Source of the DNA: a virus
Virus record (IMG/VR): IMGVR_UViG_3300031565_014856
Location: 1-58,914 of that record
DNA length: 58,914 bases
Direction: 5' to 3' (one strand)
The translations under genes were made by a program, and so were the position numbers. Each line of letters opens with the position of its first letter. Within the stretch, counting starts at the first letter, position 1. Below are positions 1 to 58,914 of the stretch, piece after piece. The notes beneath the pieces are model-generated. The model saw nothing but the letters and a program-made list of their open reading frames with translations, was not told where the DNA came from and made no database searches.

Positions 1-348
1 TCATTTCCTTCTTGCGTATTCATTTAAGTCAAAACACCATCCAATTTCTTCTTTACTAGTTGGATATTCACACGTGTCATAACATATTAGTTTTTGATCA
101 TAACATTCTATAATTCCTGGCCATAAACCTAACCACTTATCGTGTTGAACGTTGTCACAACAATCTTCAAATATTGTTTGGTCTCCACAATTTAAACAAT
201 GAGATATATCGCAGCAACTTCCATGGGTTTGGCCCGGTTTTACACCGCAGTCGGGGCAGTTACTAACCTTTTCTTTTTTCCAAAGTTGTTCAACAATTTC
301 GTCAATCTCACTTTGTGATAAACCTTTTTCTTTTGGTGTCAAAAACAT
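1..348 (-). CDS. Cysteine-rich hypothetical protein
   Basis: 115 aa, complete, ending in TGA at the window edge. It carries several Cys pairs (CPDCG near residue 31, a CC pair, CLNCG near 51, another CC pair) plus His residues. That arrangement suggests one or two structural zinc sites. No catalytic motif is visible and I do not recognise the family. It is followed downstream of its own start by a gene 11 bases away and is probably part of the leftward operon. Confidence 0.7.
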   Translation of the reverse strand: MFLTPKEKGLSQSEIDEIVEQLWKKEKVSNCPDCGVKPGQTHGSCCDISHCLNCGDQTIFEDCCDNVQHDKWLGLWPGIIECYDQKLICYDTCEYPTSKEEIGWCFDLNEYARRK

Positions 349-359
349 TGCTTTATTTT

Positions 360-740
360 TTAATCATTGGTCCCTTCAATTAACGATTTAACATAATCAT
401 CAGTGCTTCCTGGATCCGGATTGTATGGGACAAGTTTTTCTTCCATCTTTGATAGAAGTTCGGATTTACATTTATGTGTTTCTATTTCACCATTATCATC
501 TTTGTATTGTATTGTATAAGTTTCAGAGCTCCACTTCTCTTCATCGCTCCATCGAATTTTTATCAAAAAATAACTGGTGACAGCTCCATCAACAGAATCC
601 TCAGATGTTATTTTCATGGTAACATCATCACCAATCTTAAACAGGGCATCCATTTTTTCAGGATCTGTGGAAATTTGAATTCCTCCAACCAATAGGCCGA
701 TGATTACGATCCAAATAAGCAAATTTAAAAAGTCTCTCAT
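360..740 (-). CDS. Small membrane-anchored hypothetical protein
   Basis: 126 aa with one hydrophobic segment at about residues 4-22, followed by a polar, acidic domain. This looks like a signal anchor with a soluble C-terminus. Its start overlaps the stop of the next upstream gene by 4 bases, so the two are co-transcribed and probably translationally coupled. Function not recognised. Confidence 0.75.
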   Translation of the reverse strand: MRDFLNLLIWIVIIGLLVGGIQISTDPEKMDALFKIGDDVTMKITSEDSVDGAVTSYFLIKIRWSDEEKWSSETYTIQYKDDNGEIETHKCKSELLSKMEEKLVPYNPDPGSTDDYVKSLIEGTND

Positions 741-1114
741 TTCCTTTTAATTTTAATAGTATCTACCGGAATAGTTTTCTTATCATCCCAAGGAGACTTA
801 GTCCAAACAAATGTGCTATCGGTAACAGACTTGATACGAATATCTCCTGTAACAGCATCGTCATGTCCTTGGGCATAAGCGGATTTTTTTGCCTTATCAA
901 TGTCATTATCTGAATCCGAAATTAGAACCTTATAATTTACAGTTCCATGGATTCCATCAAATTGTCCTTCTGCATAGGATTGGGCTGTGGCTTGATTGAG
1001 GCCCCTTTGTCCAACAGACATTACCGCAGAAAAGGCCGCAAAAAGAAGTACTAAGATTATTAGTACTGCTAAAGTACCGCCGGTCCACTTGAGAAATTTT
1101 ACTACTTTTTTCAT
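737..1114 (-). CDS. Small membrane-anchored hypothetical protein
   Basis: 125 aa. A basic N-terminus (MKKVVKFLKW) leads into a membrane segment at about residues 12-33. The rest is hydrophilic and probably outside the cytoplasm. It is two bases from the stop of pncB upstream and overlaps the following small membrane protein. No family recognised. Confidence 0.75.
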   Translation of the reverse strand: MKKVVKFLKWTGGTLAVLIILVLLFAAFSAVMSVGQRGLNQATAQSYAEGQFDGIHGTVNYKVLISDSDNDIDKAKKSAYAQGHDDAVTGDIRIKSVTDSTFVWTKSPWDDKKTIPVDTIKIKRK

Positions 1115-1116
1115 GA

Positions 1117-2289
1117 TTACTTTATTTTTAAAATGTGTTTACAAATTTCAATTTCTTTTTCATCCCCGAGGTGTTTACCATTGGTATCAGAGAGTTTAAT
1201 GGTTGGAGTCCAGTCGTCGCCCTCGGGCTTCGCCTCTGTCATCTTTATTACCATGTTTAATGGCTTTAATCCAACATCATTGGTGAAGTTTGTGCCAATG
1301 CCGAATGAACACATGATCTTTCCTCTGCAGTACTCTTTGATTTCGACTGCTTTTTCAGGATTTAAACTATCTGAGAAGATAATTACTTTCGATTTGGGAT
1401 TTATTCCCAATTTATTGTAATGTGCGATGGTTTTATCCACAAATTCTACGGGATCTCCACTATCCTGACGAATTCCATCATAAAGTTTGGCAAATTTCGT
1501 TTCAAATGACTTGAAGAAAACATCGGTCGTGAATGTATCTGATAGCGCAATACCAAGGCTCCCCCTATAAACTTCAGACCAGTGTTCCATTGCAAGTGAA
1601 TTGGCCATCTTGTAACCATACTTTGCGGCATGAAACATGAACCACTCATGGGCTTGGGTGCCCAGCGGTTTGATGTTATTTAGAAATGCAAGGTATACAT
1701 TAGATGTTCCTGTGAAGTTTTCATTTCTTCCATTGTTAGCAAACTGCGCAACAACCTCTGCATGGTTATCAAATGATTCTCTTCGGCGAGTTCCTAAGTC
1801 TCCATAATGTATACCATTCATACGGAAGAGTAACATCTTTTGGGCGTTGTTTTTTTCACGAGTCTGAGCATCCCATTTTTTACCGCCTGTCATCTTAAAA
1901 TACAATTCAGAAATGGCAGCCATTAAATTTGTTTCCCATAGGATTGTACGGTGCCAATAACCCTCTATTGAAACGTCAAGGTCAGAACCAGACTGAATGA
2001 TACCAACTTCAGAAGAATCAAATCTGTATCCGTATAAGAAATCAAGATACGTTGGTTCAAGGAAACCATTACACCTCGTATGGAGAAATATTTTTTCATG
2101 TTTAGTCATTGCGAGGGCTTCCATTTCCTTTACTTCTTGACGAAGCGCTTCTCCAAACCCCTCCGGAAACGCAGTTTTTCCCCTATTGATAAACTTATAG
2201 CGTACCTTCGCTCTCGGAAAGAGCTTGATCACTGCTTGTTGCATTGTTAATTTATAGAGGTCGAGATCTAAAATGCTTTTTATAATCAT
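1117..2289 (-). CDS. pncB: Nicotinate phosphoribosyltransferase
   Basis: 390 aa, close to the usual length of PncB. It joins nicotinate and PRPP to give nicotinate mononucleotide, the committed step of Preiss-Handler NAD salvage. The N-terminal LDLYKLTMQQA matches the family signature. The active-site block GDLGTRRRES lies near residue 166, a GTSN motif and GTQAHEWF follow, and the PRPP-binding part includes RQDSGDP and FSFGIGTNFTND-like segments. The start overlaps the previous gene's stop by 4 bases. Two other genes of the same pathway, pncA at 7228 and nadE at 8213, lie within 8 kb. The nicotinate rather than nicotinamide-specific family is inferred from the resemblance to enterobacterial PncB. 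Confidence 0.93.
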   Translation of the reverse strand: MIIKSILDLDLYKLTMQQAVIKLFPRAKVRYKFINRGKTAFPEGFGEALRQEVKEMEALAMTKHEKIFLHTRCNGFLEPTYLDFLYGYRFDSSEVGIIQSGSDLDVSIEGYWHRTILWETNLMAAISELYFKMTGGKKWDAQTREKNNAQKMLLFRMNGIHYGDLGTRRRESFDNHAEVVAQFANNGRNENFTGTSNVYLAFLNNIKPLGTQAHEWFMFHAAKYGYKMANSLAMEHWSEVYRGSLGIALSDTFTTDVFFKSFETKFAKLYDGIRQDSGDPVEFVDKTIAHYNKLGINPKSKVIIFSDSLNPEKAVEIKEYCRGKIMCSFGIGTNFTNDVGLKPLNMVIKMTEAKPEGDDWTPTIKLSDTNGKHLGDEKEIEICKHILKIK

Positions 2290-2582
2290 GATTCAAATTC
2301 CTCCTTTAGTTTCAGATAAGTTTGGTATCTTCTTTTGCGACTGTCCTCTTTCATGAACGTTTCTCGCTTGGTTCTTTCTTCATGTTCTCCATCCGTCTCA
2401 AGGCGTGTTCTTTCAACGATTAAATAAAAATGAGGATCCCATGCTTCATTTTCGGATTGGTATCCTTCGTCATATCCAGCAGTGATGATGTCATCAGGCT
2501 GAAGTTCGATTTTTATGGAGCTTACTGGAATCGGATGATTTTCCTGTAAATGTAAGGCTTCATATTTTACTTCTTTTTTCAT
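2286..2582 (-). CDS. Hypothetical protein
   Basis: 98 aa, highly charged, no membrane segment or known motif. It overlaps pncB by 4 bases and the upstream gene by 4 bases, so it belongs to the same leftward operon. Function unknown. Confidence 0.7.
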   Translation of the reverse strand: MKKEVKYEALHLQENHPIPVSSIKIELQPDDIITAGYDEGYQSENEAWDPHFYLIVERTRLETDGEHEERTKRETFMKEDSRKRRYQTYLKLKEEFES

Positions 2583-2836
2583 TGTTGTTTGTTTTTATAA
2601 TGGAATCCCACGGGCCTGAGTGAATCGTTGTCCTGTAGAAGACTTTGTAATGGGTCTTTAAATGGTCCAACTGGTCCGTTGTGGATATCTCTAATGTCAA
2701 TTTCTTTTAGCTCTCCTATATCTGGTGGAGTTTCTCCAATCAGTCTCCAGAGAATGTCCATACCAGTATAATAATCATCATCTGTATGAATCGTTTTAAT
2801 AGCTAATCTTATCAATGCCTTCTCTTTTGCTGTCAT
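2579..2836 (-). CDS. Hypothetical protein
   Basis: 85 aa, acidic in the middle. No domain recognised. It overlaps the genes on both sides by 4 bases (ATGA type), which supports translation as part of the pncB operon. Confidence 0.7.
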   Translation of the reverse strand: MTAKEKALIRLAIKTIHTDDDYYTGMDILWRLIGETPPDIGELKEIDIRDIHNGPVGPFKDPLQSLLQDNDSLRPVGFHYKNKQQ

Positions 2837-3066
2837 AATATTGGAGGATTTTTCTGCATTTCTCTGTAAATATAATCACTTATTTTAATTAAAGTCAATT
2901 TTCTTCTTATAAAATACCAAAAATTGTTCCAGTCTCTTGCTAAATTTAAGTCAATCTTTACTGGCGTGAAGCACTTCCACTTCTCCTTTTTTGGTACCTG
3001 AAACCTTACTTTAAATTGAATTTCAAGTACGTATCCATTTATGGTCATCCAATTTCTTGGTTTCAT
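2833..3066 (-). CDS. Hypothetical protein
   Basis: 77 aa, basic and rich in aromatic residues (WNNFWYF near residue 45). Possibly a small beta domain; no motif recognised. Coupled by 4-base overlaps to its neighbours. Confidence 0.65.
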   Translation of the reverse strand: MKPRNWMTINGYVLEIQFKVRFQVPKKEKWKCFTPVKIDLNLARDWNNFWYFIRRKLTLIKISDYIYREMQKNPPIL

Positions 3067-3512
3067 TTGAGTAAAGTAAGCGGATTATAAATAATGGATA
3101 ACAATAGTATGGTAAACACTCCATCAAGAAACAATATTAACCATACGTTAAAACTAAATTTTTCTCTCCTTCCAATCATCGGTTTTATTGCATACATTGA
3201 GGCTGTTGATAAACCTATCATTAAAAGTCCTATCCACCACCATGGAGTGAAAAATGTAAGAAGAACAAAAAGCAAATAGATGTATCCAATAAATTGCAAT
3301 ACCGGATTCTTTTGCATTAAGAAACTCCGATTATTTTTTTCGGTGCTTAAACTAAGTTTTAGTTTTTCGCCAGTATGTTTCTTTTTAAAATCTGCGATCT
3401 TTAAAGAAATAAGAACGTTATTCCAAATTATTTTTGGAATAATAACGATTTTTACGGCCTCCCATAATATGAAAGCCAATGCGATGTGTTGTACTACTTG
3501 GTCGAAATTCAT
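3063..3512 (-). CDS. Polytopic membrane protein, unknown
   Basis: 149 aa with hydrophobic segments at about residues 8-30, 75-92, 94-112 and 120-140, so three to four membrane spans. A polar loop rich in Lys and Ser separates the first from the rest. Ten bases separate it from the radical SAM gene upstream. No transporter or holin signature is recognised. Confidence 0.75.
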   Translation of the reverse strand: MNFDQVVQHIALAFILWEAVKIVIIPKIIWNNVLISLKIADFKKKHTGEKLKLSLSTEKNNRSFLMQKNPVLQFIGYIYLLFVLLTFFTPWWWIGLLMIGLSTASMYAIKPMIGRREKFSFNVWLILFLDGVFTILLLSIIYNPLTLLK

Positions 3513-3522
3513 GTTAATGTTG

Positions 3523-4455
3523 TTAAAAAATTAAACTTCCTTCGTCATCCCACTGGCAATATAGCTTTCCGTTCTCACGTAGGATTACATATTTTAATGA
3601 ATCTAAATTATCTTTGCTCATACAGTCATCGTCAACTGCTGTTGACATTCCATCAATTGAATAAACCATGGGTCCAAAGGGAAGTCTGTAAAGTGGTGTG
3701 CCTTCACCATTGTGATGATACCCGGTTTGAAATTCCTCATCTTTTTCTCCAGCGATATATTCGTTAATGCGCCTAAACACAGTTTCGTTACATGCATTTT
3801 CATCCACCCAAATGGATTCTGGGTTATCTTCTCCTCCTCCATATAATTTTCTGAAGGTAATTTGGTCTGCGCCCAATTCTTTGCATCGTATTAGGATGTC
3901 TTCAGGATACATTTTATCATAGACATTTGTCATATTAAGGGATAAACGAAGGTTAAACCCGCTGTCTTTGATGAATCCACAGAGCTCTTCCAGCTCTCGT
4001 CTTAAATTCAAAGGGGTTCCAATTAAATCCCAATTATTTGCAGAATCATTAATATCAGAAACTGATAGCGAAATGGTATTTACGCCTAATGATTTCAACA
4101 GTTCCACATTTGGGTAACGATCATCTGTTCGTATCGTAGAACCTGGAATAGATTTTTCACAATCCATCAACATGACACCCGTTGTTTGAAGTTCAACGTT
4201 TGGAAAGGGGTGTCCCTCTTTGTTCAGGGCATCCCATAATTGGTTCAAAAACCACTTATTTTGAAGGGCCTCTCCGGTGCCTGTGATGATAAGGGTGTTT
4301 ACGTTGTTGTTAGCTGCGTATTTAATTCTTTTGCGATATGAGATCATATCGAATCTGGTTTCATACGGGTTGTTGTGCATCCTCGATACACAGAATGGGC
4401 AGTTGTTTACACATCCTTTTGTGGGAATAACTACTGATATGCTTTGGATTTTCAT
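3523..4455 (-). CDS. Radical SAM protein
   Basis: 310 aa. The canonical [4Fe-4S]/SAM motif CxxxCxxC is present as CVNNCPFC at about residues 15-22. It is followed by an ITGTGEAL segment at the position of the family's GGE (SAM-binding) motif, and by LSVSD and LRLSLNM beta strands typical of the half TIM barrel. Further Cys residues near 240-280 could bind an auxiliary cluster but are irregular. The substrate is not evident. The arrangement resembles small activating or organic-radical enzymes, but no glycyl-radical partner gene is seen nearby. It overlaps the following membrane protein gene by 4 bases. Confidence 0.87.
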   Translation of the reverse strand: MKIQSISVVIPTKGCVNNCPFCVSRMHNNPYETRFDMISYRKRIKYAANNNVNTLIITGTGEALQNKWFLNQLWDALNKEGHPFPNVELQTTGVMLMDCEKSIPGSTIRTDDRYPNVELLKSLGVNTISLSVSDINDSANNWDLIGTPLNLRRELEELCGFIKDSGFNLRLSLNMTNVYDKMYPEDILIRCKELGADQITFRKLYGGGEDNPESIWVDENACNETVFRRINEYIAGEKDEEFQTGYHHNGEGTPLYRLPFGPMVYSIDGMSTAVDDDCMSKDNLDSLKYVILRENGKLYCQWDDEGSLIF

Positions 4456-4706
4456 TTTTTGAGTATAAAAACTTTGAATAATAAAAAGAACATAGATGCT
4501 AATAATATCGTTGTGAAAATCATTGCGTAAGCACCCACATAAAACTTCTCAAAAAGGTTGTATTTGTTAACAACATCGAGTGTCTCAAAGAGATTACCGT
4601 CCGCTAATTTAAAAAACATAACGGCGATGTATGTATCTGCGATCATCATAAACACCAAAAAGATGCTTAGAATGATTAAAGCTATTTTAATTAGATTATT
4701 TTTCAT
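4452..4706 (-). CDS. Small two-span membrane protein
   Basis: 84 aa with two hydrophobic segments, about residues 8-33 and 58-80, joined by a short polar loop. Overlaps both neighbouring genes by 4 bases. Size would fit a holin-like or modulator role, but nothing in the sequence proves it. Confidence 0.7.
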   Translation of the reverse strand: MKNNLIKIALIILSIFLVFMMIADTYIAVMFFKLADGNLFETLDVVNKYNLFEKFYVGAYAMIFTTILLASMFFLLFKVFILKK

Positions 4707-5092
4707 GCTACCGCAACGTTAAGTTTGTTGTGAATGTCAATTACGGTCTCTTTCTCAATATGGAATCCTTCAGGAATCATCGCCTTGAGCTTCTCCTCGT
4801 CGGAGATAGAAATGATTTGCTTCCAATACTTAGGCATTTTCTTCATCAAAATTGCCATTTGCTTCTCTGACAACCACTTCCGATTGTTATACTGCTTAGC
4901 AAAGGATGAAAGGATCTCTCCGTCAACCCCAGTAAAACCTACACCGTTATATTCGGATGTGGTTTCATACTCTTGTTCGTCTGCGGTTTGGAATTCAAAA
5001 ATCTTGGTGAGTCCGTGGAGTGCCCAACGGGTGTCGTTTGCGAGTTTACCTCTTACGAATTCTTTGATCTGTTGTTTTGTTATTTTTGCCAT
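4703..5092 (-). CDS. Hypothetical protein, first gene of a leftward operon
   Basis: 129 aa soluble protein with a Lys-rich N-terminus (MAKITKQQIKEFVRGKL) and a helical middle. No family recognised. It is the first gene behind the promoter at 5121-5160 and heads the run of overlapping genes down to position 1, which includes the radical SAM gene and pncB. The leader is about 25 nt and has no Shine-Dalgarno. Confidence 0.75.
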   Translation of the reverse strand: MAKITKQQIKEFVRGKLANDTRWALHGLTKIFEFQTADEQEYETTSEYNGVGFTGVDGEILSSFAKQYNNRKWLSEKQMAILMKKMPKYWKQIISISDEEKLKAMIPEGFHIEKETVIDIHNKLNVAVA

Positions 5093-5120
5093 TGTCTTAA
5101 AGTTTAATTACTTTTATGAT

Positions 5121-5160
5121 AGCTAATATAACAATAATACCCGAAATAAAAAAATTTTGG
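5121..5160 (-). promoter_or_regulatory. Class I phage promoter
   Basis: On the minus strand a T-rich element ending in TTTCGGG is followed by TTGTTATATTAGC. The TTATATTAG box fits the Bacteroidota -7 pattern TAnnTTTG. The same compound motif recurs before many minus-strand operons and once on the plus strand before a plus-strand gene. It drives the operon starting at 5092. Confidence 0.7.
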
Positions 5161-5196
5161 TGAATTTTTATCACCTAAGGACTAAAATTTATCATT

Positions 5197-5676
5197 TTAT
5201 AGCTGTTGAGGACCATTTGGTGTCCCAAACATCAATTGTCCAGTAGCATCATCATAAAAAACCACACCATCGGCTACTTGAGGCGGATCGTCAAGATTTA
5301 GTTTTGGGGTTGGCGCCTTATCCTCTTTCATTAAATTCCTAATGATTTCCTTTTCTTTTTTGGTACGTTCAGAATTCTTCTTTTTGAGAATGTCCTCAAT
5401 TACTGCACCACCAGGACCACATATGTCAAAGTGTTCTATAAAATTTTCTATCATTGATAAAGTTTTTGGTCCGCAAGTTCCAGTTCCTGTCCAAACCATA
5501 CTAGTTCCATCCCAAGTTAATATGTGTCCCTCAAAAGGGTTTGTTTCAATATTTATGCTTAGTGTATCCCCATCTATAACACCACCTAATAGAACTTCAT
5601 TACATGGATTCGCTATAATGCTCCTGTCAGAATAGGCTTCCTGATAATCTACTGAGTATGTAAGTCCATCAGCCAT
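5197..5676 (-). CDS. Hypothetical protein with beta-rich N-terminus
   Basis: 159 aa. The first half contains GDTLSIN, GHILTWDGTSMVWTGTG and a similar repeat near the C-terminus (GVVFYDDATGQLMFG), patterns often seen in phage fibre or adhesin repeats. A charged helix (residues 95-120) sits between them. The start overlaps the stop of the next gene upstream by 8 bases. A structural or fibre-associated role is possible but not shown. Confidence 0.7.
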   Translation of the reverse strand: MADGLTYSVDYQEAYSDRSIIANPCNEVLLGGVIDGDTLSINIETNPFEGHILTWDGTSMVWTGTGTCGPKTLSMIENFIEHFDICGPGGAVIEDILKKKNSERTKKEKEIIRNLMKEDKAPTPKLNLDDPPQVADGVVFYDDATGQLMFGTPNGPQQL

Positions 5677-6163
5677 GTTGTCTCGTTATTTTAATTTTGG
5701 GTTTCTTCTTCTTTGATTTTGCGATAATTTTCTTAAGAAGTTTTTTATCAGTATTGCTGCGTTCAGAGTGAGGTTTATCAAGTATTCTTGTTAGTTTTGG
5801 AATGTCTCTTATAGGAACATCATATGCTTCAATGAATGCTTCAACGTGTCCTATTATTTCGTCATCCTCTTCGTCATCCTCTTCGACTTCGTTTATTCTT
5901 CTTCTTTGTACTGCTAATAATCTTTCTTGAAGTTCGTTCAATCGTTCTTGATGTGTGCGGGTTTGTTCTTCATCACGTCTATCTCGTTCTCGTCTGTGTC
6001 TGCCCCATATACCTGAATCCCATATACCATCACGATGTGCCTGTTCAGCAAGTTCCGATGCAGCTTCTGCAGCAGCTTCTACCTCTTTTTCATAATCACT
6101 TTGAAGACCTCCCCCAAAGTCTTCATATGATTTATCATACCATCCGTCTGTTATATCAGCCAT
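5669..6163 (-). CDS. Charged coiled-coil hypothetical protein
   Basis: 164 aa. A central helix rich in Glu, Arg and Gln (about residues 28-92) predicts a coiled coil. An acidic stretch (EEDDEEDDE) and a very basic tail rich in Lys follow. Residues 107-150 resemble the equivalent part of the preceding downstream neighbour (KPHSERSNTDKKLLKKI versus KKNSERTKKEKEIIRNL), so the two genes share a small domain. Confidence 0.7.
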   Translation of the reverse strand: MADITDGWYDKSYEDFGGGLQSDYEKEVEAAAEAASELAEQAHRDGIWDSGIWGRHRRERDRRDEEQTRTHQERLNELQERLLAVQRRRINEVEEDDEEDDEIIGHVEAFIEAYDVPIRDIPKLTRILDKPHSERSNTDKKLLKKIIAKSKKKKPKIKITRQHG

Positions 6164-6692
6164 CTTTTAATAATTTATCTAGGTGTTCCCACATTTCTTC
6201 AAATCTTCCATCACGCAAATTCTTTGAGAAAAATTCATGTTCATCACGGTACATGTTTATCATTGAAGATTTTTCGGTAACGGAAAATGTAACGTTAGCA
6301 ATTCTATCACATAGCTTGATGAAAGTACAGTGCTTGTATGCTTTTATACCATCATAATACGTTTTGTTAGCTCTTTCTTTTCGTGTCTTTCCCTTTTCGT
6401 TACAACACACATAAGAATATTCCGCAATTGTTTTGTTGGTTTCGTCTTTTACGTTATTGTAGGTTTCTCTTGCGTCTTCAATGATATCATGACACCAACA
6501 CCCGCCGATTACATCAGATCTATCGATCTCAGGTATTAGGTGAATGAACTCTATCGCTGTATCAACTGTCATCTGTAAGTGATACGCATAGGGATACAAA
6601 GCATTGTAGTGATGATTTACTTCTCTATGCCGTCTTATCGCATAATCTTTTGCTATCTCATCTACTGAGAGGAATTCTCTGTATTCTGGCAT
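6156..6692 (-). CDS. HD-domain hydrolase, MESH1/SpoT-like
   Basis: 178 aa. Family hallmarks: a His in HHYNALYPYAYHLQM (about residue 25), the metal-binding pair in GCWCHDIIEDARETY (about 74-88), and IKLCDRIANV near residue 131. Together these match the HD hydrolase domain of SpoT and the stand-alone MESH1 enzymes that remove pyrophosphate from (p)ppGpp. The protein has no synthetase, TGS or ACT domain, as in MESH1. Reaction inferred: hydrolysis of alarmone to GDP or GTP, which would relieve the stringent response of the infected cell. Another nucleotide substrate cannot be excluded. Confidence 0.8.
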   Translation of the reverse strand: MPEYREFLSVDEIAKDYAIRRHREVNHHYNALYPYAYHLQMTVDTAIEFIHLIPEIDRSDVIGGCWCHDIIEDARETYNNVKDETNKTIAEYSYVCCNEKGKTRKERANKTYYDGIKAYKHCTFIKLCDRIANVTFSVTEKSSMINMYRDEHEFFSKNLRDGRFEEMWEHLDKLLKDG

Positions 6693-6817
6693 TTTTTCTT
6701 ATTTTTATCTCTATAACCTTGCCATCCAAATTCTCGGATGCGTTCTTGCAATCCGTTCCTCTTAGGACGAGTTCTGTTTTTGCTTCTTTTTTCTCGGTGT
6801 TGTTGCTTTTCTGGCAT
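6662..6817 (-). CDS. Possible very basic 51-residue protein
   Basis: 51 codons from ATG to a TAG stop, very rich in Lys, Arg and Gln. It overlaps the end of the zinc-ribbon gene (to 6762) and the first 31 bases of the HD gene. It shares the start MPE with the HD protein. Weak call: it fills an otherwise uncoded gap, but no homology is recognised. Confidence 0.35.
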   Translation of the reverse strand: MPEKQQHREKRSKNRTRPKRNGLQERIREFGWQGYRDKNKKKCQNTENSSQ

Positions 6818-6998
6818 TTATGTATCTTCTTTCGGTTGTTTGTATTTGATCATAATTAACGAATAAATTTCTGTCACCACACATTTCGCATTCTGGAGAT
6901 GCTTTACCCCAGTTTTGTAAGTATGGAATTTGAGGTGTAATCATTCTACACTGGGAACACCAACTCCATCTGTGTTCCCAAGATTCACTATCGCCCAT
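6762..6998 (-). CDS. Small zinc-ribbon protein
   Basis: 78 aa. Two Cys pairs (CSQC near 14 and CEMC near 37) make a zinc ribbon. A very basic C-terminal tail (PRKKKQKQ) could contact nucleic acid. It overlaps the next gene upstream by 58 bases in another frame, which is unusually large for this genome, so one of the two starts or stops may be different. Confidence 0.6.
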   Translation of the reverse strand: MGDSESWEHRWSWCSQCRMITPQIPYLQNWGKASPECEMCGDRNLFVNYDQIQTTERRYINARKATTPRKKKQKQNSS

Positions 6999-7159
6999 CG
7001 ACTATCATTTACTATTCGGTCCATCACATTTATTCCAGACTCCATGCTTGCAACAGCATGGGCCATTATATATGGAACATAAATGTATCCACCATATTCC
7101 ATGGCCAAGGAATTTTCTTGACCAGTTTCCCAATGCCTTATGAATTCTTCTTTAATCAT
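6941..7159 (-). CDS. Hypothetical protein, tandem-duplicated N-terminus
   Basis: 72 aa. The first residues MIKEEFIRHWETGQ are nearly identical to the start of the short ORF just upstream (MNKEEFIRRWETRQ). This shows a local duplication. The rest is not recognised. It overlaps the zinc-ribbon gene downstream. Confidence 0.6.
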   Translation of the reverse strand: MIKEEFIRHWETGQENSLAMEYGGYIYVPYIMAHAVASMESGINVMDRIVNDSRWAIVNLGNTDGVGVPSVE

Positions 7160-7235
7160 CGCAAAACATTGATTCTATTACTAAGAGATCTAATTGTCTC
7201 GTTTCCCAACGTCTTATAAATTCTTCTTTATTCAT
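7152..7235 (-). pseudogene. Truncated duplicate of the 6941-7159 gene
   Basis: 27 codons from ATG at 7235 to TAA. Its first 14 residues match the neighbouring gene with three changes, then the similarity stops. The ATG overlaps the pncA stop. It looks like a remnant of a tandem duplication, or a small gene in its own right. Confidence 0.55.
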
Positions 7236-7875
7236 ATAAATGAGAATAGAATTCTTCTACAACCACCCCAGAATCATCAAATTCCAAAAGTACATCATTA
7301 ACATCTTCAGCGATTGCTCGTGTTCCTTCAATGAATATTCTCGTTTCATACCCAAAATACGCGGCATCTTTTGCCGTATCTTTAACGCAGTAATCAAGAG
7401 CGAGCCCAACAATGTCCACAGCTCTAACTCCCTTTTCGATTAGGAATTCATGGAGCCCAGTATTTTCATGACCATCTCCAAACGCTCCATACGGGTGGCA
7501 GTGGCTTTCAATTCCTTTCTTGATGATATAAAATTCTCCGTTTATTAAACTAAAGTCAATATCATCATGTAACTCAGCCCCTTTTGTATTCTGTACACAA
7601 TGTATAGGCCATAGAACTTCAGGCTTCCCGTGTATCTCCATCTCTTCAAACGGCTTCTTCCCCGCGTGCGATGCCGCGAAATAGATATTATCCGGTTTGT
7701 GCCAATCTTTCGTAAAAATAACGAGGTCATATTTTGGTAGTAATTCATTTATCACTGGAACTATCTTATCTCCTTCTTTCACAGCTAACGCTCCGCCCAT
7801 CCCGTTATCGTAATCTTCTTTACTTGCGGGCATAAAATCATACTGTGCGTCAACCACTATCAGTGCTTTCTTCAT
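7228..7875 (-). CDS. pncA: Nicotinamidase
   Basis: 215 aa isochorismatase-fold hydrolase converting nicotinamide to nicotinate and ammonia. Visible family features are the catalytic Asp in VVDAQYDF (residue 9), the DWHKPDN metal-site motif near 56, the family's conserved Lys nearby, and the nucleophile Cys in GLALDYCVKDTA near 158. Length matches bacterial PncA. Its product feeds PncB at 1117, and nadE lies just upstream. The start is not in an overlap; the 45-base gap to the next gene upstream is A/T-rich. Confidence 0.94.
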   Translation of the reverse strand: MKKALIVVDAQYDFMPASKEDYDNGMGGALAVKEGDKIVPVINELLPKYDLVIFTKDWHKPDNIYFAASHAGKKPFEEMEIHGKPEVLWPIHCVQNTKGAELHDDIDFSLINGEFYIIKKGIESHCHPYGAFGDGHENTGLHEFLIEKGVRAVDIVGLALDYCVKDTAKDAAYFGYETRIFIEGTRAIAEDVNDVLLEFDDSGVVVEEFYSHLYE

Positions 7876-7920
7876 TTTTGAATTTTTAGAGGTTCATACT
7901 ATTATAGTATTCATTTGTTC

Positions 7921-8223
7921 TTAGTTTTCATTATCAAACGTAAATTCTTCATTACAGTGCGGACACAACCACGTTTCTTTCCATGTGTATAATGGTTCCG
8001 GGGCAATGGCGTATTTGCTGATAATGTGAGTGTGGTGACCACTTACGTGTTCTATCTTTGGATAGTATTCAGGCGGTACGGGTAATTCAGTTTCTACGAT
8101 ATCATCGTGGCACAAATCAAACACCTGTTTTCCATTATCGTCTAACCGATAATACGTGCCATCAAATTCGGCTTCATCCCATCCGCATTGTGGGCAATTA
8201 TATTGCTCTAAGTTAAACTCCAT
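7921..8223 (-). CDS. Small zinc-finger protein
   Basis: 100 aa if translation starts at the ATG at 8223, which overlaps the nadE stop; a longer frame exists but would run inside nadE. It contains CPQCG near residue 8 and CPHC near 87, a typical split zinc ribbon, and an HHTH stretch between them. Function unknown. Its position suggests co-expression with NAD salvage. Confidence 0.7.
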   Translation of the reverse strand: MEFNLEQYNCPQCGWDEAEFDGTYYRLDDNGKQVFDLCHDDIVETELPVPPEYYPKIEHVSGHHTHIISKYAIAPEPLYTWKETWLCPHCNEEFTFDNEN

Positions 8224-9037
8224 CAATTGCAGATTTTGGTATGTTAAAGGGGTTATTCCTTTTAAACTCAGTTCGATGGTATCTTTGAAGAACCGGATCA
8301 TCTAAATCGCCAATTCCCGATGCAAGGTGAGACTGTAATCTTAAATCGACGAGTTTGTATCCATCTCTTGAAGATCCCTCCCATGTTGGTAAAATTTGGT
8401 CAAGATCAGTCTTTGAAATTCCAAGACCATCAGTTGCCTGGCATTCAATACATTCTTTTAGGGCTTTTTTCTGGAAATCAAATTCTGATTCATTTTCCAT
8501 GATCCAATCTGCCATTTCATAAACCTCAGTTTTCCAGAGGTTCTGAATCATTCCATAATCCCCAACATCTCCATGCAACGTCCAAAAACCAAGAAGATAT
8601 TCCGTATAATTATCTGTTGATAAAACCATACCTTTATGAATTTGCGCCAAATCATAAAGATAAATCATCCGTAAACGAGCCTTAATGTTTCCCCTGCGAA
8701 TCTTCTCGTTGGGTTCTTCAACGTCCCATCCCTCTGGTCCGGTTACTCCCCATATGCTCGTAAAGGCTGATCCCAATTCATATACATCATCAAATGTATG
8801 GCAAAAAGCTTTTCCAACCAGTTCTCCTCGATCTACTTCATCAATTCCATTTCCAAGAGTGATGCTTCGCCCATGCAATTGGATTCCCAATTCGTCGCAT
8901 ACGGGTTTTGCTAATGCAGCACATAGCGTACTGTCAATCCCACCAGATATTCCCATTACAAGGGATTGAATTTTGTTTTTTTCAATGTAACTTTTTAATT
9001 CTGCCCTGATGTTTTGTGTTGCTTTTTCGTAGTTCAT
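8213..9037 (-). CDS. nadE: Ammonia-dependent NAD synthetase
   Basis: 274 aa, the standard length of the single-domain enzyme. It amidates nicotinate adenine dinucleotide to NAD using ATP and ammonia. The PP-loop ATP pyrophosphatase motif SGGIDST is at about residues 31-37. STDNYTEYLLGFWTLHGDVGD near 140 matches the family's second nucleotide-binding region. No glutaminase domain is present. The start overlaps the stop of the 55-residue gene upstream. Together with pncA and pncB it covers salvage except the adenylyltransferase step (NadD), which is not in this window. Confidence 0.94.
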   Translation of the reverse strand: MNYEKATQNIRAELKSYIEKNKIQSLVMGISGGIDSTLCAALAKPVCDELGIQLHGRSITLGNGIDEVDRGELVGKAFCHTFDDVYELGSAFTSIWGVTGPEGWDVEEPNEKIRRGNIKARLRMIYLYDLAQIHKGMVLSTDNYTEYLLGFWTLHGDVGDYGMIQNLWKTEVYEMADWIMENESEFDFQKKALKECIECQATDGLGISKTDLDQILPTWEGSSRDGYKLVDLRLQSHLASGIGDLDDPVLQRYHRTEFKRNNPFNIPKSAIDGV

Positions 9038-9201
9038 TTATGTTTTCTTTCGTTAATTTCTTTTTCTTCCATTTTGCTGATGTATTGATCCACTGTTTTT
9101 AGTTCGGATTTCATTTCTTCTAACAGCTCTTCATCAACCTCGTTTTTGATGGACTCCTTGAGTCTATCTCTGTACTGATAATAATCTCTTACTGTTTCCA
9201 T
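9034..9201 (-). CDS. 55-residue helical protein
   Basis: A complete ORF of 55 codons running from ATG at 9201 to a TGA that overlaps the nadE start codon. The product is almost entirely charged and heptad-like, suggesting a coiled coil. It is the first gene behind the promoter at 9223-9257, so it heads the nadE-pncA operon. Confidence 0.65.
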   Translation of the reverse strand: METVRDYYQYRDRLKESIKNEVDEELLEEMKSELKTVDQYISKMEEKEINERKHK

Positions 9202-9222
9202 GATTTCCTAAAATTGGTTGTT

Positions 9223-9257
9223 GCTAATATAACAAAAATCCACGACAAATAAAAATC
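9223..9257 (-). promoter_or_regulatory. Class I phage promoter before the nadE operon
   Basis: Minus-strand TTTTTGTTATATTAGC preceded by a T-rich stretch and TCGTG, a variant of the common TCGGG element. The ATG at 9201 lies about 22 bases downstream of the box. Confidence 0.6.
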
Positions 9258-9585
9258 AATCCACTTTTAGTTTATATGGTGGTTGAGATGCAATTTGAAC
9301 GTAAATGTTGTTGTACTCTTCAATCTCTTCTTTCGTGAGCTCCCGTGTTGTTGACTTTGGGAAGCATACATTAAAGAATCCGAATCCAGTTACCCAGTTT
9401 CCGATAACATACTCATCTGTCTCATTACCAACAATACAGAGATCTGCTTTTTCTCTTGAAAGCTCTCCCATTTTATGAAAAGCTTTGGTAGCCATTAGAT
9501 ATCTGTGGCCGCCTTCAATTTCAGTCATTTTGGAGGTTTGTGCTTCAACTATTCTAGCACTTTCTTCAGTTGTAATTTTATCCAT
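9256..9585 (-). CDS. Hypothetical protein
   Basis: 109 aa from the ATG at 9585, which overlaps the deaminase stop; a start further upstream would sit inside the deaminase gene. Soluble, mixed alpha/beta composition, with GHRYLMATKAFHKMG and a WVTGFGFFNVCFP segment. No family recognised. Confidence 0.7.
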   Translation of the reverse strand: MDKITTEESARIVEAQTSKMTEIEGGHRYLMATKAFHKMGELSREKADLCIVGNETDEYVIGNWVTGFGFFNVCFPKSTTRELTKEEIEEYNNIYVQIASQPPYKLKVD

Positions 9586-10081
9586 TTTGTCTTTGTTTAG
9601 GTACATATAATAGTCCACGATCTTCAACCCATTTCTTTAATTCTTCTGCATTAGGAACTTCTTGAACGTTTACTTTTTTCAACAACGCAGGGTTTATCTT
9701 TACGCGATCATATAAATAAAGATAATAGACGTTCTTAATCCCAGTCATTGAGATGTTCTTGAGACACTCATTACAAGGAGAAAGGGTTGTATACATATCA
9801 CAACCTTCTACCTCAACAGGGTGTCTTGCAGAGAACATGAGAGCATTCATTTCAGCATGAATCTCATTATCATCACTCCATGCTGAGTGTTTTACCCTAT
9901 CAAAATTGTCTTTATCGAACACGTTACAACAATTTGGCATTCCTCCAGGAGTACCATTAACTCCACTTGAGATAATCCTTCCATCCCTTACAATCAACGC
10001 GCCAACATGGTGCGAAACGCACTTACTCTCGTCTGCCAAAAGAAATGCCATTTTAATATATAGCCCGTGTTTTGTTTTCAT
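9578..10081 (-). CDS. Deoxycytidylate deaminase
   Basis: 167 aa. The zinc-dependent deaminase motif is complete: HAEMNAL near residue 83 provides the His ligand and the catalytic Glu, and PCNEC near 108 the two Cys ligands. An additional Cys/His-rich insertion (CCNVFDKDNF) is typical of phage T4-like dCMP deaminases. The enzyme converts dCMP to dUMP for dTMP synthesis. A dCTP/dTTP allosteric site is usual for the family but not verified here. Confidence 0.92.
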   Translation of the reverse strand: MKTKHGLYIKMAFLLADESKCVSHHVGALIVRDGRIISSGVNGTPGGMPNCCNVFDKDNFDRVKHSAWSDDNEIHAEMNALMFSARHPVEVEGCDMYTTLSPCNECLKNISMTGIKNVYYLYLYDRVKINPALLKKVNVQEVPNAEELKKWVEDRGLLYVPKQRQNG

Positions 10082-10533
10082 GTTATTTTAGTTTTGTGTT
10101 TGGTACCATCTTCATCTACATATGTAAGTTTGACGCCTTCAAACACCAAAAACGAATATTCAGTATCGCCCTGTACTCCATCTACAAATTCCCAGGCATG
10201 TTCATCATTTTCATCATAATCTTCAGAATCAACAGCACAATTTTCAAACATCATCCTTTCTAAAAATTTACATTCCTCTTCTGTGATCTGTTTTTCTTCA
10301 ACAAATTTGCTCATGTCATTACGGTCAAATACGATTCCCCAATGACCGCCAAGAGGTTTCAACGCATTCAACAACCTAACATATCTTTCTAGGTATGGGT
10401 TATCAGCAGAAACATGCACCTTTTCGCTCGTGTTTCCATTAGCATCACCTATCATGTATTCATACTTGAGAATGTAATAGGGATCACTCTTCTTTTTGTT
10501 TTTCTTTTCTTTTTCTTTTACTATTTCTATCAT
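10078..10533 (-). CDS. Hypothetical protein
   Basis: 151 aa from the ATG at 10533, which forms a TGATG stop-start overlap with the gene upstream. A basic N-terminus (about residues 6-16, nearly all Lys and Glu) precedes a mixed domain with a DENDEHAWEFVDGVQGD acidic loop. Not recognised. Confidence 0.7.
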   Translation of the reverse strand: MIEIVKEKEKKNKKKSDPYYILKYEYMIGDANGNTSEKVHVSADNPYLERYVRLLNALKPLGGHWGIVFDRNDMSKFVEEKQITEEECKFLERMMFENCAVDSEDYDENDEHAWEFVDGVQGDTEYSFLVFEGVKLTYVDEDGTKHKTKIT

Positions 10534-11300
10534 CACGCTAGTTTTTTACCTTTTAATAATTCTCTTATAAATCTATTTTCCTCAGTGCCCATAACTTCTT
10601 TTATCCATTGCTTATAGACATTTGGGAATATCAGGCTTATTTCTTCATATGTTTTTCCTGTAATAGAATATGAATCAAATTTTTGTTTGGTGTTATCCGG
10701 AAAATCTATTGAAAGAATATAATCTATCAAATCTGGATAATCCTTATAATTAAATACCCTTTCATCCGCAATAAAACATACTGCAGTTAAGGCATCTTCT
10801 AAATCAGGTTCAGTGAAATATGACATTTTTATAGATCTCGCAATGCCGTCCCCTAATGATAACTGGTCGGCTAATTGATTTAGACTGCCCTTTGAAACTC
10901 CATCAAAATCTCTTTGAGAATTTGTGGTTCCACCATTAAGTATAATCCAGGTTTTCCAGTTTTTTGCAAAATCAATGAACTCCTCATCATCTTTGTAATT
11001 TAGAGCATATTCTACTGCAGCATGTCCTGCTTGTATTGCCTGTTGTATCGGCGAAAGATTATAGGGTACGAAAAAATACATTCTTAATTCCATGTTGTTA
11101 TTTTTAATATTTACGATTTTTCTCGTGGTAACCATCGTGCACTTATCCGCGATTTCCTCGATTCTCTTTTTTGGAATGTCGTAATGATCTTTATGAAACC
11201 AACAATGTTTGATGTTAAGATCATCAGCCATTACATGTAAATTGTCTATAGAATAAGGTTTACAGACAAGGTGTCTCTTGCTATCGCAAAAGTATTTCAC
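10533..11300 (-). CDS. DUF4031 plus PTH2-like fusion protein
   Basis: 255 aa with two regions. Residues 1-60 carry the DUF4031 signature (HLVCKPYSIDNLHVMA, then HKDHYDIPKKR), a small domain common in phages. Residues 72-180 resemble peptidyl-tRNA hydrolase II, with SPIQQAIQAGHAAVEYAL matching the family's conserved N-terminal helix, which carries a QAGHAA motif. PTH2 enzymes release peptides from peptidyl-tRNA. Catalytic competence is not certain, as the C-terminal half is divergent. A second PTH2-family gene with an in-frame TAG lies at 16652. Confidence 0.75.
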   Translation of the reverse strand: MKYFCDSKRHLVCKPYSIDNLHVMADDLNIKHCWFHKDHYDIPKKRIEEIADKCTMVTTRKIVNIKNNNMELRMYFFVPYNLSPIQQAIQAGHAAVEYALNYKDDEEFIDFAKNWKTWIILNGGTTNSQRDFDGVSKGSLNQLADQLSLGDGIARSIKMSYFTEPDLEDALTAVCFIADERVFNYKDYPDLIDYILSIDFPDNTKQKFDSYSITGKTYEEISLIFPNVYKQWIKEVMGTEENRFIRELLKGKKLA

Positions 11301-11557
11301 TCCTTATAATTTTTGATCATTTCCTTAATTTCTGGTGTCACTTCTGCTTTAGGAATGTAAGCAAGCCCAATTCCTTCTTGTTGCATGCTCATTTGTTTAC
11401 GAATTATTATAACCGCAAAGACCGATCCAACATCATCCTGAAAATACGTTACCCCGTCCTTAAATTCGTTGGGGTTTGTACGATCTGAAACTTTGACATT
11501 GCAGGATGTTGTTGCGAAAGCAACAACTATTAAAAATACTGATAAAATTTTCTTCAT
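11297..11557 (-). CDS. Small lipoprotein
   Basis: 86 aa. A lipoprotein signal peptide is clear: basic start, hydrophobic core, then TTSC with Cys at residue 19. The mature part is about 68 residues, soluble. Phage lipoproteins at the host envelope often act in superinfection exclusion or lysis control, but nothing here specifies the role. Confidence 0.75.
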   Translation of the reverse strand: MKKILSVFLIVVAFATTSCNVKVSDRTNPNEFKDGVTYFQDDVGSVFAVIIIRKQMSMQQEGIGLAYIPKAEVTPEIKEMIKNYKE

Positions 11558-11793
11558 GATTTTGTTATTTGTTTAAGAAATATACGTTTGTTTTTTATGC
11601 CTATATAAGGATCTTTAGCATATGATTCATAAGCCCCCATTAACATGACTAACATAAACAGGACTGTTGATATTGAGGCGAAAATAAGCACGCTCATTGT
11701 ACCGAATGAAAATAAAATACAAAACACAATAAAGGTTTTTAGTGTAAGTATCCAAAATTGTTTGGCTGAAATTCTTTTTATGAATCGTTTCAT
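11554..11793 (-). CDS. Two-span membrane protein
   Basis: 79 aa from ATG at 11793, which lies just past the TAG stop of the gene upstream. Two hydrophobic segments, about residues 14-32 and 35-52, are followed by a basic tail. Overlaps the lipoprotein gene by 4 bases. Confidence 0.65.
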   Translation of the reverse strand: MKRFIKRISAKQFWILTLKTFIVFCILFSFGTMSVLIFASISTVLFMLVMLMGAYESYAKDPYIGIKNKRIFLKQITKS

Positions 11794-11797
11794 GTTT

Positions 11798-12091
11798 CTA
11801 TTTTTCAGGAAGCATATACCAATTAATTGTTCGTTTTTCAGTAATTGGCCCATTTTCTTCGTTTGGTATGATAATGATAGTCATCTGACCATAAAATTCT
11901 TCTTTCTTTATTTCCATTTTAATATCACCGCATTTTAAAATAACGAGACTGTCAGTCCTTTCCACTAATGGCATGCAAAAAACGAAAGACATTGCTGTAT
12001 CGTTAGTGGTGGCTTCATCTAACTTAAGCTGCCCAAATGACACTGTTGAGAAGGTTATTAAGATGGCGAGTACTATGTAAATTCTTTTCAT
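11798..12091 (-). CDS. Exported hypothetical protein, probably leaderless mRNA
   Basis: 97 aa with a signal peptide (residues 1-20, cleavage probably after SFG). The ATG lies only four bases after the TATATTTG box of the promoter at 12093-12126, so the transcript is nearly leaderless. This is one of few genes here ending in TAG. Read-through of that TAG would add about 57 codons of unremarkable sequence overlapping the next gene, so TAG acts as a stop here. Confidence 0.7.
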   Translation of the reverse strand: MKRIYIVLAILITFSTVSFGQLKLDEATTNDTAMSFVFCMPLVERTDSLVILKCGDIKMEIKKEEFYGQMTIIIIPNEENGPITEKRTINWYMLPEK

Positions 12092-12092
12092 A

Positions 12093-12140
12093 GGCCAAAT
12101 ATAACAAAAAACCCCGAGATAAAAAATCCCGGGGTTGTTA
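12093..12140 (-). promoter_or_regulatory. Fused terminator and promoter
   Basis: On the minus strand CCCCGGGA, a T-run and TCTCGGGG form a hairpin followed by TTTTTT, a classic intrinsic terminator for the cold-shock gene. The same T-run and the following GTTATATTTG form the promoter of the gene at 12091. One element thus ends one transcript and starts the next. Confidence 0.75.
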
Positions 12141-12158
12141 ATAATCCGTTAAAAAGTT

Positions 12159-12353
12159 TTATACTAAAGATACGTTTACCGCATTTAATCCCTTTTTACC
12201 TTCAACCAGTTCAAATTCAACTTCATCGTTTTCATTTAAAGTGGTTTCATTAATACCAGAAACGTGAACAAAATGTTCTTTTTCTGAATCATTTTCTTTG
12301 ATAAAACCAAAACCTCGGTCTGTGTCAAAGAATTTTACTTTTCCTTGTTTCAT
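12159..12353 (-). CDS. Cold-shock domain protein
   Basis: 64 aa, nearly all one cold-shock domain. The RNP1 motif is present as GFGFI near residue 14 and the RNP2-like HFVHVSG near 28. Such proteins bind single-stranded RNA and DNA, melt secondary structure and can act as antiterminators. It is transcribed alone between two terminators, and could act on the structured RNAs that fill the next 16 kb. Confidence 0.9.
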   Translation of the reverse strand: MKQGKVKFFDTDRGFGFIKENDSEKEHFVHVSGINETTLNENDEVEFELVEGKKGLNAVNVSLV

Positions 12354-12369
12354 TTAATTTGTTTATTTA

Positions 12370-12412
12370 ATTTATAATAAAGAAGACCGAGAAAACTCCC
12401 GGTCTTCGTTCA
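12370..12412 (-). terminator. Intrinsic terminator after the TROVE gene
   Basis: Minus-strand GAAGACCGGGAG, TTTT loop, CTCGGTCTTC and a T-rich tail follow the TROVE stop codon. Strong GC-rich stem in an AT-rich genome. Confidence 0.8.
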
Positions 12413-12415
12413 TTC

Positions 12416-14092
12416 TTATATCTCGATAGCGTTTATAGCATCGATGACTTCGTTGATATTTACTTCCATTTGTGGAATTTTTTCGTAAATATCTTGAGTG
12501 TATCCGTAAAGACGGAATACCTTTTGTCCACCCTTTATAGGAGCGGTTGTTGAATATCCAACAACATCAATCAAGTAAACGTATGGGGTTCCAAACTTGT
12601 TTACATACTTCTTGAAGTTGTCTTCAACTCTACTGTATCCATCTTGCATGTCAGAGATTATTACAACTCTGTCATACTGAGTGTTATTATCTGCGAACAG
12701 ATTGAAGCAAGACGCAAAGTCAGTACCGTGACTACACTTTCCGTTGTAAGAAGTAAACTTCTTCTTCAGAGTGTTAACAGAATCAGTTGGGTTCCATCCA
12801 GTAATCTTTTCAGACCATGATGCAAAGTGATAAACATCACCTCCGATGCCCTTTGCAAAAGTAGCGGCAACTAGTGCAGCCTTCTCAGCAGGGGTTGAGC
12901 TGGATCTCTTACCACCTGGAAGCGCAACGCCTCTACCAGTCATAGAACCAGATGTATCGAATACAACTGCAGTTCTACCTTCAGGAAGCAATTCCTTAAG
13001 GTTTGGAATGGAAGCTTCATACGCCTTTCCAAGCGCATCGGCAACCTTAGCCAATTGACGACCGTTGAATTCAAGAAGCATAACTTCAAGAGCAAGGTCA
13101 ATTTGGTGTGGCCATACAAGTGACTTCTTAATGAACTTAGGTTCAATAAGCAATTCACACGCAGCATCCAATAGAGGAGTATCATTAGTCTTAAGAATGT
13201 TTCTCAAGTTACGAAGCAATGCCAAGTAACCAATCTTCTTAGTCTTGATAAGTTCCGCATAGTTTTCAGTCTTTTGTTCAACGAGAACCTTTTCAGCTTC
13301 CGCCTTAGTGATTTCGCCTGACTTAACTGCTTCTGCAACCTTCTTACCAGTTTCAGTGTTCTTATCTTCAACAGTATTGAACTGCTTTAGGATTCCAAGA
13401 ACAAGAGCACGAAGTGCAGGAACTCTTACAGTTCCTTCAACAACTTCGTTGAATGTGTCCTTTTCGAACTTTGTACCAACAATAGCCTTGATGTAATCTG
13501 CAGTTGGTACATCAACGTAGCCATTCTTTTCAGTTGGAACTGGGTGAACAGCGTTAACGATGTCAACCAAACTCAAAGTGCTAGACTTCATTTGGTACTT
13601 AGCAAGTTCGTACGCATCAGCGTTTTCAATAGCGCCCTTGAAACCTCTCTTCATGGCACCTGGAATGGTATTGGTCTTATTCTTCGCACGGTAGCACGCA
13701 AGAATTTCCATCATATCGTCAAGACGATAGATTATACCACCTTCGTTGCCCTTACGGTTTCTCTTAGAGAAGAATCTCTTTCCAAGTTCATCACCAGAAA
13801 GGTGAGGCAATAGATTAACCGCTCCAACGTGGGTAACGGATCTTTGACCGAATACGCTACGTGCATAGACGAGTGCCTTTGCAGCAAAGAGCTTATCTTT
13901 CTTCGCGATGGTATCAATAACTTCGCGCAAACGAGTTTCGCGTTCTGATTCCTTTTCATAAAAGGTATTCTGGATTCCTGTGGATAGGATTCCTACGAGT
14001 TCATGTTCTGGTCTTTGGGTTTGACCGGATCCACCTTGGTGAGTAGTAGTCTTTTGAACTACAGGTTCTCTCTTTTGATTGTACTTAGACAT
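12416..14092 (-). CDS. TROVE-domain Ro60/Rsr protein with vWA domain
   Basis: 558 aa. The N-terminal two-thirds is a TROVE module: LVGILSTGIQNTFYEKESERETRL near residue 31, then helical repeats with KALVYARSVFGQRSVTHVG. The C-terminal part is a von Willebrand A domain with an intact MIDAS motif DTSGSM near residue 380 and further metal-site segments (HGTDFASCF, ISDMQDG). Bacterial Ro60 proteins form rings that bind misfolded RNA and Y RNAs and can team with exonucleases for RNA decay or rRNA maturation. Unlike its neighbours it has a strong Shine-Dalgarno (AGGAGG, 6 bases before ATG), preceded by an intrinsic terminator and two homologous small RNAs. This layout suggests high and regulated expression. 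Confidence 0.93.
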   Translation of the reverse strand: MSKYNQKREPVVQKTTTHQGGSGQTQRPEHELVGILSTGIQNTFYEKESERETRLREVIDTIAKKDKLFAAKALVYARSVFGQRSVTHVGAVNLLPHLSGDELGKRFFSKRNRKGNEGGIIYRLDDMMEILACYRAKNKTNTIPGAMKRGFKGAIENADAYELAKYQMKSSTLSLVDIVNAVHPVPTEKNGYVDVPTADYIKAIVGTKFEKDTFNEVVEGTVRVPALRALVLGILKQFNTVEDKNTETGKKVAEAVKSGEITKAEAEKVLVEQKTENYAELIKTKKIGYLALLRNLRNILKTNDTPLLDAACELLIEPKFIKKSLVWPHQIDLALEVMLLEFNGRQLAKVADALGKAYEASIPNLKELLPEGRTAVVFDTSGSMTGRGVALPGGKRSSSTPAEKAALVAATFAKGIGGDVYHFASWSEKITGWNPTDSVNTLKKKFTSYNGKCSHGTDFASCFNLFADNNTQYDRVVIISDMQDGYSRVEDNFKKYVNKFGTPYVYLIDVVGYSTTAPIKGGQKVFRLYGYTQDIYEKIPQMEVNINEVIDAINAIEI

Positions 14093-14094
14093 AA

Positions 14095-14104
14095 TTGCCT
14101 CCTT
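14095..14104 (-). promoter_or_regulatory. Strong Shine-Dalgarno of the TROVE gene
   Basis: AGGAGG six bases upstream of ATG at 14092. Most genes in this window have only A/T-rich leaders. The only comparable site is before the YkuK-type gene at 53992, and both follow an intrinsic terminator. Confidence 0.75.
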
Positions 14105-14130
14105 TCATTAATTAAATTTATACTAAAATA

Positions 14131-14166
14131 AAAAAGCCCGAGTGACGTGTGTCTTCTCGGGCTTTT
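14131..14166 (-). terminator. Intrinsic terminator between small RNAs and TROVE gene
   Basis: Minus-strand AAAGCCCGAG and CTCGGGCTTT form a 10-bp stem with a 13-nt loop, followed by a T-run. It ends the small RNAs upstream. Because no promoter is evident between it and the TROVE start, TROVE may depend on read-through, that is on attenuation. Confidence 0.75.
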
Positions 14167-14205
14167 GTAATCCAAATAATCGTAATAAAATGGAATATAA
14201 AGTTA

Positions 14206-14293
14206 GTCGAGAAAATTGGTGAGAGTTTTTCTGTCTGGCTTTCGCCTGATCTTTCTTATGGTTGAAACGAAGTATCTCTTACCTTACTACAAC
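14206..14293 (-). ncRNA. Candidate Y RNA 2
   Basis: An 88-nt RNA (minus strand) beginning GTTGTAGTAAGGTAAGAG and ending CAATTTTCTCGAC. The ends pair (GTTG with CGAC, GGT with ACC, AGAG with CTCT), giving a closed terminal stem with internal loops. The apex contains GGC-GAAA-GCC. It is a homologue of the RNA at 14328-14392 and lies just upstream of the Ro60 gene, the usual place for bacterial Y RNAs. A boxA-like GTTCTTTAAAATATTG lies just upstream (14303-14318). Confidence 0.6.
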
Positions 14294-14327
14294 AGTGCTT
14301 TTCAATATTTTAAAGAACAAAAATTTT

Positions 14328-14392
14328 GTTGAGAAAATTGAGCAGAGTATTTTTTCATTTTTCCTACGAAGTAACTCTATTCTTACTACAAC
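14328..14392 (-). ncRNA. Candidate Y RNA 1
   Basis: A 65-nt RNA beginning GTTGTAGTAAGAATAGAGT and ending ACTCT, CTCAATTTTCTCAAC. End pairing: GTTG with CAAC and AGAGT with ACTCT. It shares the 5' segment, the TACTTCGT block and the 3' CAATTTTCTC block with the copy at 14206-14293, while the loop differs. Conserved ends with variable loops fit Y RNAs, whose terminal stem binds Ro60. Alternative: a tandem regulatory leader. Confidence 0.6.
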
Positions 14393-14395
14393 TAA

Positions 14396-14475
14396 ATTTT
14401 ATATTGGTAAATATATACCAAGTTTCGCTTCTGCGAAAATATTTTTTGTTAATTTTTTGTTAAGATTCAATTTAT
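14396..14475 (-). promoter_or_regulatory. Class II promoter with phased TTAACA repeats
   Basis: Minus strand: TTAACAAAAAATTAACA gives two TTAACA copies with 11-bp spacing. A short TTTCGCAGAAGCGAAA inverted repeat and a TATATTTACC box follow, with the candidate Y RNAs just downstream. Similar phased repeats precede the regulator gene at 48107. Confidence 0.55.
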
Positions 14476-14495
14476 ATATAGAATCCCATTTTTAC

Positions 14496-14720
14496 TCAAT
14501 TGATACTTAGTGCCGAGGATGCTTGATATGTTATGTCGCCGATATAAGGTTGGCTCCAGTCTTGCACATACACATCCTCATATTCTTCGGTTATTATCTC
14601 TCTTCCGAGATAACGTCCTTCACAATCGTACTTGTCGATTGTTTTGGTTACTCTTTTGACCATCTTCATTTGTGGGTTCCATGTTGAGATACCCGGATAA
14701 GTTACATTACAATTTTCCAT
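14496..14720 (-). CDS. Hypothetical protein
   Basis: 74 aa from the ATG at 14720, overlapping the end of the APS kinase gene. It contains an acidic stretch around IITEEYEDVYVQDW. No domain recognised. Between its stop and the candidate Y RNA is an A/T-rich promoter region. Confidence 0.65.
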   Translation of the reverse strand: MENCNVTYPGISTWNPQMKMVKRVTKTIDKYDCEGRYLGREIITEEYEDVYVQDWSQPYIGDITYQASSALSIN

Positions 14721-15534
14721 CACAGTTTATTATTTTACATTCAATCAATTCAAATATACGTTGTGCCTGTAACTTTGTGTTTTCTTTTCCATCTATGTTT
14801 CCATCCACTTTAATAAGAGGATTTTTTGGAACTTCATAAGGTGCACTTATTCCTGTGAAATTTTTTATCTTTCCGTCAATTGCCTTTTGGTAGAGTCCCT
14901 TCACATCTCTATCCATACATTTTTCAATATCTGTGTTAACATAGATCTCGTTAAACCCATCACCAATTATCTTTTTAGCATTGGCTCTTGAAGATCTATA
15001 TGGAGATATGAAAGCTGTTAATACTATTATGCCCGCATCGTTGAAAAGTTTTGCTACTTCGGCAATCCTTCTTATGTTTTCTTCGCGATCGGTTTTCTTA
15101 AATCCTAAGTCAGCATTAATTCCCCATCGTATGTTGTCACCATCAAGAATGAATGTTTTATATCCTTTATTGAATAATAATTTGTCAAGTTCTTCAGCTA
15201 TTGCAGATTTTCCGCTACCCGATAATCCGGTAAACCAAAAAACCGTGGGGTTCTGGTGTAGTTGTGCAGCCCTCTCTTCCTTGCTTTCACCCAACGGTTT
15301 AGGATGAATATTGGCAGGTTTTAATATTTTCTTAGCGAACCTAATTCGCGTAAACCAAAATCTCTCATGATAATAATAAGCAAGCATTTTCACAAACACT
15401 TCGATCAATCCTATATTAAGGGCCATTTGTATGTCGCCACTTAGAAACCATGCAATGGCAATTGTAATTAACGTAGCTGTTATCCTCCATGTTACTGTCT
15501 TTAGAAGATGTCTCTTTTTATCATTTCCAACCAT
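14707..15534 (-). CDS. DUF2061 plus adenylylsulfate kinase fusion
   Basis: 275 aa. Residues 1-65 form a DUF2061 unit with two membrane spans (RITATLITIAIAWFLSG and the following segment). Residues 90-275 are a CysC-type APS kinase: Walker A GLSGSGKS near 99, ILDGDNIRWGINADLGF near 126 for APS binding, then VLTAFISPYR and a lid with NFTGISAPYE. The enzyme phosphorylates adenylyl sulfate to PAPS. Membrane anchoring of a cytosolic kinase in a phage is unusual. PAPS may be used for sulfation or for sulfur assimilation; no sulfotransferase is seen in this window. Confidence 0.87.
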   Translation of the reverse strand: MVGNDKKRHLLKTVTWRITATLITIAIAWFLSGDIQMALNIGLIEVFVKMLAYYYHERFWFTRIRFAKKILKPANIHPKPLGESKEERAAQLHQNPTVFWFTGLSGSGKSAIAEELDKLLFNKGYKTFILDGDNIRWGINADLGFKKTDREENIRRIAEVAKLFNDAGIIVLTAFISPYRSSRANAKKIIGDGFNEIYVNTDIEKCMDRDVKGLYQKAIDGKIKNFTGISAPYEVPKNPLIKVDGNIDGKENTKLQAQRIFELIECKIINCDGKL

Positions 15535-15582
15535 CTTAAAATAAATTGTAGGTACAAAATATATATTAAAACATTAGAATTA

Positions 15583-16002
15583 ATGAGGGCGAAATTCATA
15601 CATGAATCTTTGAAAGATATACTTAAACCAAAGGATTTGGTCGATGTAATTAAGGAGATGGATTGGAAACAAAAAATTGTATTTTACTATTCCAATTATA
15701 CTTACTATGATGGGATGCCTCTAATAACTAAAATCGGAGATGAATTAAAAAAATATCCTCGATTTAGTAAAATTCATATGGCTTTAAGTAGTGGTTTTTC
15801 ACATCTCCCAATGGCATCTCTTACATTTGATTATAAAGAAAAGAAACTTGCATATTTTGAATTTAGGTTGGCAGAATTTGAAAATGCAAACGATACTCGT
15901 TTAATTTTACCAGGTGATAATCCATATGCCGGTCAAGGCACGCCAGTAAAATCAATCCACGACGTTATTAAGTACATTACTCGATATCAAAAATCTGCTT
16001 AA
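15583..16002 (+). CDS. Hypothetical protein, isolated plus-strand gene
   Basis: 139 aa from the ATG at 15583; the frame is open upstream but that part overlaps the divergent APS kinase start. The N-terminus MRAKFIHESLKDILKPK resembles the opening of many short phage proteins of unknown role. It is the only plus-strand gene before 55 kb and ends close to the CTA tRNA. Divergent expression from the 15535-15582 gap is inferred. Confidence 0.7.
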   Translation: MRAKFIHESLKDILKPKDLVDVIKEMDWKQKIVFYYSNYTYYDGMPLITKIGDELKKYPRFSKIHMALSSGFSHLPMASLTFDYKEKKLAYFEFRLAEFENANDTRLILPGDNPYAGQGTPVKSIHDVIKYITRYQKSA

Positions 16003-16019
16003 TCACATCCTTCTGGTCG

Positions 16020-16093
16020 CGATCCCAGCGGGACTCGAACCCGCGACGCTTGCTTTTAGAGAGCAACGCTCTGACCAACTGAGCTATGGGACC
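16020..16093 (-). tRNA. Suppressor tRNA, anticodon CTA (reads TAG)
   Basis: A canonical cloverleaf on the minus strand: acceptor GGTCCCA/TGGGATC, D-stem GCTC/GAGC, anticodon stem TTGCT/AGCAA, loop CTCTAAA with U33 and purine 37, and T-arm GCGGG TTCGAGT CCCGC. The anticodon is CTA, which pairs with the amber codon TAG. A gene with an in-frame TAG at codon 5 lies at 16652-16984. The charging amino acid cannot be read from the sequence; Gln is the common choice in recoding Bacteroidota phages. Confidence 0.88.
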
Positions 16094-16114
16094 ATAGGGG
16101 CCGAAGCCCCATTT

Positions 16115-16423
16115 TTATGATCTATACTTTTTAAGGATTTCCTCAAGAGAAGTTTCGAAATGAGACTTATCATATTCAGTTTCGAATTTTCCGCTATCAA
16201 TCTCTGACAGTTCTCTTCCTCTTAAAATCGCATAAGCTGCGTACATCACTCTTAATTTTTGGCGATTATGAAAGTGATTCATTGTCGCTTCCCAAGGTTC
16301 CATCGTTCTGGTTCCCGAAAACCTTACGGTTTTTCTTTGGTTTCTTAATTCTTTCTGCTCTGCAGCTAACACTCGGATATCTTCCTTTAATTGTTTTACG
16401 TTTACTTTTTCTATTGTTTCCAT
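16115..16423 (-). CDS. Basic helical hypothetical protein
   Basis: 102 aa, mostly charged helix with many Lys, Arg and Glu residues, WEATMNHFHNRQK in the middle. It could bind nucleic acid but no motif shows it. It starts 100 bases from the next small gene. Confidence 0.7.
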   Translation of the reverse strand: METIEKVNVKQLKEDIRVLAAEQKELRNQRKTVRFSGTRTMEPWEATMNHFHNRQKLRVMYAAYAILRGRELSEIDSGKFETEYDKSHFETSLEEILKKYRS

Positions 16424-16524
16424 GATTTTTCTTATTTTATTTATGAATTTTAATTACTTACTATGAAAAGTGATTACTTTTCGTCTAAAAATATGAAAAA
16501 TCATTATGGCGGCCGTATGTGTAT
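16424..16524. other. Short intergenic region with an inverted repeat
   Basis: No ORF. Contains GAAAAGTGATTACTTTTC, a 7-bp inverted repeat with a 4-base loop, and an isolated GC-rich GGCGGCCG. Confidence 0.4.
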
Positions 16525-16650
16525 CTAGGTTTCTTTCATGGTTTCTTTCTTTTTTAAAATATAAATTATTCCATTCTTTTTTGAGACTGTATATCCAAAA
16601 ATATTTAAAACTTCTTCCCAGGTTGGATTTTTATTTTCAGATTTTTCCAT
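16525..16650 (-). CDS. 41-residue protein ending in TAG
   Basis: 41 codons from ATG at 16650 to TAG. The product has a compact N-terminal motif (NPTWEEVLNIFGYTV) and a basic tail. It starts two bases after the PTH2-like gene's stop, so it is cotranscribed with it. If the TAG were suppressed only six codons would be added before TAA. Confidence 0.55.
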   Translation of the reverse strand: MEKSENKNPTWEEVLNIFGYTVSKKNGIIYILKKKETMKET

Positions 16651-16651
16651 T

Positions 16652-16984
16652 TTAATTTAATGTTAACGGTAAATGTGCACAAAGTTTTCGAGCTTTATCC
16701 GTCGGTTCCAACGCAATCGCCGTAACCTGGTTCCCTATATCAGGTTCCTTAAAAACTGAATAGTCTAAACCACGCATCTGCGCCTTTTTTAATAATTTGA
16801 GGAGTGATTGTTCGTCCGGAACGGACAAGAAAACTAAATACTTTGATTCTGTATTCCATTTTGTAGCAATTTCTGGGTGCTCATGTTGAAACTCAATTGC
16901 CGCGTGTGCTGATTGAACAGCTTGGTAACCCGGAGATATGTCTCGACGGGTGATAACGATTAATTTGCTCTAAGTGTCTTTCAT
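16652..16984 (-). CDS. PTH2-family protein with in-frame TAG at codon 5
   Basis: 110 codons from ATG at 16984 to TAA at 16652, interrupted only by TAG at 16970-16972. After MKDT-TAG the protein reads SKLIVITRRDISPGYQAVQ, then SAHAAIEFQHEHPE, and later FLSVPDEQSLLKLL and TAIALEPTDK. This follows peptidyl-tRNA hydrolase II from its first strand onward. No ATG lies between the TAG and the conserved core, so the product needs either read-through by the CTA tRNA at 16020 or a non-ATG start. The enzyme recycles peptidyl-tRNA. Confidence 0.78.
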
Positions 16985-17042
16985 TTTGTTTAATTTATAT
17001 ATTTATATATCAAAAATTGTGCCAAGTTTTAACTTAATGACA

Positions 17043-17339
17043 CTATGTCACTACTTCATTCTTTTTTATGACATTATATGTCAATTCTAATTCGAGGGCA
17101 TCTATTTTATCTTGCATCTCTTCTTGCATCTCTTCAAACGCTCGTGTCATATCCTCTTCCATAGATTTTAGTTCCACTTTTAGTTCTTCAATCGTAGTTT
17201 CCATACACTCGCAGGGTTCAACCTTTATTTCGAAGGATTTACTTGACCCCACCCAATATGTTTTTTCTGATGTGGATAAAGTAGATTTACATACATCGCA
17301 TGTAACGTCAATTTCTATTTCGCTTTCAAATGATGCCAT
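17043..17339 (-). CDS. Zinc-ribbon plus coiled-coil protein
   Basis: 98 aa. CDVC near residue 14 and CEC near 43 form a probable zinc ribbon, followed by a strongly heptad-patterned acidic helix (residues 47-90) likely to be a coiled coil. Its start overlaps the next gene by one base. Confidence 0.7.
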   Translation of the reverse strand: MASFESEIEIDVTCDVCKSTLSTSEKTYWVGSSKSFEIKVEPCECMETTIEELKVELKSMEEDMTRAFEEMQEEMQDKIDALELELTYNVIKKNEVVT

Positions 17340-17731
17340 TATTTATAAACTCTACGATGATGAGGTGTATGACGAGATCTAAATGTACGTTCTTTCTTAA
17401 CAGGAAGATCATTATTCATTACAAAATCTATGAATTCCTGCGGGGGCAAATAATCATGTTCCTCAATGTAATGTATTATCATTTCGGGGACATCATAGTG
17501 AAGTTTACCTTTTATCTGCCATATAAACTGTGTGCTGCTTGTAGCATTTTTACAAAATGGGCAAGTATGCCAACCTTTCGTATGAACGCGAACATCAAGT
17601 GTTTTGAGTTTTTCAACAAATTCAGAAGGACATTTCCCTTTGGTGTACTGTTTTCCTTCATCAAGCCACGCAATTTTTGTGTGCTTAATGCCGAAGTGGG
17701 TCTCTTCTATGTGTAGGTCTTCGAAATACAT
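17339..17731 (-). CDS. Hypothetical protein with one CxxC pair
   Basis: 130 aa with HTCPFCKN near residue 56 and basic termini. No family recognised. The ATG lies about 6 bases after the TATATTAG box of the promoter at 17734-17770, so the leader is minimal. Confidence 0.7.
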   Translation of the reverse strand: MYFEDLHIEETHFGIKHTKIAWLDEGKQYTKGKCPSEFVEKLKTLDVRVHTKGWHTCPFCKNATSSTQFIWQIKGKLHYDVPEMIIHYIEEHDYLPPQEFIDFVMNNDLPVKKERTFRSRHTPHHRRVYK

Positions 17732-17733
17732 AT

Positions 17734-17770
17734 TGCTAATATAAACTAAAAACCCGAATTAAAAAATATT
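17734..17770 (-). promoter_or_regulatory. Class I phage promoter
   Basis: Minus strand: T-rich stretch, AATTCGGG, TTTTTAG, TTTATATTAGC. The ATG at 17731 follows within about six bases. Confidence 0.6.
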
Positions 17771-17772
17771 TG

Positions 17773-17856
17773 TGACCATAGGGAGAGTCGAACTCCCACA
17801 TTCTTGCGAACACTAGCCCCTCAAGCTAGCGCGTCTACCAATTCCGCCATATGGCC
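17773..17856 (-). tRNA. tRNA-Leu (GAG)
   Basis: Class II tRNA with a long variable arm. Acceptor GGCCATA/TATGGTC, anticodon stem CTAGC/GCTAG with loop TTGAGGG, and T-loop TTCGACT. Discriminator A. Confidence 0.93.
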
Positions 17857-17880
17857 ATGACCCGCCGAAGCGGGCTTTAA

Positions 17881-18252
17881 TTAACGTAAAATTTTAAAGT
17901 TGTCTTTGTACTTTTCGTCAACCGTAATCCAGATTCTTACATTATCTGGACCCTTTTCAACCTGTTCTTCAACCTTTTTTCTATAATCTTCACCTGGCAT
18001 GATGTAGATTGATTTGGTTGGATAATGAACCAGAACATAGGCAAAGATATACTTTGCTTGATGTAGTTGAGCTGGATGGCTTTGAAATTCGAGGTTACCC
18101 TCGGTTGAGGATGTAGAAATGATGATGGGTTTGTTACCACCAACGATGAATGCACTACGTGCGCGCTCACCTGCAGCGCTTTTAACAACGTTAAATCCTT
18201 TTTCGGTAAGTGTACCGAGGGCATGGATACGGCCTTCTCTTTCTTTACTCAT
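17881..18252 (-). CDS. Hypothetical protein
   Basis: 123 aa with strands GNKPIIISTSSTEG, FAYVLVHYP and SIYIMPGEDY. The alternation suggests an alpha/beta nuclease-like or RecA-like sheet, but no catalytic motif is certain. First gene behind the promoter at 18311-18350. Confidence 0.7.
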   Translation of the reverse strand: MSKEREGRIHALGTLTEKGFNVVKSAAGERARSAFIVGGNKPIIISTSSTEGNLEFQSHPAQLHQAKYIFAYVLVHYPTKSIYIMPGEDYRKKVEEQVEKGPDNVRIWITVDEKYKDNFKILR

Positions 18253-18310
18253 TTTATATAAATTTAGTTTAACTTAACGAGCCATCAACGACCCGCATTA
18301 ATAATATACT

Positions 18311-18350
18311 TGAATATAACAAAAATATCTGAGATAAAAAAATTTTGGGG
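18311..18350 (-). promoter_or_regulatory. Class I phage promoter
   Basis: Minus-strand AAAATTTTTTTATCTCAG, ATATTTTTG and TTATATTCAAG. The upstream element is close to consensus; the box ends in CAAG rather than TAGC. About 60 bases separate it from the ATG at 18252. Confidence 0.6.
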
Positions 18351-18353
18351 CAA

Positions 18354-18626
18354 TTATTTTCGCCTTTTTTTCACCTTCTTATGATAAGAGTTTGTCTTCC
18401 TTTTCTTTATTCTCTCCAGAAGCAATGGAAGATATCCTAAATCTTTTATGACCATTCTCATGGCATTGTGCTTTCTATGAAGAGCTTTTGATATAGAAGA
18501 AGTGCTGTAAACTTGATGCCACTCTCCAGTTTTTTTACTGATTTGTGAGACGATATATTTCTTTCCTTTTTTCTCGAGTTTAACTCGATCGGAAATCTTA
18601 TCGTATATTCTCATTCTCGAACCCAT
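18354..18626 (-). CDS. Very basic hypothetical protein
   Basis: 90 aa from the ATG at 18626; the upstream part of the frame lies in tRNA-Leu(CAA). C-terminus HKKVKKRRK and many Lys residues suggest nucleic-acid binding. No family recognised. Confidence 0.65.
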   Translation of the reverse strand: MGSRMRIYDKISDRVKLEKKGKKYIVSQISKKTGEWHQVYSTSSISKALHRKHNAMRMVIKDLGYLPLLLERIKKRKTNSYHKKVKKRRK

Positions 18627-18649
18627 GGCTTTTATTTTATTTATCTTCG

Positions 18650-18731
18650 TAGCTCCCAAGGGAATCGAACCCTTACTCCCAAAAGAACTGGATTTTGAAT
18701 CCAGCGCGTCTACCTATTCCGCCAGGGAGCC
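18650..18731 (-). tRNA. tRNA-Leu (CAA)
   Basis: Class II tRNA. Anticodon stem CTGGA/TCCAG, loop TTCAAAA, and T-loop TTCGATT. The first acceptor pair is G-U. The upstream protein gene ends (TAG) inside its first 18 bases. Confidence 0.92.
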
Positions 18732-19034
18732 TTTTTTATTTAAAGAATGAGCAAGCTCTCTACCATTCTTTGCTTGCCACTCAAGTTGATCATAAATAAA
18801 TTCCACTTCGTTTTCTCCTGGTGGAATTCCTTTTACTGTATCATCGTGTACAGCTATTGAAAAATATTCATGTTTATCTTCAGTGTACATTTCTGCTCTT
18901 CCAGAATTTGAATTTTCATTCATCATTTGAAACGTGAGGCTTTGAATCAAATTCAACGCCTCTTTTGGAGATACCTGGATCATGTATCCCGGCCCACTCT
19001 GGGAGTCCATTTTACTCCATTTAATAACTTTCAT
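18714..19034 (-). CDS. Hypothetical protein whose end lies within a tRNA gene
   Basis: 106 aa, acidic, with no known domain. Its last codons and TAG stop lie in the 5' part of tRNA-Leu(CAA), so processing of the tRNA would cut the mRNA end. The stop codon is formed by the D-arm region of the tRNA. Starts 13 bases inside the next gene. Confidence 0.65.
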   Translation of the reverse strand: MKVIKWSKMDSQSGPGYMIQVSPKEALNLIQSLTFQMMNENSNSGRAEMYTEDKHEYFSIAVHDDTVKGIPPGENEVEFIYDQLEWQAKNGRELAHSLNKKGSLAE

Positions 19035-19416
19035 GTGCGTGTTGTTTTATTGTTTGATAAATTCTTTCCAAACTATCATCGATAACAACTGATTCGGCGG
19101 TTACCTTGTAAAATTTCTGTATGGCTTTTTTTGTTTTGAATATGTATTTCCAGGATGGACGAGATCCATGATACCTAAGGAGGGTTTTCTTATCTACTTC
19201 GTCATAAAACTCGCCTTCACTCATCCATGCGTAATACTTGTTTGCATTCCAAAATGAGTATCGAACCCCATTATTAAATGTAACAATTCGTTTATATTCT
19301 TGTGGGGGTCCAACCTCTAAAATTCCACTGTCTAAGCAGGCACGCAATAAAGAAGTTGCGCCTTTATTTTCTTCATATAATCCTGTAACAACACCAAGTC
19401 TTAATTTATAGAACAT
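19021..19416 (-). CDS. Hypothetical protein
   Basis: 131 aa. Contains VRYSFWNANKYYAWMSEG and RPSWKYIFKTKKAIQKFY, aromatic-rich segments without a recognised motif. Overlaps neighbours on both sides. Confidence 0.7.
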   Translation of the reverse strand: MFYKLRLGVVTGLYEENKGATSLLRACLDSGILEVGPPQEYKRIVTFNNGVRYSFWNANKYYAWMSEGEFYDEVDKKTLLRYHGSRPSWKYIFKTKKAIQKFYKVTAESVVIDDSLERIYQTIKQHAHESY

Positions 19417-19825
19417 CTTTTTCTTTTATGGGTGTAAATCCTGCGAGTCCAATATCTATTGCGTCAGCAAAGTGATGCATAGTATCTTCAAATGTGTGGC
19501 CAAACTTTGTTCGAGTATAGTAAAACATTCCAATCTTTTCGTCCCACCTCGCCTCTTCTGTATGTCTGGTAAGGCTTCCTGTACCTTCCATGGCAATATA
19601 AGTAACTCCGTCTTTCAGTTGATCCTTTGGGATGATTGCTTTTAAAGTATCTTGTTCAAATTTCAAAACATATTCATGACCCTTGACACGATTTATTACT
19701 TCTTTTTTCGCGTCATAACGAGTAGGAATTCTTTTTTCTATTCGCTCGGCTTGAGCAATTATATCTTCCCATTTTTCGGGCCAATATTCCTGTAATTTTT
19801 GTAATATGTCTTTGTCTAGATCCAT
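19406..19825 (-). CDS. Hypothetical protein
   Basis: 139 aa, soluble, mixed charge. Residues 60-100 contain KDGVTYIAMEGTGSLTRH. It abuts the SiaC-like gene by one base, so it may act with it, but no kinase or phosphatase motif is visible. Confidence 0.7.
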   Translation of the reverse strand: MDLDKDILQKLQEYWPEKWEDIIAQAERIEKRIPTRYDAKKEVINRVKGHEYVLKFEQDTLKAIIPKDQLKDGVTYIAMEGTGSLTRHTEEARWDEKIGMFYYTRTKFGHTFEDTMHHFADAIDIGLAGFTPIKEKDVL

Positions 19826-20184
19826 TATTCAGGTTTTTCAATAAAATTAAAATCAATGTCTTTCATCATGGAATCATAGTCTTCACCTGCTTCTTCCATA
19901 TCATCATCTCCATACTCAAACATCCAAGTTATCTTTCCTTTCATTTTCTCTATCTCACTCATGAGTTTGAGAAGCATCTTTGCAGCTCCCGTATTAAAAT
20001 ACTCAAAATCGAAAGTTACGTCCAACTTATTTCCCTTTTTTGTTTTGCTGATGATTTCAATAATTTCGTTGTAAAACTCTTGAGGATGCTCATGAACAGA
20101 ACGACCTCCAATGTATAAAATCCCTTCGTTATCAAAAATAACTTGTGGTGTCTTTTCTCCGGCTTTGATATTTAAAATTTCCAT
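19825..20184 (-). CDS. SiaC-family (DUF1987) regulatory phosphoprotein
   Basis: 119 aa, the usual length. The opening EILNIKAGEKTPQVIFDNEG and the segment YFNTGAAKMLL followed by YGDDDMEEAGEDY are the hallmark blocks of DUF1987. In Pseudomonas, SiaC is phosphorylated by SiaB, dephosphorylated by the PP2C phosphatase SiaA, and binds a diguanylate cyclase. The phosphorylatable Thr in the NT(S/G) segment is present. A phage copy could act as a decoy in host c-di-GMP or stress signalling. No SiaA or SiaB is nearby. Confidence 0.8.
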   Translation of the reverse strand: MEILNIKAGEKTPQVIFDNEGILYIGGRSVHEHPQEFYNEIIEIISKTKKGNKLDVTFDFEYFNTGAAKMLLKLMSEIEKMKGKITWMFEYGDDDMEEAGEDYDSMMKDIDFNFIEKPE

Positions 20185-20192
20185 AAGGCTTT

Positions 20193-20393
20193 TTATTTAT
20201 TTATCCAATAGGTCTTACTTAAATATCGTTCTCTTGTTTGCTCCTCTGTTTCGTTTAACTTGGTAAAGACGTATATTCTAAGTTCGGGTATGTGAATTCG
20301 TTTTCGTCCCTCAAGACTTTTCTTTTGGGCTTCCCGCAACTTAGGGCTCAGTTTATCTCCTTCACCAGTCAACTTGTAAAATTTCTGTGCCAT
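20193..20393 (-). CDS. Small basic hypothetical protein
   Basis: 66 aa, rich in Lys, Arg and Glu. Starts MAQKFYKLTGEGDKLSPKLR. No motif recognised. It begins 14 bases from tRNA-Met. Confidence 0.6.
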   Translation of the reverse strand: MAQKFYKLTGEGDKLSPKLREAQKKSLEGRKRIHIPELRIYVFTKLNETEEQTRERYLSKTYWINK

Positions 20394-20406
20394 AATTAAA
20401 GTTTAG

Positions 20407-20479
20407 TAGCGGGTACCAGGATCGAACTGGTGGCCTTTGGGTTATGATTCCAACGCTCTGCCAGCTGAGCTAACCCGCC
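20407..20479 (-). tRNA. tRNA-Met (CAT)
   Basis: Cloverleaf with acceptor GGCGGGT/ACCCGCT, D-stem GCTC/GAGC, loop ATCATAA (anticodon CAT) and T-loop TTCGATC. The pair closing the anticodon loop is A-C. It could also be an Ile tRNA whose C34 is modified to lysidine; the sequence alone does not decide. Confidence 0.85.
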
Positions 20480-20480
20480 A

Positions 20481-20714
20481 TTAAATTTTTATTTTGAACG
20501 AATCTTGAACTATTATTCTATCAGGATACGTCCATCCTATTTTTTGGTTACCATCGGTAATGATTCCAACACTATCATTATATTTTCGTGTTGTATCAAT
20601 TTGTTCAATGGTTACTTTTTTAAAATCTTTACTGTGACCATAAGAATGCACTCTTACGCCACGTGAACCTACAGTAATAGGTGTTCCAAGAAAATCGTTT
20701 ACTTCTACTTTCAT
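20481..20714 (-). CDS. Small beta-rich hypothetical protein
   Basis: 77 aa. The pattern of strands with VGIITDGNQKIGWTYPDRIIV resembles SH3-like or KOW-type small domains. Overlaps the clpP stop by 4 bases. Confidence 0.65.
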   Translation of the reverse strand: MKVEVNDFLGTPITVGSRGVRVHSYGHSKDFKKVTIEQIDTTRKYNDSVGIITDGNQKIGWTYPDRIIVQDSFKIKI

Positions 20715-21379
20715 TTTTCTTCTTTTAATAAAATTTCGTCAACCATACCATAATCTTTGGCTTCCTGTGCAGTCATCCAGAAATCTCTGTCTGAATCTCC
20801 TTCTACTTCTTCGAAGGTTTTACCGGAGTGTTTAGCGATGATTTCATAAAGTTCTTTTTTCATCTTTAAGATCTCTCTAGTAGTGATCTCAATATCTGAT
20901 GCTTGTCCTTGTGCTCCTCCAAGGGGTTGGTGTATCATTACCCTTGAGTGTGGAAGCACTGACCTTTTTCCATCAGTTCCTGCACAAAGTAAAACGGCTC
21001 CCATTGAAGCTGCCATTCCTGTACAGATGGTGGCAATGTCACATTCGACATATTGCATGGTATCATAAATTCCCAATCCCGCATGAACCGATCCTCCAGG
21101 GGAATTGAAATAAATTTGTATGTCCTTTCCTGGATCCGCAGAAGCTAAGTAAAGCAACTGTGCCTGGATGATATTTGCAACGTAATCGTTGATTGGTGTT
21201 CCAAGGAATATGATCCTGTCCATCATCAACCTGGAAAATACGTCCATGGATGCGACATTCAATTGTCTTTCCTCAATAATCGTTGGCGAAATATAGTTAT
21301 TATAAGCCGCTGTGATGTTGTGTAAAGACATGCTTGTGATGCCCCTGTCCCTTGCAAATAATTCAAAATCTCTGTTCAT
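20711..21379 (-). CDS. clpP: ClpP protease subunit
   Basis: 222 aa from ATG at 21379. The full catalytic triad is visible: Ser in TGMAASMGAVLL, His in MIHQPLGG, and Asp in DSDRDFWM. Oxyanion-hole glycines (SPGGSVHAG) are also present. ClpP forms a double heptameric ring and needs a ClpX or ClpA unfoldase, presumably the host's, because none is in this window. Role may be prohead protein processing or redirecting host proteolysis. Confidence 0.92.
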   Translation of the reverse strand: MNRDFELFARDRGITSMSLHNITAAYNNYISPTIIEERQLNVASMDVFSRLMMDRIIFLGTPINDYVANIIQAQLLYLASADPGKDIQIYFNSPGGSVHAGLGIYDTMQYVECDIATICTGMAASMGAVLLCAGTDGKRSVLPHSRVMIHQPLGGAQGQASDIEITTREILKMKKELYEIIAKHSGKTFEEVEGDSDRDFWMTAQEAKDYGMVDEILLKEEK

Positions 21380-21564
21380 GTTATTGTGTTTTTTATTATA
21401 CATATTATCATGGATATTATCACGAATACTATCATTCCTATGGATCCAAAAATGGAAATATTAAATAAACTTATGTGTAATTTTATTCCTATTAAAACCC
21501 ATATCAAATATAGAATTATGGAAACTATCCAAATTTTTTCTCCTGTAGAAAACACTTTTTTCAT
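21376..21564 (-). CDS. Two-span small membrane protein
   Basis: 62 aa, with hydrophobic segments at about 10-28 and 35-57. Overlaps the clpP start and the gene upstream by 4 bases. Confidence 0.65.
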   Translation of the reverse strand: MKKVFSTGEKIWIVSIILYLIWVLIGIKLHISLFNISIFGSIGMIVFVIISMIICIIKNTIT

Positions 21565-21995
21565 ATGACTCTAAATGTTTGTGATTCCATTACTGGCCAG
21601 AAATATTTAGCATCATTAAATCCTTCATCATCAGGAAATTTAGAAAGATAAAAATCTCTATCCTTTTCAATTAAACGAGCTCTCATGCCCCTATGAAAAT
21701 TTTCGTCTCCTAACCACCAAGGTTTGTTACCATCACTTTCAGCTTTAAAGTATTCATATTTCGTATTAATTCCGTGTTTTACTTTAGAAACCCTTAAGAA
21801 CGTATCGAAATAAACTTTAAACTCATTTGTAAAACCAACCCACATTTTAACTGCCGGGTGATTTGCCCATCCAGCACTTCGTCCTTCAAGAACATTTAAA
21901 ATTTGTGCAGCTTCTACAACTTGTTTCCAACAACGTTTTTTATCTAAAACAACTGCAGATTCTAAATATCCTTCGTAAGGTAAAAATGTTTGCAT
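21561..21995 (-). CDS. Hypothetical protein
   Basis: 144 aa from the ATG at 21995. Codons further upstream in frame overlap the promoter, so that start is chosen. Contains WANHPAVKMWVGF and WWLGDENFHRGMRARLIEKD, a pattern seen in phage proteins that may relate to the MSMEG_6728/pyrimidine-dimer-glycosylase-like family. This assignment is uncertain. Confidence 0.7.
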   Translation of the reverse strand: MQTFLPYEGYLESAVVLDKKRCWKQVVEAAQILNVLEGRSAGWANHPAVKMWVGFTNEFKVYFDTFLRVSKVKHGINTKYEYFKAESDGNKPWWLGDENFHRGMRARLIEKDRDFYLSKFPDDEGFNDAKYFWPVMESQTFRVI

Positions 21996-22010
21996 ACTTT
22001 TTATTTTGGG

Positions 22011-22044
22011 TAAATATAACAAAAATAATTGTAACGAGGAAATG
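22011..22044 (-). promoter_or_regulatory. Class I phage promoter
   Basis: Minus strand TCGTTACAATTATTTTTG followed by TTATATTTACC. The ATG at 21995 is about 15 bases downstream. It is placed just after tRNA-Glu. Confidence 0.55.
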
Positions 22045-22045
22045 G

Positions 22046-22117
22046 TAGCCCGTAGGGGAATCGAACCCCTGTTACCAGGATGAAAACCTGGCGTCCTAAC
22101 CCCTAGACGAACGGGCC
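22046..22117 (-). tRNA. tRNA-Glu (TTC)
   Basis: Acceptor GGCCCGT/ACGGGCT, D-stem GTCT/GGAC with a normal 8-nt loop, anticodon stem CCAGG/CCTGG with loop TTTTCAT, and T-loop TTCGATT. A second Glu tRNA with a 20-nt D-loop lies at 24712. Confidence 0.93.
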
Positions 22118-22119
22118 AT

Positions 22120-22200
22120 TTATTTGGAAAGTATTCTTGCCCACCCTCTTGCTATTAGGTAGCTTAATCCCCAAATTCCTATAATTATTAGTGTAGCCAT
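22120..22200 (-). CDS. 26-residue membrane microprotein
   Basis: 26 codons from ATG at 22200 to TAA, one strongly hydrophobic segment (ATLIIIGIWGLSYLIA) and a basic end. Spacing to its neighbours is tight (4 bases), which supports it weakly. Confidence 0.4.
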   Translation of the reverse strand: MATLIIIGIWGLSYLIARGWARILSK

Positions 22201-22204
22201 ATTA

Positions 22205-22402
22205 TTAATTATAAAAAACAACAGAATCTCTTGTTATGGTATGAAGACCATCCTCTTCAAATTCAATTCTATCAAAATAAATAATTTCTTCTTTCACCTC
22301 AACTTTAGGTTTAAAATCAAGGTGAATTGGCGGAGATTTTTGTATGGTGTAATCCGTAATAAGCAAAAATCCACCTAATAAAAATATAATTATTGTGCTC
22401 AT
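22205..22402 (-). CDS. Membrane-anchored small protein
   Basis: 65 aa from the ATG at 22402; the upstream part of the frame is tRNA-Leu(TAA). N-terminal membrane segment (residues 3-18), then an acidic soluble part. Function unknown. Confidence 0.6.
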   Translation of the reverse strand: MSTIIIFLLGGFLLITDYTIQKSPPIHLDFKPKVEVKEEIIYFDRIEFEEDGLHTITRDSVVFYN

Positions 22403-22404
22403 AG

Positions 22405-22490
22405 TACCCGGAGTGGGAATCGAACCCACACGGCCATTACTGGCCACTGGATTTTAAGTCCAGCGCGTCTACCAATTCCGCCACCCGGGC
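22405..22490 (-). tRNA. tRNA-Leu (TAA)
   Basis: Class II tRNA: anticodon stem CTGGA/TCCAG, loop CTTAAAA, long variable arm with GGCC/GGCC pairing, and T-loop TTCGATT. Acceptor ends contain two G-U pairs. Confidence 0.92.
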
Positions 22491-22571
22491 AGGTAGTTAA
22501 ATTTAACAATACAGTCTAACCCACGATCGTTGCTGCAACTGCACCCCATTCAGCTTTTGGGTGTTAAATAG
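22491..22571 (-). other. Structured spacer, no gene seen
   Basis: Between two tRNAs. Contains CACCC/GGGGTG and GTTGCAGCAAC inverted repeats on the minus strand. No ORF or complete tRNA. Confidence 0.3.
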
Positions 22572-22789
22572 AGACGGGGGACGGATTCGAACCGCCGACC
22601 TCCAGGTTGTTGTACTTCCTCCTTACCTTCAAATCTCTTTTTTACAATTACCAGGGAGCGACCCCAGATCAAGCAAAATGACCTAAATGATGATTTATCA
22701 GAAGTATCGATACCCATACTTAAAGCTTAATGCATGCTCTTTAAGATGTCATCGATCCTGACGCTCTGTCCGGGCTGAGCTACCCCGCC
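22572..22789 (-). tRNA. Interrupted tRNA with about 143-nt insert in the anticodon loop
   Basis: The 5' part (22757-22789) has acceptor GGCGGGG, a D-arm GCTC/GAGC and anticodon strand TCAGG. The 3' part (22573-22606) has CCTGG, variable AGGTC, T-arm GGCGG TTCGAAT CCGTC and acceptor CCCCGTC. Acceptor pairs 7 of 7 (one G-U) and anticodon stem pairs 5 of 5 (one G-U). About 150 bases lie between, of which 7 should be the loop. The insert has none of the conserved group I intron core sequences I could recognise and is shorter than known tRNA group I introns. Amino acid unresolved. Could be a pseudogene. Confidence 0.65.
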
Positions 22790-22794
22790 ATTCG

Positions 22795-22964
22795 TATTTC
22801 AGAACTCCAGAACGGAGCACCGTGGAACCTTTCCTCACTTTCATAAATATCGGTCTACCACACATTTGGGTAACAACTCCCAATGCGAACTGTTTCGTCT
22901 GCCCAGGTTGCCTTAACGGCTGGCTTACTTATCAGTTCAGGCTATTAACAACACAACAAAGAAC
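22795..22964 (-). ncRNA. Structured spacer RNA C
   Basis: Between tRNA-Tyr and the interrupted tRNA. On the minus strand it starts with a boxA-like GTTCTTTGTTGTG, contains GTTAATAGCC, and ends near a stem AACGGAGCACCGTG. It resembles the 5' parts of RNAs A and B only loosely. No ORF with recognisable product. Confidence 0.35.
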
Positions 22965-22972
22965 GTTAACTG

Positions 22973-23055
22973 TGGGGAGAGGAGGATTCGAACCTCCGAA
23001 GGCGAAAGCCAATGGATTTACAGTCCATCCCATTTAACCACTCTGGAATCTCCCC
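22973..23055 (-). tRNA. tRNA-Tyr (GTA)
   Basis: Class II tRNA: acceptor GGGGAGA/TCTCCCC, anticodon stem ATGGA/TCCAT with loop CTGTAAA, long variable arm GGCTTTCGCC, and T-loop TTCGAAT. Confidence 0.93.
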
Positions 23056-23058
23056 GTT

Positions 23059-23421
23059 TGATGGGTTAAAGTTGCAACTAAAACCCATCTAAATGACATC
23101 AACCGCCGTTTTATCTATCATATCTATAATTATTATCCATATTTGATTTTCTAATACCGGATTTTTATAAGTGATATTAAGGTAATCAAGGACCAACAAT
23201 TCTCCGTAGAGAATGAATCTAATTAACATTTGGCTAACAGCTTTCTAGAACACTGCCGGATAAATCGTTTACCTTGCTCTCATCTGTACTGGTATGCACA
23301 GCAAAAGCGCATGACGTGGGAGTTGCACCCACTTCTCCTTGTGTATAGACAAGGTGACTTACCTAATAGTCTAAATCAAAAGGTTAACGAAACCTAGTTG
23401 AATCAAGTATTTTCAAAGAAC
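23059..23421 (-). ncRNA. Structured RNA B with boxA-like head, tRNA mimic and hairpin end
   Basis: Reading the minus strand: GTTCTTTGAAAATACTTGA at the 5' end, a tRNA-like segment (23308-23381), CTGTTAGCC at 23232-23240, ACGGCGGTTGAT at 23098-23109, and a hairpin with GATGGGTT/AACCCATC at 23060-23089. The same four landmarks in the same order occur in RNA A. GTTAGCC can pair with GGTTGAT here and with GGTTAAT in RNA A, so the helix is kept despite a base change. The segment may be one precursor that also yields the tRNA-Tyr downstream. Confidence 0.55.
23308..23381 (-). tRNA. Degenerate tRNA or tRNA mimic inside RNA B
   Basis: D-arm GACT ATTAGGTA AGTC is perfect. The anticodon arm CCTTG/CAAGG encloses an 8-nt loop (or a 6-bp stem with a 6-nt loop). 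The T-arm is GTGGG TGCAACT CCCAC, with a non-standard T-loop. The acceptor (TTTTGAT/GTCATGC) pairs at only about 4-5 positions. It is unlikely to be charged normally and is more like the tRNA-like module of bacterial Y RNAs, or a decayed tRNA. Confidence 0.5.
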
Positions 23422-23432
23422 TCTTTCTTTAG

Positions 23433-23517
23433 TGGGAAGGGAATGGACTCGAACCATCGAAGACCTGAAGGCCACCCTATTTACCATAGGGCCCGTTTGC
23501 CGCTCTGGAACCTTCCC
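23433..23517 (-). tRNA. tRNA-Tyr-like gene with G33 and an extra base
   Basis: Class II fold with acceptor GGGAAGG/CCTTCCC and anticodon stem CCCTA/TAGGG. The loop TGGTAAA puts GTA at 34-36 but has G at the nearly invariant U33 position. One extra C lies between the T-stem and the acceptor. Compared with tRNA-Tyr at 22973 it looks decayed or altered for a purpose other than translation. Confidence 0.6.
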
Positions 23518-23522
23518 GTAAC

Positions 23523-23790
23523 GTTAGGAAGATTCGCGTAATCTTCCTAACTAAGTGAATTAACCGCCGTATTTCCATGGGCTAACAGATTTTCGAAACC
23601 TGCTGGGTCGGCTCTTAATAGTTTCCTGATGTGGCATATGATCCTCCACCTTGCGGTTTCCTCATGAGCATAAGCACCTCCACTACTCGTCTGCCAAACG
23701 GCCGTCTGCTGTTTTGGAACAACGTAATTGGTCACCACAGACGAACATCTTTAATTCTCTCCCAGTTAATTCAAGTATTTTTCAAAGAAC
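23523..23790 (-). ncRNA. Structured RNA A with boxA-like head and hairpin end
   Basis: Minus strand: GTTCTTTGAAAAATACTTGA at 23771-23790; a T-arm-like CAGGT TTCGAAA ATCTG; CTGTTAGCC at 23580-23588; ACGGCGGTTAAT at 23559-23570; and a perfect 12-bp hairpin (GTTAGGAAGATT/AATCTTCCTAAC) at 23523-23551. Same layout as RNA B, with a shorter middle. No ORF of interest. May be a regulatory or tRNA-processing leader, or a phage small RNA. Confidence 0.55.
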
Positions 23791-24044
23791 TAATACAACC
23801 AGTTAATCACTGATTCATATCTAAAATCACTATCTTCATTTAACTGCTCCAATTCTTCTTCTGTCATCTCCCTTCCGTCATATTCTGCGTAGGATATAAA
23901 GGCATCGCAAAAGTCTGGAGCATCTCTGTGATCAATATCTTCTATTTCAATGCTTCCGATTTTGGAGTAATCAAAAATAAATTTATTTCTAGCATTCTCT
24001 TTTTGATTGTGCTCCCAATTTTCTATAGTTTTATCTTTTGACAT
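23790..24044 (-). CDS. Hypothetical acidic protein
   Basis: 84 aa from the ATG at 24044, which overlaps the previous stop as TAATG. Sequence rich in Asp and Glu (SIEIEDIDHRDAPDF, REMTEEELEQLNEDSD). Not recognised. Its 3' end abuts the boxA-like head of RNA A. Confidence 0.65.
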   Translation of the reverse strand: MSKDKTIENWEHNQKENARNKFIFDYSKIGSIEIEDIDHRDAPDFCDAFISYAEYDGREMTEEELEQLNEDSDFRYESVINWLY

Positions 24045-24190
24045 TAGTTCAACCATATATCTCGTTCAACACACCAAGTATTCATTTTCATTCCAATGTT
24101 AAACCAAACGTCAACGTCGGTTTGAGTGTTGGCATTTTGAATCCTCTTGCAAATAAAATCGGCTATTTTTTGAAGAATCTTTGTTTTCAT
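24044..24190 (-). CDS. 48-residue hypothetical protein
   Basis: 48 codons from ATG at 24190 to TAA. The C-terminal half VDVWFNIGMKMNTWCVERD looks like a folded segment. It is the first gene behind the promoter at 24213-24255. Confidence 0.6.
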   Translation of the reverse strand: MKTKILQKIADFICKRIQNANTQTDVDVWFNIGMKMNTWCVERDIWLN

Positions 24191-24212
24191 TATGTGTTGT
24201 TTTGTTAATCTG

Positions 24213-24255
24213 AGGCTAATATAACCATAATTACCGAAACGAGAAAATTTTTAAT
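24213..24255 (-). promoter_or_regulatory. Class I phage promoter inside the RNA array
   Basis: Minus strand AAAAATTTTCTCGTTTCGG, then TAATTATGGTTATATTAGCC. It probably drives the two small genes and the RNAs down to 22400. Confidence 0.55.
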
Positions 24256-24278
24256 TAAAAAAGTAGAGAAAATTTAAG

Positions 24279-24362
24279 AGTGTATTGAGGATTTGAACCC
24301 CGTGTCCCGAAGGACGCCTGTTTTTCAGACAAGTGTGTATACCAATTTCACGATGAAACACT
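24279..24362 (-). tRNA. Class II tRNA-like gene with GAA anticodon
   Basis: Leu-type D-region (AATTGGTATACAC) and a long variable arm GTCC TTCG GGAC, but the anticodon loop CTGAAAA reads GAA, the Phe anticodon. Acceptor AGTGTTT/ATACACT pairs 6 of 7, the T-stem 4 of 5, and the discriminator is C. Either a decayed Leu tRNA or one that would insert a class II amino acid at Phe codons. Confidence 0.5.
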
Positions 24363-24383
24363 ACTTAGTTACTACTACTATTG

Positions 24384-24468
24384 TGGAACCAAGAGGACTC
24401 GAACCTCCGACCTCTGGTATTTCACACCAGCGCTCTACGCGTATTGCTACCATCTGAGCTACGGTTCC
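24384..24468 (-). tRNA. tRNA-Phe (GAA) with 20-nt D-loop
   Basis: Acceptor GGAACCG/TGGTTCC, anticodon stem CTGGT/ACCAG with loop GTGAAAT, and T-arm GGAGG TTCGAGT CCTCT, all sound. The D-stem GCTC/GAGC closes a 20-nt loop; normal is 8. The extra 12 bases read CAATACGCGTAG after GGTAG. A normal tRNA-Phe lies next to it at 24546. Confidence 0.8.
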
Positions 24469-24545
24469 ATAAAGACGAGGAAAACCCTAAAGTTTATTAC
24501 GATGAGAAGTCTGCCACCAAAAAGGCAGCCACAACAACCCGTCAG

Positions 24546-24620
24546 TGTGGGGAGAGGCAGAATCGAACTGCCGACACATGGATTTTCAGTCCATTGCTCT
24601 ACCAACTGAGCTACCTCCCC
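24546..24620 (-). tRNA. tRNA-Phe (GAA)
   Basis: Canonical cloverleaf: acceptor GGGGAGG/TCTCCCC, D-stem GCTC/GAGC, anticodon stem ATGGA/TCCAT with loop CTGAAAA, and T-loop TTCGATT. Confidence 0.93.
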
Positions 24621-24624
24621 ATAG

Positions 24625-24704
24625 TGGGATGAGACGGAGTCGAACCATCACAGCCAAGGCGGGGGTTTTACAGACCCTTGGGCTCACCCATGCCCAGCCA
24701 TCCC
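24625..24704 (-). tRNA. tRNA-Tyr (GTA), second copy
   Basis: Acceptor GGGATGG/TCATCCC, D-stem GGGC/GCCC, anticodon loop CTGTAAA on a stem with one A-C mismatch, variable arm of class II length, and T-loop TTCGACT. Confidence 0.82.
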
Positions 24705-24711
24705 ATAATAG

Positions 24712-24795
24712 TCACCGGTACGGGGGTCGAACCCGTGTTTGTAGCTTGAAAGGCTACTGTCCTAAGCGCAATGCAACCGACTAGACGAACCGGCG
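24712..24795 (-). tRNA. tRNA-Glu (TTC) with 20-nt D-loop
   Basis: Acceptor CGCCGGT/ACCGGTG, D-stem GTCT/GGAC, anticodon stem GTAGC/GCTAC with loop CTTTCAA, and T-arm with TTCGACC. The D-loop has 12 extra bases (GCATTGCGCTTA) compared with the normal Glu tRNA at 22046. The insert resembles that in the Phe tRNA at 24384. Confidence 0.82.
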
Positions 24796-24837
24796 ATTAA
24801 TATGTTAGCCATTTTTACTGTTTTTGTACAGTTTTAG

Positions 24838-25281
24838 CTAACATGTTAGTCTATTTTTATGATTTCTTCCTCTAAATGTCGGAGTTTGAGAATGGCAATT
24901 TGGACAAAGAATTTGTAAATTTTTTAATCTATTGTCTTTATTATTTCCATTTATATGATCAAGCTCCAAAACTAAAACTTCTTCAAACCATTCTTCCCCT
25001 TGACCACATTTTTCACATTTAGGTTTTTTGTATCCTTCAGCAATCAATCTATTTTTTAAATTATAAGATCTCATGTTTTTCTTTCCTGAAAAAACATCTT
25101 CTAAAAGAGTAACAAGTTTTTGCGTTCCTTTGCCCCCTTGATTTGGTTTCCAACATTCAAGTTTTAAAGCTCTTCTTTTAAAAGTTTGATATGGAATTCC
25201 TACTCTTTTTGCTGCTAATGACATTGTTGCCTCTTCATTACAGGCTTTAATAATATCATCCATTAATTCTTTTTCACTCAT
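24838..25281 (-). CDS. HNH homing-type endonuclease
   Basis: 147 aa from ATG at 25281. The N-terminal 60 residues look like a helix-turn-helix (AAKRVGIPYQTFKRRALKL). The C-terminal HNH core is complete: paired Cys (CEKCG near 93), LVLELDHINGNNKDNRLKNL and CPNCHS. Such enzymes nick or cleave DNA and are typically mobile. Placement between tRNA-Leu and tRNA-Glu fits a homing element and may relate to the rearranged tRNAs around it. Confidence 0.88.
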   Translation of the reverse strand: MSEKELMDDIIKACNEEATMSLAAKRVGIPYQTFKRRALKLECWKPNQGGKGTQKLVTLLEDVFSGKKNMRSYNLKNRLIAEGYKKPKCEKCGQGEEWFEEVLVLELDHINGNNKDNRLKNLQILCPNCHSQTPTFRGRNHKNRLTC

Positions 25282-25327
25282 GGTAAACACTTTATTTTAT
25301 ATATCTAAGTGTCTACCAAATTTTAAG

Positions 25328-25412
25328 TGACCTCGGAGAGACTCGAACTCTCACTCCCTTAACGGGAACTAGGGCCTAAACCTAGCGCGTCTACCAATTC
25401 CGCCACGAGGCC
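25328..25412 (-). tRNA. tRNA-Leu (TAG)
   Basis: Class II tRNA: acceptor GGCCTCG/CGAGGTC, anticodon stem CTAGG/CCTAG with loop TTTAGGC, and T-loop TTCGAGT. The upstream hydrolase gene ends inside it. Confidence 0.92.
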
Positions 25413-26860
25413 AGATGTCTTGGTACAGAAGGAGGAATGATATCTATGAATGTTTCAAACACAGATATTATCACTCTTTTGTACCTTGTTAAAGATGGAT
25501 TTCCATTGTCTGTTACTGATAATATTATGTGTATCTCTGTATTTTCTGCATCTAACGGAATGTTCACATATGATTGTTGAGATGTTGGATTGTCTATCGT
25601 CACATTTCCATTATATGTTCCTGGCTCTTTATAATACCACCATTCGTAACTTAAAACATCTCCATCAGGATCGGTTGCAGTTGATGATAGGTTTATTACA
25701 TCTCCTTTAAACGCATCAATGTATAAAATTTCATTATCCACTATCGGAGGGTGATTAACATTTTCATATGAAGGTGTCAAGCTCCAATCCATCATAGCCG
25801 CAAATTCATTTTGAAAAGGTTCCCACCACCTAAATATTGTTGCATATTTGCTTGTGTATCCGTTCCATGTATCTTCAGCCGGTCCATACATATAATATGG
25901 ATCAAAATCACTTTCTGCATATTCCCTTTGTCTTGGGGGTCCTAAATTAAGATAAGACCGTATACCTGTGACTGGAACTTTTGTTGAACGTCCACCCCAA
26001 CTCCCGTGCCAAGGTTGTTCAGGATCATTAAGTCCATTGTTTACTAAGTATAACAAAACTGGAGTATCTCCTTCTTTTAAATATCTTCTCGGAGGATACA
26101 TTGCACCTAAAACTCCATGACTTCTTACATTGTTATTTGCCCATTCATCACTAGCAAAGGAAGGATCACCTTTCGCGCATTCTCCACAAAAAGGATAAAA
26201 ATAAAGTTGTTCATCTGCTATGGGATCCATTGCACAAAACATATTGTCCCATCTTAAATACCAAAGATCTGGATAATGAGAGGCATCCATCAACCAAGCA
26301 CCACTATCATCTTGACCAGCATTATCTAATACTCTTAATTTACTTACAGCATTATTAACTGCGTCAACCCCTTCAGTTTTTCTTATGTGTTCCAACGCCT
26401 GAGCTAAAACGGCTCCATCGCCCCATATACTTATCCAAATCGGTCTATCATCATCTCTATTGATTGCATCTATTATTATTTGAGCTCCATCTGAAATAGG
26501 TTCTTCATTTAATGCATAAGCAGTACCATAGTCTGCAGGGCCAAGTGCTGTTACCGATCTTAATGATTCAGGAGAAGGATACCCATTTGCATGAACAGAT
26601 AGGTTAGGTAAAACGATTTCATAAGCATCTATCACATCGTAAATAGGTTCCACAAACCTGTAACGCATATTGTGAGAGCATGTAGCTACCAATCCTTCGA
26701 TGTCAAACATATATGAATATGTCATTAGTCTGACTAAGCTCATCGCATCATCTGTTTCTTTATTGGGATCAATGTTTGGGTCTGCCAAAACAATTAATCG
26801 GTGTTGGCCAGAAACAAATACTGCTATGAATAAAAATAAAATTATGAGGAACGATCTCAT
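25391..26860 (-). CDS. Exported DUF1593 nucleoside-hydrolase-like protein
   Basis: 489 aa from ATG at 26860; upstream frame lies in tRNA-Pro. A signal peptide covers residues 1-18. The domain HRLIVLADPNIDPNKETDDAMSLVRL matches the inosine-uridine nucleoside hydrolase-like fold of DUF1593 proteins, with the Asp-rich metal site DPN..DDA. A motif SIWGDGAVLAQAL and a WHGSWGGRSTKV block follow. The last 120 residues form an immunoglobulin-like domain (ATDPDGDVLSYEWWYYKEPG). Secreted members occur in polysaccharide-degrading Bacteroidota. The gene lies alone among tRNAs and its stop is inside tRNA-Leu(TAG), so it looks like a late insertion. Confidence 0.82.
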   Translation of the reverse strand: MRSFLIILFLFIAVFVSGQHRLIVLADPNIDPNKETDDAMSLVRLMTYSYMFDIEGLVATCSHNMRYRFVEPIYDVIDAYEIVLPNLSVHANGYPSPESLRSVTALGPADYGTAYALNEEPISDGAQIIIDAINRDDDRPIWISIWGDGAVLAQALEHIRKTEGVDAVNNAVSKLRVLDNAGQDDSGAWLMDASHYPDLWYLRWDNMFCAMDPIADEQLYFYPFCGECAKGDPSFASDEWANNNVRSHGVLGAMYPPRRYLKEGDTPVLLYLVNNGLNDPEQPWHGSWGGRSTKVPVTGIRSYLNLGPPRQREYAESDFDPYYMYGPAEDTWNGYTSKYATIFRWWEPFQNEFAAMMDWSLTPSYENVNHPPIVDNEILYIDAFKGDVINLSSTATDPDGDVLSYEWWYYKEPGTYNGNVTIDNPTSQQSYVNIPLDAENTEIHIILSVTDNGNPSLTRYKRVIISVFETFIDIIPPSVPRHLASWRNW

Positions 26861-26879
26861 TTTTATTTTATTTATTTGG

Positions 26880-26952
26880 TCGAGGTGGCCGGGCTCGAAC
26901 CGACGGCCCCGTGCTCCCAAAGCACGTAATCTACCAACTGATCTACACCTCG
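26880..26952 (-). tRNA. tRNA-Pro (TGG)
   Basis: Acceptor CGAGGTG/CACCTCG, anticodon stem CGTGC/GCACG with loop TTTGGGA, and T-loop TTCGAGC. D-stem GATC/GATT has a G-U closing pair. Confidence 0.9.
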
Positions 26953-27013
26953 AAAATATGGCAGCCAACCCGCCTAATGCAGGCACTTACCATAAAAAAT
27001 TAGCTAATTTTTG

Positions 27014-27086
27014 TCGGGGTGGCCGGGCTCGAACCGACGACCTCCTGGTCCCAAACCAGGCACGCTACCAACTGCGCTACACCCCG
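27014..27086 (-). tRNA. tRNA-Pro (TGG), second copy
   Basis: Acceptor CGGGGTG/CACCCCG, anticodon stem CCTGG/CCAGG with loop TTTGGGA, and T-arm almost identical to the previous Pro tRNA. Confidence 0.93.
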
Positions 27087-27119
27087 TTTTGTAGTCTTTC
27101 CCACTGTCACTCATCTCGA

Positions 27120-27198
27120 CCAACGGTCACGGGAATCGAACCCGTACCTATACCCCTAATGGGTAGTGACTTGCCATTTGTCCATTCCGGCAGTGTTG
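27120..27198 (-). tRNA. Degenerate tRNA, anticodon unclear
   Basis: Good T-arm ACGGG TTCGATT CCCGT. The anticodon arm TACC(C) encloses CATTAGG, lacking U33; read literally the anticodon would be TTA. Acceptor pairs only as CAAC/GTTG with mismatches below. Probably a decayed tRNA or one with moved parts. Confidence 0.45.
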
Positions 27199-27204
27199 AT
27201 TCAG

Positions 27205-27285
27205 TTACCCTGAGAGGAATCGAACCTCTGTCTCCGGGGCCAAAACCCGACGTGTTGTGCTTGCGCTCCTTTATACTACAGGGCA
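27205..27285 (-). tRNA. tRNA-Gln (TTG) with enlarged D-loop
   Basis: Acceptor TGCCCTG/CAGGGTA, anticodon stem TCGGG/CCCGG with loop TTTTGGC, and T-arm with TTCGATT. The D-loop is about 17 nt (normal Gln copy at 27555 has 8) with extra GCGCAAGCAC after AAAGGA. Confidence 0.8.
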
Positions 27286-27293
27286 ATGTAGTT

Positions 27294-27369
27294 GAGTCCA
27301 CACCCAGGATCGAACTGGGTTCCCCGCCATACCAAGGCGGCATTCTATGCCTTCTAAACTATGCGGACT
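27294..27369 (-). tRNA. tRNA-Thr (GGT)
   Basis: Acceptor AGTCCGC/GTGGACT, anticodon stem CCGCC/GGCGG with loop TTGGTAT, and T-loop TTCGATC. The D-stem is weak (GTTT/GAAT). Confidence 0.85.
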
Positions 27370-27424
27370 GGTAAGAGGCTTTGCACCTCGGATGAGAGTC
27401 ACTTAATCACTCTTAAGTTTTTGG

Positions 27425-27550
27425 TGGGGAAGGTTGGAGTTGAACCAACTGACTTTAGTATTTCAAACTAACGTTTAACCGATGAAACTCTATGCGTTAC
27501 TATGAAGAAATTCAAGAAAATTGCGAGAGCATTTTTAAAACTTCTTCCCC
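27425..27550 (-). tRNA. tRNA-Phe (GAA) interrupted after the acceptor strand
   Basis: 5' acceptor GGGGAAG at 27544-27550 pairs perfectly with CTTCCCC at 27426-27432. The D-arm GTTT CATCGGTT AAAC, anticodon arm TTAGT TTGAAAT ACTAA and T-arm GTTGG TTCAACT CCAAC are all sound. Between acceptor and D-arm lie 55 bases where 2 are normal. The 5' strand begins five bases after the previous tRNA's end, as expected for a real tRNA start. Confidence 0.7.
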
Positions 27551-27554
27551 ATTG

Positions 27555-27627
27555 TTGACCCTCCAGGGCTCGAACCCGGACTCTTGTGGACCAAAACCAC
27601 ACGTGTTACCAATTACACTAAGGGTCA
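27555..27627 (-). tRNA. tRNA-Gln (TTG)
   Basis: Canonical: acceptor TGACCCT/AGGGTCA, D-arm GTGT AATTGGTA ACAC, anticodon stem TGTGG/CCACA with loop TTTTGGT, and T-loop TTCGAGC. Confidence 0.93.
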
Positions 27628-27664
27628 ATTTGCACGTCTTTCCGTGCTGTCAATCATTTCGATC

Positions 27665-27781
27665 CCAAATGGATGTTTACCGCTTACACTAATTGAACTT
27701 TAACGACAATGCTAATGATGCATTGTGCGGTTCAATGATGGATTCGAACCATCCTCCCATTATTTTGAGATGTCCATTCAG
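27665..27781 (-). tRNA. Permuted tRNA candidate 1 (3' half before 5' half)
   Basis: On the minus strand a 3' half comes first: stem strand TAATG, variable GGAG, T-arm GATGG TTCGAAT CCATC and acceptor ATTGAAC (27730-27736). A 31-nt spacer with the hairpin ACAATGC/GCATTGT follows. Then a 5' half: acceptor GTTCAAT (27692-27698), TA, D-arm GTGT/ACAT with GG in the loop, and CATTT. The acceptor strands pair 7 of 7 without wobble. CATT can pair with AATG across the join. The anticodon is unresolved; CTCAAAA precedes the 3' stem strand. No other tRNA partner for either half is nearby. Confidence 0.6.
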
Positions 27782-27854
27782 AGCCGGAGACAGGAATCGA
27801 ACCCGCGACATCTTCATTACAAGTGAAGCGCTCTACCTACTGAGCTACTCCGGC
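27782..27854 (-). tRNA. tRNA-Thr (TGT)
   Basis: Canonical: acceptor GCCGGAG/CTCCGGC, anticodon stem CTTCA/TGAAG with loop CTTGTAA, and T-loop TTCGATT. Confidence 0.93.
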
Positions 27855-27889
27855 ATTACAAACTGAGAAAATTGACTAGAGATATTTTA

Positions 27890-27972
27890 TCGTGCTACCA
27901 ATTACACTAATCCCGCATAAACATGGAGCGGGACCCAGGATTCGAACCTGGACTAATCGTTCCCAAAACGAA
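27890..27972 (-). tRNA. Permuted tRNA candidate 2 (Pro-type anticodon TGG)
   Basis: The 3' half comes first on the minus strand: anticodon arm TTCGT TTTGGGA ACGAT, T-arm CCAGG TTCGAAT CCTGG and acceptor GTCCCGC (27928-27934). An 11-nt spacer follows, then the 5' half: acceptor GCGGGAT (27910-27916), TA and D-arm GTGT AATTGGTA GCAC. Acceptor strands pair 7 of 7 with one G-U. The join would fall near position 26/27. An intact Pro(TGG) tRNA occurs twice nearby, so this copy is not needed for that codon. Confidence 0.6.
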
Positions 27973-28002
27973 GTAACTCTTGGTCGTTACTACAGTCTAT
28001 AG

Positions 28003-28073
28003 AGGTCCCTCCCAGATTCGAACTGGGGTCTCTGGTTTTGCAGACCAGCGCCTAACCGCTCGGCTAAGGGACC
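28003..28073 (-). tRNA. tRNA-Cys (GCA)
   Basis: Acceptor GGTCCCT/AGGGACC, D-arm with GCGGTTA, anticodon stem CTGGT/ACCAG with loop CTGCAAA, and T-loop TTCGAAT. First tRNA of the array in the direction of transcription. Confidence 0.93.
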
Positions 28074-28081
28074 ATGGAAAA

Positions 28082-28330
28082 CAGTACGTCAAAGAACATA
28101 TAACTTCTTCTAAAAAGAAAAACCCTCCAGTCTGTGTAGAAAGGAGGGTGAAGAAGTTATATATGATATGATAATTTCCTTAACCTGTCTCTCCTTTCTG
28201 AGCGTAAAATGGCTCCTCACAGAGTTGCGTTAGCATCTGAGTTAAAAAGGGTTGATATGTTAAAGTTGTTATCATCACAATTTTTCTTATATTATTATAT
28301 ATAGCGTTCGTTGTTAAAAGTTTTGTAACT
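28082..28330 (-). promoter_or_regulatory. Leader of the tRNA array with long hairpin and boxA-like site
   Basis: About 250 bases without a gene. It holds a long hairpin (arms around 28098-28112 and 28147-28163, ATATAACTTCTTC/GAAGAAGTTATAT, with inner CCCTCC/GGAGGG). Just before tRNA-Cys it holds a boxA-like GTTCTTTGACGTACTG (28082-28097). It is consistent with a processed, antiterminated stable-RNA leader. Confidence 0.55.
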
Positions 28331-28377
28331 GAGTGCAAATATTACACTTTTTTCTGAAATAAAAAAATTTTAGTGAA
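28331..28377 (-). promoter_or_regulatory. Class I phage promoter of the tRNA array
   Basis: Minus strand AAAATTTTTTTATTTCAG, an A-rich spacer, GTGTAATATTTGCAC. TAATATTTG is a perfect TAnnTTTG-type box. It points into the leader and the tRNA array. Confidence 0.65.
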
Positions 28378-28384
28378 CTTTTTT

Positions 28385-28666
28385 TTAAAATTTTTCTGCC
28401 ATTACGTGTTCAAACTCGCGTTTTTTAGCTTTCTTTCTCCTTATCTTTCCATCAAATTTATGGGATAAATTTAATTCTTCTCTCTTTTCGTTTATCCTTA
28501 TATAAAGAGTTTCATGCACCAGGGTTGGATTTATTACCCCGCTTCTTTTAACCATATTGGTATAAAGTTCGGCTAATCTTTCACATGTTTTGAGTTGTTT
28601 TACATTCGTACAAGAGTCTATGACCTTGAAAATTTTTTTTATTGGTACAATTTTAATTTCGTCCAT
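28385..28666 (-). CDS. Basic hypothetical protein
   Basis: 93 aa with a basic segment GKIRRKKAKKREF near the C-terminus and a helical first half containing two Cys. No family recognised. Confidence 0.7.
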   Translation of the reverse strand: MDEIKIVPIKKIFKVIDSCTNVKQLKTCERLAELYTNMVKRSGVINPTLVHETLYIRINEKREELNLSHKFDGKIRRKKAKKREFEHVMAEKF

Positions 28667-28717
28667 TTATTATATTATTTGAATAGTGGTATCTTGAAAA
28701 ATGCAATACTTTACAAT

Positions 28718-29683
28718 TTATATATTATCGACACATTGTATGGTATTGTATAATTTTTGTACATAATCTTCATCCTGAACGTTTGCCGTTAACCTTTCTG
28801 GGTTTGTGATAATTTGCGTATCTCTATCATTTATCCAAGGATTTAATATCCCGGTCCATCTTCCACCTTCCATAGATTTATATTCAAAAACATCATCATG
28901 ATTTACAATATCTTTAAATCCCAATAACATTTGAATTACATAATTGTGTTTTGGACAAATACGTAAGGCTTCCGTTTGTATTTTTCTCTTTCGTTTTGAA
29001 TCCGGTAAGAGATATAATTGCCACGCGTGTTGGTGCAGTGCGTAAATAGGATATAACCTACGTGCCCACCTTTTAATTATATCTGGTTTCATGTTATTAT
29101 TTATCTTCACAAAATCCTCTTGATGGCTTTCTTCTTCAAAAGGAACTAACTTATAAATAATATCATTCCACCAACGACTTACTTTCGTTACTGGTAAACT
29201 AACTGCCAAATATAACCACGTATAAAATTTAGATCCACAAATAGCTCTCATCCAGCACCATAATTCTGGAGTGAATCTAGCAAATTTACTTATCCTAAAT
29301 CTAAGGTGAGTTACAAATTCTTTTATAAATTCATCGGAATAACCGGCATATTTATACGCTAGAACAGTGTATAATGTATGATCTCTTGATAGGCCAATTT
29401 CATCCGGGAAGCGATGTGGATACCTATATCCTTGATAATAATATTTACCAAATAGTAAGCGTTTTATTCCTTTACGCTCAACTTTTTCCCAACACGATTC
29501 AATCCCTTCAAGAAACCTTTCATCGCCATAACAATAATATGCTATGAAATTTCTTCCTATTGCGTCTCCTTTTCCGTTTTCGCCGTTAGGTTTCCAACCG
29601 GGATTTTGTCCCAACATCATTTTGTATTCCTGATCCACAAACCACTGTGTTTCAGTTGCTTCCCAATTAAATTCTGAGGCCAT
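28718..29683 (-). CDS. Hypothetical protein, helical and aromatic-rich
   Basis: 321 aa with many Trp, Tyr and His residues in helices (ELWCWMRAICGSKFYTWLYL, IYALHQHAWQLYLLP). The pattern is compatible with an alpha/alpha-toroid enzyme such as a glycosidase or lyase, but I see no certain catalytic motif. A KYKSMEGGRW-like loop and NPWINDRD near residue 283 may be functional. Stands alone with its own short leader. Confidence 0.7.
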   Translation of the reverse strand: MASEFNWEATETQWFVDQEYKMMLGQNPGWKPNGENGKGDAIGRNFIAYYCYGDERFLEGIESCWEKVERKGIKRLLFGKYYYQGYRYPHRFPDEIGLSRDHTLYTVLAYKYAGYSDEFIKEFVTHLRFRISKFARFTPELWCWMRAICGSKFYTWLYLAVSLPVTKVSRWWNDIIYKLVPFEEESHQEDFVKINNNMKPDIIKRWARRLYPIYALHQHAWQLYLLPDSKRKRKIQTEALRICPKHNYVIQMLLGFKDIVNHDDVFEYKSMEGGRWTGILNPWINDRDTQIITNPERLTANVQDEDYVQKLYNTIQCVDNI

Positions 29684-29715
29684 TTTTATTTTATATATTA
29701 GGCCTCAAAAACCGC

Positions 29716-30144
29716 CTATATATTATACTTTTCCTCTAATTTTTTGGCTATCTCTTCGGTTGGTACTTCTTCTGGATAAGCAAATTTTTTCCAAACGAGC
29801 TTATCACCAACATAAAAACCGTAACGTCTTTCGTTTTCAAGAGGTTTAATCGTTAATTTCGGGAAACCATCTGGAAAGAATTCTTCTAAAAACTCCCCTG
29901 CATCTTCCCACTCCCCATATGCGTCAGTATGTTCTAGCAAATATCCTACGGCCGTTTGAATATTTTCTTTAACAGAGATAGGAGATTCAGATTCAAATGT
30001 AATACTTCCGGTACATGGTTCAGCCCATCCTTCATCTAGGTGGTCTTGGTCCCATTCGATCAATTCTTTTGATTCCATCCATTGGGGGTAAGCCGACCCA
30101 TCACCCCCATTCTGGACAGAATAATAAACTGTTAATGTATGCAT
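29716..30144 (-). CDS. Hypothetical protein
   Basis: 142 aa, acidic, starts MHTLTVYYSVQNGGDGSAYP. The N-terminal strand followed by a Gly/Asp loop suggests a beta fold; C-terminus amphipathic. Overlaps the glucosaminidase gene's stop by one base. Confidence 0.7.
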   Translation of the reverse strand: MHTLTVYYSVQNGGDGSAYPQWMESKELIEWDQDHLDEGWAEPCTGSITFESESPISVKENIQTAVGYLLEHTDAYGEWEDAGEFLEEFFPDGFPKLTIKPLENERRYGFYVGDKLVWKKFAYPEEVPTEEIAKKLEEKYNI

Positions 30145-30899
30145 TAATTCATTGCTTGTAACTGTGAATAATCTACTTCGTTATCTACAGGACCAAAGTA
30201 CGCTATAATTTCCATATCACTCAACGAACGAATTTGTTGATATAATTTAATTGAAGACTCCATGTCAATTCTGACAATAAGCTTTCGGAGACCATTTTCA
30301 TAGCCTCTTGCGCTCGCAAATCTTTTTCCATCATCATTCGTATATCCTCTATCTTGTACAAGATTGTGAATGTCTTTATCCACAAGGTACCTCTCCTTAA
30401 GCAATTTCATATAAGGTTCGATAGATTCATTTGGGTGATTATACTTATAGAGTATCTGTCCATCATCATAGGTTCCAACATTCCATACGGAATGGGTTGC
30501 TGCAGCTTTTCCTTTTGTCCCTAAGTGTGATTCTAATATACCTTGCGCAAGAACAAAAACTATGTCCATTTTATACTCTTCGCATTTCTCGACAAGATAT
30601 TCCAGATCTAATTCTGTGTCCGGGACAATTTCATATGTAATTCTCTTTACTTCATTAATTAATTGCGTTTGCGCTCTTTCCCTTACAGTATTCGAATACA
30701 TCGTATTAGGATCTATTAGAATGGTTTGTGCGTTCGCTGGATTTGCGTCCCCGCTAGGAGACGATCCAACCGAGCCGGCAAAAAGCAAAAATGTTGCCAA
30801 TAAAGCAACTTTGAACAGTTTTGAAGATTTAGTCGGCAAACTTCGTAAGAAGCTCCAAATAATTGCAACTCCTTTTTCGATTTGTGTTTCTACTCTCAT
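30144..30899 (-). CDS. Glucosaminidase-type peptidoglycan hydrolase
   Basis: 251 aa. An N-terminal hydrophobic segment (about residues 25-45) acts as signal or anchor. Residues 95-245 match the glucosaminidase fold found in FlgJ and Bax: catalytic Glu in AQGILESHLGTKG near 120, then SVWNVGTYDDGQ and a FASARGYENGLRKLI region. The enzyme cuts the glycan strand of peptidoglycan. It could be the endolysin or a virion-associated lysin. The membrane segment would fit a signal-anchor-release endolysin. Confidence 0.82.
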   Translation of the reverse strand: MRVETQIEKGVAIIWSFLRSLPTKSSKLFKVALLATFLLFAGSVGSSPSGDANPANAQTILIDPNTMYSNTVRERAQTQLINEVKRITYEIVPDTELDLEYLVEKCEEYKMDIVFVLAQGILESHLGTKGKAAATHSVWNVGTYDDGQILYKYNHPNESIEPYMKLLKERYLVDKDIHNLVQDRGYTNDDGKRFASARGYENGLRKLIVRIDMESSIKLYQQIRSLSDMEIIAYFGPVDNEVDYSQLQAMN

Positions 30900-31063
30900 A
30901 AATTGTTTTTTAGTTTAACATAGTGTCGTAAGAGACACATTTAAAGTATAAAAGTAACAACATTTTTGACACGGTGACACAAAATACTGACTTTTTTACA
31001 TAAAAATGATCTATTTTTACATAGATGCTCTCTTATAACATTTTTTTTGGGTTGTTTTAAGTA
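30900..31063 (-). promoter_or_regulatory. Intergenic region with inverted repeats and a possible promoter
   Basis: No ORF. Holds GTGTCGTAAGAGACAC and GTGTCACCGTGTCA-type symmetric sequences and, on the minus strand, TATACTTTA as a weak -7 box about 45 bases before the glucosaminidase ATG. Could bind a regulator. Confidence 0.4.
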
Positions 31064-31600
31064 CTAATCGTCGAACAAGGAAACATTACTTCCTGATGAA
31101 TCAGTACTGGCCTCTCCAGAGGCTATATGGTTGGGTAATATTAAGTTATGCTCAGAAATCATTTCTTCTTTGCTTTCTTCTATATATCTATCGGATTTTA
31201 CTAGTTTTTCACCCAATTTGATGGTCCTAAACCTCATGTAAGGTTTATCTTTTATTTTACCATCAATAAGTTTAAGTGTATCAAATACGGTAACTTCTTC
31301 TTCTTCAATAAGCCTTGCGATGGTTATTTTGTCATCCTCACCACTCAGAAGTACATATTGTCCGTGGTTTTTATTATGAAACCAATTTTTTAAATCTTTG
31401 TAAAAGATTCCGCCTCTTCCGTTCTTCCATTTAACATAAGCAGCGCCGGTACAGTCCTTATCCAAGTGCAGCTGTAATTCATTATCAACTAAGCCAATTA
31501 TTATTCCATCCACTTCGTTTGGAACTAATTCATCAATTTTTACATCTTTGATTGATAGGTTTTTTTCTTCTACTGCGTCAAGAATCTTTTCTATGTCCAT
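31064..31600 (-). CDS. Hypothetical protein
   Basis: 178 aa, acidic, Ser-rich tail. Central region VKWKNGRGGIFYKDLKNWFHN and QYVLLSGEDDKITIARL suggest a small beta/alpha domain. Overlaps the gene upstream by 23 bases. Confidence 0.7.
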   Translation of the reverse strand: MDIEKILDAVEEKNLSIKDVKIDELVPNEVDGIIIGLVDNELQLHLDKDCTGAAYVKWKNGRGGIFYKDLKNWFHNKNHGQYVLLSGEDDKITIARLIEEEEVTVFDTLKLIDGKIKDKPYMRFRTIKLGEKLVKSDRYIEESKEEMISEHNLILPNHIASGEASTDSSGSNVSLFDD

Positions 31601-31832
31601 TGTTAAATATGTTAGGATTGTATAATTTATTTCTAAGATCTAAGTTAAAAGAGATCAATCTGATTTCTTCGTCTGCTGATTTTATATTGCCGTCTTCTAT
31701 TAAAGTTTTAATTTTATGAAGCCACGTATCTTCAAACACTTCATATTCATTTAAGAATATTTTCGCTCCATCTATTCCTCCTTTTTCCCAATGGAGAATT
31801 AATCCCTTTACTGTTGCTTTTAGCTTGTCCAT
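31578..31832 (-). CDS. Small hypothetical protein
   Basis: 84 aa, helical, opening MDKLKATVKGLILHWEKGG. No motif. Overlaps genes on both sides. Confidence 0.65.
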   Translation of the reverse strand: MDKLKATVKGLILHWEKGGIDGAKIFLNEYEVFEDTWLHKIKTLIEDGNIKSADEEIRLISFNLDLRNKLYNPNIFNNGHRKDS

Positions 31833-32230
31833 TTTTCAAATCTCAACAATTCTTTTTTAAATTCGTCTGGAAAAATTTCTGTAGCCTCTCTCACAGCCTT
31901 CTGATCAAAACCCATTTTAGAAGCATAATCATTCAATGTACTTTCTTTAAAGTTTGATTTCTTTTCCTTAGATTCCTTGGCTTTTTTAACTCCCTTAGTG
32001 AACATCCAATATGGAGTCTTGGTGAATTGTTTTCTTAAGAAATGCTGCCAAAAATCAACAACACCAACTTCGTTTATCTTTTGGTGTTGTAAAACTTGAG
32101 CTTGTAATGGGAACTGAATGGACATTCTACGATTTATCATGAAGAAATGTTTTCTCTTCTCGCCGGGAGTTACATTCTTGTAACTTTGTGGGTCCTCAAA
32201 CATTATCTTGGTGAGTTCAAATAGCTCCAT
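31820..32230 (-). CDS. Conserved-looking phage hypothetical protein
   Basis: 136 aa. Contains KRKHFFMINRRMSIQFPLQAQ and VVDFWQHFLRKQFTKTPYWM, dense aromatic motifs with the look of a well-conserved phage protein acting with other replication proteins. The clamp loader large subunit is 4 kb away, so a small clamp-loader role is conceivable but unproven. Confidence 0.65.
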   Translation of the reverse strand: MELFELTKIMFEDPQSYKNVTPGEKRKHFFMINRRMSIQFPLQAQVLQHQKINEVGVVDFWQHFLRKQFTKTPYWMFTKGVKKAKESKEKKSNFKESTLNDYASKMGFDQKAVREATEIFPDEFKKELLRFEKWTS

Positions 32231-32327
32231 TTATCTCTATTTATATAAAGGGTCTTTTCCTGAGGGCTTGGTTACCCAATTATATGTATGCTCAAGAAAA
32301 AGTTTTGGTACATGTGTTAAATTTTTG
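32231..32327 (-). promoter_or_regulatory. Possible class II promoter
   Basis: Minus strand: TTAACAAAAATTTAACA (11-bp spaced repeats, at about 32315-32335) upstream of a TATAATTGGG box, then a leader to the ATG at 32230. The repeats overlap the end of the gene upstream. Confidence 0.45.
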
Positions 32328-32660
32328 TTAAGATCCTATGGATCTTGTTTTGGTTTTTAATTTTATTCTATTGTTTGTTTGTTGACATTCTGGTACTAAT
32401 CTGTTAATGGACCAATATATGTTAGCTGAAGGATCATACATATTCAATGCTGATTTGATTGTTCTTAAAACCCATGTGGCTTCTTTTATTGTGTCAAAAA
32501 CAACGGCATAAGGACCCTCATCATCCTTTTTTATATCCTCAAGCACAATGCTTATAAGTGCAATTTCGCCATCACGGATTTTTCCAATATAATAAAATGC
32601 GGCATCTTTTTTCAGACCCAATTCCAATCCTGTTATTGTACATTTAATCGCCTTCCCCAC
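32328..32660 (-). CDS. Hypothetical protein
   Basis: 110 aa with strands GLELGLKKDAAFYYIG and YAVVFDTIKEATWVL. Basic C-terminus. No family recognised. Overlaps the upstream gene by 17 bases. Confidence 0.65.
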   Translation of the reverse strand: MGKAIKCTITGLELGLKKDAAFYYIGKIRDGEIALISIVLEDIKKDDEGPYAVVFDTIKEATWVLRTIKSALNMYDPSANIYWSINRLVPECQQTNNRIKLKTKTRSIGS

Positions 32661-32925
32661 TTGCCAAATTTATTCGTATGTTATTTAATGCGGTTGTTTT
32701 GCCGAGTTCTGCTAATAAATCAGTATATTCTTGAACTTTAGTTTCTCCTGGGTAAAACACTTGGACCGAAGTGTTCTGTTCAGCCACAGGTAAAATAATG
32801 ATATGATAATCTTCGCCTATTGATTTTCGAATAAAATCTGTGTATTCCTTTGATACCTGCTTCCAATCTAAACCTTCTTTTGCGGTCGCAAGATTTAAAA
32901 GCATTACAAATATTGGTTTTATCAT
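32644..32925 (-). CDS. Small, possibly exported hypothetical protein
   Basis: 93 aa; residues 1-16 are hydrophobic (MIKPIFVMLLNLATA) and could be a signal peptide. The rest has DYHIIILPVAEQNTSVQVFYPG. Not recognised. Confidence 0.6.
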   Translation of the reverse strand: MIKPIFVMLLNLATAKEGLDWKQVSKEYTDFIRKSIGEDYHIIILPVAEQNTSVQVFYPGETKVQEYTDLLAELGKTTALNNIRINLASGEGD

Positions 32926-33335
32926 AATTTACCTTCGTTAACTTGAGGTGAGTTTTCTGCCCAGAATTTACGATAATGTTTTGTTTGATCACCTATTTTC
33001 TTCTTCTTGCCGTTTAGCGCTCGGTGCCAAGAGGTGAGTATTATGGCACTCATATCATCTGGGTGATAGATACCCTTCTCGTTAAACCATTGAACGAGGG
33101 GCGCTCTCTCATCTGCCGGTTCTTTTTTACAATCTGCCCACAATCCGAGATTGTTTCGGATGTACATTCCAAGTCCCATGTGAGATACAGCGATCGCTTT
33201 TTTCTCTTTCATTCGAGCAAATTCTCGATGATCAACTACCGTGTTTGCGAGCCAATCAAAACACTCATCCAAATTTTGAATTCGGTAAACCAGATTTTCC
33301 TGTTTGGTTTCCCATTGTTTAATTTCTTTTGACAT
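32922..33335 (-). CDS. DUF6794-like protein
   Basis: 137 aa. The block MGLGMYIRNNLGLW followed by WFNEKGIYHPDDMSAIIL and SWHRALNGK matches a domain common in phages and in Bacteroidota, usually annotated DUF6794. Function unknown. Overlaps the next gene by 4 bases. Confidence 0.65.
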   Translation of the reverse strand: MSKEIKQWETKQENLVYRIQNLDECFDWLANTVVDHREFARMKEKKAIAVSHMGLGMYIRNNLGLWADCKKEPADERAPLVQWFNEKGIYHPDDMSAIILTSWHRALNGKKKKIGDQTKHYRKFWAENSPQVNEGKL

Positions 33336-33340
33336 TTTGT

Positions 33341-34525
33341 TTAAAATAATTCTTTGTTTAATCTGTCTACTTCTCTAAATATGGACGATTCGTTTCCTGA
33401 ATTCTTACCATTTACGTATTGAGTTCCTTCAAGGATGGTGTTCATGTTCCAATCCTGTGGACGTACATTGGGACGTTCAAGTTGTTCTTGTAACTTTTCG
33501 TCAAATCCCTGTGCGATATTCTCTGGAAACACGTGTCTCGCAAGAACAACGAGTTTAATTTGCCTCTGCAAACGCTCATTAATATCAAATGGCGGGCGCT
33601 GTCCAGAAAAATTGACCAATTGGTCATAAATAAGATTGGCTTTCTCTCCGAGATCAAGATAATCCGAGGCACCGATAAACTCGATTATTTTCTCGAATTT
33701 CGAATTCGTAATGCGAGTAGACATTTCCTCGCCTTTTTTGTTTTTACGAATTTCTCCATTTGGTTCTCTAACCATCCAACTATAAATAGAAGGAACGTTA
33801 TCTCCATCATCTCCACAAAAAATCTTCTTCAAAGCAATGTGATCTCCTTTCACCTCCTCAAAAAGCATCTTGTCAGTATTCTTTAACCTAAGGAAATCCT
33901 CTTTGTCCACATCGATAGCTCTATTAAATATGTCTCCTTCTGCACTGTTGTTTAACCATTCATCGAAGTGATCTGGAATAAAGAGTTTCTTTGAGGAATT
34001 CTTCCCCGTTGCAAATGGATTGAACACGGTAGAGAAAGCCATTTTTCCGTGATCGTGGGGCCAAAACTTTACCAACTGACGAATGTCTTCGTCCCCAGAC
34101 ACCAAAATTACATGCTGGTTCTGTTTATACAAAAGTTCATCTCTCCACAAACACATTATGTCATCAGCTTCCGCTGTATCAATCTTTGTTACTATGAATC
34201 CGGATTCATTCAGTATATCACCGAATTCTCTCATTACATTAAATACATTATCCCAATTTATCCCGGGACTTCTTTCACGATCTCCTTTGTATCCTTCATT
34301 CTCGTCAATTGGGATATCTTTACGCCAGGACCTTGAGTCGAGTGCAAAGAGTACACGAGAGGGGTTTGTTTGCCTTATGATGTAGGTTATATCAGTTGCA
34401 ATCTTTCTCATTAACTGATCTACCTCAAATTGATTGTCAAAACTATAATTCTTTGCGCCGTATCCACCAACGATGAATAAACTTCTAAAGAACATGTTTG
34501 GTAAGTCAAAAATTACGTTAGTCAT
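33341..34525 (-). CDS. 5'-3' exonuclease / RNase H, FEN family
   Basis: 394 aa. The N-terminus MTNVIFDLPNMFFRSLF and the acidic cluster VLFALDS, YKGDR, DTAEADDIMCLW and LVSGDEDIRQL are the metal-binding carboxylates of flap endonucleases such as T4 RNase H. A helix-hairpin-helix-type segment appears near HIALKKIFCGDDGDNVPSIY. It removes RNA primers and 5' flaps during lagging-strand synthesis. Its neighbourhood of clamp loader and ligase agrees. Confidence 0.88.
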   Translation of the reverse strand: MTNVIFDLPNMFFRSLFIVGGYGAKNYSFDNQFEVDQLMRKIATDITYIIRQTNPSRVLFALDSRSWRKDIPIDENEGYKGDRERSPGINWDNVFNVMREFGDILNESGFIVTKIDTAEADDIMCLWRDELLYKQNQHVILVSGDEDIRQLVKFWPHDHGKMAFSTVFNPFATGKNSSKKLFIPDHFDEWLNNSAEGDIFNRAIDVDKEDFLRLKNTDKMLFEEVKGDHIALKKIFCGDDGDNVPSIYSWMVREPNGEIRKNKKGEEMSTRITNSKFEKIIEFIGASDYLDLGEKANLIYDQLVNFSGQRPPFDINERLQRQIKLVVLARHVFPENIAQGFDEKLQEQLERPNVRPQDWNMNTILEGTQYVNGKNSGNESSIFREVDRLNKELF

Positions 34526-34526
34526 A

Positions 34527-34841
34527 TTATTTTTCTAATTTTATTCTGATATTTTCTCCTGCTTTTTCAAGTACCTTTTTAATAAGATCTTGAATATTTG
34601 CCGCTATGAAATCTTCATTAACTTCTCTGAATTCTATAAATTTTCGAGTCACTTCACACCGAGAATCTATGTTATACATAATACGAGGAGTGGGCCACTG
34701 TTTGTAATAAACAGTTTGTACATTAGTAACTTTCCCTTTTATTATTCTAACATCGCCAATTTGTGCCGTGGAATCTTTAAGATATCGTTCTGTTAAAAAC
34801 ACTACATCGTCGTCGATACTAAATTTAGTTTTAAATTCCAT
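34527..34841 (-). CDS. Hypothetical protein, paralogue of the next gene
   Basis: 104 aa. The opening MEFKTKFSIDDDVVFLTE and the arrangement of strands are mirrored in the gene at 34844 (MKIETEYNLRENVFFLEHG). Probably a small beta-barrel protein, duplicated in tandem. Confidence 0.65.
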   Translation of the reverse strand: MEFKTKFSIDDDVVFLTERYLKDSTAQIGDVRIIKGKVTNVQTVYYKQWPTPRIMYNIDSRCEVTRKFIEFREVNEDFIAANIQDLIKKVLEKAGENIRIKLEK

Positions 34842-34843
34842 AT

Positions 34844-35188
34844 TTAAAATGGTAAATCATCAGGGTCCTCATTTATGATAGCTTCCTCAAGTCTTTTTCT
34901 TTTGGATTCTGCGTTTTCAAGTTGAATTTTCATGTTGCTCTTGAAAAATTTCATTACATCATGTTCATTCCTAAATAAAAATTTTTCACTTATTTCAGGC
35001 CAATTATTATTGTTGTAACTATCCGTATCTAATAATAATTTATAAACTATTTCTTGAACTCCATTATCAGTACAAAGTATTTCAAATCCTTTAATCATTC
35101 CACACCTTACGTTTACATCTCCGGTTTTATTACCGTGTTCCAAGAAGAAAACATTCTCCCGTAAATTATATTCGGTTTCTATTTTCAT
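34844..35188 (-). CDS. Hypothetical protein, paralogue of the previous gene
   Basis: 114 aa, same fold pattern as the 34527 gene, with a longer charged tail (ENAESKRKRLEEA). Two bases separate the pair. Function unknown. Confidence 0.65.
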   Translation of the reverse strand: MKIETEYNLRENVFFLEHGNKTGDVNVRCGMIKGFEILCTDNGVQEIVYKLLLDTDSYNNNNWPEISEKFLFRNEHDVMKFFKSNMKIQLENAESKRKRLEEAIINEDPDDLPF

Positions 35189-35268
35189 CGAGGATCGTAA
35201 TCGTTATCATAATATGGAAGTATGGGATAAATTTAATCAATAAAAAATGAAAAAAGAAAGAATTTTTG

Positions 35269-35613
35269 TTAAGAGTTCGTTAAAATATTATTCATCTCCG
35301 TTTTATAAAGATGTTTTCGAACTTTGTTCTCAGGAATTTCCCGCTTTTTTCGAAGTGAATATCTCTTATTTAATTCATCAAAACGGGGCGTTAATGTCCA
35401 GTATCCTCGTTCAAAGTCCTTGCGATCTTTAAACAAACTCTTAATGTTATTTGTGGAGCGTTGTTGATATATGAACATCCCGATGAAAATAAATCCAAGA
35501 AAAAGTGCTTCCTTGGCCGCTACAATAAAATAAGCAGTACCAAGGAGCAGGGGTGCTACGTGAGCAAATACTTGAAAACACCACAATATGTAAAATGTTA
35601 CCCGACCTCCCAT
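35269..35613 (-). CDS. Membrane protein with basic tail
   Basis: 114 aa from the ATG at 35613 that overlaps the upstream stop. Two hydrophobic segments (about residues 5-26 and 31-50), then a basic tail. No family recognised. Confidence 0.65.
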   Translation of the reverse strand: MGGRVTFYILWCFQVFAHVAPLLLGTAYFIVAAKEALFLGFIFIGMFIYQQRSTNNIKSLFKDRKDFERGYWTLTPRFDELNKRYSLRKKREIPENKVRKHLYKTEMNNILTNS

Positions 35614-35831
35614 GATTTTTCCATCCAAGGATCCTCTTCCTTGTGTTCGTTATCGATTCGTTCTTTCATATATCCTATGTACTCTCGTACAGTTGCTTTT
35701 TCATCCGTGAAATCACCTTCGCATAGATATCCGTCTGACTCCCTTGTTATGGTAAAATACAGGAATTCATCACCGCCCATTGACATTTCACGCTTTACTT
35801 CTATTTCGTATCCCTTATAATGTGAGATCAT
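35598..35831 (-). CDS. Small hypothetical protein
   Basis: 77 aa. Opens MISHYKGYEIEVKREMSMGG, a pattern of short single-domain phage proteins. Overlaps the clamp-loader stop by 4 bases. Confidence 0.65.
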   Translation of the reverse strand: MISHYKGYEIEVKREMSMGGDEFLYFTITRESDGYLCEGDFTDEKATVREYIGYMKERIDNEHKEEDPWMEKSWEVG

Positions 35832-36775
35832 CGTAAAATATGTTGAATTTTAAAAACACACGCTAATAACGTAATTAGAGGATCTATGACAAATTGTTTT
35901 TGGTATTGATACTCAGCAACAGCAATAATAACTTCTGGTATTTTGTCAATTTTTCCTGGAGAAGCATTTTTTAAATATTCTACAAAATCTTTTCCAAGTG
36001 CTGCTAGGGCATCATCAATCTTTGCTCCATATTGAGCAGAAATGAATTTATAATTAGTAATTGGATCTGGTTTCAATAAACAAACATCGTATAATTCCTT
36101 AAAATCATAATTGATGTTGAAATTCTTTGGATCAAGTTTTTTAACTCCTCTTCGATAAAATGCCTGAACTTTTTGTATAAGGGTTCTCATGTCTGGATAA
36201 TCATTCCTTACAAACTTAACAAGCAATTCATCTGTATACTCTACCTTAATGGCATCCAATATTTTAGCTATTCGTTTTGCATATTCTCCAACAAGAAATT
36301 CCTCTTCTTCAATATCCACAGAATCATATGAAATCATGTGAAATCTTGACTGCATTGGTTCAGGAACTTTGTGTATGAAATTACACGTTGCTACAAAGCG
36401 AGTGGTTGAGCTGAAACGCTCCATGACTGATCTAAGGGCCTTAAAGAATTCATCTGATGCTCCATCTATTTCATCTAACATTACTACCTTAATGTTCTCA
36501 GAACCACCTTCTAATGACATCGTTGAACAGAAGTGTGTAATTGTTTCGCGAATCGTATCTATTCTACCTTCTGATGATGCGTTGATATATTTGTGTGGGT
36601 GATTTTCTGCAAGGAAAAACATTGTTGAAGTTTTTCCTGTGCCGGCCGAACCATACAACAAAAGATTGTCATTAATTCCTTTTGACAATTCTTCTTTAAT
36701 TCTCGGCGGCGCAATGAGTTGCGCTAGATTTTTTGGTCTGAACTTCTCTGTAAACAATTCATTTACAACACTCAT
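35828..36775 (-). CDS. Clamp-loader large subunit, T4 gp44-like
   Basis: 315 aa AAA+ ATPase. N-terminal ELFTEKFRPKNLAQLIAP is the RFC-type opening, Walker A is GSAGTGKTS near residue 42, and Walker B is VVMLDEIDGAS near 98. MQSRFH stands in the SRC (arginine finger) position. It opens and loads the sliding clamp on DNA. The small subunit (gp62-type) is not certain in this window. Confidence 0.92.
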   Translation of the reverse strand: MSVVNELFTEKFRPKNLAQLIAPPRIKEELSKGINDNLLLYGSAGTGKTSTMFFLAENHPHKYINASSEGRIDTIRETITHFCSTMSLEGGSENIKVVMLDEIDGASDEFFKALRSVMERFSSTTRFVATCNFIHKVPEPMQSRFHMISYDSVDIEEEEFLVGEYAKRIAKILDAIKVEYTDELLVKFVRNDYPDMRTLIQKVQAFYRRGVKKLDPKNFNINYDFKELYDVCLLKPDPITNYKFISAQYGAKIDDALAALGKDFVEYLKNASPGKIDKIPEVIIAVAEYQYQKQFVIDPLITLLACVFKIQHILR

Positions 36776-36813
36776 ATGTTTTTATTGTAATATGTAAAAA
36801 ATATGTAAAGGTT

Positions 36814-37050
36814 TTATCCTTTTCGTTCTTTGATCTTCTTTATGAGAGCTCTTAATGGATTGATGATCCAAGCAAAAACGATACCAACCACTATAAATAG
36901 TGACAATGGTGCCCATGGAATGATTGCTGCGTAATACATCCACTCTGCACCAATAAATTTGTACAAAAAGCCAAATATTACGGATAGCGCCAATAAAACG
37001 CCAATCCAAAACCAAGGTCTTTTGATCCTTTCTTTTAAGTTAAGCTTCAT
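36814..37050 (-). CDS. Two-span membrane protein
   Basis: 78 aa with hydrophobic segments at about residues 10-29 and 36-65 and basic ends. Overlaps its upstream neighbour by 4 bases. Confidence 0.65.
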   Translation of the reverse strand: MKLNLKERIKRPWFWIGVLLALSVIFGFLYKFIGAEWMYYAAIIPWAPLSLFIVVGIVFAWIINPLRALIKKIKERKG

Positions 37051-37421
37051 TCGAACATTACGATTAATTTATTATCATCTGTAATCAGACGGTGCCCCTT
37101 CCAATTATTTCCGATAGCATTCTTAACGTCTCTTACGAAATTAGGAGACTTTTCGATAAATGTAAATTCAATGGCGGGTCCGTTCCATTTTACAGATTCT
37201 ACGTTTTCATCGGGACCACTATACACAGTAAAACGAGTAACGATATTAACGGGTTTATCTGCCAACCCGTTTGCTTCATTAGCAAGGCGTTCTTCAAGAT
37301 CTTGATAATTATTTCTCCACCAACTTAAGTTGTTGTCTAACACTACGATAGCTGATTCTATAAATGGAAAGGTATCTTTAATAGAGTTGGTAAATGTTGT
37401 GGCACCTATAAGTTTTTTCAT
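37047..37421 (-). CDS. Hypothetical protein
   Basis: 124 aa. Contains WWRNNYQDLEERLANEANG and a FTVYSGPDENVESVKWNG loop. Alpha/beta composition. No recognised motif. Confidence 0.65.
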   Translation of the reverse strand: MKKLIGATTFTNSIKDTFPFIESAIVVLDNNLSWWRNNYQDLEERLANEANGLADKPVNIVTRFTVYSGPDENVESVKWNGPAIEFTFIEKSPNFVRDVKNAIGNNWKGHRLITDDNKLIVMFE

Positions 37422-37437
37422 TACTCTTTTATTTTAT

Positions 37438-38007
37438 TTATCTCTTCGCCCAGGGCAACCGTGTAATAAAATCATAATAGGATCGAATTATTTGATCGTG
37501 ACCCCACGCCCAATCGTAATGATGCAAATCTTCAATGTGTACCCATTTCATTTTTCCTACTTCTCCTTCAATCTCGTTATTATCAGCGTGTAATACAGGA
37601 AACCACCTTTGTTTAGTGTATAAACCATATCTCAGTGATACATTTTGTTTATTGTTATCGGTGGGATTTGTTTGAACGTGCCATGGTTGATCGATGTTAA
37701 CGCTATAAACCTGAATAGCGTCCTCAATCATATTGGATATATTGATGCCAACTTCTTCCCAGGTTTCCCGTATGAGCGCATCTGTACCTGATTCATCATA
37801 ATCAAGATATCCAGCGACGTTATTCCATAATCCGATATTATCTGCCGCATTTTTACCTCGTTCAGAAACAAGTGCGTATGGTCCTGGACTATCAAAATCT
37901 ATAACATCTATAAGTATTACACCATTGACAGCAACGCTTCTGCTTTCCCAGATTATTCTTCCGTCTTTAACTTTGTGCCATTTATTTGGCGTATTATTGA
38001 ATGTCAT
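37438..38007 (-). CDS. Nudix hydrolase
   Basis: 189 aa. The complete Nudix box GYLDYDESGTDALIRETWEEVGI fits G-x5-E-x7-REUxEExGU near residues 66-88, and ALVSERGKNAADN precedes it. Nudix enzymes cleave nucleoside diphosphates linked to other groups, such as ADP-ribose, NADH or capped RNA. Given the NAD salvage genes, an NAD-derived substrate is an attractive guess, but the substrate cannot be read from the motif. Confidence 0.88.
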   Translation of the reverse strand: MTFNNTPNKWHKVKDGRIIWESRSVAVNGVILIDVIDFDSPGPYALVSERGKNAADNIGLWNNVAGYLDYDESGTDALIRETWEEVGINISNMIEDAIQVYSVNIDQPWHVQTNPTDNNKQNVSLRYGLYTKQRWFPVLHADNNEIEGEVGKMKWVHIEDLHHYDWAWGHDQIIRSYYDFITRLPWAKR

Positions 38008-39302
38008 ACGTCTCTCCCTTCATTATAAATTGCTTTTACTGTTGGAAACCTTAAACTTATTTCTCCGTGTTGATTTACGGTTTCTTCAAAATATTGAACC
38101 GTTATTTCCTTGCCCACAATTCTGTCAGGGTATTTGTAGAAATACTGGCGTTGTTCAATTGAAAATCCAGATCCAACCGAAACTGGGTATCCTTTATGTT
38201 CTATCCAGACACTCCTGACCATATCCTCGGTGACCTCCAGGCCGTCAACTATGATCCTAAATGGACCAATATCAATGTCCTGTACAATGTACTCGGCGTC
38301 AAAAAACTGCTTACATTTAAGAAGATTGTTTGATCTCTTTCCCTCATATGGAGCGTCCTTACGTATCATAATTCCTTCCCATCCATTCTTTTGGGCCATT
38401 GTATTTAGTTCGGTCAAGTGTTCACCTGACTCAACTTTCCATTGTTCAACGTGGCTAAGAACATCTCCATAATAATTATCCATCATAAACCTGATAAACT
38501 TTTGTCTTTCTGATGAAATTTGAGAGCTGTACTTCTTTTGAAAATGATCAAGATCTAACAAATCAAATATCTTAAACCGGGGATTTTGAATGGTGTGATC
38601 TTTTTTATTGTATTCCTTTAAGATAGCCTGGAAATCTTCGTCTCCGTTTTCGTTTACTATACATAATTCACCATCAAGCACAGTATCTATTAAATTTAAA
38701 GGTAACAATGCTTCTTTTACTTTATCAAGTGTAAGAAATTCATTACCGTTTCGAGAGTATGCTTTGATGCTTCCGTCGTGATCGATAATTACAATACATC
38801 GAACTCCATCAAGTTTCCTACTAGCATACCAAGTATCCTTTTTAAAATCCACCTTCTTCACCATCTTCTCATCATACTTATTTGCCAACGCGACATCAAA
38901 TGTAGGAATAAGATCAGGGAAAACTTTGTTTATGATTTTCTCAGACACCCTCGTTTTAAGGTTACGATCAAATATATTAAGAATGATTTCTTTATATTCA
39001 ATATTATCTCTGATAAATGCATTGACATCGGCAATAGCTTCGTGCCCCGTTATTCTTCTATTTCCAAGATCGTCCAATAAATCTAGAATATCTTCATGAG
39101 ATTGACGTGATACCAAATCAGATCTTTTGATTATATTCTTTGGGGTTACATAATATTGTACGAATGGGTTATGAGTAGCTTTCAAAATGGCCTTTATGAA
39201 TTCTGTATCATATTCAGGCTTTGAAAGTGTAGCAGTTTTTTCGAGTGTTGAATTCGAAACATTGAGCTCATCAATGAGCTGTTTGAGAAGATTAAATTCC
39301 AT
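38004..39302 (-). CDS. ATP-dependent DNA ligase
   Basis: 432 aa. The nucleotidyl-transfer motif I is ASRKLDGVRCI (Lys near residue 166). Further motifs are SRNG, TVLDGELCI, FKIFDLLD, GIMIRKD and LLKCKQ (motif V). An N-terminal domain of about 130 residues precedes the catalytic core, as in T4 gp30 and the Bacteroidota phage ligases. It seals nicks in DNA during replication and repair. It overlaps an RlaP-type nucleotidyltransferase gene by 11 bases, so an RNA role cannot be excluded. Confidence 0.88.
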   Translation of the reverse strand: MEFNLLKQLIDELNVSNSTLEKTATLSKPEYDTEFIKAILKATHNPFVQYYVTPKNIIKRSDLVSRQSHEDILDLLDDLGNRRITGHEAIADVNAFIRDNIEYKEIILNIFDRNLKTRVSEKIINKVFPDLIPTFDVALANKYDEKMVKKVDFKKDTWYASRKLDGVRCIVIIDHDGSIKAYSRNGNEFLTLDKVKEALLPLNLIDTVLDGELCIVNENGDEDFQAILKEYNKKDHTIQNPRFKIFDLLDLDHFQKKYSSQISSERQKFIRFMMDNYYGDVLSHVEQWKVESGEHLTELNTMAQKNGWEGIMIRKDAPYEGKRSNNLLKCKQFFDAEYIVQDIDIGPFRIIVDGLEVTEDMVRSVWIEHKGYPVSVGSGFSIEQRQYFYKYPDRIVGKEITVQYFEETVNQHGEISLRFPTVKAIYNEGRDV

Positions 39303-40398
39303 ATCTTTGTTTTCTTATTTTTAGTAACAGATCATCTAAAAGTTCTTGATCTATGTCTTTTGGTAAATCACATTCATCATAAACCTTATCGAGTTCTTCG
39401 ATCATCGCCTCTGCTTCTTTAACGAGTTTGTCATATTCATATTCTCCTCGTCTTATCTCCATAAGAATTTTTATTTCTTCATCGGGTCTGCGAACGTTGA
39501 TAAATTTGATCTTTGGGATTTCCAATGCAACATTCAAAAGACGAAATGTATGCATCATATTTTTGGAATCGTAATTTTTTCCGTGAGACTTATTCATCTT
39601 AACACGATCAGGGTTTCTTTCTTTCAGCCACGTTTGATATTCCTTATATCTTTTGCAATGTGTTGAGTACGCGTCCTTATTAAATATAAGGTATCCAATA
39701 ACCATTAATCCTTTGGGAATGGAAGTTAACTGTACATCATTTGCTGTAACAGGATCAGAAACTATGCCGCTTCCTTCGTGTCTACGGTGAAGTTGATACA
39801 TTGCATAAACATCATGTGCGTGGTCAACTTTTGCTAAACCAAAATCTCTTTGATCTATAGTATCTAACGTTCCAGATTGGTAGTACCTGTTAAAGTATTC
39901 ATTAAGAGTGATTGAACCTCCTTCTTGAAGAACATAACAGAAGTCCAATACATTCTTACGAGTCATCTGTGATTCTTCCCAGTTCATCTTCTTGTTATAC
40001 CCTTTGGCCTTTTTGATTTGATCGATAGCATATCCAGCAAAGGAGTAACGACACGTTTTCGTTAGAAATTTTGATGCGTGATAAGAAATGGATCCCCATT
40101 CTGTAGAATCGTGTTGAACACAATCTTCCGGGGCAAAAAGCAGTTCAAGAACTGTTGGGTTGTTTGTGCGAACAAGAGCAAGAAATCTACTAAGTTCGTA
40201 GTAGACGATATCATTTAAGTCGTCTGCAACCTGCTCAACATACCCATGTTTGAGTATGTCTTCCAACGGTTGCACAAAAACTCCTCGCAAATCTGTGTCG
40301 GATGTCGGTAACGATGTCCCATATGCATGGGATCCCATTATTGCTTCGAAGATAATTAAATCTTCGTCTTTTAAATATTGTATCGTGTAGTTTTTCAT
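39292..40398 (-). CDS. RlaP / COG3541-type nucleotidyltransferase
   Basis: 368 aa. The polymerase-beta fold motif is clear: EAIMGSHAYGTSLPTSDTDLRGVFV near residues 18-42, with the GS helix and the D-x-D pair. RLLNVALE and a C-terminal helical domain follow. Members have been proposed to extend broken RNA ends and work beside RNA ligases. The neighbouring ligase gene and the RNA ligases and kinase elsewhere in this window support such a role, which remains an inference. Confidence 0.8.
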   Translation of the reverse strand: MKNYTIQYLKDEDLIIFEAIMGSHAYGTSLPTSDTDLRGVFVQPLEDILKHGYVEQVADDLNDIVYYELSRFLALVRTNNPTVLELLFAPEDCVQHDSTEWGSISYHASKFLTKTCRYSFAGYAIDQIKKAKGYNKKMNWEESQMTRKNVLDFCYVLQEGGSITLNEYFNRYYQSGTLDTIDQRDFGLAKVDHAHDVYAMYQLHRRHEGSGIVSDPVTANDVQLTSIPKGLMVIGYLIFNKDAYSTHCKRYKEYQTWLKERNPDRVKMNKSHGKNYDSKNMMHTFRLLNVALEIPKIKFINVRRPDEEIKILMEIRRGEYEYDKLVKEAEAMIEELDKVYDECDLPKDIDQELLDDLLLKIRKQRYGI

Positions 40399-40449
40399 TT
40401 TAACTTTTCATTTTATCCATAGCGGGCCCATCATTTATTCATTGTGTTA

Positions 40450-40827
40450 TTACCAGCTCCAGTCGTAATGATGATGCCATTTAACGAATGGAAATATTAT
40501 CATAAAAAGACAACCACCTAACATAACAGCGGCTTGTACAATATTTAAGAATTTTCCTTTAAAACCCTCAAAACCCTCAATCAACCATGGAAAACCACCG
40601 TCTGACATTTCCCATATTATGGAAATTCCTGAAGCCAACCCAATTATCAAGAGGGGTATGGTCCATACGAGTAACCAATGTTCCCATCTTATAGTTAAGT
40701 GTATTTTTGGTTTTTCACAATAATTTACCAACTTATGGAAAGTTTCAATTGCTTCATATCCTATATTAAGACGATCTCTGAATTCTTTGAGTATTTCGTC
40801 TCTAGATTTTCCAACTAAGATTTTCAT
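40450..40827 (-). CDS. Two-span membrane protein
   Basis: 125 aa with hydrophobic segments at about residues 48-70 and 93-113, cytoplasmic N-terminus. Overlaps neighbour by 4 bases. Function unknown. Confidence 0.65.
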   Translation of the reverse strand: MKILVGKSRDEILKEFRDRLNIGYEAIETFHKLVNYCEKPKIHLTIRWEHWLLVWTIPLLIIGLASGISIIWEMSDGGFPWLIEGFEGFKGKFLNIVQAAVMLGGCLFMIIFPFVKWHHHYDWSW

Positions 40828-41144
40828 ATCTTCTTAATTTCGGCCTTTAATTTTTCACAAACGGTTTTTTGTCCACGAACAAAGTTCTTTACCATAACTT
40901 CGTCTTTACCAAGTTGTTCGAGTTCAATATCCATATCTTTGTCGATTTCGTCTATCATTTCTGTAAATGATTCAACAGCCTCATCAACACTCTTTGCATT
41001 CTTTGCTGTAAGAGTACGATTCAAATCCAACTTTGTGATTATTGCGTCTGCAAAATCTTGTGGGCTAAAATTTGAAGATGGATCAATCTTTCCGGCAAGT
41101 GATGCCTGAATTAAATTAATTAATATGGTTTTTTCGTCTTTCAT
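40824..41144 (-). CDS. Acidic helical hypothetical protein
   Basis: 106 aa; a helical segment with repeated acidic residues (SFTEMIDEIDKDMDIELEQLGKDE). No motif recognised. Confidence 0.65.
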   Translation of the reverse strand: MKDEKTILINLIQASLAGKIDPSSNFSPQDFADAIITKLDLNRTLTAKNAKSVDEAVESFTEMIDEIDKDMDIELEQLGKDEVMVKNFVRGQKTVCEKLKAEIKKI

Positions 41145-41527
41145 TAGTCGTCTGCGTTAGTGTATGATTGAGCTACTTTTACTATTGACCAAACTATGGC
41201 TGCGGTTGGAACCGCAAACCATAAAATTACCCAAAAAATATTTATGAATGAAAGCATGCTTGGTGTTCCAGGTTCTATCGGAAACCAAAAGAACTTTTCG
41301 GTAAGGGCAACACCGGCCTGAATCATCCATGATAAACAAAAAACCCAGACAAAAACAGCTAAAGCCCATATCCTTGTTCTTTGTGGACGAGTGTATCCTC
41401 TTGCGAATCGTTTTAGGTCGCGTTTATATTGATGATTACCTTCATGCCCTTCTAAACGATGAATGGTCATAAAATCATCTATCATTTGTGATCTCGTCTT
41501 TGGTTTTAAAATGCTTCTGAAACTCAT
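41144..41527 (-). CDS. Multi-span membrane protein
   Basis: 127 aa. Basic, His-containing N-terminus then segments at about residues 53-75 and 93-118. First gene behind the promoter at 41545-41578. Confidence 0.65.
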   Translation of the reverse strand: MSFRSILKPKTRSQMIDDFMTIHRLEGHEGNHQYKRDLKRFARGYTRPQRTRIWALAVFVWVFCLSWMIQAGVALTEKFFWFPIEPGTPSMLSFINIFWVILWFAVPTAAIVWSIVKVAQSYTNADD

Positions 41528-41544
41528 GTTGTGTTTATTTGATT

Positions 41545-41578
41545 GCTAATATAATAAAAATACCCGAGAAATAAAATT
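41545..41578 (-). promoter_or_regulatory. Class I phage promoter
   Basis: Minus strand AATTTTATTTCTCGGG, TATTTTTATTATATTAGC, then the ATG at 41527 about 20 bases on. One of the best matches to consensus. Confidence 0.7.
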
Positions 41579-42407
41579 ATTCTGTTAAAAATTTAAACCC
41601 ACCAGAGGCCATTAATGCTTCTATCTTATTTCCGTCTAAATCTTTAAGAAATGCTGAAAGGTCCTCATTGACCCTTTGAAACGTATCTTTTATTTGCTGG
41701 CAAAAGGCTTCACGTTCTTCAGTCCATTCTACTATGGAGAATTCATTCTCGAATGACTCGACGCTCTGGTTGTGATTGGGTAGCGGAAGGAATAAATCAT
41801 CTCTCTCCTTAAAATGGCTGTTATGGTGTTGAATGGATGCTCCTGGGGATGCATATCCAATTTTTGTAATGTACCTTTTCTTTGGACCTTTTGTTTTTTC
41901 CATTATTCCTGAAAATGCCGTAGTCATTACTTCATATCCAATAAAATAATTAAACAATTGTTTAATAACCTCTCCTTTATATGCGCCATTTAGATTATTT
42001 CCCCAATGATTACGATCATGCTCAAACTTTATGAAGATCATTTTTTTCAGTGTGGCATTCTCAATGCTATGTTTTTCATTTATTTTAGAGGTGAGTTCAT
42101 GGAAATAATCCTGAAGCGTGCTTATTAGTTTGGCTGTTTGTGTCTTTTTGAATTTATAGGTGATTTCTCTATCTGCAAAACAACCACTTACTTTCTTGTT
42201 ATTCACATCGTATGATGTCTTGAATTCCGGCTCTGTGTCTGCAAGTTCTTTAAACATAAAATCTGGAATTGTCACTTTAAACTCAAGGTTTCCACGAAGC
42301 ATACTATCTTCAGGAATTGTTGAATTAACAGGCAGCTCTACCCACTCCCATTTTTTGAGATCTTTTGTAGGTATACAAAATTCCGCTTTAAATTTTTGAT
42401 ATTTCAT
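41577..42407 (-). CDS. Hypothetical protein
   Basis: 276 aa, soluble. Contains FIKFEHDRNHWGNNLNGAYKG and IGYASPGASIQHHNSHFKERDD, His-rich segments that could bind metal. No family recognised. It ends one base into the rhomboid gene. Confidence 0.65.
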   Translation of the reverse strand: MKYQKFKAEFCIPTKDLKKWEWVELPVNSTIPEDSMLRGNLEFKVTIPDFMFKELADTEPEFKTSYDVNNKKVSGCFADREITYKFKKTQTAKLISTLQDYFHELTSKINEKHSIENATLKKMIFIKFEHDRNHWGNNLNGAYKGEVIKQLFNYFIGYEVMTTAFSGIMEKTKGPKKRYITKIGYASPGASIQHHNSHFKERDDLFLPLPNHNQSVESFENEFSIVEWTEEREAFCQQIKDTFQRVNEDLSAFLKDLDGNKIEALMASGGFKFLTE

Positions 42408-43213
42408 TATGATTTTTCTAAAAATTCTTTTTCTTCTTTCGACAATGAATTCATTCCGCTTTTGGAAATTTTATCCAATATTCTATCCATATTCATTGAT
42501 GAATTTGACTGTACAGATACCTTTTGTCGGGGCTTGCGGTATGTTGTTTTTTCTGCGGCACAACGAGATTCCTTTCCCAATCCGATAGATGCAAACCATT
42601 TATCAAGCCACCCAAGAATGTTATGTCCTTTTCTTCTATATGAATATCCATACCATGCTCCAAATAGGGCCCCTCCGAGGTGTCCAATCGTTCCAACAAT
42701 ATTGCCGCTAAAGTCTATTACAATTCCAAACAACACGAAGACCAAAGCCACCCATTTTAGTTTAACTCTTCCTATTAAAAACAGGTTCAATTGAAAATTT
42801 GGATTATAAATTGCGGTGGCAACCATTACTGCAAAAACTGAACAACTTGCTCCAAGTGCGTATCCATTAAATGGTGTTAAACGACCTACCAACAATATTA
42901 ATGCGATACCAGTAATTCCACCAACTACGTAAAGGCTCAATACAGATTGTCTTTTGAAAAAGTGTTGTGCAAGCCACCCAAATAACATGAGAATTATCAT
43001 GTTTCCGAATAGGTGTCTGAATCCTTCATGTAAAAAATTGGCAGTGATGAGCGTCCAGAATTTCATTAAGGCTCCTCCTCCTAAAGGAACGGCGAACCAA
43101 TTAACAATGAATGGAGAGCCAACACTTCTCATAATGTTTGCTAACAAGAATATTGCGATGTTGGCAACGATGATCTGAATGTACAGATCTTTGATTGATA
43201 GGTTTCTAAACAT
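42407..43213 (-). CDS. Rhomboid-family membrane protein
   Basis: 268 aa with six hydrophobic segments. The rhomboid signature elements are HEGFRHLFGNMIIL (the HxxHxxxN-type N-terminal helix), GYALGASCSVFAVM with the nucleophile Ser in a GxS motif, and GHLGGALFGAWYGY with the catalytic His. The residue after Ser is Cys where active enzymes usually have Gly, so activity needs testing. Rhomboids cut proteins inside the membrane. A phage copy could process a host receptor or signalling protein. The C-terminal 65 residues are cytosolic and charged. Confidence 0.85.
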   Translation of the reverse strand: MFRNLSIKDLYIQIIVANIAIFLLANIMRSVGSPFIVNWFAVPLGGGALMKFWTLITANFLHEGFRHLFGNMIILMLFGWLAQHFFKRQSVLSLYVVGGITGIALILLVGRLTPFNGYALGASCSVFAVMVATAIYNPNFQLNLFLIGRVKLKWVALVFVLFGIVIDFSGNIVGTIGHLGGALFGAWYGYSYRRKGHNILGWLDKWFASIGLGKESRCAAEKTTYRKPRQKVSVQSNSSMNMDRILDKISKSGMNSLSKEEKEFLEKS

Positions 43214-43230
43214 GATTTATTTCCTTAGGT

Positions 43231-43410
43231 TTATACTTCTCTATTGTAAACAGCCCATAAATTTTGGGCAGATTCTAAGACAGAATATTTTGTGTCGTTA
43301 TAAGCGTCGATAAGTTCGGAATTATCCATAGTCCACTTTACGACATCAGGTACATACTCATCATGTGCTTGAGCAATTTTAATTAGGTGGTGAATAATTT
43401 GTTCGGTCAT
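43231..43410 (-). CDS. 59-residue hypothetical protein
   Basis: A complete ORF from ATG at 43410 to TAA at 43231, in the gap between two annotated-size genes. HLIKIAQAHDEYVPDVVKW and YNDTKYSVLESAQNLW are helical segments. Tight spacing on both sides supports it. Confidence 0.65.
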   Translation of the reverse strand: MTEQIIHHLIKIAQAHDEYVPDVVKWTMDNSELIDAYNDTKYSVLESAQNLWAVYNREV

Positions 43411-43421
43411 TATTTCTTAGG

Positions 43422-44222
43422 TTATTTGTTTATGATTACGTTGTCAATAAACTTTTCTCTGTTATGAAACTGGAAGGGCTGCATCTTTGCATCAGTACCA
43501 AAGTCTTCATTATAAAATAAATCTTTAAGCATGAAATTGATAATGACGTCTGGAGTTCCAAACTGTGCAAGGAATTCATACACTTGTTCATTGGTATAGT
43601 CAGAACCAAATTTGTCATGGATGCTTATGTCTTCAAGATTATCTAAGATGAAATAAGGTTCTGCTGGGATTTTAGTTCGTGTCAGATCATAGAAATAACT
43701 GGCGTTTGCATAAGCCAATTGTATCTCAACATCAGTTGTATCTGTGTTGTTGTATAATATTTTTAATGCTACGTTAGCATTGGCGGCGTCTCTCGCCTGA
43801 AAAATATCGATGGTATACATTTCGTTGTCTACCGGCATCTGATCGGTGTCTATTTGTCCAAGGATGGTTATCCGTGATTTGGGGTCGCTCATTGAATATG
43901 GCGATATAGTAAGTGTTCTTCCAACGAATAAAAAATCCGTGTCTTGTGAAATTATTCTCTTCTTCATTCCAGGATTTGTTATGATGATGCTTGTACCCGA
44001 AAAATGAATCGGATTTTCAAATGCATGATCTACGGGGGTGTATGCACATCCAGGAGCTTCAGCTTTACGTGGAGCAGTACCTGTCGCAGCATAATATTCA
44101 GGGCTACCATATTTAATTTCTTGGGCGCACACCGCAAAAGCAGTTAGCCATAATAGTGTTACTGATATCGCAGTTATGATAAGTATCTTGTCCAATCTCG
44201 ATTTGGTTTTAAATGTTTTCAT
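43422..44222 (-). CDS. Exported or anchored hypothetical protein
   Basis: 266 aa. A membrane segment at residues 14-33 ending in AVCAQ looks like a cleavable signal. The mature part is beta-rich with DFLFVGRTLTISPYS and IDIFQARDAANANVALK. No family recognised. Confidence 0.7.
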   Translation of the reverse strand: MKTFKTKSRLDKILIITAISVTLLWLTAFAVCAQEIKYGSPEYYAATGTAPRKAEAPGCAYTPVDHAFENPIHFSGTSIIITNPGMKKRIISQDTDFLFVGRTLTISPYSMSDPKSRITILGQIDTDQMPVDNEMYTIDIFQARDAANANVALKILYNNTDTTDVEIQLAYANASYFYDLTRTKIPAEPYFILDNLEDISIHDKFGSDYTNEQVYEFLAQFGTPDVIINFMLKDLFYNEDFGTDAKMQPFQFHNREKFIDNVIINK

Positions 44223-44224
44223 GA

Positions 44225-44629
44225 CTATTTGTAAATGGGTTTAACTTCAATTTCTACAGAATCAACCGAGGAAGTTAGCGGAAAAGATTTCCAGTTTACG
44301 CTACTCCCAAGATGAACTTTCAATCTATAATCATACTCCAAATATTCAGCGATAGGAAAATCTTTGACGACTCCATAAATTTTCCTGCCCTTTTCGAGCG
44401 TTCCTCCGTTGTCAAGAAACTCGTTAATGGAAACTTTTGTCGTCCTAGATTGAACCCTATTGGAGTGTTTGATTGTAGCTTTGGTGAAACACCTAGCACA
44501 GCAATATCCTAATAAATAAATCGTTGACCATTCTCCACTACTTCTTTTTACTTGTGTACCGTCATGTTCTTTTTGACAATCCGGGTTTTTACATACCCGT
44601 GGTTCTAAAAATGCTCTTTTTTCTTTCAT
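44225..44629 (-). CDS. Zinc-finger hypothetical protein
   Basis: 134 aa. Cys residues at CKNPDC near 14 and YCCARC near 43 form a likely zinc site. Then a beta-rich C-terminus. Not recognised. Its ATG lies 16 bases past the tRNA-like gene at 44644. Confidence 0.65.
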   Translation of the reverse strand: MKEKRAFLEPRVCKNPDCQKEHDGTQVKRSSGEWSTIYLLGYCCARCFTKATIKHSNRVQSRTTKVSINEFLDNGGTLEKGRKIYGVVKDFPIAEYLEYDYRLKVHLGSSVNWKSFPLTSSVDSVEIEVKPIYK

Positions 44630-44643
44630 TGTGTGTTTGTTTG

Positions 44644-44725
44644 CGGCTTCGGAGAGATTCGAACTCTCACCCCTTTCGGTTTCCTGGCTCCATCATCAGG
44701 GCTCTCATCCTGCGTGGCTCAGCCG
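44644..44725 (-). tRNA. tRNA-Ser-like gene (GGA region), degenerate
   Basis: Class II layout with a sound T-arm GAGAG TTCGAAT CTCTC and variable arm ACC GAAA GGG. The anticodon stem CCTG/CAGG encloses a 10-nt loop containing TGGAGC, so the likely anticodon is GGA. Acceptor GGCTGAG/CGAAGCC pairs at 5 of 7. It has its own promoter immediately upstream. Confidence 0.6.
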
Positions 44726-44741
44726 TGTTTCATTTTCTTAA

Positions 44742-44825
44742 GTAAATATAACCATTTCCTGCGACAGTAGAAAATTTTAAATGTTAAAAAATGTTAAAAA
44801 TTAAGAAAATGTTAAAAAAATCCCT
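44742..44825 (-). promoter_or_regulatory. Class II promoter of the isolated tRNA
   Basis: Minus strand: three TTAACA or near-copies spaced by about one helical turn (around 44780-44820), then GGTTATATTTACTTAAG. The tRNA-like gene starts about 25 bases on. Confidence 0.5.
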
Positions 44826-44852
44826 TGATCGAATGACCAAGGGATTTGTGGT
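44820..44852 (-). terminator. Intrinsic terminator after the SPFH gene
   Basis: Minus strand AAATCCCTTGG, loop, TCAAGGGATTTTTTT. It separates the SPFH transcript from the tRNA. Confidence 0.8.
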
Positions 44853-44905
44853 GGTCTGTACTTTGGGACATCATACAGAACCTATATAGTTCGACAGAAC
44901 CTTTA

Positions 44906-46309
44906 TTATTTACCGGTTGCCGCTGGAGTTGTAAGTTGCTTAGACATTGCCCCCATTATAAGGGTTTCAAGTGGTCCATTTACAGTTCCTTTTCCGCCTG
45001 CTCCACCTTGAGTATTAAAATAGGTGGTTGGCCACGTTGTCTTTGCTAATTCAGCCATCATTGCTACCTGAGCATCAAGTCTCATTTTAAGCTCTTGTTC
45101 AGGAGTAATACCAGCGGTAACTTTCTTAGTAATCTCATATGCATCAGCATCTGCCTTTACCTTAACTGTTTGTGAGTTAAGTTTCTGAGTCTCAAGTTGG
45201 ATTTGAGCTAATTCCTTATTAGTAGCCTCTTCTTTAAGTTTGGTCTCAATAGCGATAAGCTTTTTAACTTGTTCTTTTTCTTGAGCTACACGTTCAGCCG
45301 CCTTATCTCTTTCACCTTCGGCAATTATCCTTTGTTGAGTGGCCTTGGCAGTTTCGATTTTTTGTTGTTCTAACTGTCTGAGAGCTGATTCATCCCTTTG
45401 TTTTTCAAGTCTTTGTTTAAAGGTAGGATCAAGGATCAGTTGGTCAACAATAACCTGGGATACAACGATGTTGTTCTCTGACAACTCATGTTGTATTCTA
45501 ACGGGTATACCATTTACTTCAACTTTTTCTACTTGATAAGTTGTGCGGATTTCCCTTATCTGCCTTTGCGTTCCTTTTTCTTCGATGTTAGCATAAATGG
45601 TATCTTGAAAAGTATTCTTATTAACCTTAAAAGTACCACCTTTTAATTGCTCTTCGAACGTTTGTCTAAATGATTGAGCCTCCCCGGAGATGTAGTCCTG
45701 AGCTGCAAACATGTAGGCGATCTGGATCAGCTGTTCTTTTACAGTGGGGATAATAGTGTTGTTTACAAGGTTAGACATTGAACGGAATTCAACAGCCAAA
45801 CTGATAAATGTAGCTTTATCTTCTGGTAATTGGAACCTTGTAGACACGAGTCCTTGAGCAGTTACTTGATCAATGAAACGTAAATCAACCGGCTTCATGA
45901 TTCCTTCGAGTTCTTTCTCATCATATTCAACACCTTCTCCGACGACTTTAACGTCAATGTACTTTTGCCATGGATCAAGTTTTGCAAATCCTCTCCATTT
46001 GATACCTTGAACCATTACGGCATCAAGCTTTCCACCCGGGTGAACGAGTAAGTAATTATAACCCCTATCAGCAAAGAAGAAAAGGTAAGGGATCATAAAC
46101 ACAAATAGACCCACAACAACAAGTGGGATGGACAGCTTCTTTTTCAAATTTACCATCCAGTCTGGGGATTTACTTTCAACAAGTTGTCTAACTTGTTCTC
46201 CCCTGTGGTTTACACCTTCCTGATATTTGTCTTCAGTAACTGTGAAGTACTTAATGATCAAAATGGCCAAACCGCTGATCAGAATTAAAATTCCTAATAA
46301 TTGAAACAT
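44906..46309 (-). CDS. SPFH/band-7 (prohibitin-like) protein
   Basis: 467 aa. Two hydrophobic segments at about residues 3-22 and 60-80, a band-7 domain from about 90 to 290, and a long Ala/Glu/Lys/Gln coiled coil (about 300-410), ending in a Gly-rich tail. SPFH proteins form large membrane rings, like HflK/C, that shield or sort membrane proteins and control FtsH. In a phage this could organise the envelope or guard lysis proteins. The promoter at 46342-46395 carries TTAACAA repeats, linking it to the OmpR-type regulator. Confidence 0.88.
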   Translation of the reverse strand: MFQLLGILILISGLAILIIKYFTVTEDKYQEGVNHRGEQVRQLVESKSPDWMVNLKKKLSIPLVVVGLFVFMIPYLFFFADRGYNYLLVHPGGKLDAVMVQGIKWRGFAKLDPWQKYIDVKVVGEGVEYDEKELEGIMKPVDLRFIDQVTAQGLVSTRFQLPEDKATFISLAVEFRSMSNLVNNTIIPTVKEQLIQIAYMFAAQDYISGEAQSFRQTFEEQLKGGTFKVNKNTFQDTIYANIEEKGTQRQIREIRTTYQVEKVEVNGIPVRIQHELSENNIVVSQVIVDQLILDPTFKQRLEKQRDESALRQLEQQKIETAKATQQRIIAEGERDKAAERVAQEKEQVKKLIAIETKLKEEATNKELAQIQLETQKLNSQTVKVKADADAYEITKKVTAGITPEQELKMRLDAQVAMMAELAKTTWPTTYFNTQGGAGGKGTVNGPLETLIMGAMSKQLTTPAATGK

Positions 46310-46341
46310 AATTTAATAATTTAGGTTAAACATAAAATTTG

Positions 46342-46395
46342 ATACAAATATAATTAAATTCTTTAAAAACTTGTTAAGAAAATTGTTAAGAATTT
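46342..46395 (-). promoter_or_regulatory. Class II promoter with three phased repeats
   Basis: Minus strand TTAACAA-TTC-TTAACAA-TTTTC-TTAACAA (11-12 bp steps), an A/T spacer and AATTATATTTG. SPFH ATG at 46309. Confidence 0.6.
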
Positions 46396-46396
46396 G

Positions 46397-46918
46397 TTAA
46401 GATTTTTTATTAATAATCTCATCAAAAACATCATAAACATCTTCACCAAGGGTTTCTATAATCTTAATAGCTTGTTTCTTCGCTTCTCTTCTTTTCTTGG
46501 CTTCTCTTGATGCAATTTCCTTTTCTTTCTTAAGCTTCGTTGCAAATTTCTTCTTAATTCTTTCGTAGTGTTGATTTGCGGCTTTATTCAAACGATCATT
46601 AACTTCCTTTTCGGATTCTGTGCGGTACCCATAAAAAACAATTCCTGCGCCATAACGAGTATGTTCGGTTCTAATTGTATTGATAGGACACCCTGAAGAT
46701 TTTGCTGCTGATGCAAACCATTCTTTTACTTTTTCTATAAATTCTTCTTGGTTTAATGATGCCATTGCCGGCGTATGAAGTTCAGAATTTCCTCGTTTAT
46801 AATACTTCTTTCTTTTTGGCGTGAAGTTACCAGTGGCGATCAATTCTTTTTTAATTTGTCTTTTGATCTTTGTAGTGCCCCCCTTGAATTCTTCGTATGA
46901 TAAATCTTTAAGTATCAT
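46397..46918 (-). CDS. Hypothetical protein, paralogue of 46949 gene
   Basis: 173 aa, very Lys-rich. The C-terminal helix region (KIIETLGEDVYDVFDEIIN) matches KIVDEFGDEIYDVFKEI of the neighbour, and the middle regions align too. Two versions of one protein. May bind nucleic acid. Confidence 0.65.
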   Translation of the reverse strand: MILKDLSYEEFKGGTTKIKRQIKKELIATGNFTPKRKKYYKRGNSELHTPAMASLNQEEFIEKVKEWFASAAKSSGCPINTIRTEHTRYGAGIVFYGYRTESEKEVNDRLNKAANQHYERIKKKFATKLKKEKEIASREAKKRREAKKQAIKIIETLGEDVYDVFDEIINKKS

Positions 46919-46948
46919 TTTTATTATTTCTTGAAAAACATCATAAAC

Positions 46949-47419
46949 TTAACCATTGCTTTTTATTTCTTTAAACACATCGTAAATTTCATCACCAAAT
47001 TCATCCACTATTTTCTTTAATTGATCTTTACGCCACTGTCTTTGTTTTCTTTCCTTTTCGACCTCCACTTTTTGTCTTTTCTTAAGTGCTGACATTCTTG
47101 AAGTAAGGCTTCGCTGTTTCCTCTTTTCAAGCTCTTCATTTGATTCTATACGGGCTGAATAGAATATAATGTCTCGATCCCAAAAACGGTCTTTAATTTT
47201 AATGTAAATTTCTTCGATGGGTACATTGTATTGATTTGCGAGATTCGTTTTTAGTTCTTCAAGTACTTGAATAAACTCCTGAAGAGATCTACCTTCTTCC
47301 GGCAACATTAAATCACGACTGTACGAATAAAGTTGTTTCTCTTTAACTTTACGTGGAAGGGCATTTACTATTGTGCGGATTTCTTCCTCTGTTTTTGCGG
47401 CTTTTGTTTTTTGTGTCAT
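46949..47419 (-). CDS. Hypothetical protein, paralogue of 46397 gene
   Basis: 156 aa, basic coiled coil in the second half (KKRQKVEVEKERKQRQWRK). Shares the C-terminal motif with the gene at 46397. It ends one base from the regulator's stop codon upstream. Confidence 0.65.
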   Translation of the reverse strand: MTQKTKAAKTEEEIRTIVNALPRKVKEKQLYSYSRDLMLPEEGRSLQEFIQVLEELKTNLANQYNVPIEEIYIKIKDRFWDRDIIFYSARIESNEELEKRKQRSLTSRMSALKKRQKVEVEKERKQRQWRKDQLKKIVDEFGDEIYDVFKEIKSNG

Positions 47420-47420
47420 G

Positions 47421-48107
47421 TTATTCGAGAACCAATCCTTGTCCAGAAATGTTCTTAATTTTCATGTTTATATTATTGTTACTGAAAATCTTTCGTATCC
47501 CACTAACGTAAACATCCATCGAACGGCTTGTGTAATAATCATTTTTACGCCACAATCTCTCAAGAATGAGTTCCTTTTTAACAGGTTTACCAAGATTATA
47601 TGCAAGCATCTCAATTATACCACCACTTTTTTCAGAAAACACACCGCCATTTTCCTTTGTGATTTCTACGCCATTATGATACAATGTTCTGGTGTTAGGG
47701 TCATAAACACAAGACCCAAATTCAATTTTATCTTTTCTTCGCGATGTAAGTCTCTGTAAGGCATCAAAGTTTTTCTCATAATTCATAACACTCTTGATAA
47801 TTAAACTAAACAAGAGTTCATAATCTTTTCCATCAAATTCAAAGTAAATATCAGCATTATTTGATTTAACAACGTTTTTGCCAATCACCACAACTGGTAT
47901 GTATGGGTGCTTCTTCTTTATAAAATCGATAGATTTTTGTGAATATGTCGTGGAATTATCGATAACAAAGGCGCTCACATCTCCAACTGCTATGCTATCA
48001 AATAGCATCTTCTCTGCATTTGCTGGGATGATCTCAGCGATGTTCTTTGAGATCTTTATAAACCCAGAAATTATATTGGAATCTTGTGCGTTAAGAACTA
48101 TTTTCAT
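47421..48107 (-). CDS. OmpR/PhoB-type winged-helix regulator
   Basis: 228 aa from ATG at 48107 (a longer frame would start at TTG inside the promoter). Residues 1-115 resemble a degenerate receiver domain (alternating strands, VSAFVIDNSTTYS), without a clear phosphoacceptor Asp. Residues 135-228 are an OmpR-type winged helix: KELILERLWRKNDYYTSRSMDVYVSGIRKIF is the recognition region, followed by the wing ISGQGLVLE. Such proteins bind two or more direct repeats 11 bp apart. Four TTAAC copies with that spacing lie in its own promoter and others before several operons. Confidence 0.85.
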   Translation of the reverse strand: MKIVLNAQDSNIISGFIKISKNIAEIIPANAEKMLFDSIAVGDVSAFVIDNSTTYSQKSIDFIKKKHPYIPVVVIGKNVVKSNNADIYFEFDGKDYELLFSLIIKSVMNYEKNFDALQRLTSRRKDKIEFGSCVYDPNTRTLYHNGVEITKENGGVFSEKSGGIIEMLAYNLGKPVKKELILERLWRKNDYYTSRSMDVYVSGIRKIFSNNNINMKIKNISGQGLVLE

Positions 48108-48131
48108 AGATGAGAGTTTATTCGTTGCCAA

Positions 48132-48190
48132 ATATAATCAAAAAAGTTAAGAAATTGTTAAAAACTTTGTTAAGATTTTGTTAATTTTTT
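48132..48190 (-). promoter_or_regulatory. Class II promoter of the regulator gene
   Basis: Minus strand: four TTAAC(A) copies with 11-12 bp spacing between about 48139 and 48186, then GATTATATTTGG. Autoregulation is inferred. The most distal repeat overlaps the end of the gene upstream. Confidence 0.65.
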
Positions 48191-48538
48191 TCTATCGTTA
48201 CCTAGTGCATACCTAATTATTTCCATCAATTCAACTTCATCTCCAAGAAAAACCCTGTAAACATCATCCCTATAAGGATAAATTTCCCAATAAGGTTTAC
48301 CAACACATCCCAATCGATCATAACAATCCAAGTAAACACTAACCGATTTTCCGGTATCCTTTCTCTTAACCATGAACCTAACTATGGCACCAAGAGACGG
48401 AGGTATTATTTGAACCTCACAATTGCTTGGAAATGTTAAGTAAGGTATTTTTTTCGCCCACTTCTCATATTCCTGCAATTTTTCAGCCTGACGTATTTGA
48501 TCGAAATCATCAAAACTATGTGTAAATCTTACACTCAT
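48170..48538 (-). CDS. Hypothetical protein
   Basis: 122 aa. CEVQIIPPSLGAIVRFMVKRKDTG and a following acidic region resemble small beta-barrel proteins. Not recognised. Confidence 0.65.
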   Translation of the reverse strand: MSVRFTHSFDDFDQIRQAEKLQEYEKWAKKIPYLTFPSNCEVQIIPPSLGAIVRFMVKRKDTGKSVSVYLDCYDRLGCVGKPYWEIYPYRDDVYRVFLGDEVELMEIIRYALGNDRKKLTKS

Positions 48539-49411
48539 TTACTTGTGTATTTTTTTAAAATGTTCCAGTGTTAAATTTTTATCATTTATAAGTTCTTCTA
48601 TTTCTTCTACGGTATTCCAACCAAAATAATCCGAAGAGTTTGTCCACACTCTTAAATTTTCATTGCGGCAATTTTGTTTCTTCGATTTCTTCGTATCGTA
48701 ATTTTCAAATTTAGCACCACAATAATGAAGTGAATATTCCCCAAACTTTCCTGTTTTCTGTAATCTTTCTCTGAAATTCAATCTGTTCTGTATCCATTCC
48801 AAATCAAGGGTTTCTTTATCAGCATCTTTCATTTGTTGTAACGAATCCTCAGGGATTCTATCAATGATTAACAGCGATAACGATGCGTTTCCAAATACAT
48901 TCGGCGTAAGATTCATAAATGTAATGGATGCGTTATGATCTAAAAATGCATTATAAATGGCCTGTAAGTTTTCTTTCTCCTCTCTTCCCTTAACGATTAT
49001 TCCAAACGATCCTTCTGCCCATGCGGATAACATGGGGTCTTTTCCGTGCTCAACATTACGTTCGATCATTTGTTTGTATTCTTGAAAATCATGCGGAAGA
49101 ATCTTGTGTTCCTCAGTCAATTTTGTTTCAAGAGAATATCTGGCATTTCGTTTTGGCAACTCATGTCTACTCATTATCAAAAATGCATATTCCCCTTTTG
49201 TGGCGAAGTAAAATTTATCCTTTATAGATTTCGCTGTGCAGGTTCTAGATTTTATACCCATCGTTCGACGAGTCAATTCAGGAATTCCTAATTCGCGCTT
49301 AATTCCCTTTATACCCCACTCATGTTCAGAGGTAAAATCGTATCCCAACGAAATTCCAACGAACACTTCTTCTATGTTTATAAATCCAAAATCGTTATAT
49401 GCTAATCTCAT
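48539..49411 (-). CDS. Hypothetical protein
   Basis: 290 aa, alpha/beta. Segments FLIMSRHELPKRNARYS and LSLLIIDRIPEDSLQQM look like strand-helix units. Cys residues near the C-terminus (HYCGAKF, NCRNEN). No family recognised. Confidence 0.65.
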   Translation of the reverse strand: MRLAYNDFGFINIEEVFVGISLGYDFTSEHEWGIKGIKRELGIPELTRRTMGIKSRTCTAKSIKDKFYFATKGEYAFLIMSRHELPKRNARYSLETKLTEEHKILPHDFQEYKQMIERNVEHGKDPMLSAWAEGSFGIIVKGREEKENLQAIYNAFLDHNASITFMNLTPNVFGNASLSLLIIDRIPEDSLQQMKDADKETLDLEWIQNRLNFRERLQKTGKFGEYSLHYCGAKFENYDTKKSKKQNCRNENLRVWTNSSDYFGWNTVEEIEELINDKNLTLEHFKKIHK

Positions 49412-49734
49412 AATATTTTGACTATTGGCTCATTTGTTATTGAAGTGCGTACGTATTTTCTAATGGTGCATTTTTTACACTTGTAAATATATTCTTCGCC
49501 GACTTGTCCATCATCGGTTGTTCGAGTTATTGTTGATCTTTTTTCAACTTCCCAATCGTGGACACACCCAGAAATTCGAGCCGCTCCACACTTTGTGCAA
49601 TATTGCCATCCATCTTCAACAGCACCCCACAAATGAATACATTGTTCTGTATTTGTTTTGTTAAATGGTTTAAATATTAAAACCAAAAGAATTAAAACAC
49701 CTATGATGCCAATACCTATAATTACATAAATCAT
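49408..49734 (-). CDS. Membrane-anchored zinc-ribbon protein
   Basis: 108 aa: membrane segment at residues 2-24, then CTKCG and CKKC pairs with a His, a zinc ribbon facing the cytoplasm or periplasm. Overlaps the neighbour by 4 bases. Confidence 0.7.
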   Translation of the reverse strand: MIYVIIGIGIIGVLILLVLIFKPFNKTNTEQCIHLWGAVEDGWQYCTKCGAARISGCVHDWEVEKRSTITRTTDDGQVGEEYIYKCKKCTIRKYVRTSITNEPIVKIL

Positions 49735-50354
49735 TCCTTTGTATTTTTAGATTCTTCTTCCATTTTCTTTTTAAGATCCTGAAGAACTCCCAAATCAGCA
49801 AATGTCGTGACTTGTTTCTTTTCTACCTTGTGTTCAATTTCTTTCACATCTTTCTTTTCTTTGTGATTCAATTTATCACTTTCTTGAAATTGAGAAAAGA
49901 ATCTGCTTCTAGCCATCTTCTTAGTTAACCACACGATATTTTTATCGTCCCGTAAGATACCATTCTGAGCGAGATCCAGAAGATCCTTAATACATGATAA
50001 ACAAAGCGTTGTGTCTGTTTTTTCTCCGGTCCATCCAATCACTTTGTTTTTTACAACATGTTTAATAATTGGGTGGTCTTCACGTTTAAGTTCTTCACCT
50101 TCAACAAGTGTTCGTTTTAAGAAATCACTCATGTCCTCCCGAATTTCTTGTTCTTTTTCTCCAACCCCCTCAAAATATTCGGAAATAGAAAACAGTTTTT
50201 GTCCACACACATTACATGCGTGCTTCTGTCCATTTTTAAAATCCCAAATTTTCTGTGGTTTGTCTACTGGAAGGTAGGATTGAATTAAGTGATTGACGAA
50301 CCCCTTTGCTTTTGGTTCCTCGTAGAGCTTCTCGATTGTGCTTTTTTCTGACAT
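49731..50354 (-). CDS. Zinc-binding hypothetical protein
   Basis: 207 aa. CNVCG near residue 47 and CLSC near 126 could form one zinc site. The C-terminal 60 residues are charged helix. Not recognised. Confidence 0.65.
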   Translation of the reverse strand: MSEKSTIEKLYEEPKAKGFVNHLIQSYLPVDKPQKIWDFKNGQKHACNVCGQKLFSISEYFEGVGEKEQEIREDMSDFLKRTLVEGEELKREDHPIIKHVVKNKVIGWTGEKTDTTLCLSCIKDLLDLAQNGILRDDKNIVWLTKKMARSRFFSQFQESDKLNHKEKKDVKEIEHKVEKKQVTTFADLGVLQDLKKKMEEESKNTKE

Positions 50355-50373
50355 ATAGATTTATTTTACACTA

Positions 50374-50589
50374 CTACTCATATTCGATATTTATTATATC
50401 TTGATCTGAGACAATGATGGTTGTTTCATCATTTTTAAAAATAGTGTGGGGTTCACTTGGAAACATTTCTCCTCCTTTTCGTATTGGGCCAGTGAGTGTT
50501 GTGTGACCAAGTTCTATTAGATCTGTACAAACCTTTTCTACCTTAATGGGTCTATGATCCAAATACGTTAATTTTTTTACTGTTTTCAT
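50374..50589 (-). CDS. Small hypothetical protein, probably leaderless mRNA
   Basis: 71 aa. The ATG lies four bases after the TATATTTG box of the promoter at 50591-50625. No recognised domain. Confidence 0.65.
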   Translation of the reverse strand: MKTVKKLTYLDHRPIKVEKVCTDLIELGHTTLTGPIRKGGEMFPSEPHTIFKNDETTIIVSDQDIINIEYE

Positions 50590-50590
50590 G

Positions 50591-50625
50591 ATCCAAATAT
50601 AACAAAAAAATCTGAAAGTAAAAAC
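50591..50625 (-). promoter_or_regulatory. Class I phage promoter, leaderless start
   Basis: Minus strand TTTTTACTTTCAG, ATTTTTTTG, TTATATTTGGATC then ATG. Confidence 0.65.
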
Positions 50626-50828
50626 TATTTCAGTATTTTTCTTTGTAAAATTACAATGACAATCATTGCAATGGCAGTCGGCATCGTTAAAATACTAAAC
50701 CAACCCAACCACCCAAGTTCAGTTGCTTTCGCAAGAATCAAAGGCAACGCTGCCCATCCAAGCGCAAAGATAACGATAAAAAAATGTAATGCTTTAAACA
50801 ACTTAACAAATCCGTCAAAATTTAACAT
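50625..50828 (-). CDS. Two-span membrane protein
   Basis: 67 aa, hydrophobic segments at about residues 9-30 and 38-60. No function recognised. Confidence 0.6.
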   Translation of the reverse strand: MLNFDGFVKLFKALHFFIVIFALGWAALPLILAKATELGWLGWFSILTMPTAIAMIVIVILQRKILK

Positions 50829-50846
50829 GGCTTTATTTTTTTTTAA

Positions 50847-51083
50847 TTAATCCAATTCATAATCACTCATTCCAGGAGAAAGAGCAAATTTCTTATATGT
50901 GTAATACGTTTCTCCTTTCTCAAACAACCATCCATCCCTTACCATGATACCCAAAAGGATGCTTACACCATATTCACTTCGGTTATGAAGGAAATCTCTT
51001 TCTATTAATTCTTCCATGGTGGCTGGCTTCATATAAAGAGAAGCTGCAATGTCCTTTTTGATATCTGATAAACCTGCGAGCAT
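50847..51083 (-). CDS. Hypothetical winged-helix-like protein
   Basis: 78 aa. LSDIKKDIAASLYMKPATMEELIERDFLHN and VSILLGIMVRDGWLFEKGETYYTYKK fit the layout of a small winged helix (strand wing at the end), but this is not certain. One-base overlap with the kinase gene's stop. Confidence 0.6.
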   Translation of the reverse strand: MLAGLSDIKKDIAASLYMKPATMEELIERDFLHNRSEYGVSILLGIMVRDGWLFEKGETYYTYKKFALSPGMSDYELD

Positions 51084-51478
51084 TATCTAAGTTTTACGTT
51101 GAAACGTTTTTCCCATTTTTCCATTGTTTCTTCTGGAACGTTGTGTATGTTTTGACCATTATGGCGGTTTTCAACAATAACACTTGAAGATCTGTAACCA
51201 TATTTTAAGGCTAAATCCTGATAAGGTTTTAGCTCTCTTTCAGTGGTGCTTGTATTGGCAACCAAAATCACAGGGATTCCTTTTTCCATGAACCTTCTAC
51301 ACTTACGTTGACACCACGCGTGTGACTTACCTACATTTTCTGGTTTCCAGTTATAATTACCTTTACGATCAGTGTGAAAATCATCTGCGGTACAGATTGC
51401 CTTTGACCCAAATTTTTCAGCCAATGTTGATTTGCCACTACCTGGTAATCCTCTTACTATGATTAAATCTCTATCCAT
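51083..51478 (-). CDS. P-loop kinase, polynucleotide-kinase-like
   Basis: 131 aa from ATG at 51478, which lies just behind a TATATTAG box. Walker A GLPGSGKST near residue 9. A DDFH segment and NYNWKPENVGKSHAWCQR resemble the 5'-kinase domain of T4 Pnk and the related AAA_33 kinases. There is no HAD phosphatase domain, so it would phosphorylate RNA or DNA 5' ends but not remove 3' phosphates. It complements the RNA ligases at 55748 and 56902. Confidence 0.75.
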   Translation of the reverse strand: MDRDLIIVRGLPGSGKSTLAEKFGSKAICTADDFHTDRKGNYNWKPENVGKSHAWCQRKCRRFMEKGIPVILVANTSTTERELKPYQDLALKYGYRSSSVIVENRHNGQNIHNVPEETMEKWEKRFNVKLR

Positions 51479-51479
51479 G

Positions 51480-51520
51480 CGGCTAATATAACAATTTTTT
51501 ATAACATGAACACCTGAATT
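51480..51520 (-). promoter_or_regulatory. Class I promoter variant before the kinase gene
   Basis: Minus strand: TTATAAAAAATTGTTATATTAGCCGC then ATG. The T-rich upstream element is weaker than usual. Confidence 0.5.
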
Positions 51521-51969
51521 GTCCACAAAATTGCATTAAATGCCCACAACCAAGTTTGCCATTGTTTGTAACCATTCGATAATAACGAAAATACAAGCGC
51601 TGAACATGATGTTATGGCTGCTCCTATTACGGCAAAATCACTATCATTTCCATTGAACGTAGATATTATGCTGATAAACATAAATGTGACTGCTATTATA
51701 GCTGTAACTACAAATCCAATTTTCCAAAAGTCTTCGTTTTGTTCCCGTAGAATTCTTAAGTCGTTTCCTATTTGCATGGCTGCTTGTCCTTCACGTACTT
51801 CACGAAATCCCTGACGTTCCCTTGGAATATGAATCTCTCTGTCACTAAGATCAACCCGTACGTTCCTTCTATAATTTGTCATCCTATAACGATGATCTGG
51901 AATGTGTTCCTGGTTTGGGATGGGTTCCCCATCAGGAAGCAAAATCGGTGGTTCATTTCTTTCTGCCAT
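51499..51969 (-). CDS. Membrane protein with cytoplasmic N-terminus
   Basis: 156 aa: 80 polar residues rich in Pro, Glu and Arg, then three hydrophobic segments (about 83-105, 113-130 and 136-156). Unknown. Confidence 0.65.
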   Translation of the reverse strand: MAERNEPPILLPDGEPIPNQEHIPDHRYRMTNYRRNVRVDLSDREIHIPRERQGFREVREGQAAMQIGNDLRILREQNEDFWKIGFVVTAIIAVTFMFISIISTFNGNDSDFAVIGAAITSCSALVFSLLSNGYKQWQTWLWAFNAILWTIQVFML

Positions 51970-52333
51970 TTGTCAAGTGTTCTTTAAACTGTTCTTTAAG
52001 TTGTGTCATTTTTTCTACAAACGCCGGGAATCTTGTTAGGCCGGTGATGTATCTCTCTTGGTTTTCAGAAAAGTATGGATATAGCTTATCATTAATTTCA
52101 TAGAAAATAGGCATTTCCAATTTTGGATTAAATGTAAAACGCGCAAGTAATTCTCCACGATAATGAACCTCTCCGCCTCCAATCGTTGCCTGTTCAGCAA
52201 TATCAAGATTTGTGTAGGTATAAAGCCAATGAATCACGTTACCCATAGATTCGTATTGATAGTGACTCCAAAAACCACCCAGCGAATTTGAGTATAGGTT
52301 TTCAAATTTTATTTCGTCTTGTGACTTTTCCAT
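51953..52333 (-). CDS. Hypothetical protein
   Basis: 126 aa. Contains WSHYQYESMGNVIHWLYTYT and a GGGEVHYRGELLARF segment. No recognised motif. Overlaps on both sides. Confidence 0.65.
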   Translation of the reverse strand: MEKSQDEIKFENLYSNSLGGFWSHYQYESMGNVIHWLYTYTNLDIAEQATIGGGEVHYRGELLARFTFNPKLEMPIFYEINDKLYPYFSENQERYITGLTRFPAFVEKMTQLKEQFKEHLTNGRKK

Positions 52334-52749
52334 TATTTTATATTTGCAAGTTCAAGTTTACGTGCTTCTAAAACGTTTTTGGCTTTTTCGAGATATTCCT
52401 TGCTGTAGTTTCTTTTATCTCTACACAAACGTTCGTAATCCCAGAAGGCCTGGTTTACTCGACTTTGTGCTTTCGCTCTTTGCTTTTTAATGAGCGCTTT
52501 TTTTACACGCTCCCCTTCATCAAGAACCTTCGATCCTGTTACAGTAAGTTCAATGATGTCAGGAGTGCCAAACTTTGGGTATTCGCTGGCCCAAAAAGTT
52601 ACTTGGGTACGGGCGGGTCCAATCTTCTGATAAACCTTGGCACTTTGGATATCATCAACCCATGATTGACCATATCCACTATATCCTTTTGCACGAAAGT
52701 ATTTTCCGTCTTTGGATTTTACGATGTAAAAAGTTAATTCTTCTGTCAT
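52333..52749 (-). CDS. Hypothetical protein with lysine-rich tail
   Basis: 138 aa from ATG at 52749, overlapping the upstream stop. Opens MTEELTFYIVKSKDGKYFRA, a beta-hairpin start. The C-terminal half is a basic helix. Confidence 0.65.
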   Translation of the reverse strand: MTEELTFYIVKSKDGKYFRAKGYSGYGQSWVDDIQSAKVYQKIGPARTQVTFWASEYPKFGTPDIIELTVTGSKVLDEGERVKKALIKKQRAKAQSRVNQAFWDYERLCRDKRNYSKEYLEKAKNVLEARKLELANIK

Positions 52750-52970
52750 GAGTCCCAAAATATTAAAACATTAATAATAAGAGCGAAAGTAGTAAACACC
52801 AACCCTATGATTCCAAGGGTTAACGATGCTTGCCATACGCTCAGAACAAAGACGACGCCCATCATTGTGTTTGGGGCGATGTCTTTTCCATTTTCCATTC
52901 CGGACCATACAGATACCATAAACGTAATTGCAAACCAAATTCCGGAAACGAGTGCGATTGCTAATAACAT
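52746..52970 (-). CDS. Two-span membrane protein
   Basis: 74 aa, hydrophobic at about residues 2-20 and 33-68. Not recognised. Confidence 0.6.
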   Translation of the reverse strand: MLLAIALVSGIWFAITFMVSVWSGMENGKDIAPNTMMGVVFVLSVWQASLTLGIIGLVFTTFALIINVLIFWDS

Positions 52971-52981
52971 AGTTGTGCTGT

Positions 52982-53131
52982 TTATTTGTGAGTTTTTATC
53001 ATTTGATCAATGAAGTCATTTAACTTCTCTTCTTCAGGCTTTGTTTCCTCAATGAGACGATCCATTTCAGCGTTACGTGTTTTACACATCTCGTCAATTT
53101 CTTTGTCCGCTTTTGATTTTTTCCAAAACAT
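52982..53131 (-). CDS. 49-residue charged helical protein
   Basis: A complete ORF from ATG at 53131 to TAA at 52982. Nearly all helix-forming charged residues. Placed between tightly spaced genes on the same strand. Confidence 0.6.
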   Translation of the reverse strand: MFWKKSKADKEIDEMCKTRNAEMDRLIEETKPEEEKLNDFIDQMIKTHK

Positions 53132-53133
53132 AA

Positions 53134-53388
53134 TTAGATAGTTATAAGTGAATCAAATTGAGTACCGTCTTCTTCATTAAGTTTTGCAACGAATGAGGAT
53201 TGGTTTACGAACAATTTGTGTTGTCCTTTTGTAATTCTTTGTTCGAGGGTTAGGATGGCGTAAGGGGGAACTTCATTTTTTAGAATGAGATTCAATGCTT
53301 TTCTCCTTTTTCGGGTGGAATCTTTACCAAAAGTATAGATGCCAATTTTCCGCCCATCAAATTCTTGTATTGATTCTAAGATATACAT
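53134..53388 (-). CDS. Small hypothetical protein
   Basis: 84 aa, strands at MYILESIQEFDGRKIGIYTFG. Not recognised. Behind the fused terminator-promoter at 53403-53450. Confidence 0.65.
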   Translation of the reverse strand: MYILESIQEFDGRKIGIYTFGKDSTRKRRKALNLILKNEVPPYAILTLEQRITKGQHKLFVNQSSFVAKLNEEDGTQFDSLITI

Positions 53389-53402
53389 AGTGCTGTTAAT
53401 TT

Positions 53403-53450
53403 AGTGCTAATATAATAAAAATCCCCGAGACTAAAAAATCCCGGGGATAG
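53403..53450 (-). promoter_or_regulatory. Fused terminator and promoter
   Basis: Minus strand ATCCCCGGGA, T-run, TCTCGGGGAT, TTTTATTATATTAGC. The hairpin ends the YkuK-type gene's transcript and its T-run is part of the promoter for the gene at 53388. Same arrangement as at 12093-12140. Confidence 0.75.
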
Positions 53451-53470
53451 TATTTAACATTTTTTAACAT

Positions 53471-53992
53471 TTACACCTTGGAGTAATTACGTGCGGCGGT
53501 CTTTCCTTTACAGACATCGTCCGCGACGTGAGATGCAGCCCAAGCGTGAGGCTTGCCTTGTGCTTCGTAACCCATTCCCTTAACAAATCCAAGACCCGCT
53601 GCGTAAAGAACGTTAGAGTATTCTTCCACCTTACTGTTGTAGTCAAGGTGGATCTTAATGTTCTTAGTACAACCATCAAGCATTTGAGCAGTTTGAATGG
53701 TAAATTCTGCTTCAGCCCAAAGCTTTTGGTAGATGTCACTCTTTACACTTTTACTCTTGTCGTCGTAAGATGCAGAAATAACGTGAGCACCGTGACCCCT
53801 TCCGCTTTCGTCAACAAAGTGCATAACGATAACTGTGGAGTACTTAATACATTTTGTGTGCTCTTGTGAGTCACATCCAATGGTTACTTCTCCATAAGGA
53901 TTTTCCTTAATCCAATCTTTTACGTACTTGTTAACATCTGGAACGATAGTTCCATCAACTTTTCTAAAAATAAGGTTTTTCTTTTCGGTCAT
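53471..53992 (-). CDS. YkuK-type (DUF458) RNase-H-like protein
   Basis: 173 aa. The family signature VTIGCDSQEHTKCIKYSTVIVM is at about residue 36, with the first catalytic-type Asp. KIHLDYNSKVEE near 118 supplies another acidic residue and HAWAASHVADDV near 155 the last. The fold is RNase-H-like; the activity of the family is not well established. Like the TROVE gene it has a strong Shine-Dalgarno (AAAGGAGGG) after an intrinsic terminator, which ties these two RNA-related genes together. Confidence 0.82.
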   Translation of the reverse strand: MTEKKNLIFRKVDGTIVPDVNKYVKDWIKENPYGEVTIGCDSQEHTKCIKYSTVIVMHFVDESGRGHGAHVISASYDDKSKSVKSDIYQKLWAEAEFTIQTAQMLDGCTKNIKIHLDYNSKVEEYSNVLYAAGLGFVKGMGYEAQGKPHAWAASHVADDVCKGKTAARNYSKV

Positions 53993-53997
53993 GATAC

Positions 53998-54006
53998 CCT
54001 CCTTTC
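53998..54006 (-). promoter_or_regulatory. Strong Shine-Dalgarno of the YkuK-type gene
   Basis: AAAGGAGGG five bases before ATG at 53992, on the minus strand. Unusual in this window. Confidence 0.75.
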
Positions 54007-54019
54007 TTGTTTTTATTAA

Positions 54020-54055
54020 ATAAAAAAAGCCTCCCTATCAAGAGAGGCTTTATTC
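54020..54055 (-). terminator. Intrinsic terminator or attenuator before the YkuK-type gene
   Basis: Minus strand AAGCCTCTCT, loop TGATA, GGGAGGCTT and a T-run. No promoter is seen between it and the gene, so attenuation or read-through is likely. Confidence 0.75.
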
Positions 54056-54208
54056 AGCTTTATGTGTTCTTAATAGTTACATCAGTCGAAATCTAGCACT
54101 CTCGCAAAATTGCATATCGGTCGCATACCCTAGAGGGGCGAGTGACGATAATGATATGCGATTTAACGTTTTCATGATTGCTAAATTTTTATAATATATC
54201 TATTTATA
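54056..54208 (-). ncRNA. Structured leader RNA, possibly encoding a short peptide
   Basis: Between the promoter at 54211 and the terminator at 54020. Inverted repeats: GCATATC with GATATGC, CACTCGC with GCGAG(AG)TG, and CCCTCTAGGG. It also contains a 32-codon ORF (minus, about 54077-54175, MKTLNRISLSSLAPLGYAT). Either a leader peptide/attenuator pair or a small RNA ending at the terminator. Confidence 0.45.
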
Positions 54209-54210
54209 CA

Positions 54211-54240
54211 CGGCAAATATAACAAAGTTTTACTTAATTA
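54211..54240 (-). promoter_or_regulatory. Class I promoter variant
   Basis: Minus strand AAGTAAAACTTTG, TTATATTTGCCGTG. Drives the leader RNA and, by read-through, the YkuK-type gene. Confidence 0.55.
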
Positions 54241-54517
54241 CAACTTTTTTATCGTTTTTTTCTATGGTGTACCAAAGCTTTCCGGTTTTAAAGGCTTCAG
54301 TTACTTTTATTCCTTTCATATAATGGTTACCGAATGTTGTTCTTCGGTGTCTTAAACCAGGAAGGTGCTTATTGGCTTCTTCCTTTGTCGAGAATTTTTT
54401 AGCTCCATTAAGATCTCCCCATCGAGGAAGACCAAGCATATAGTCGTTAAAATAGTATAACCTACTTTTTCCGTCTTCGTTTATTTTTCGTTTTATAACG
54501 AATGTTTGCGTCTCCAT
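54230..54517 (-). CDS. Small hypothetical protein
   Basis: 95 aa, basic. FSTKEEANKHLPGLRHRRT and a C-terminal KNDKKVVIK strand. Overlaps the next gene by 56 bases in a different frame, so one start may be later than given. Confidence 0.6.
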   Translation of the reverse strand: METQTFVIKRKINEDGKSRLYYFNDYMLGLPRWGDLNGAKKFSTKEEANKHLPGLRHRRTTFGNHYMKGIKVTEAFKTGKLWYTIEKNDKKVVIK

Positions 54518-54698
54518 AATCTAAGTTTTTAAGAGCTTCATATGGAGTCTCACCCGCGGACAGAATTTTATCCTGACAGATGATCATCCATTTTCCAGCT
54601 CCGCGTTGATACGTCTGCTTAACTATTACAGCTTCAATGGTGACCGCATAAACTTTGTCACTAAGCTTTTTTGCAAATACTCTTCCAGTCTTACCCAT
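54462..54698 (-). CDS. Small basic hypothetical protein
   Basis: 78 aa: beta-rich core (VYAVTIEAVIVKQTYQRGAGKWM) and a very basic tail KTKNKRRRKK. Could contact nucleic acid. Confidence 0.6.
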   Translation of the reverse strand: MGKTGRVFAKKLSDKVYAVTIEAVIVKQTYQRGAGKWMIICQDKILSAGETPYEALKNLDYGDANIRYKTKNKRRRKK

Positions 54699-55182
54699 AA
54701 AAATAGATTTTAATGTCAGACCTTTTACGATAATTTCCTCGGGAAACGTAAACCTTCTTGGCTTTATTCCACTTGTTTACTTGTAACCCACTCCATTTAA
54801 CAATCTCCTTTGGGACTTGTTTCATGTTGTGTCCACGGTTACGAGCTTGAGCGATTTTCGAGAGTACATACGCTATGGCGCGTAATTCATACCCTTTGTT
54901 ATAAAACCCGTGTTCGTGTAGTTTCTGAATTGCAAATTGCTCTGCTTCGTACTCCTCAGCATAACGAGTTTTGCCTGATTCTTCAAGATGTCCTAACACT
55001 ACGTGTCCAATCTCATGAAAGCACACTCCAAGTGTATCATAGTCAACAGGTTTTGGTATCTTGATTTCTGTCGAACCGTAATAGGCCAAACCACATGAAG
55101 ACTTGCTCCACTGTTTGACTGTAATACCGCGTTGAGACAACTCATTTTCTACGATGCATTGCATCGCTTCTAATTTACTCAT
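54691..55182 (-). CDS. ImmA/IrrE-like zinc metallopeptidase
   Basis: 163 aa. The zincin motif HEIGHVVLGH is at about residues 56-65, followed by an EEYEAEQFA segment whose Glu is the third-ligand candidate. Family members cleave repressors such as phage or ICE regulators. A basic C-terminal half follows. First gene of the leftward operon behind the promoter at 55207-55245, next to the strand switch. Confidence 0.82.
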   Translation of the reverse strand: MSKLEAMQCIVENELSQRGITVKQWSKSSCGLAYYGSTEIKIPKPVDYDTLGVCFHEIGHVVLGHLEESGKTRYAEEYEAEQFAIQKLHEHGFYNKGYELRAIAYVLSKIAQARNRGHNMKQVPKEIVKWSGLQVNKWNKAKKVYVSRGNYRKRSDIKIYFYG

Positions 55183-55206
55183 ATCAAAGAACTTTTAGTT
55201 TATAAG

Positions 55207-55245
55207 GTAAATATAAGCATTTTTTCCGAGACTAAAAAATTAATT
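55207..55245 (-). promoter_or_regulatory. Class I phage promoter
   Basis: Minus strand TTTTTTAGTCTCGGA, then AAAAATGCTTATATTTACC; ATG at 55182 follows by about 25 bases. Confidence 0.65.
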
Positions 55246-55465
55246 TTTAACAAAATCTTAACATGAGGCTGAAAACCAACCTCTTGGGGAGCATATAACT
55301 AAAGTCTTTACGCCTCGGGAAAGAAAGTCTTGCACCTGCGACCCCTGCCCGCCCGCGTATATGGAATAAATAATAAAAGGTTTTAAATCTTAACCGAACT
55401 TTAACATCCAAGAATGTCCAAACCCCACGAAATTTATTAAATTAGCTTAAAATAACTATGTACTG
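55246..55465. other. Strand-switch region, GC-rich island, no gene seen
   Basis: 220 bases between divergent gene blocks. Plus strand holds two TTAACA-type pairs with 11-bp spacing (around 55251-55266 and 55387-55404), an inverted repeat GAGGCTG/CAACCTC, and a GC-rich stretch (CTGCGACCCCTGCCCGCCCG near 55338-55357) unlike the rest. Possible regulatory hub, small RNA or replication start. No ORF above 30 codons of interest. Confidence 0.5.
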
Positions 55466-55711
55466 ATGGGAAAATCTTATCGTAAAACCCCAATCATTGG
55501 CATTGCCGGTGACTCAGAAAAGAAAGACAAGCAAATTGCTAACGGAAAATTCCGAAAAAGATCCAAACAAAAGCTTCACGAAGAAGATCTCGATGGATTA
55601 CCATACGATCTCGATGAAGTCTACAATAAATGGTCCATGGCCAAAGACGGAAAGACTTATCTCGATCCCGACTCCGATTATTATAAAGAAGGAAAGTGGC
55701 GTAGAAAATAA
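55466..55711 (+). CDS. Small hypothetical protein, first plus-strand gene
   Basis: 81 aa, basic and acidic clusters (KKDKQIANGKFRKRSKQKLH, then DLDGLPYDLDEVYNKW). Leader has class II-type repeats and a TAAATTAG-like box. Not recognised. Confidence 0.65.
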   Translation: MGKSYRKTPIIGIAGDSEKKDKQIANGKFRKRSKQKLHEEDLDGLPYDLDEVYNKWSMAKDGKTYLDPDSDYYKEGKWRRK

Positions 55712-55747
55712 TTTTTATTTCTCAGATTTTTTGATTATATTTGTCAT
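55712..55747 (+). promoter_or_regulatory. Class I phage promoter on the plus strand, leaderless start
   Basis: TTTTTATTTCTCAG, ATTTTTTG and ATTATATTTGTCAT precede the RNA ligase ATG at 55748. It is the plus-strand copy of the motif seen before minus-strand operons, which supports a promoter role for the whole family. Confidence 0.75.
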
Positions 55748-56911
55748 ATGAAGTACATGCTTACATATGAGGATGGACAAGAAGTCTGCAAACACTACAA
55801 GAACTTCAATTTTTCTGAACACCAATTTCGAATAAGAGGTTTTAAAGTGTCTACGTTTGATTATTTCATATGTGGTTATAACGATTTCGCGAAGCCCCTT
55901 CCACACAAGTCCGAAGTGAATGCGTTTGATATGAGGGGTGTGACGTTCGTCTTTAATAAAGATGGAACTTTGTGGAATAAATTCTTCATGTTGCCAAAGT
56001 TCTTCAACCTGAATCAAATCGAGGAAACTCAATATCTTAAGGTAAAAGATAAGAAGATCAAACACATTTCTTGTAAGGAAGACGGATCATTGGTAACATT
56101 CATGATGACTCCTGACGAAAAGCTGTTTTCCAAGACCATAAGAGGATTTGATAACGATCAGGCGGTGGCTGCCATGAATTTACTTGGCGCATGGGAAGAA
56201 CGTATGATATGGGTGAAAACTCTTCTTCGACAGGGACTAACCCCGTTGTTTGAATACGTGTCTTGGGATAACAGAATCGTTCTAAAATATTCTAAGCCAC
56301 AGTTGAGATTCATTGGGGTAAGAGATAGTTACAATGGAATGTTCTTTCCTGCCTCTGAGATGAACCAGGCTTACATCCCTGAAGGTGTATATGTTATACC
56401 CAAGGTAGATGCGACTCTCGATGAGTTGATTGAGTTATCTAAGACCGAGGAGAACATTGAAGGATGGGTTGTGATATTCGAAGATGGTACCATGATCAAG
56501 ATCAAGACCCTGTGGTACTTTAACATACACGGTGTGAGAACCGAAAGCATCTTTAGAGAGGATTACATCATTAAGAATTATTATGAAGAAACACTGGATG
56601 ATGTGTTGGCGCAGTTGGATCCAAATGAAGACAAAGATGCGTTTGATTTTGTTAACGTGGTAACACACGCCATTGATAAGTATTCTAATCACATTGATGA
56701 ATGTGTAGAGGAAATGGCGAACCAATTGAATTTGAATTATAATGAAGATTGGAGCAAATTTGCCACAGAAATGCACAAGAAACCATACTTCCAATATGTA
56801 AAATTTTGGATACAGGATAAGAATGAATACAAGAAGCGTAAGATAGAAAATGTGTTGGCACTTACGTATAGATTAAAAAGAGCCCAACAAATAGTGGAAA
56901 AATGGAAATAG
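55748..56911 (+). CDS. rnlA: RNA ligase 1, T4 RnlA-like
   Basis: 387 aa, close to T4 Rnl1 (374 aa). Nucleotidyl-transfer motif I is CKEDGSLV near residue 111, the adenylated Lys. MLPKFFNLNQ upstream and EGWVVIFEDGTMIKIKT near 235 (motifs IV-V) match Rnl1. The C-terminal helical domain is present. T4 Rnl1 repairs tRNAs cut in the anticodon loop by host PrrC. Here the natural substrates may include the phage's own interrupted or permuted tRNAs. Start chosen at the ATG just behind the promoter box. Confidence 0.9.
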   Translation: MKYMLTYEDGQEVCKHYKNFNFSEHQFRIRGFKVSTFDYFICGYNDFAKPLPHKSEVNAFDMRGVTFVFNKDGTLWNKFFMLPKFFNLNQIEETQYLKVKDKKIKHISCKEDGSLVTFMMTPDEKLFSKTIRGFDNDQAVAAMNLLGAWEERMIWVKTLLRQGLTPLFEYVSWDNRIVLKYSKPQLRFIGVRDSYNGMFFPASEMNQAYIPEGVYVIPKVDATLDELIELSKTEENIEGWVVIFEDGTMIKIKTLWYFNIHGVRTESIFREDYIIKNYYEETLDDVLAQLDPNEDKDAFDFVNVVTHAIDKYSNHIDECVEEMANQLNLNYNEDWSKFATEMHKKPYFQYVKFWIQDKNEYKKRKIENVLALTYRLKRAQQIVEKWK

Positions 56912-57945
56912 TGGTTTTAAATAGAGATGACTTTCGTAACGGTGTTTTCGAACGCGATGGTTACCAATGTGTGATTTGTAAAGAACCCGCTGTTGATGCT
57001 CACCACATCATGGAAAGACGATTGTTTGCCAATGGTGGATACTTTCTTGATAATGGTGCATCGCTCTGTGAGAAGCATCACCTTGAAGCAGAAATGACTA
57101 CTTTAGATTGTGATACCATACGTTCTGCCGCGGGCATAACGCGCGTTATATTACCAGACCATCTCTATACCGAAGTGGAATATGATAAGTGGGGTAACGA
57201 AATACTTAAAAGCGGTGAGCGATTGCAAGGAGAATTGTTTAATGATGAATCAGTTCAAAAGATACTTAAACAAGGAAACGTACTTGGTGATTTTACAAAC
57301 AGAATCAAATATCCAAGAACGTATCACTTACCTTGGTCTCCAGGGATGAATAGGGATGATCGAATGATGACAGATGTGGGTATATTTGATGGCCAACAAG
57401 TGATGATATGTGAGAAACTTGATGGAGAAAACACGACCTGGTATAAAGATCACATGCACGCAAGATCAATAAATACAGATTCACACCCATCAAGAAATTG
57501 GGTAAAGAATTTATGGGCCCAAAAGGCGTACAATATTCCTGATGGGTGGAGAGTGTGTGGCGAGAATTTGTTTGCAAAACACGCCATACATTATGCTGAA
57601 GAAAACGGAAACGCCCTTAAAACATTTTTCTATATGTTCTCTATATGGGACGAAAGAAATGTGTGTTTAAGTTGGAAAGAAACAAAAGAATGGGCGGAAC
57701 TGTTAGAACTTGATTTAGTCCCAGTTTATTACGAAGGAGTTTACGATGAAGATGTAATAGAAAGGATTAATAAAACCATGGAACAAAATCCAGGAACTGT
57801 TGAGGGATATGTAATTCGTTTAACGAGGGAATATCACTATTCAGAGTTCAGGAATGTTTGTGGGAAATACGTAAGAAAAAACCACGTCCAAAACAACCAC
57901 GGACATTGGGCCCAACAAAAAATAACAAAGAATGAGCTCATATAG
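56902..57945 (+). CDS. HNH-type zinc domain fused to an RNA ligase
   Basis: 347 aa. Residues 1-80 contain FERDGYQCVICKEPAVDAHHIMERR and a later CEKHHLEAE, an HNH-type Cys/His zinc fold. Residues 130-345 are an RNA ligase: motif I CEKLDGENTTWYKD near residue 170, WRVCGENLFAKH (motif III-like), VEGYVIRLTRE and GKYVRKNHV (motifs IV-V). Start overlaps the previous gene by 10 bases. Fusion of a possible nuclease with a ligase suggests coupled cutting and joining of RNA, but nuclease activity is not shown. Confidence 0.85.
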   Translation: MEIVVLNRDDFRNGVFERDGYQCVICKEPAVDAHHIMERRLFANGGYFLDNGASLCEKHHLEAEMTTLDCDTIRSAAGITRVILPDHLYTEVEYDKWGNEILKSGERLQGELFNDESVQKILKQGNVLGDFTNRIKYPRTYHLPWSPGMNRDDRMMTDVGIFDGQQVMICEKLDGENTTWYKDHMHARSINTDSHPSRNWVKNLWAQKAYNIPDGWRVCGENLFAKHAIHYAEENGNALKTFFYMFSIWDERNVCLSWKETKEWAELLELDLVPVYYEGVYDEDVIERINKTMEQNPGTVEGYVIRLTREYHYSEFRNVCGKYVRKNHVQNNHGHWAQQKITKNELI

Positions 57946-58147
57946 TATGATGTGGGAATGGGAAAAGGAACAGGAAAAGATTGTGCCAAAACCCATAGAT
58001 GAAAATTGCAAAGAGGGACAACGTATCTTTTGGATTCAATTTGGAAATGATACAAGATATGAAGGGACCCTTAAAAAATGGAAAAATGGCGGGCAATTTG
58101 CCGATATTGAAATGGATGATGGTAGCATAATAGAATTTGAATTTTAA
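57932..58147 (+). CDS. Small hypothetical protein
   Basis: 71 aa. A beta-strand motif GQRIFWIQFGNDTRYEGTLKKW and IEMDDGSIIEFEF suggests a small SH3-like barrel. Overlaps the ligase end by 14 bases. Confidence 0.65.
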   Translation: MSSYSMMWEWEKEQEKIVPKPIDENCKEGQRIFWIQFGNDTRYEGTLKKWKNGGQFADIEMDDGSIIEFEF

Positions 58148-58157
58148 AAAAGAAAAA

Positions 58158-58652
58158 ATGGACGACCAAGCTAAAATTTACGTGATGCCGAAAGTTCAGT
58201 TTCACGACACTCTAAACAAAAATGATATCGATGATATGAATGTCGATGAATTTGTAAAAATTGCTTTCATAAGCATAAATGATTCTGATGGTGAGTATTA
58301 CCACCAACCGTTATTTCACCATGATCACCATAATGTTTTAAATCTATGGTTTGATGATGTTGAACACGATTTGGAAATTTCTCCAACAAACAAAGGTGTG
58401 AACAGTGCTTTTTCTAAAGAACAAGCAAAGAAAATAATTGAGTTTTTGGAATCAAACAAGCACGCAAAAACTGTATTGATTCATTGCGCTGCTGGTATAA
58501 GCAGAAGTGGTGCAGTGGGAAGGGTGGCGTTGGAATATCTTCAAGGCAACAGAGAACAATTCAAAATGAATAATAATCAAATAAGCCCCAATCCGCGAGT
58601 CGAAAGAATGTTAAATGAAGCATGGAGGGAATCAAAACAAAATCGTAGATAA
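58158..58652 (+). CDS. Dual-specificity protein phosphatase
   Basis: 164 aa from ATG at 58158, just after the upstream stop. The Cys-phosphatase signature HCAAGISRSG (H-C-x5-R-S) lies near residue 113, and a His/Asp-rich stretch (PLFHHDHHNVLNLWFDDVEHD) precedes it, with the general-acid Asp. The enzyme hydrolyses phospho-Tyr or phospho-Ser/Thr. It could reset host phosphosignalling during infection. Confidence 0.85.
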   Translation: MDDQAKIYVMPKVQFHDTLNKNDIDDMNVDEFVKIAFISINDSDGEYYHQPLFHHDHHNVLNLWFDDVEHDLEISPTNKGVNSAFSKEQAKKIIEFLESNKHAKTVLIHCAAGISRSGAVGRVALEYLQGNREQFKMNNNQISPNPRVERMLNEAWRESKQNRR

Positions 58653-58653
58653 A

Positions 58654-58914
58654 ATGGATGCAACAAAGAAAACACCGTGTCCCAGCTGTGACTGTGACAA
58701 AATGGGTGGATGGGGAGGAAGCTTTGGGGGTAGAATAAATTCATGGAAGCTGAAGTGTCCCGAATGCGATTTTACAATCCTCATAGTCCCAATGAAACCT
58801 AAGTATGAATATACTATCTCTGCTCGTTCTGAAGAAGAAATAATAGAACGTGAAGAAAAACGGAACGAATGGAGCATTAAAAGAGACAAATTAAAAAAAT
58901 TAAGAGAAGAAATT
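58654..58914 (+). CDS. Zinc-ribbon protein, cut off by the window end
   Basis: 87 codons seen, open at the right edge. CPSCDCDKM and CPECDF make a zinc ribbon; the rest is a basic and acidic helix. Start ATG at 58654 lies two bases after the phosphatase stop. Confidence 0.6.
   Translation, partial: MDATKKTPCPSCDCDKMGGWGGSFGGRINSWKLKCPECDFTILIVPMKPKYEYTISARSEEEIIEREEKRNEWSIKRDKLKKLREEI

Follow-up and report, generated by a model that had tools for sequence, protein, structure and literature searches.

Introduction

Several systems are known in which a stop codon within a gene is read by a dedicated tRNA. For instance, some phages, including crAss-like and Lak phages, use genetic code 15. Here, TAG is recoded to Gln, and a phage-encoded suppressor tRNA, with the anticodon CTA, reads TAG within genes. 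Late-gene timing has been proposed for this arrangement (PMC8346664, PMC10879173, PMC9523058, PMC10746230; Borges et al. 2022). In selenocysteine and pyrrolysine insertion, a dedicated tRNA similarly reads an in-frame stop in particular genes. A synthetic example is the suppressor-tRNA 'leak dampener' of Ho et al. (2020, PMC7969014), where suppressor tRNA and stop-bearing gene form a coherent feed-forward AND gate. Note that phages using the standard code often carry amber-suppressor tRNAs without known targets. Xanthomonas phage XacN1, a standard-code phage, has two CUA suppressor tRNAs. The authors read through 18 annotated amber stops, and could not identify target genes (PMC5852040). Separately, jumbo phages carry PTH2, a peptidyl-tRNA hydrolase, proposed to free peptidyl-tRNA after tRNA cleavage (Iyer et al. 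2021, PMC7824862).

Here, we analysed a 58,914-base virus record (IMGVR_UViG_3300031565_014856, positions 1 to 58,914; 36.6% GC). We refer to this whole stretch as the window. A first-pass annotation, based on sequence alone, noted a tRNA with a CTA anticodon beside a PTH2-family gene that has TAG as its fifth codon. It proposed partial or regulated suppression by the phage's own tRNA, rather than a reassigned code. We find that many otherwise standard-code phages appear to lock a PTH2-like gene, and often its HD-domain partner, behind an early stop codon that a stop-reading tRNA, usually carried by the phage itself, would have to open.

Results

A gene with a predicted PTH2 fold contains an early amber codon

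Our first goal was to determine whether the features in the window are as described. All lie on the minus strand, which the first-pass annotation had not specified:

16652..16984, minus strand: gene for a PTH2-fold protein (predicted), 110 aa with TAG read as a residue
16970..16972, minus strand: in-frame amber codon, codon 5 of this gene, in the low-confidence N-terminal tail before the first strand (residue 8) of the model
16525..16650, minus strand: 41-aa ORF next to PTH2, ending in TAG, role unknown
16115..16423, minus strand: 102-aa gene of unknown function between PTH2 and the tRNA
16020..16093, minus strand: tRNA with anticodon CTA, the presumed suppressor, with no CCA encoded

The PTH2-type gene, running from 16984 to 16652, begins ATG AAA GAC ACT TAG AGC AAA TTA. 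The match to PF01981 starts only after the TAG (E 9.4e-12; 41.6 bits against a curated cut-off of 23), and no ATG, GTG or TTG lies between the TAG and the core. With TAG read as Gln, AlphaFold2 gave a mean pLDDT of 94.8, falling to 74 in the first ten residues. The top 13 Foldseek matches to this model are PTH2-type structures, the best being solved PTH2 proteins (1q7s, E 3.8e-8; 3erj, TM 0.79). However, the canonical GK lysine of PTH2, which lies near the active site, is absent. In the family profile, Y or Q is found where solved PTH2s have K. NCBIfam equivalog cut-offs were also not reached (37.6 of 126 and 36.8 of 82). Hence, we describe the protein as PTH2-like, with unproven activity. Of ten relatives scanned with PF01981, six pass the cut-off, those of GAP32 and ZPAH1 fall below, and those of Arash and ME3 give no match. 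Records G007 and LR756500 carry a second, longer, canonical PTH2 with no early TAG, so the gene studied here is a PTH2-like paralogue. (Names beginning with L denote loci of our collection, described below, and those beginning with G denote records.)

The tRNA was found by ARAGORN at 16019-16093, and scores 67.5 bits with Rfam model RF00005. It has a cloverleaf, the anticodon CTA and discriminator G. ARAGORN labels it 'Pyl', but this goes by the anticodon, and pyl genes were not sought. The tRNA is about 0.56 kb downstream of the PTH2-like gene; in the near-identical locus L008, the offset from the gene's end is 559 bases. The family of the intervening 102-aa gene is found within 6 kb of PTH2 in 27 of 102 loci, with no match in Pfam, PHROG or NCBIfam, and whether it belongs to the module is unsure. 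The tRNA-rich region also encodes, at 12416-14092, a 558-aa protein with a match to the TROVE domain (E 9.3e-8), a Ro60-like RNA-binding type.

We conclude that the tRNA, the PTH2-like gene and its early TAG are all present as first described.

TAG is not a general sense codon of the window

Next, we asked whether the window is recoded. TAG is used as a stop: 11 of 83 ORFs, picked by a simple coding score, end in TAG, among them those at 16525 and 18714. An ORF at 11798 also ends in TAG. These are the three stops cited in the first-pass annotation. Two genes, at 18714 and 25391, end at TAG triplets inside the D-arm region of tRNA-Leu genes.

A count of in-frame TAGs in conserved genes had been suggested as a check. 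To do this, we compared ORFs of 11 records (the window, eight related contigs, and parts of two huge phages) by BLASTP, with TAG read as Gln. The window has 7,525 codons covered by alignments to other genomes. Of these, 172 are CAA, 66 are CAG, and one is TAG, the codon in the PTH2-like gene. In each of the 11 records the PTH2-like gene has an early TAG. The only other convincing TAG at a conserved position is in record G002 (343339-343665), where a QueE-like gene, shortened to 108 codons, has TAG at codon 4 and relatives have Gln. Other TAGs covered by alignments in G001, G002, G004 and G005 lie in short ORFs of at most 173 codons. Some are probably shadow ORFs over tRNA-rich DNA, and we did not resolve each. 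As a control, with a similar method, we examined two loci of Lak phages, which use TAG as Gln. These have 20 TAGs in 1,705, and 20 in 1,605, covered codons (1.2%). Pooled flanks of TAG-bearing loci hold 156 TAGs in 82,243 covered codons (0.19%), many in probable shadow ORFs. The pooled set of TAG-less loci was not used, because it contains duplicate loci of TAG-bearing records and the two Lak loci. Hence, use of TAG as a Gln codon throughout conserved genes, as in genetic code 15, is not seen in the window.

The early TAG is conserved in PTH2-like genes

We next sought PTH2-like genes elsewhere. Scans of viral contigs (viral_contigs) and GenBank phages gave 123 loci with 102 distinct PTH2-like sequences. 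One viral contig scan contributed the best 80 of 107 relatives. Of the phage records that matched in two GenBank scans (252 and 32), we read 26 regions, 20 with TAG; of 193 mycobacteriophages, four were read. A scan of genome_contigs with the PTH2 profile confirmed no relative.

An in-frame TAG occurs at codon 2-9 in 79 of the 102 sequences: at codon 2 in 5, codon 3 in 44, codon 4 in 17, codon 5 in 10, and later in 3. Note that the query profile was built from TAG-bearing sequences, so this is not an unbiased frequency. The start is ATG in 77 and GTG in 2. The base after the TAG is A in 57, G in 20, C in 2 and T in none, so a purine follows in 77 of 79. Purines also start 67% of the next six codons. 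No ATG lies between TAG and core in 74 of the 79, and no ATG, GTG or TTG in 59. Conversely, 20 of 79 have a possible start after the TAG. A second TAG lies inside the PTH2 of L024 and L066.

To determine whether this exceeds chance, we examined other open segments of the same loci. The nearest in-frame stop upstream of the PTH2 core is TAG in 82 of 102 sequences, compared with 202 of 963 other segments. An in-frame ATG lies 1-4 codons before that TAG in 74 of 102, compared with 22 of 963. Relatedness was not corrected in this comparison, and the 963 include some HD genes with early TAGs of their own. On a tree of the cores (115 columns, weakly resolved), the trait changes at least 8 times, against 21.1 in shuffles.

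Residues on both sides of the TAG are conserved against TAG-less relatives. Thus, L055 reads MA-TAG-IKEGDKL, while L054 and L056 read MATIKEGDKL and MATIKTGDKL. In TAG-less relatives the place holds Thr (L054 and L056) or, possibly, Gln (L089, MKQ).

Fifteen of the named phages whose regions we read have the TAG: Tenacibaculum pT24, Stenotrophomonas CM1 and RAS14, Xanthomonas XacN1 and XbC2, Cronobacter GAP32, Acinetobacter ME3, Serratia BF, Pectobacterium CBB, Erwinia Kaldavass, Salmonella Arash, and Mycobacterium Myrna, Phabba, Adlitam and Cane17. It is absent from Aeromonas avDM6, CC2 and ZPAH1, Klebsiella RaK2, and Lak-A1 and Lak-B8. The four mycobacteriophages read start-TAG-GTG, and are annotated from that GTG, so they are the weakest cases. 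The pT24 and GAP32 genes are annotated from starts 135 and 105 bases downstream, and BF has no CDS annotated over the gene. In XacN1, the HD-PTH2 gene ORF364 is annotated from a later ATG, and is preceded in frame by ATG AAG TAG.

In four loci, a second, shortened PTH2 5' end, early TAG included, lies upstream of the full PTH2 gene and is fused in frame to another protein (G005 41380-42162, locus L109; L036 3239-3982; L037 1930-2691; L041 2769-3791). By likeness to ORFs of G002 and G005, the fused protein is HNH-type in G005, L036 and L037; in L041 it is unidentified. Homing endonucleases may have invaded PTH2 repeatedly, and now sit behind the same gate.

A CTA tRNA usually accompanies the gene

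A CTA tRNA lies on the same strand, within 4 kb, in 61 of the 79 TAG-bearing loci. The next commonest anticodon, GCA, is found in 19. All 69 CTA tRNAs near these genes are on the gene's strand. Seven more records have one elsewhere (L102, L099, L014, L097, XacN1, CM1/RAS14 and LR756511), giving 68 of 79. In the remaining 11, no CTA tRNA was found, and ARAGORN's intron option found no intron-bearing examples. Seven are contig fragments (L002, L007, L065, L009, L011, L093 and L103), and L085 is an odd case whose TAG is itself doubtful. However, LR745206 and G012 (60 tRNAs scanned in each) and G011 (18 scanned) are 350-635 kb. No model made for degenerate phage tRNAs was applied to these 11 records. 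In G011, the tRNA at 211818-211892 is tRNA-Leu(AAG) according to ARAGORN and Rfam. In G012, a degenerate tRNA-like element with a CTA loop (L067, about 3890-3960) lies directly before the gated PTH2, but scores 23.7 bits, below Rfam's threshold of 29.

The 67 distinct CTA tRNAs are diverse. Of 57 with a good acceptor stem, the discriminator is A in 33, G in 13 and T in 11. Hence, they are unlikely to share one amino acid. Together with the residues found in TAG-less relatives, this suggests that the amino acid does not matter.

TAG-less PTH2s of the three Aeromonas phages and RaK2 come with no CTA tRNA in the tRNA clusters scanned. However, 10 of 23 TAG-less PTH2s do have a CTA tRNA near, eight of them within 100 bases of the gene's end. 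For L012-L020, which are TAG-less, the PTH2 start overlaps an upstream gene in several loci, and a CTA tRNA lies 1-14 bases after the PTH2 stop in L012, L013, L016, L019 and L020. Hence, the link between tRNA and PTH2 must go beyond the gate. In Lak phages, a tRNA with anticodon TTA, which reads TAA, lies about 0.5 kb upstream of the ungated PTH2-like gene (L164 3368-3440; L165 3245-3317). Such a tRNA is reported in 51 of 51 Lak genomes, without evidence that TAA is recoded (PMC8346664). We considered an equivalent TAA gate. While Lak-B8 has ATG AAT ATC TAA upstream, Lak-A1 has no such sequence, and the idea is not supported.

An HD-domain gene also contains in-frame TAG codons

In GAP32, BF, CBB, XbC2 and Kaldavass, which are Mimasvirus/Eneladusvirus-type phages, the gene after PTH2 has a conserved TAG at codon 47. 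Homologues in ME3 and Arash have Val at this position. Conserved sequence, with an HDCGKP motif, follows, so conserved protein sequence flanks the stop on both sides. The same HD domain is fused before PTH2 in XacN1, CM1/RAS14 and L014, and after it in pT24, L074 and L090. All six distinct fusions start with an early TAG. Stand-alone HD genes have an early TAG in L025, L055, L057, L069, L095, L097, L102 and L103, although in L102 an ATG follows the TAG directly, and in L103 the HD frame is broken. In sum, 13 of 15 stand-alone copies have an in-frame TAG. The HD profile matches poly(A) polymerase structures weakly (E 7e-4), and Pfam HD below its cut-off. No HD hit was found in the window. PHROGs holds the 46 residues before codon 47 as a family of its own, phrog_26054, with the rest under phrog_14850.

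We also looked at single cases of other early-TAG genes as possible third targets. Most have a better ATG behind the TAG (W01 60343-60690; G002 163847-164581, an HNH endonuclease). Related C39-like peptidase genes in L045 (6754-7344), L046 (7668-8189) and L052 (6896-7459) have an ATG and early TAG upstream, but further ATGs behind it. These may be incidental or a third gated family. A scan of all phage genomes with CTA tRNAs for conserved early TAGs in any gene family, with a tree-aware test, was not made.

Discussion

Our data suggest that the early TAG is a natural translational gate. In this view, without a suppressor tRNA, ribosomes that start at the ATG would stop after a few codons and no PTH2-like protein would be made. 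When a CTA tRNA is made and charged, part of the ribosomes would read the TAG and make the protein. In phages with an HD-domain partner, the same gate would control it, through a TAG of its own or one TAG at the head of a fusion. This would be a coherent feed-forward (AND) switch. Both mRNA and suppressor would be needed, so leaky or premature synthesis would be blocked. Any amino acid would do, because the codon sits in a flexible tail. The sequences themselves show conservation of the TAG, absence of another start in most cases, the tRNA beside the gene, and no general recoding in the window. Conversely, readthrough, its efficiency and timing, charging of the tRNA, and dependence on this tRNA are inferred; no proteomic or reporter data were available, and decoding of UAG was not assayed. 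The purpose is also inferred, and is probably to keep a module that handles peptidyl-tRNA or damaged tRNA off until the phage's tRNAs are present. In our judgement, it is highly likely that the TAG must be read, and likely, though less certain, that the phage's tRNA reads it and serves as a feed-forward licence. Why the proteins are gated, and what they do, is open. The comparative evidence supports the proposal of regulated suppression without a reassigned code. How widespread the arrangement is, the second gated gene and the diversity of the tRNAs were beyond what the first-pass annotation could see.

A tentative alternative, less likely than not, accepts readthrough but sees its purpose as feedback. 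Output of the PTH2-like protein would rise with suppression, and either remove its by-products (peptidyl-tRNA drop-off, and ribosomes run past real stops) or damp the suppressor. A TAG at codon 2-5, where drop-off of short peptidyl-tRNAs is easiest, would make a sensitive gauge. This fits the predicted peptidyl-tRNA hydrolase fold, the proximity of PTH2 and tRNA-CTA even where the TAG is absent, and the use of TAG as a real stop in the window, so that suppression would have side effects. However, replacement of the GK lysine makes peptidyl-tRNA hydrolysis doubtful, and some genomes also carry the canonical PTH2 without early TAG.

It is unlikely that the TAG ends a start-stop leader, or minigene, acting by stalling or peptidyl-tRNA drop-off, with PTH2 starting at a non-ATG codon after it and no need for the tRNA. 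Very short leaders do dominate (codon 2-4 in 66 of 79), the codon after the TAG is ATG or one base from it in 42 of 79, and the mycobacteriophages have start-TAG-GTG. However, in 37 of 79 the codon after the TAG is not near ATG. A leader need not be in frame, yet here the TAG frame is the gene frame. The HD gene has its TAG inside conserved protein in five phages, and CTA tRNAs are enriched. A non-ATG start downstream had been put forward as grounds to reject suppression; our results make it unlikely, but do not exclude it.

Ordinary reassignment to code 15 is very unlikely. CTA tRNAs, the QueE-like gene of G002, and the second TAGs in L024 and L066 fit this, but the window's covered codons hold 1 TAG against 238 CAA/CAG with no TAG spanned by alignment, no member has CAA/CAG in place of the TAG except possibly L089, tRNA discriminators vary, and TAGs are much rarer in pooled flanks than in Lak. 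Chance, a mis-called start or a pseudogene is equally improbable: although some sequences have possible starts after the TAG, and annotators have used such starts or left the gene out, the TAG is conserved across many hosts, the upstream-stop control differs, and the predicted fold is intact.

A bolder reading, which we consider about as likely as not, is a widespread, natural, one-module recoding switch. Phages of several bacterial phyla would keep a private amber-suppressor tRNA whose conserved targets are the PTH2-like protein and its HD partner. The tRNA's amino acid would be irrelevant. Only decoding of UAG would matter, so translation itself would be the sensor. The module would switch on when phage tRNAs are present and charged, or when termination at UAG fails, and act on stalled or damaged peptidyl-tRNA, for instance after host tRNA-cleaving defence. 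This would explain why standard-code phages keep suppressor tRNAs at all. A role with stalled or cleaved tRNA would fit the fold, the HD partner and the suggestion of Iyer et al. for phage PTH2 (PMC7824862). Our literature searches, in which most subscription journals were not covered, listed no paper describing an amber codon in phage PTH2 or a suppressor tRNA tied to it (other work consulted: PMC6102473, PMC13037316, PMC3622015). The two genes offer a concrete, conserved target pair. Since it is present in phages that grow in the laboratory, the question becomes directly testable. Gene callers miss or truncate such genes, as for the BF PTH2-like gene and the HD gene divided in PHROGs.

How does this arrangement compare with those already described? 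In TAG-to-Gln recoded phages, as here, a phage-encoded CTA tRNA reads TAG within genes, or is inferred to. However, TAG is not a general sense codon of the window, there is one early TAG in one or two linked genes, and tRNA identity is not fixed. With respect to selenocysteine and pyrrolysine insertion, no special amino acid is implied here; neither a synthetase gene nor a cis element was looked for. For phage PTH2 in ribosome rescue, we saw no stop codon or suppressor link, and in XacN1 and RaK2 the genes reported as PTH (ORF295 and ORF188) are not those described here (ORF364 and ORF216). For XacN1 itself, the TAG before ORF364 was outside the annotated gene. Finally, the gate would be a natural counterpart of the engineered leak dampener. 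That system is synthetic, in E. coli, and usually has several stop codons, while the arrangement described here is natural, with one early codon.

What the first reader, a model, noticed from the sequence alone, without database searches (positions are those of the whole stretch)
47421..48190. OmpR-type regulator and its phased TTAACA boxes: a MotA-like middle-gene switch
The gene encodes a winged helix of the type that binds 11-bp direct repeats. Its own promoter has four TTAAC copies with 11-12 bp steps. Similar arrays lie before the SPFH gene (46342-46395), the candidate Y-RNA/TROVE locus (14396-14475), the isolated tRNA (44742-44825), 32315-32335 and the strand switch (55251-55266, 55387-55404). 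The boxes replace the T-rich/TCGGG element of class I promoters while the -7 box stays, as expected for a factor that recruits host polymerase.
Basis: partly seen in the sequence, partly recalled or inferred. Interest (0 to 1): 0.88.

Follow-up and report, generated by a model that had tools for sequence, protein, structure and literature searches.

The report
Phage OmpR-type regulator with phased boxes
A large phage, probably of Bacteroidota bacteria, carries its own signal-less version of a bacterial OmpR/PhoB regulator and a matching set of evenly spaced TTAAC boxes in front of its own gene and about eight other loci, which looks like a gene-expression switch built from a borrowed bacterial part.

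Summary
The gene is 47421-48107(-), 228 aa: a response-regulator-like protein with an OmpR/PhoB winged helix and a degenerate receiver. TTAAC pairs 11 bp apart occur 9 times in the window (0.28 expected). The main result is a fixed register: the second TTAAC starts 37 bp upstream of a TAnnTTTG -7 box. The exact composite occurs 6 times in the window. It occurs in 7 of 11 contigs that encode the regulator, and in none of 14 regulator-lacking relatives or other large phages from about 2.7 Mb. All 12 full-length homologues examined have TTAAC boxes in their own promoter. Most likely the protein is a kinase-independent activator of itself and a small regulon. It is not a MotA: fold and box position differ, and timing is untested. 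The boxes lie upstream of the -33 region and do not simply replace the class I element. An IMG/VR-wide scan shows the same promoter layout in many unrelated phages. Some encode a stand-alone OmpR-type winged helix. At least two near-complete 157-159 kb genomes encode none that I could detect, so a host regulator (Pho-box-like) may read these boxes too. Phage-regulator binding is inferred, not shown.

The parts
47421..48107 (-). Orphan OmpR/PhoB-type regulator, 228 aa: degenerate receiver (about 1-120) and winged helix (about 127-228)
   Evidence: Trans_reg_C E 1.4e-9; AF2 model with receiver and winged-helix folds; 10-sequence alignment shows no conserved phospho-Asp or acidic pair
48146..48184 (-). 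Own-promoter array: four TTAAC, steps 11/12/11
   Evidence: second TTAAC is 37 bp upstream of the -7 box
48129..48136 (-). -7 box TATATTTG of the regulator promoter
   Evidence: sigma-ABfr consensus TAnnTTTG (PMC7366714)
46345..46400 (-). Composite promoter of the phrog_11908 (SPFH/stomatin-like) gene 44906-46309: three TTAAC and TATATTTG
44743..44797 (-). Composite promoter (10-bp step) before a tRNA-like RNA and gene 44225-44629
   Evidence: same arrangement in G001 (22474) and G015 (11592)
35228..35283 (-). Composite promoter before gene 34844-35188
14408..14463 (-). Composite promoter before the repeat-containing non-coding stretch upstream of the TROVE gene 12416-14092
   Evidence: TROVE E 9e-8; arrays also upstream of TROVE in G017
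12096..12152 (-). Composite promoter (offset 38) before gene 11798-12091; hairpin and T-run lie between array and -7 box
32277..32331 (-). Array with variant box (CATATAATTG, offset 36) before gene 31820-32230 (phrog_35599)
55247..55302 (+). Array with CATATAACT box at offset 35/36 at the strand switch
   Evidence: same arrangement in G001 at 14423(-)
55390..55445 (+). Array with degenerate -7 (TAAATTAG, offset 37) before gene 55466-55711
53454..53468 (+). Isolated TTAAC pair (10-bp step) without a -7 box; possibly chance

Best explanation
The gene encodes a phage-borne, phosphorylation-independent transcription factor of the OmpR/PhoB type. A dimer binds two head-to-tail TTAAC half-sites 11 bp apart, centred near -52. 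From there it helps RNA polymerase use promoters that have a host-type -7 box (TAnnTTTG) but no recognisable -33 element. It acts on its own gene (autoregulation, most likely positive) and on about eight other loci in the window: the SPFH-like gene, the TROVE/non-coding RNA locus, a tRNA-like RNA, small genes and the strand switch. Shown: fold, loss of the phospho-acceptor site, phased arrays, fixed 37-bp register, conservation of boxes in the regulator's own promoter, and co-occurrence with the regulator within this set of relatives. Inferred: that this protein binds the boxes, that it activates, and that no kinase is needed. Not known: timing during infection.
For: Fold: AF2 model (pLDDT 79.7). 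Receiver part Z about 15-16 to receivers, rmsd 2.0 over 110-116 residues; winged helix Z 14.8, rmsd 1.6 over 97 residues, to SaeR. Top Foldseek hits are full-length OmpR/PhoB regulators, and the list includes the phosphorylation-independent orphan HP1043. Register: -7 boxes at offset 37 for 28 of 74 arrays against 0-4 at other offsets within 5-51 bp; in a second count 23 of 78 downstream against at most 2 at any upstream control position. Co-occurrence: an 11-bp excess in 10/10 regulator-encoding and 0/7 lacking contigs. The composite is in 7/11 regulator-encoding contigs (32 sites, 4 duplicated between the overlapping G016 and G017) and in 0/14 lacking records, with no reversed-control hit in any regulator-encoding contig and one overall. 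Autoregulation: all 11 full-length homologue loci (10 sequences, one duplicated) carry a TTAAC pair upstream. A twelfth (G036) came from a blind motif scan and does too. The different, stand-alone winged helix of G023 also has a perfect array in its own promoter. Half-site flavour follows the regulator clade: base 6 is G in 9/10 first half-sites of G013/G015 against 2/22 elsewhere, although this may be one evolutionary event. Collection-wide: at least 126 distinct promoters at the right spacing against 11 at a spacing 5 bp shorter and 67 at one helical turn further.
Against: G024 (266 kb, 30 composites), G026 and G027 (157 and 159 kb, 12 each, circularly permuted and near complete) have no detectable OmpR-type winged helix, so another factor can read this layout. 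Of 30 contigs with the motif that were checked, only 4 gave a hit with the regulator profile, one of them full length; many are short fragments. Cyanophages use host PhoB at TTAAC-type Pho boxes (PMC10976474). Extra boxes reaching near the -7 box in the regulator's own promoter could mean negative autoregulation. No binding, expression or host data. The regulator-lacking relatives are mostly fragments.
Confidence: 0.66

Rival explanations
1. The arrays are read by a host OmpR/PhoB-type response regulator (a Bacteroidota equivalent of the TTAAC-core Pho box). Phages place this host operator upstream of their promoters; the phage protein is a mimic or competitor of that host regulator.
For: The cyanobacterial Pho box is CTTAACCT repeated with 3-bp linkers, an 11-bp period (PMC1906773). 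Cyanophage promoters are bound by host PhoB (PMC10976474). The same composite promoter, often with a -33 TTTG, occurs in many Bacteroidota-type phages, some near complete and without an OmpR-type gene. The closest named cellular family of the regulator is RprY of Bacteroidota.
Against: Regulator-lacking relatives of the window's phage, several with enriched TATATTTG, have no arrays. The regulator's own promoter carries boxes in every homologue. Half-site flavour differs between phage clades. No Bacteroidota host genome could be searched, so host use of the box is untested.
Confidence: 0.2
2. The protein binds the boxes but mainly represses: it is an autorepressor that silences its regulon by blocking promoters.
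For: Four boxes in its own promoter extend to about 14 bp upstream of the -7 box, over the region a polymerase must occupy.
Against: The box pair shared by the promoters lies upstream of the -33 region in a fixed register, with a preference for the same helical face collection-wide. The -33 element is missing in this phage group (2 of 28 sites) and some -7 boxes are weak, as at activator-dependent promoters.
Confidence: 0.1
3. The arrays are not regulator operators: they are A/T-rich upstream elements, replication iterons or dispersed repeats that happen to carry TTAAC.
For: TTAAC pairs in Flavobacterium phage MaF61 belong to a longer dispersed repeat and have no -7 box in register, so such a case exists.
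Against: Exact 37-bp register to the -7 box, 11-bp phasing, upstream position next to gene starts, variable sequence between the elements, and absence from close relatives.
Confidence: 0.04

Closest known systems
OmpR/PhoB response-regulator family (PF00486 winged helix plus receiver); nearest NCBIfam model RprY of Bacteroidota
   Same: Two-domain fold, winged helix, head-to-tail half-sites with an 11-bp period, box pair upstream of the promoter core, array in its own promoter
   Different: No conserved phospho-acceptor Asp or acidic pair, no Pfam receiver match, no partner kinase identified, phage-encoded; RprY score 41 bits against a cut-off of 370
Phosphorylation-independent orphan regulators (HP1043, CosR, RitR, ChxR type)
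   Same: OmpR-type fold with a receiver that does not need phosphorylation; structural matches to the first three
   Different: Cellular proteins; no sequence relationship tested beyond the fold
Phage T4 MotA/AsiA middle-promoter switch
   Same: Possible role: a phage DNA-binding protein that works with host polymerase and the host -10/-7 box
   Different: MotA has a double-wing fold, binds a single box at about -30 in place of the -35 element and needs AsiA (PMC2988021); here paired boxes at about -59/-48 and an OmpR winged helix
Cyanobacterial SphR Pho box and its use by cyanophages
   Same: TTAAC core, direct repeats at 11 bp, use of a PhoB-type operator on phage DNA (PMC1906773, PMC10976474)
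   Different: Cyanophages rely on host PhoB; here the phage carries its own regulator, and the downstream genes are not recognisable phosphate genes

Membership tests
OmpR/PhoB response-regulator family | Trans_reg_C winged helix | tested here: met
   E 1.4e-9, 38.4 bits over the 26.2 cut-off; homologues E 1e-9 to 2e-14
OmpR/PhoB response-regulator family | N-terminal receiver fold | tested here: met
   Model residues 1-117, Z 15-16, rmsd 2.0 to receivers; no Pfam Response_reg match
OmpR/PhoB response-regulator family | Phosphorylatable Asp and acidic pair in the receiver | tested here: not met
   Asp at position 50 only in the window and L006 proteins, replaced in the others; no acidic pair. 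It is therefore a pseudo-receiver relative, not a classical response regulator
OmpR/PhoB response-regulator family | Cognate histidine kinase in the genome | tested here: inconclusive
   No HATPase_c in 8 of 9 contigs; one in the 405-kb G017, nature not checked; most contigs are fragments
OmpR/PhoB response-regulator family | Head-to-tail operator with about 11-bp period, bound by the protein | tested here: inconclusive
   Operator present and co-occurring with the gene; binding cannot be tested here
T4 MotA | MotA DNA-binding domain (MotCF, PF09158) | tested here: not met
   No match over the cut-off in 9 regulator-encoding contigs; this gene is an OmpR winged helix
T4 MotA | Single box about 13 bp upstream of the -10 element, replacing the -35 | tested here: not met
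   Paired boxes; the nearer one ends 32 bp upstream of the -7 box
T4 MotA | AsiA co-activator and middle-phase expression | not tested
   AsiA not searched; timing needs infection RNA-seq
Pho regulon / Pho box | TTAAC-core direct repeats with 11-bp period | tested here: met
   one search compared with PMC1906773
Pho regulon / Pho box | Control by phosphate through PhoB/PhoR and phosphate genes downstream | tested here: inconclusive
   No phosphate gene recognised among the downstream genes searched; host regulation not testable here

The most novel reading that the evidence does not exclude
Phages of Bacteroidota share a previously undescribed promoter class: a TTAAC-N6-TTAAC operator in helical register about 37 bp upstream of the sigma-ABfr -7 box. 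It is read by OmpR/PhoB-type activators. Some phage lineages exploit the host's own response regulator, whereas others, at least twice and in different forms (pseudo-receiver protein; stand-alone winged helix), carry their own operator-matched copy. This would make it a general early-to-later gene switch in these phages.
Probability: 0.4. Interest if true: 0.76.

Novelty: new variant of a known kind. Interest (0 to 1): 0.62.

Why it matters
Little seems to be known of how large phages of Bacteroidota time their genes (own judgement; not searched systematically). This gives a concrete operator, a concrete protein and a fixed promoter geometry that can be tested with purified protein and a reporter. 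If true, it shows phages taking over a two-component output domain, stripping its signal input and using it as an internal switch. The composite motif also predicts regulons directly from metagenomic phage sequence.

Tried and rejected
MotA homology: rejected on fold, box position and PF09158 search.

Simple over-representation of TTAACA: not significant enough; the phasing is.

MaF61 arrays as a counter-example (arrays without a regulator): rejected, they lie in a long dispersed repeat without a -7 box in register.

Lak phages: no array excess and no regulator.

Relatives in NCBI phages: none with the window protein; homologue queries gave only weak matches to unannotated faecal contigs.

Relatives in bacterial genomes: two scans, only a distant Clostridiales response regulator, so the cellular origin could not be placed and no Bacteroidota genome was reached for a host Pho-box test.

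Looking for a hidden winged helix in G024/G026/G027: hmmsearch and hhalign negative, with a positive control at 97%; the first hhalign run timed out.

Literature for a phage-encoded OmpR-family regulator or a Bacteroidota Pho box: nothing directly relevant found with the terms tried.

Regex search for a wider CATATAAYT leader family: only the array-linked cases stood out.

Full report
What the thing is. The window is a 58,914-base virus record. The gene at 47421-48107(-) codes for 228 aa. Pfam recognises only the OmpR/PhoB C-terminal winged helix (E 1.4e-9); NCBIfam's nearest model is RprY of Bacteroidota, far below its cut-off. An AlphaFold2 model from ten homologues (pLDDT 79.7) has a receiver-like domain and an OmpR winged helix. 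VIA-align gives Z about 15-16 for the receiver part and 14.8 (rmsd 1.6 over 97 residues) for the winged helix against SaeR. Foldseek's best matches are full-length OmpR/PhoB proteins; the list includes the phosphorylation-independent orphan HP1043. The receiver has lost its chemistry: the homologues conserve neither the phospho-acceptor Asp nor the acidic pair, and Pfam's receiver model finds nothing in nine regulator-encoding contigs. The phosphorylation-independence of the protein is an inference from this.

The boxes. TTAAC pairs at exactly 11 bp occur nine times in the window, against 0.28 expected and at most 2 in 200 resamples. The four copies in the gene's own promoter have steps 11, 12 and 11.

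Fixed register. Across eight non-redundant regulator-encoding contigs, -7 boxes of the Bacteroidota primary-sigma type (TAnnTTTG; PMC7366714) pile up 37 bp downstream of the start of the second TTAAC: 28 of 74 arrays against 0-4 at other offsets within 5-51 bp. If the -7 box spans about -11 to -4 (assumption), the half-sites lie near -59 and -48. The exact composite TTAAC-N5/6-TTAAC-N31-33-TAnnTTTR occurs six times in the window and never in 20 shuffles. Eight further arrays without a TAnnTTT box carry ATAWAA at exactly offset 35, followed by a conserved leader (strand switch and 32.3 kb in the window). In the 405-kb G017, several arrays stand in one fixed register with a GAATATATAA box that looks like that phage's late promoter. 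The register to more than one kind of core box suggests that the bound factor contacts a part of polymerase other than the sigma region 4 site used by MotA; this is inference.

Link to the gene. Full-length homologues, about 40-60% identical to the window protein, were found in ten other viral contigs. Every one has TTAAC boxes upstream of its start codon. Contigs related through the SPFH-like gene or the RNA ligase, but without the regulator, have no 11-bp excess (0 of 7, against 10 of 10 with it). The composite occurs in 7 of 11 regulator-encoding contigs and in none of 11 regulator-lacking contigs plus three named phages. Half-site flavour differs by clade (G013/G015 mostly TTAACG, others TTAACA), in step with a variable residue of the recognition helix; with few independent events this is only suggestive.

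A wider pattern, and a caution. A spacing 5 bp shorter gave 18 stretches (11 distinct) and one 10 bp longer gave 80 (67 distinct, 15 of which also contain an in-register box). The layout is therefore common, and helical phase matters. One scan hit, G036, turned out to encode a full homologue (E 3e-80) with boxes in its own promoter. Another phage group (G022, G025, G044, G023) encodes a different, stand-alone winged helix (Trans_reg_C E 1e-19 to 1e-21 for the two types tested). In G023 its own promoter carries a perfect array; in G022/G025 it carries one TTAAC and a degenerate second. In these groups a -33 TTTG is kept 24-25 bp upstream of the -7 box, whereas the window's group lacks it. However, G024, G026 and G027 have 30, 12 and 12 composites and no OmpR-type winged helix that hmmsearch or hhalign could find; G026 and G027 are collinear, circularly permuted and so near complete. 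Something else reads the boxes there: a host response regulator or an unrecognised phage factor. Cyanobacterial Pho boxes have the same core and period (PMC1906773), and cyanophages are known to use host PhoB (PMC10976474). I could not reach any Bacteroidota host genome to test this.

Host. The -7 consensus and relatives of gene 31820-32230 in Flavobacterium, Chryseobacterium and Prevotella phages point to a Bacteroidota host. This is inference.

Verdict on the interpretation. An OmpR-type phage regulator with matched phased operators is well supported by sequence evidence; activation is the more likely sign of action. A MotA relationship is not supported, 'replaces the class I element' is only partly right, and middle timing is untested.

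Noticed in passing
window 44640-44742 (-): A tRNA-like RNA (T-arm-like GAGAGTTCGAATCTCTC, closing stem) that ARAGORN and Rfam do not call. Similar sequences follow the same kind of array in G001 (22474) and G015 (11592); single-sequence folds are not clearly more stable than shuffles (z -0.45 to -1.27).
   Followed up: partly
window 55247-55330 (+) and 32240-32331 (-): Arrays followed by a conserved block CATATAAYT...CTC..GGAAA, seen in five phages and linked to arrays; possibly a second promoter or leader type.
   Followed up: partly
window 31820-32230 (-): Gene of family phrog_35599, found in all regulator-encoding contigs over 30 kb that were checked, in none of the regulator-lacking ones checked, and in Flavobacterium, Chryseobacterium and Prevotella phages.
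   Followed up: partly
G017 (L073-L092): TGAATATATAA occurs 37 times (3.9 expected from anagrams), often just before ATG: a likely late promoter of that 405-kb phage.
   Followed up: no
window 14092-14415 (-): Repeated TTGTAGTAAG...TACTTCGT units between the array and the TROVE gene, a candidate Y-RNA-like transcript.
   Followed up: no
window 16019-28073 (-): Dense tRNA cluster: 18 genes by ARAGORN, including one with a CTA anticodon called tRNA-Pyl.
   Followed up: no
L097-L105 (Flavobacterium phage MaF61): Dispersed repeat TTAACATCNTTTTAACA...GAAGCTTCNTAC in at least eight places, all on the + strand; function unknown.
   Followed up: partly
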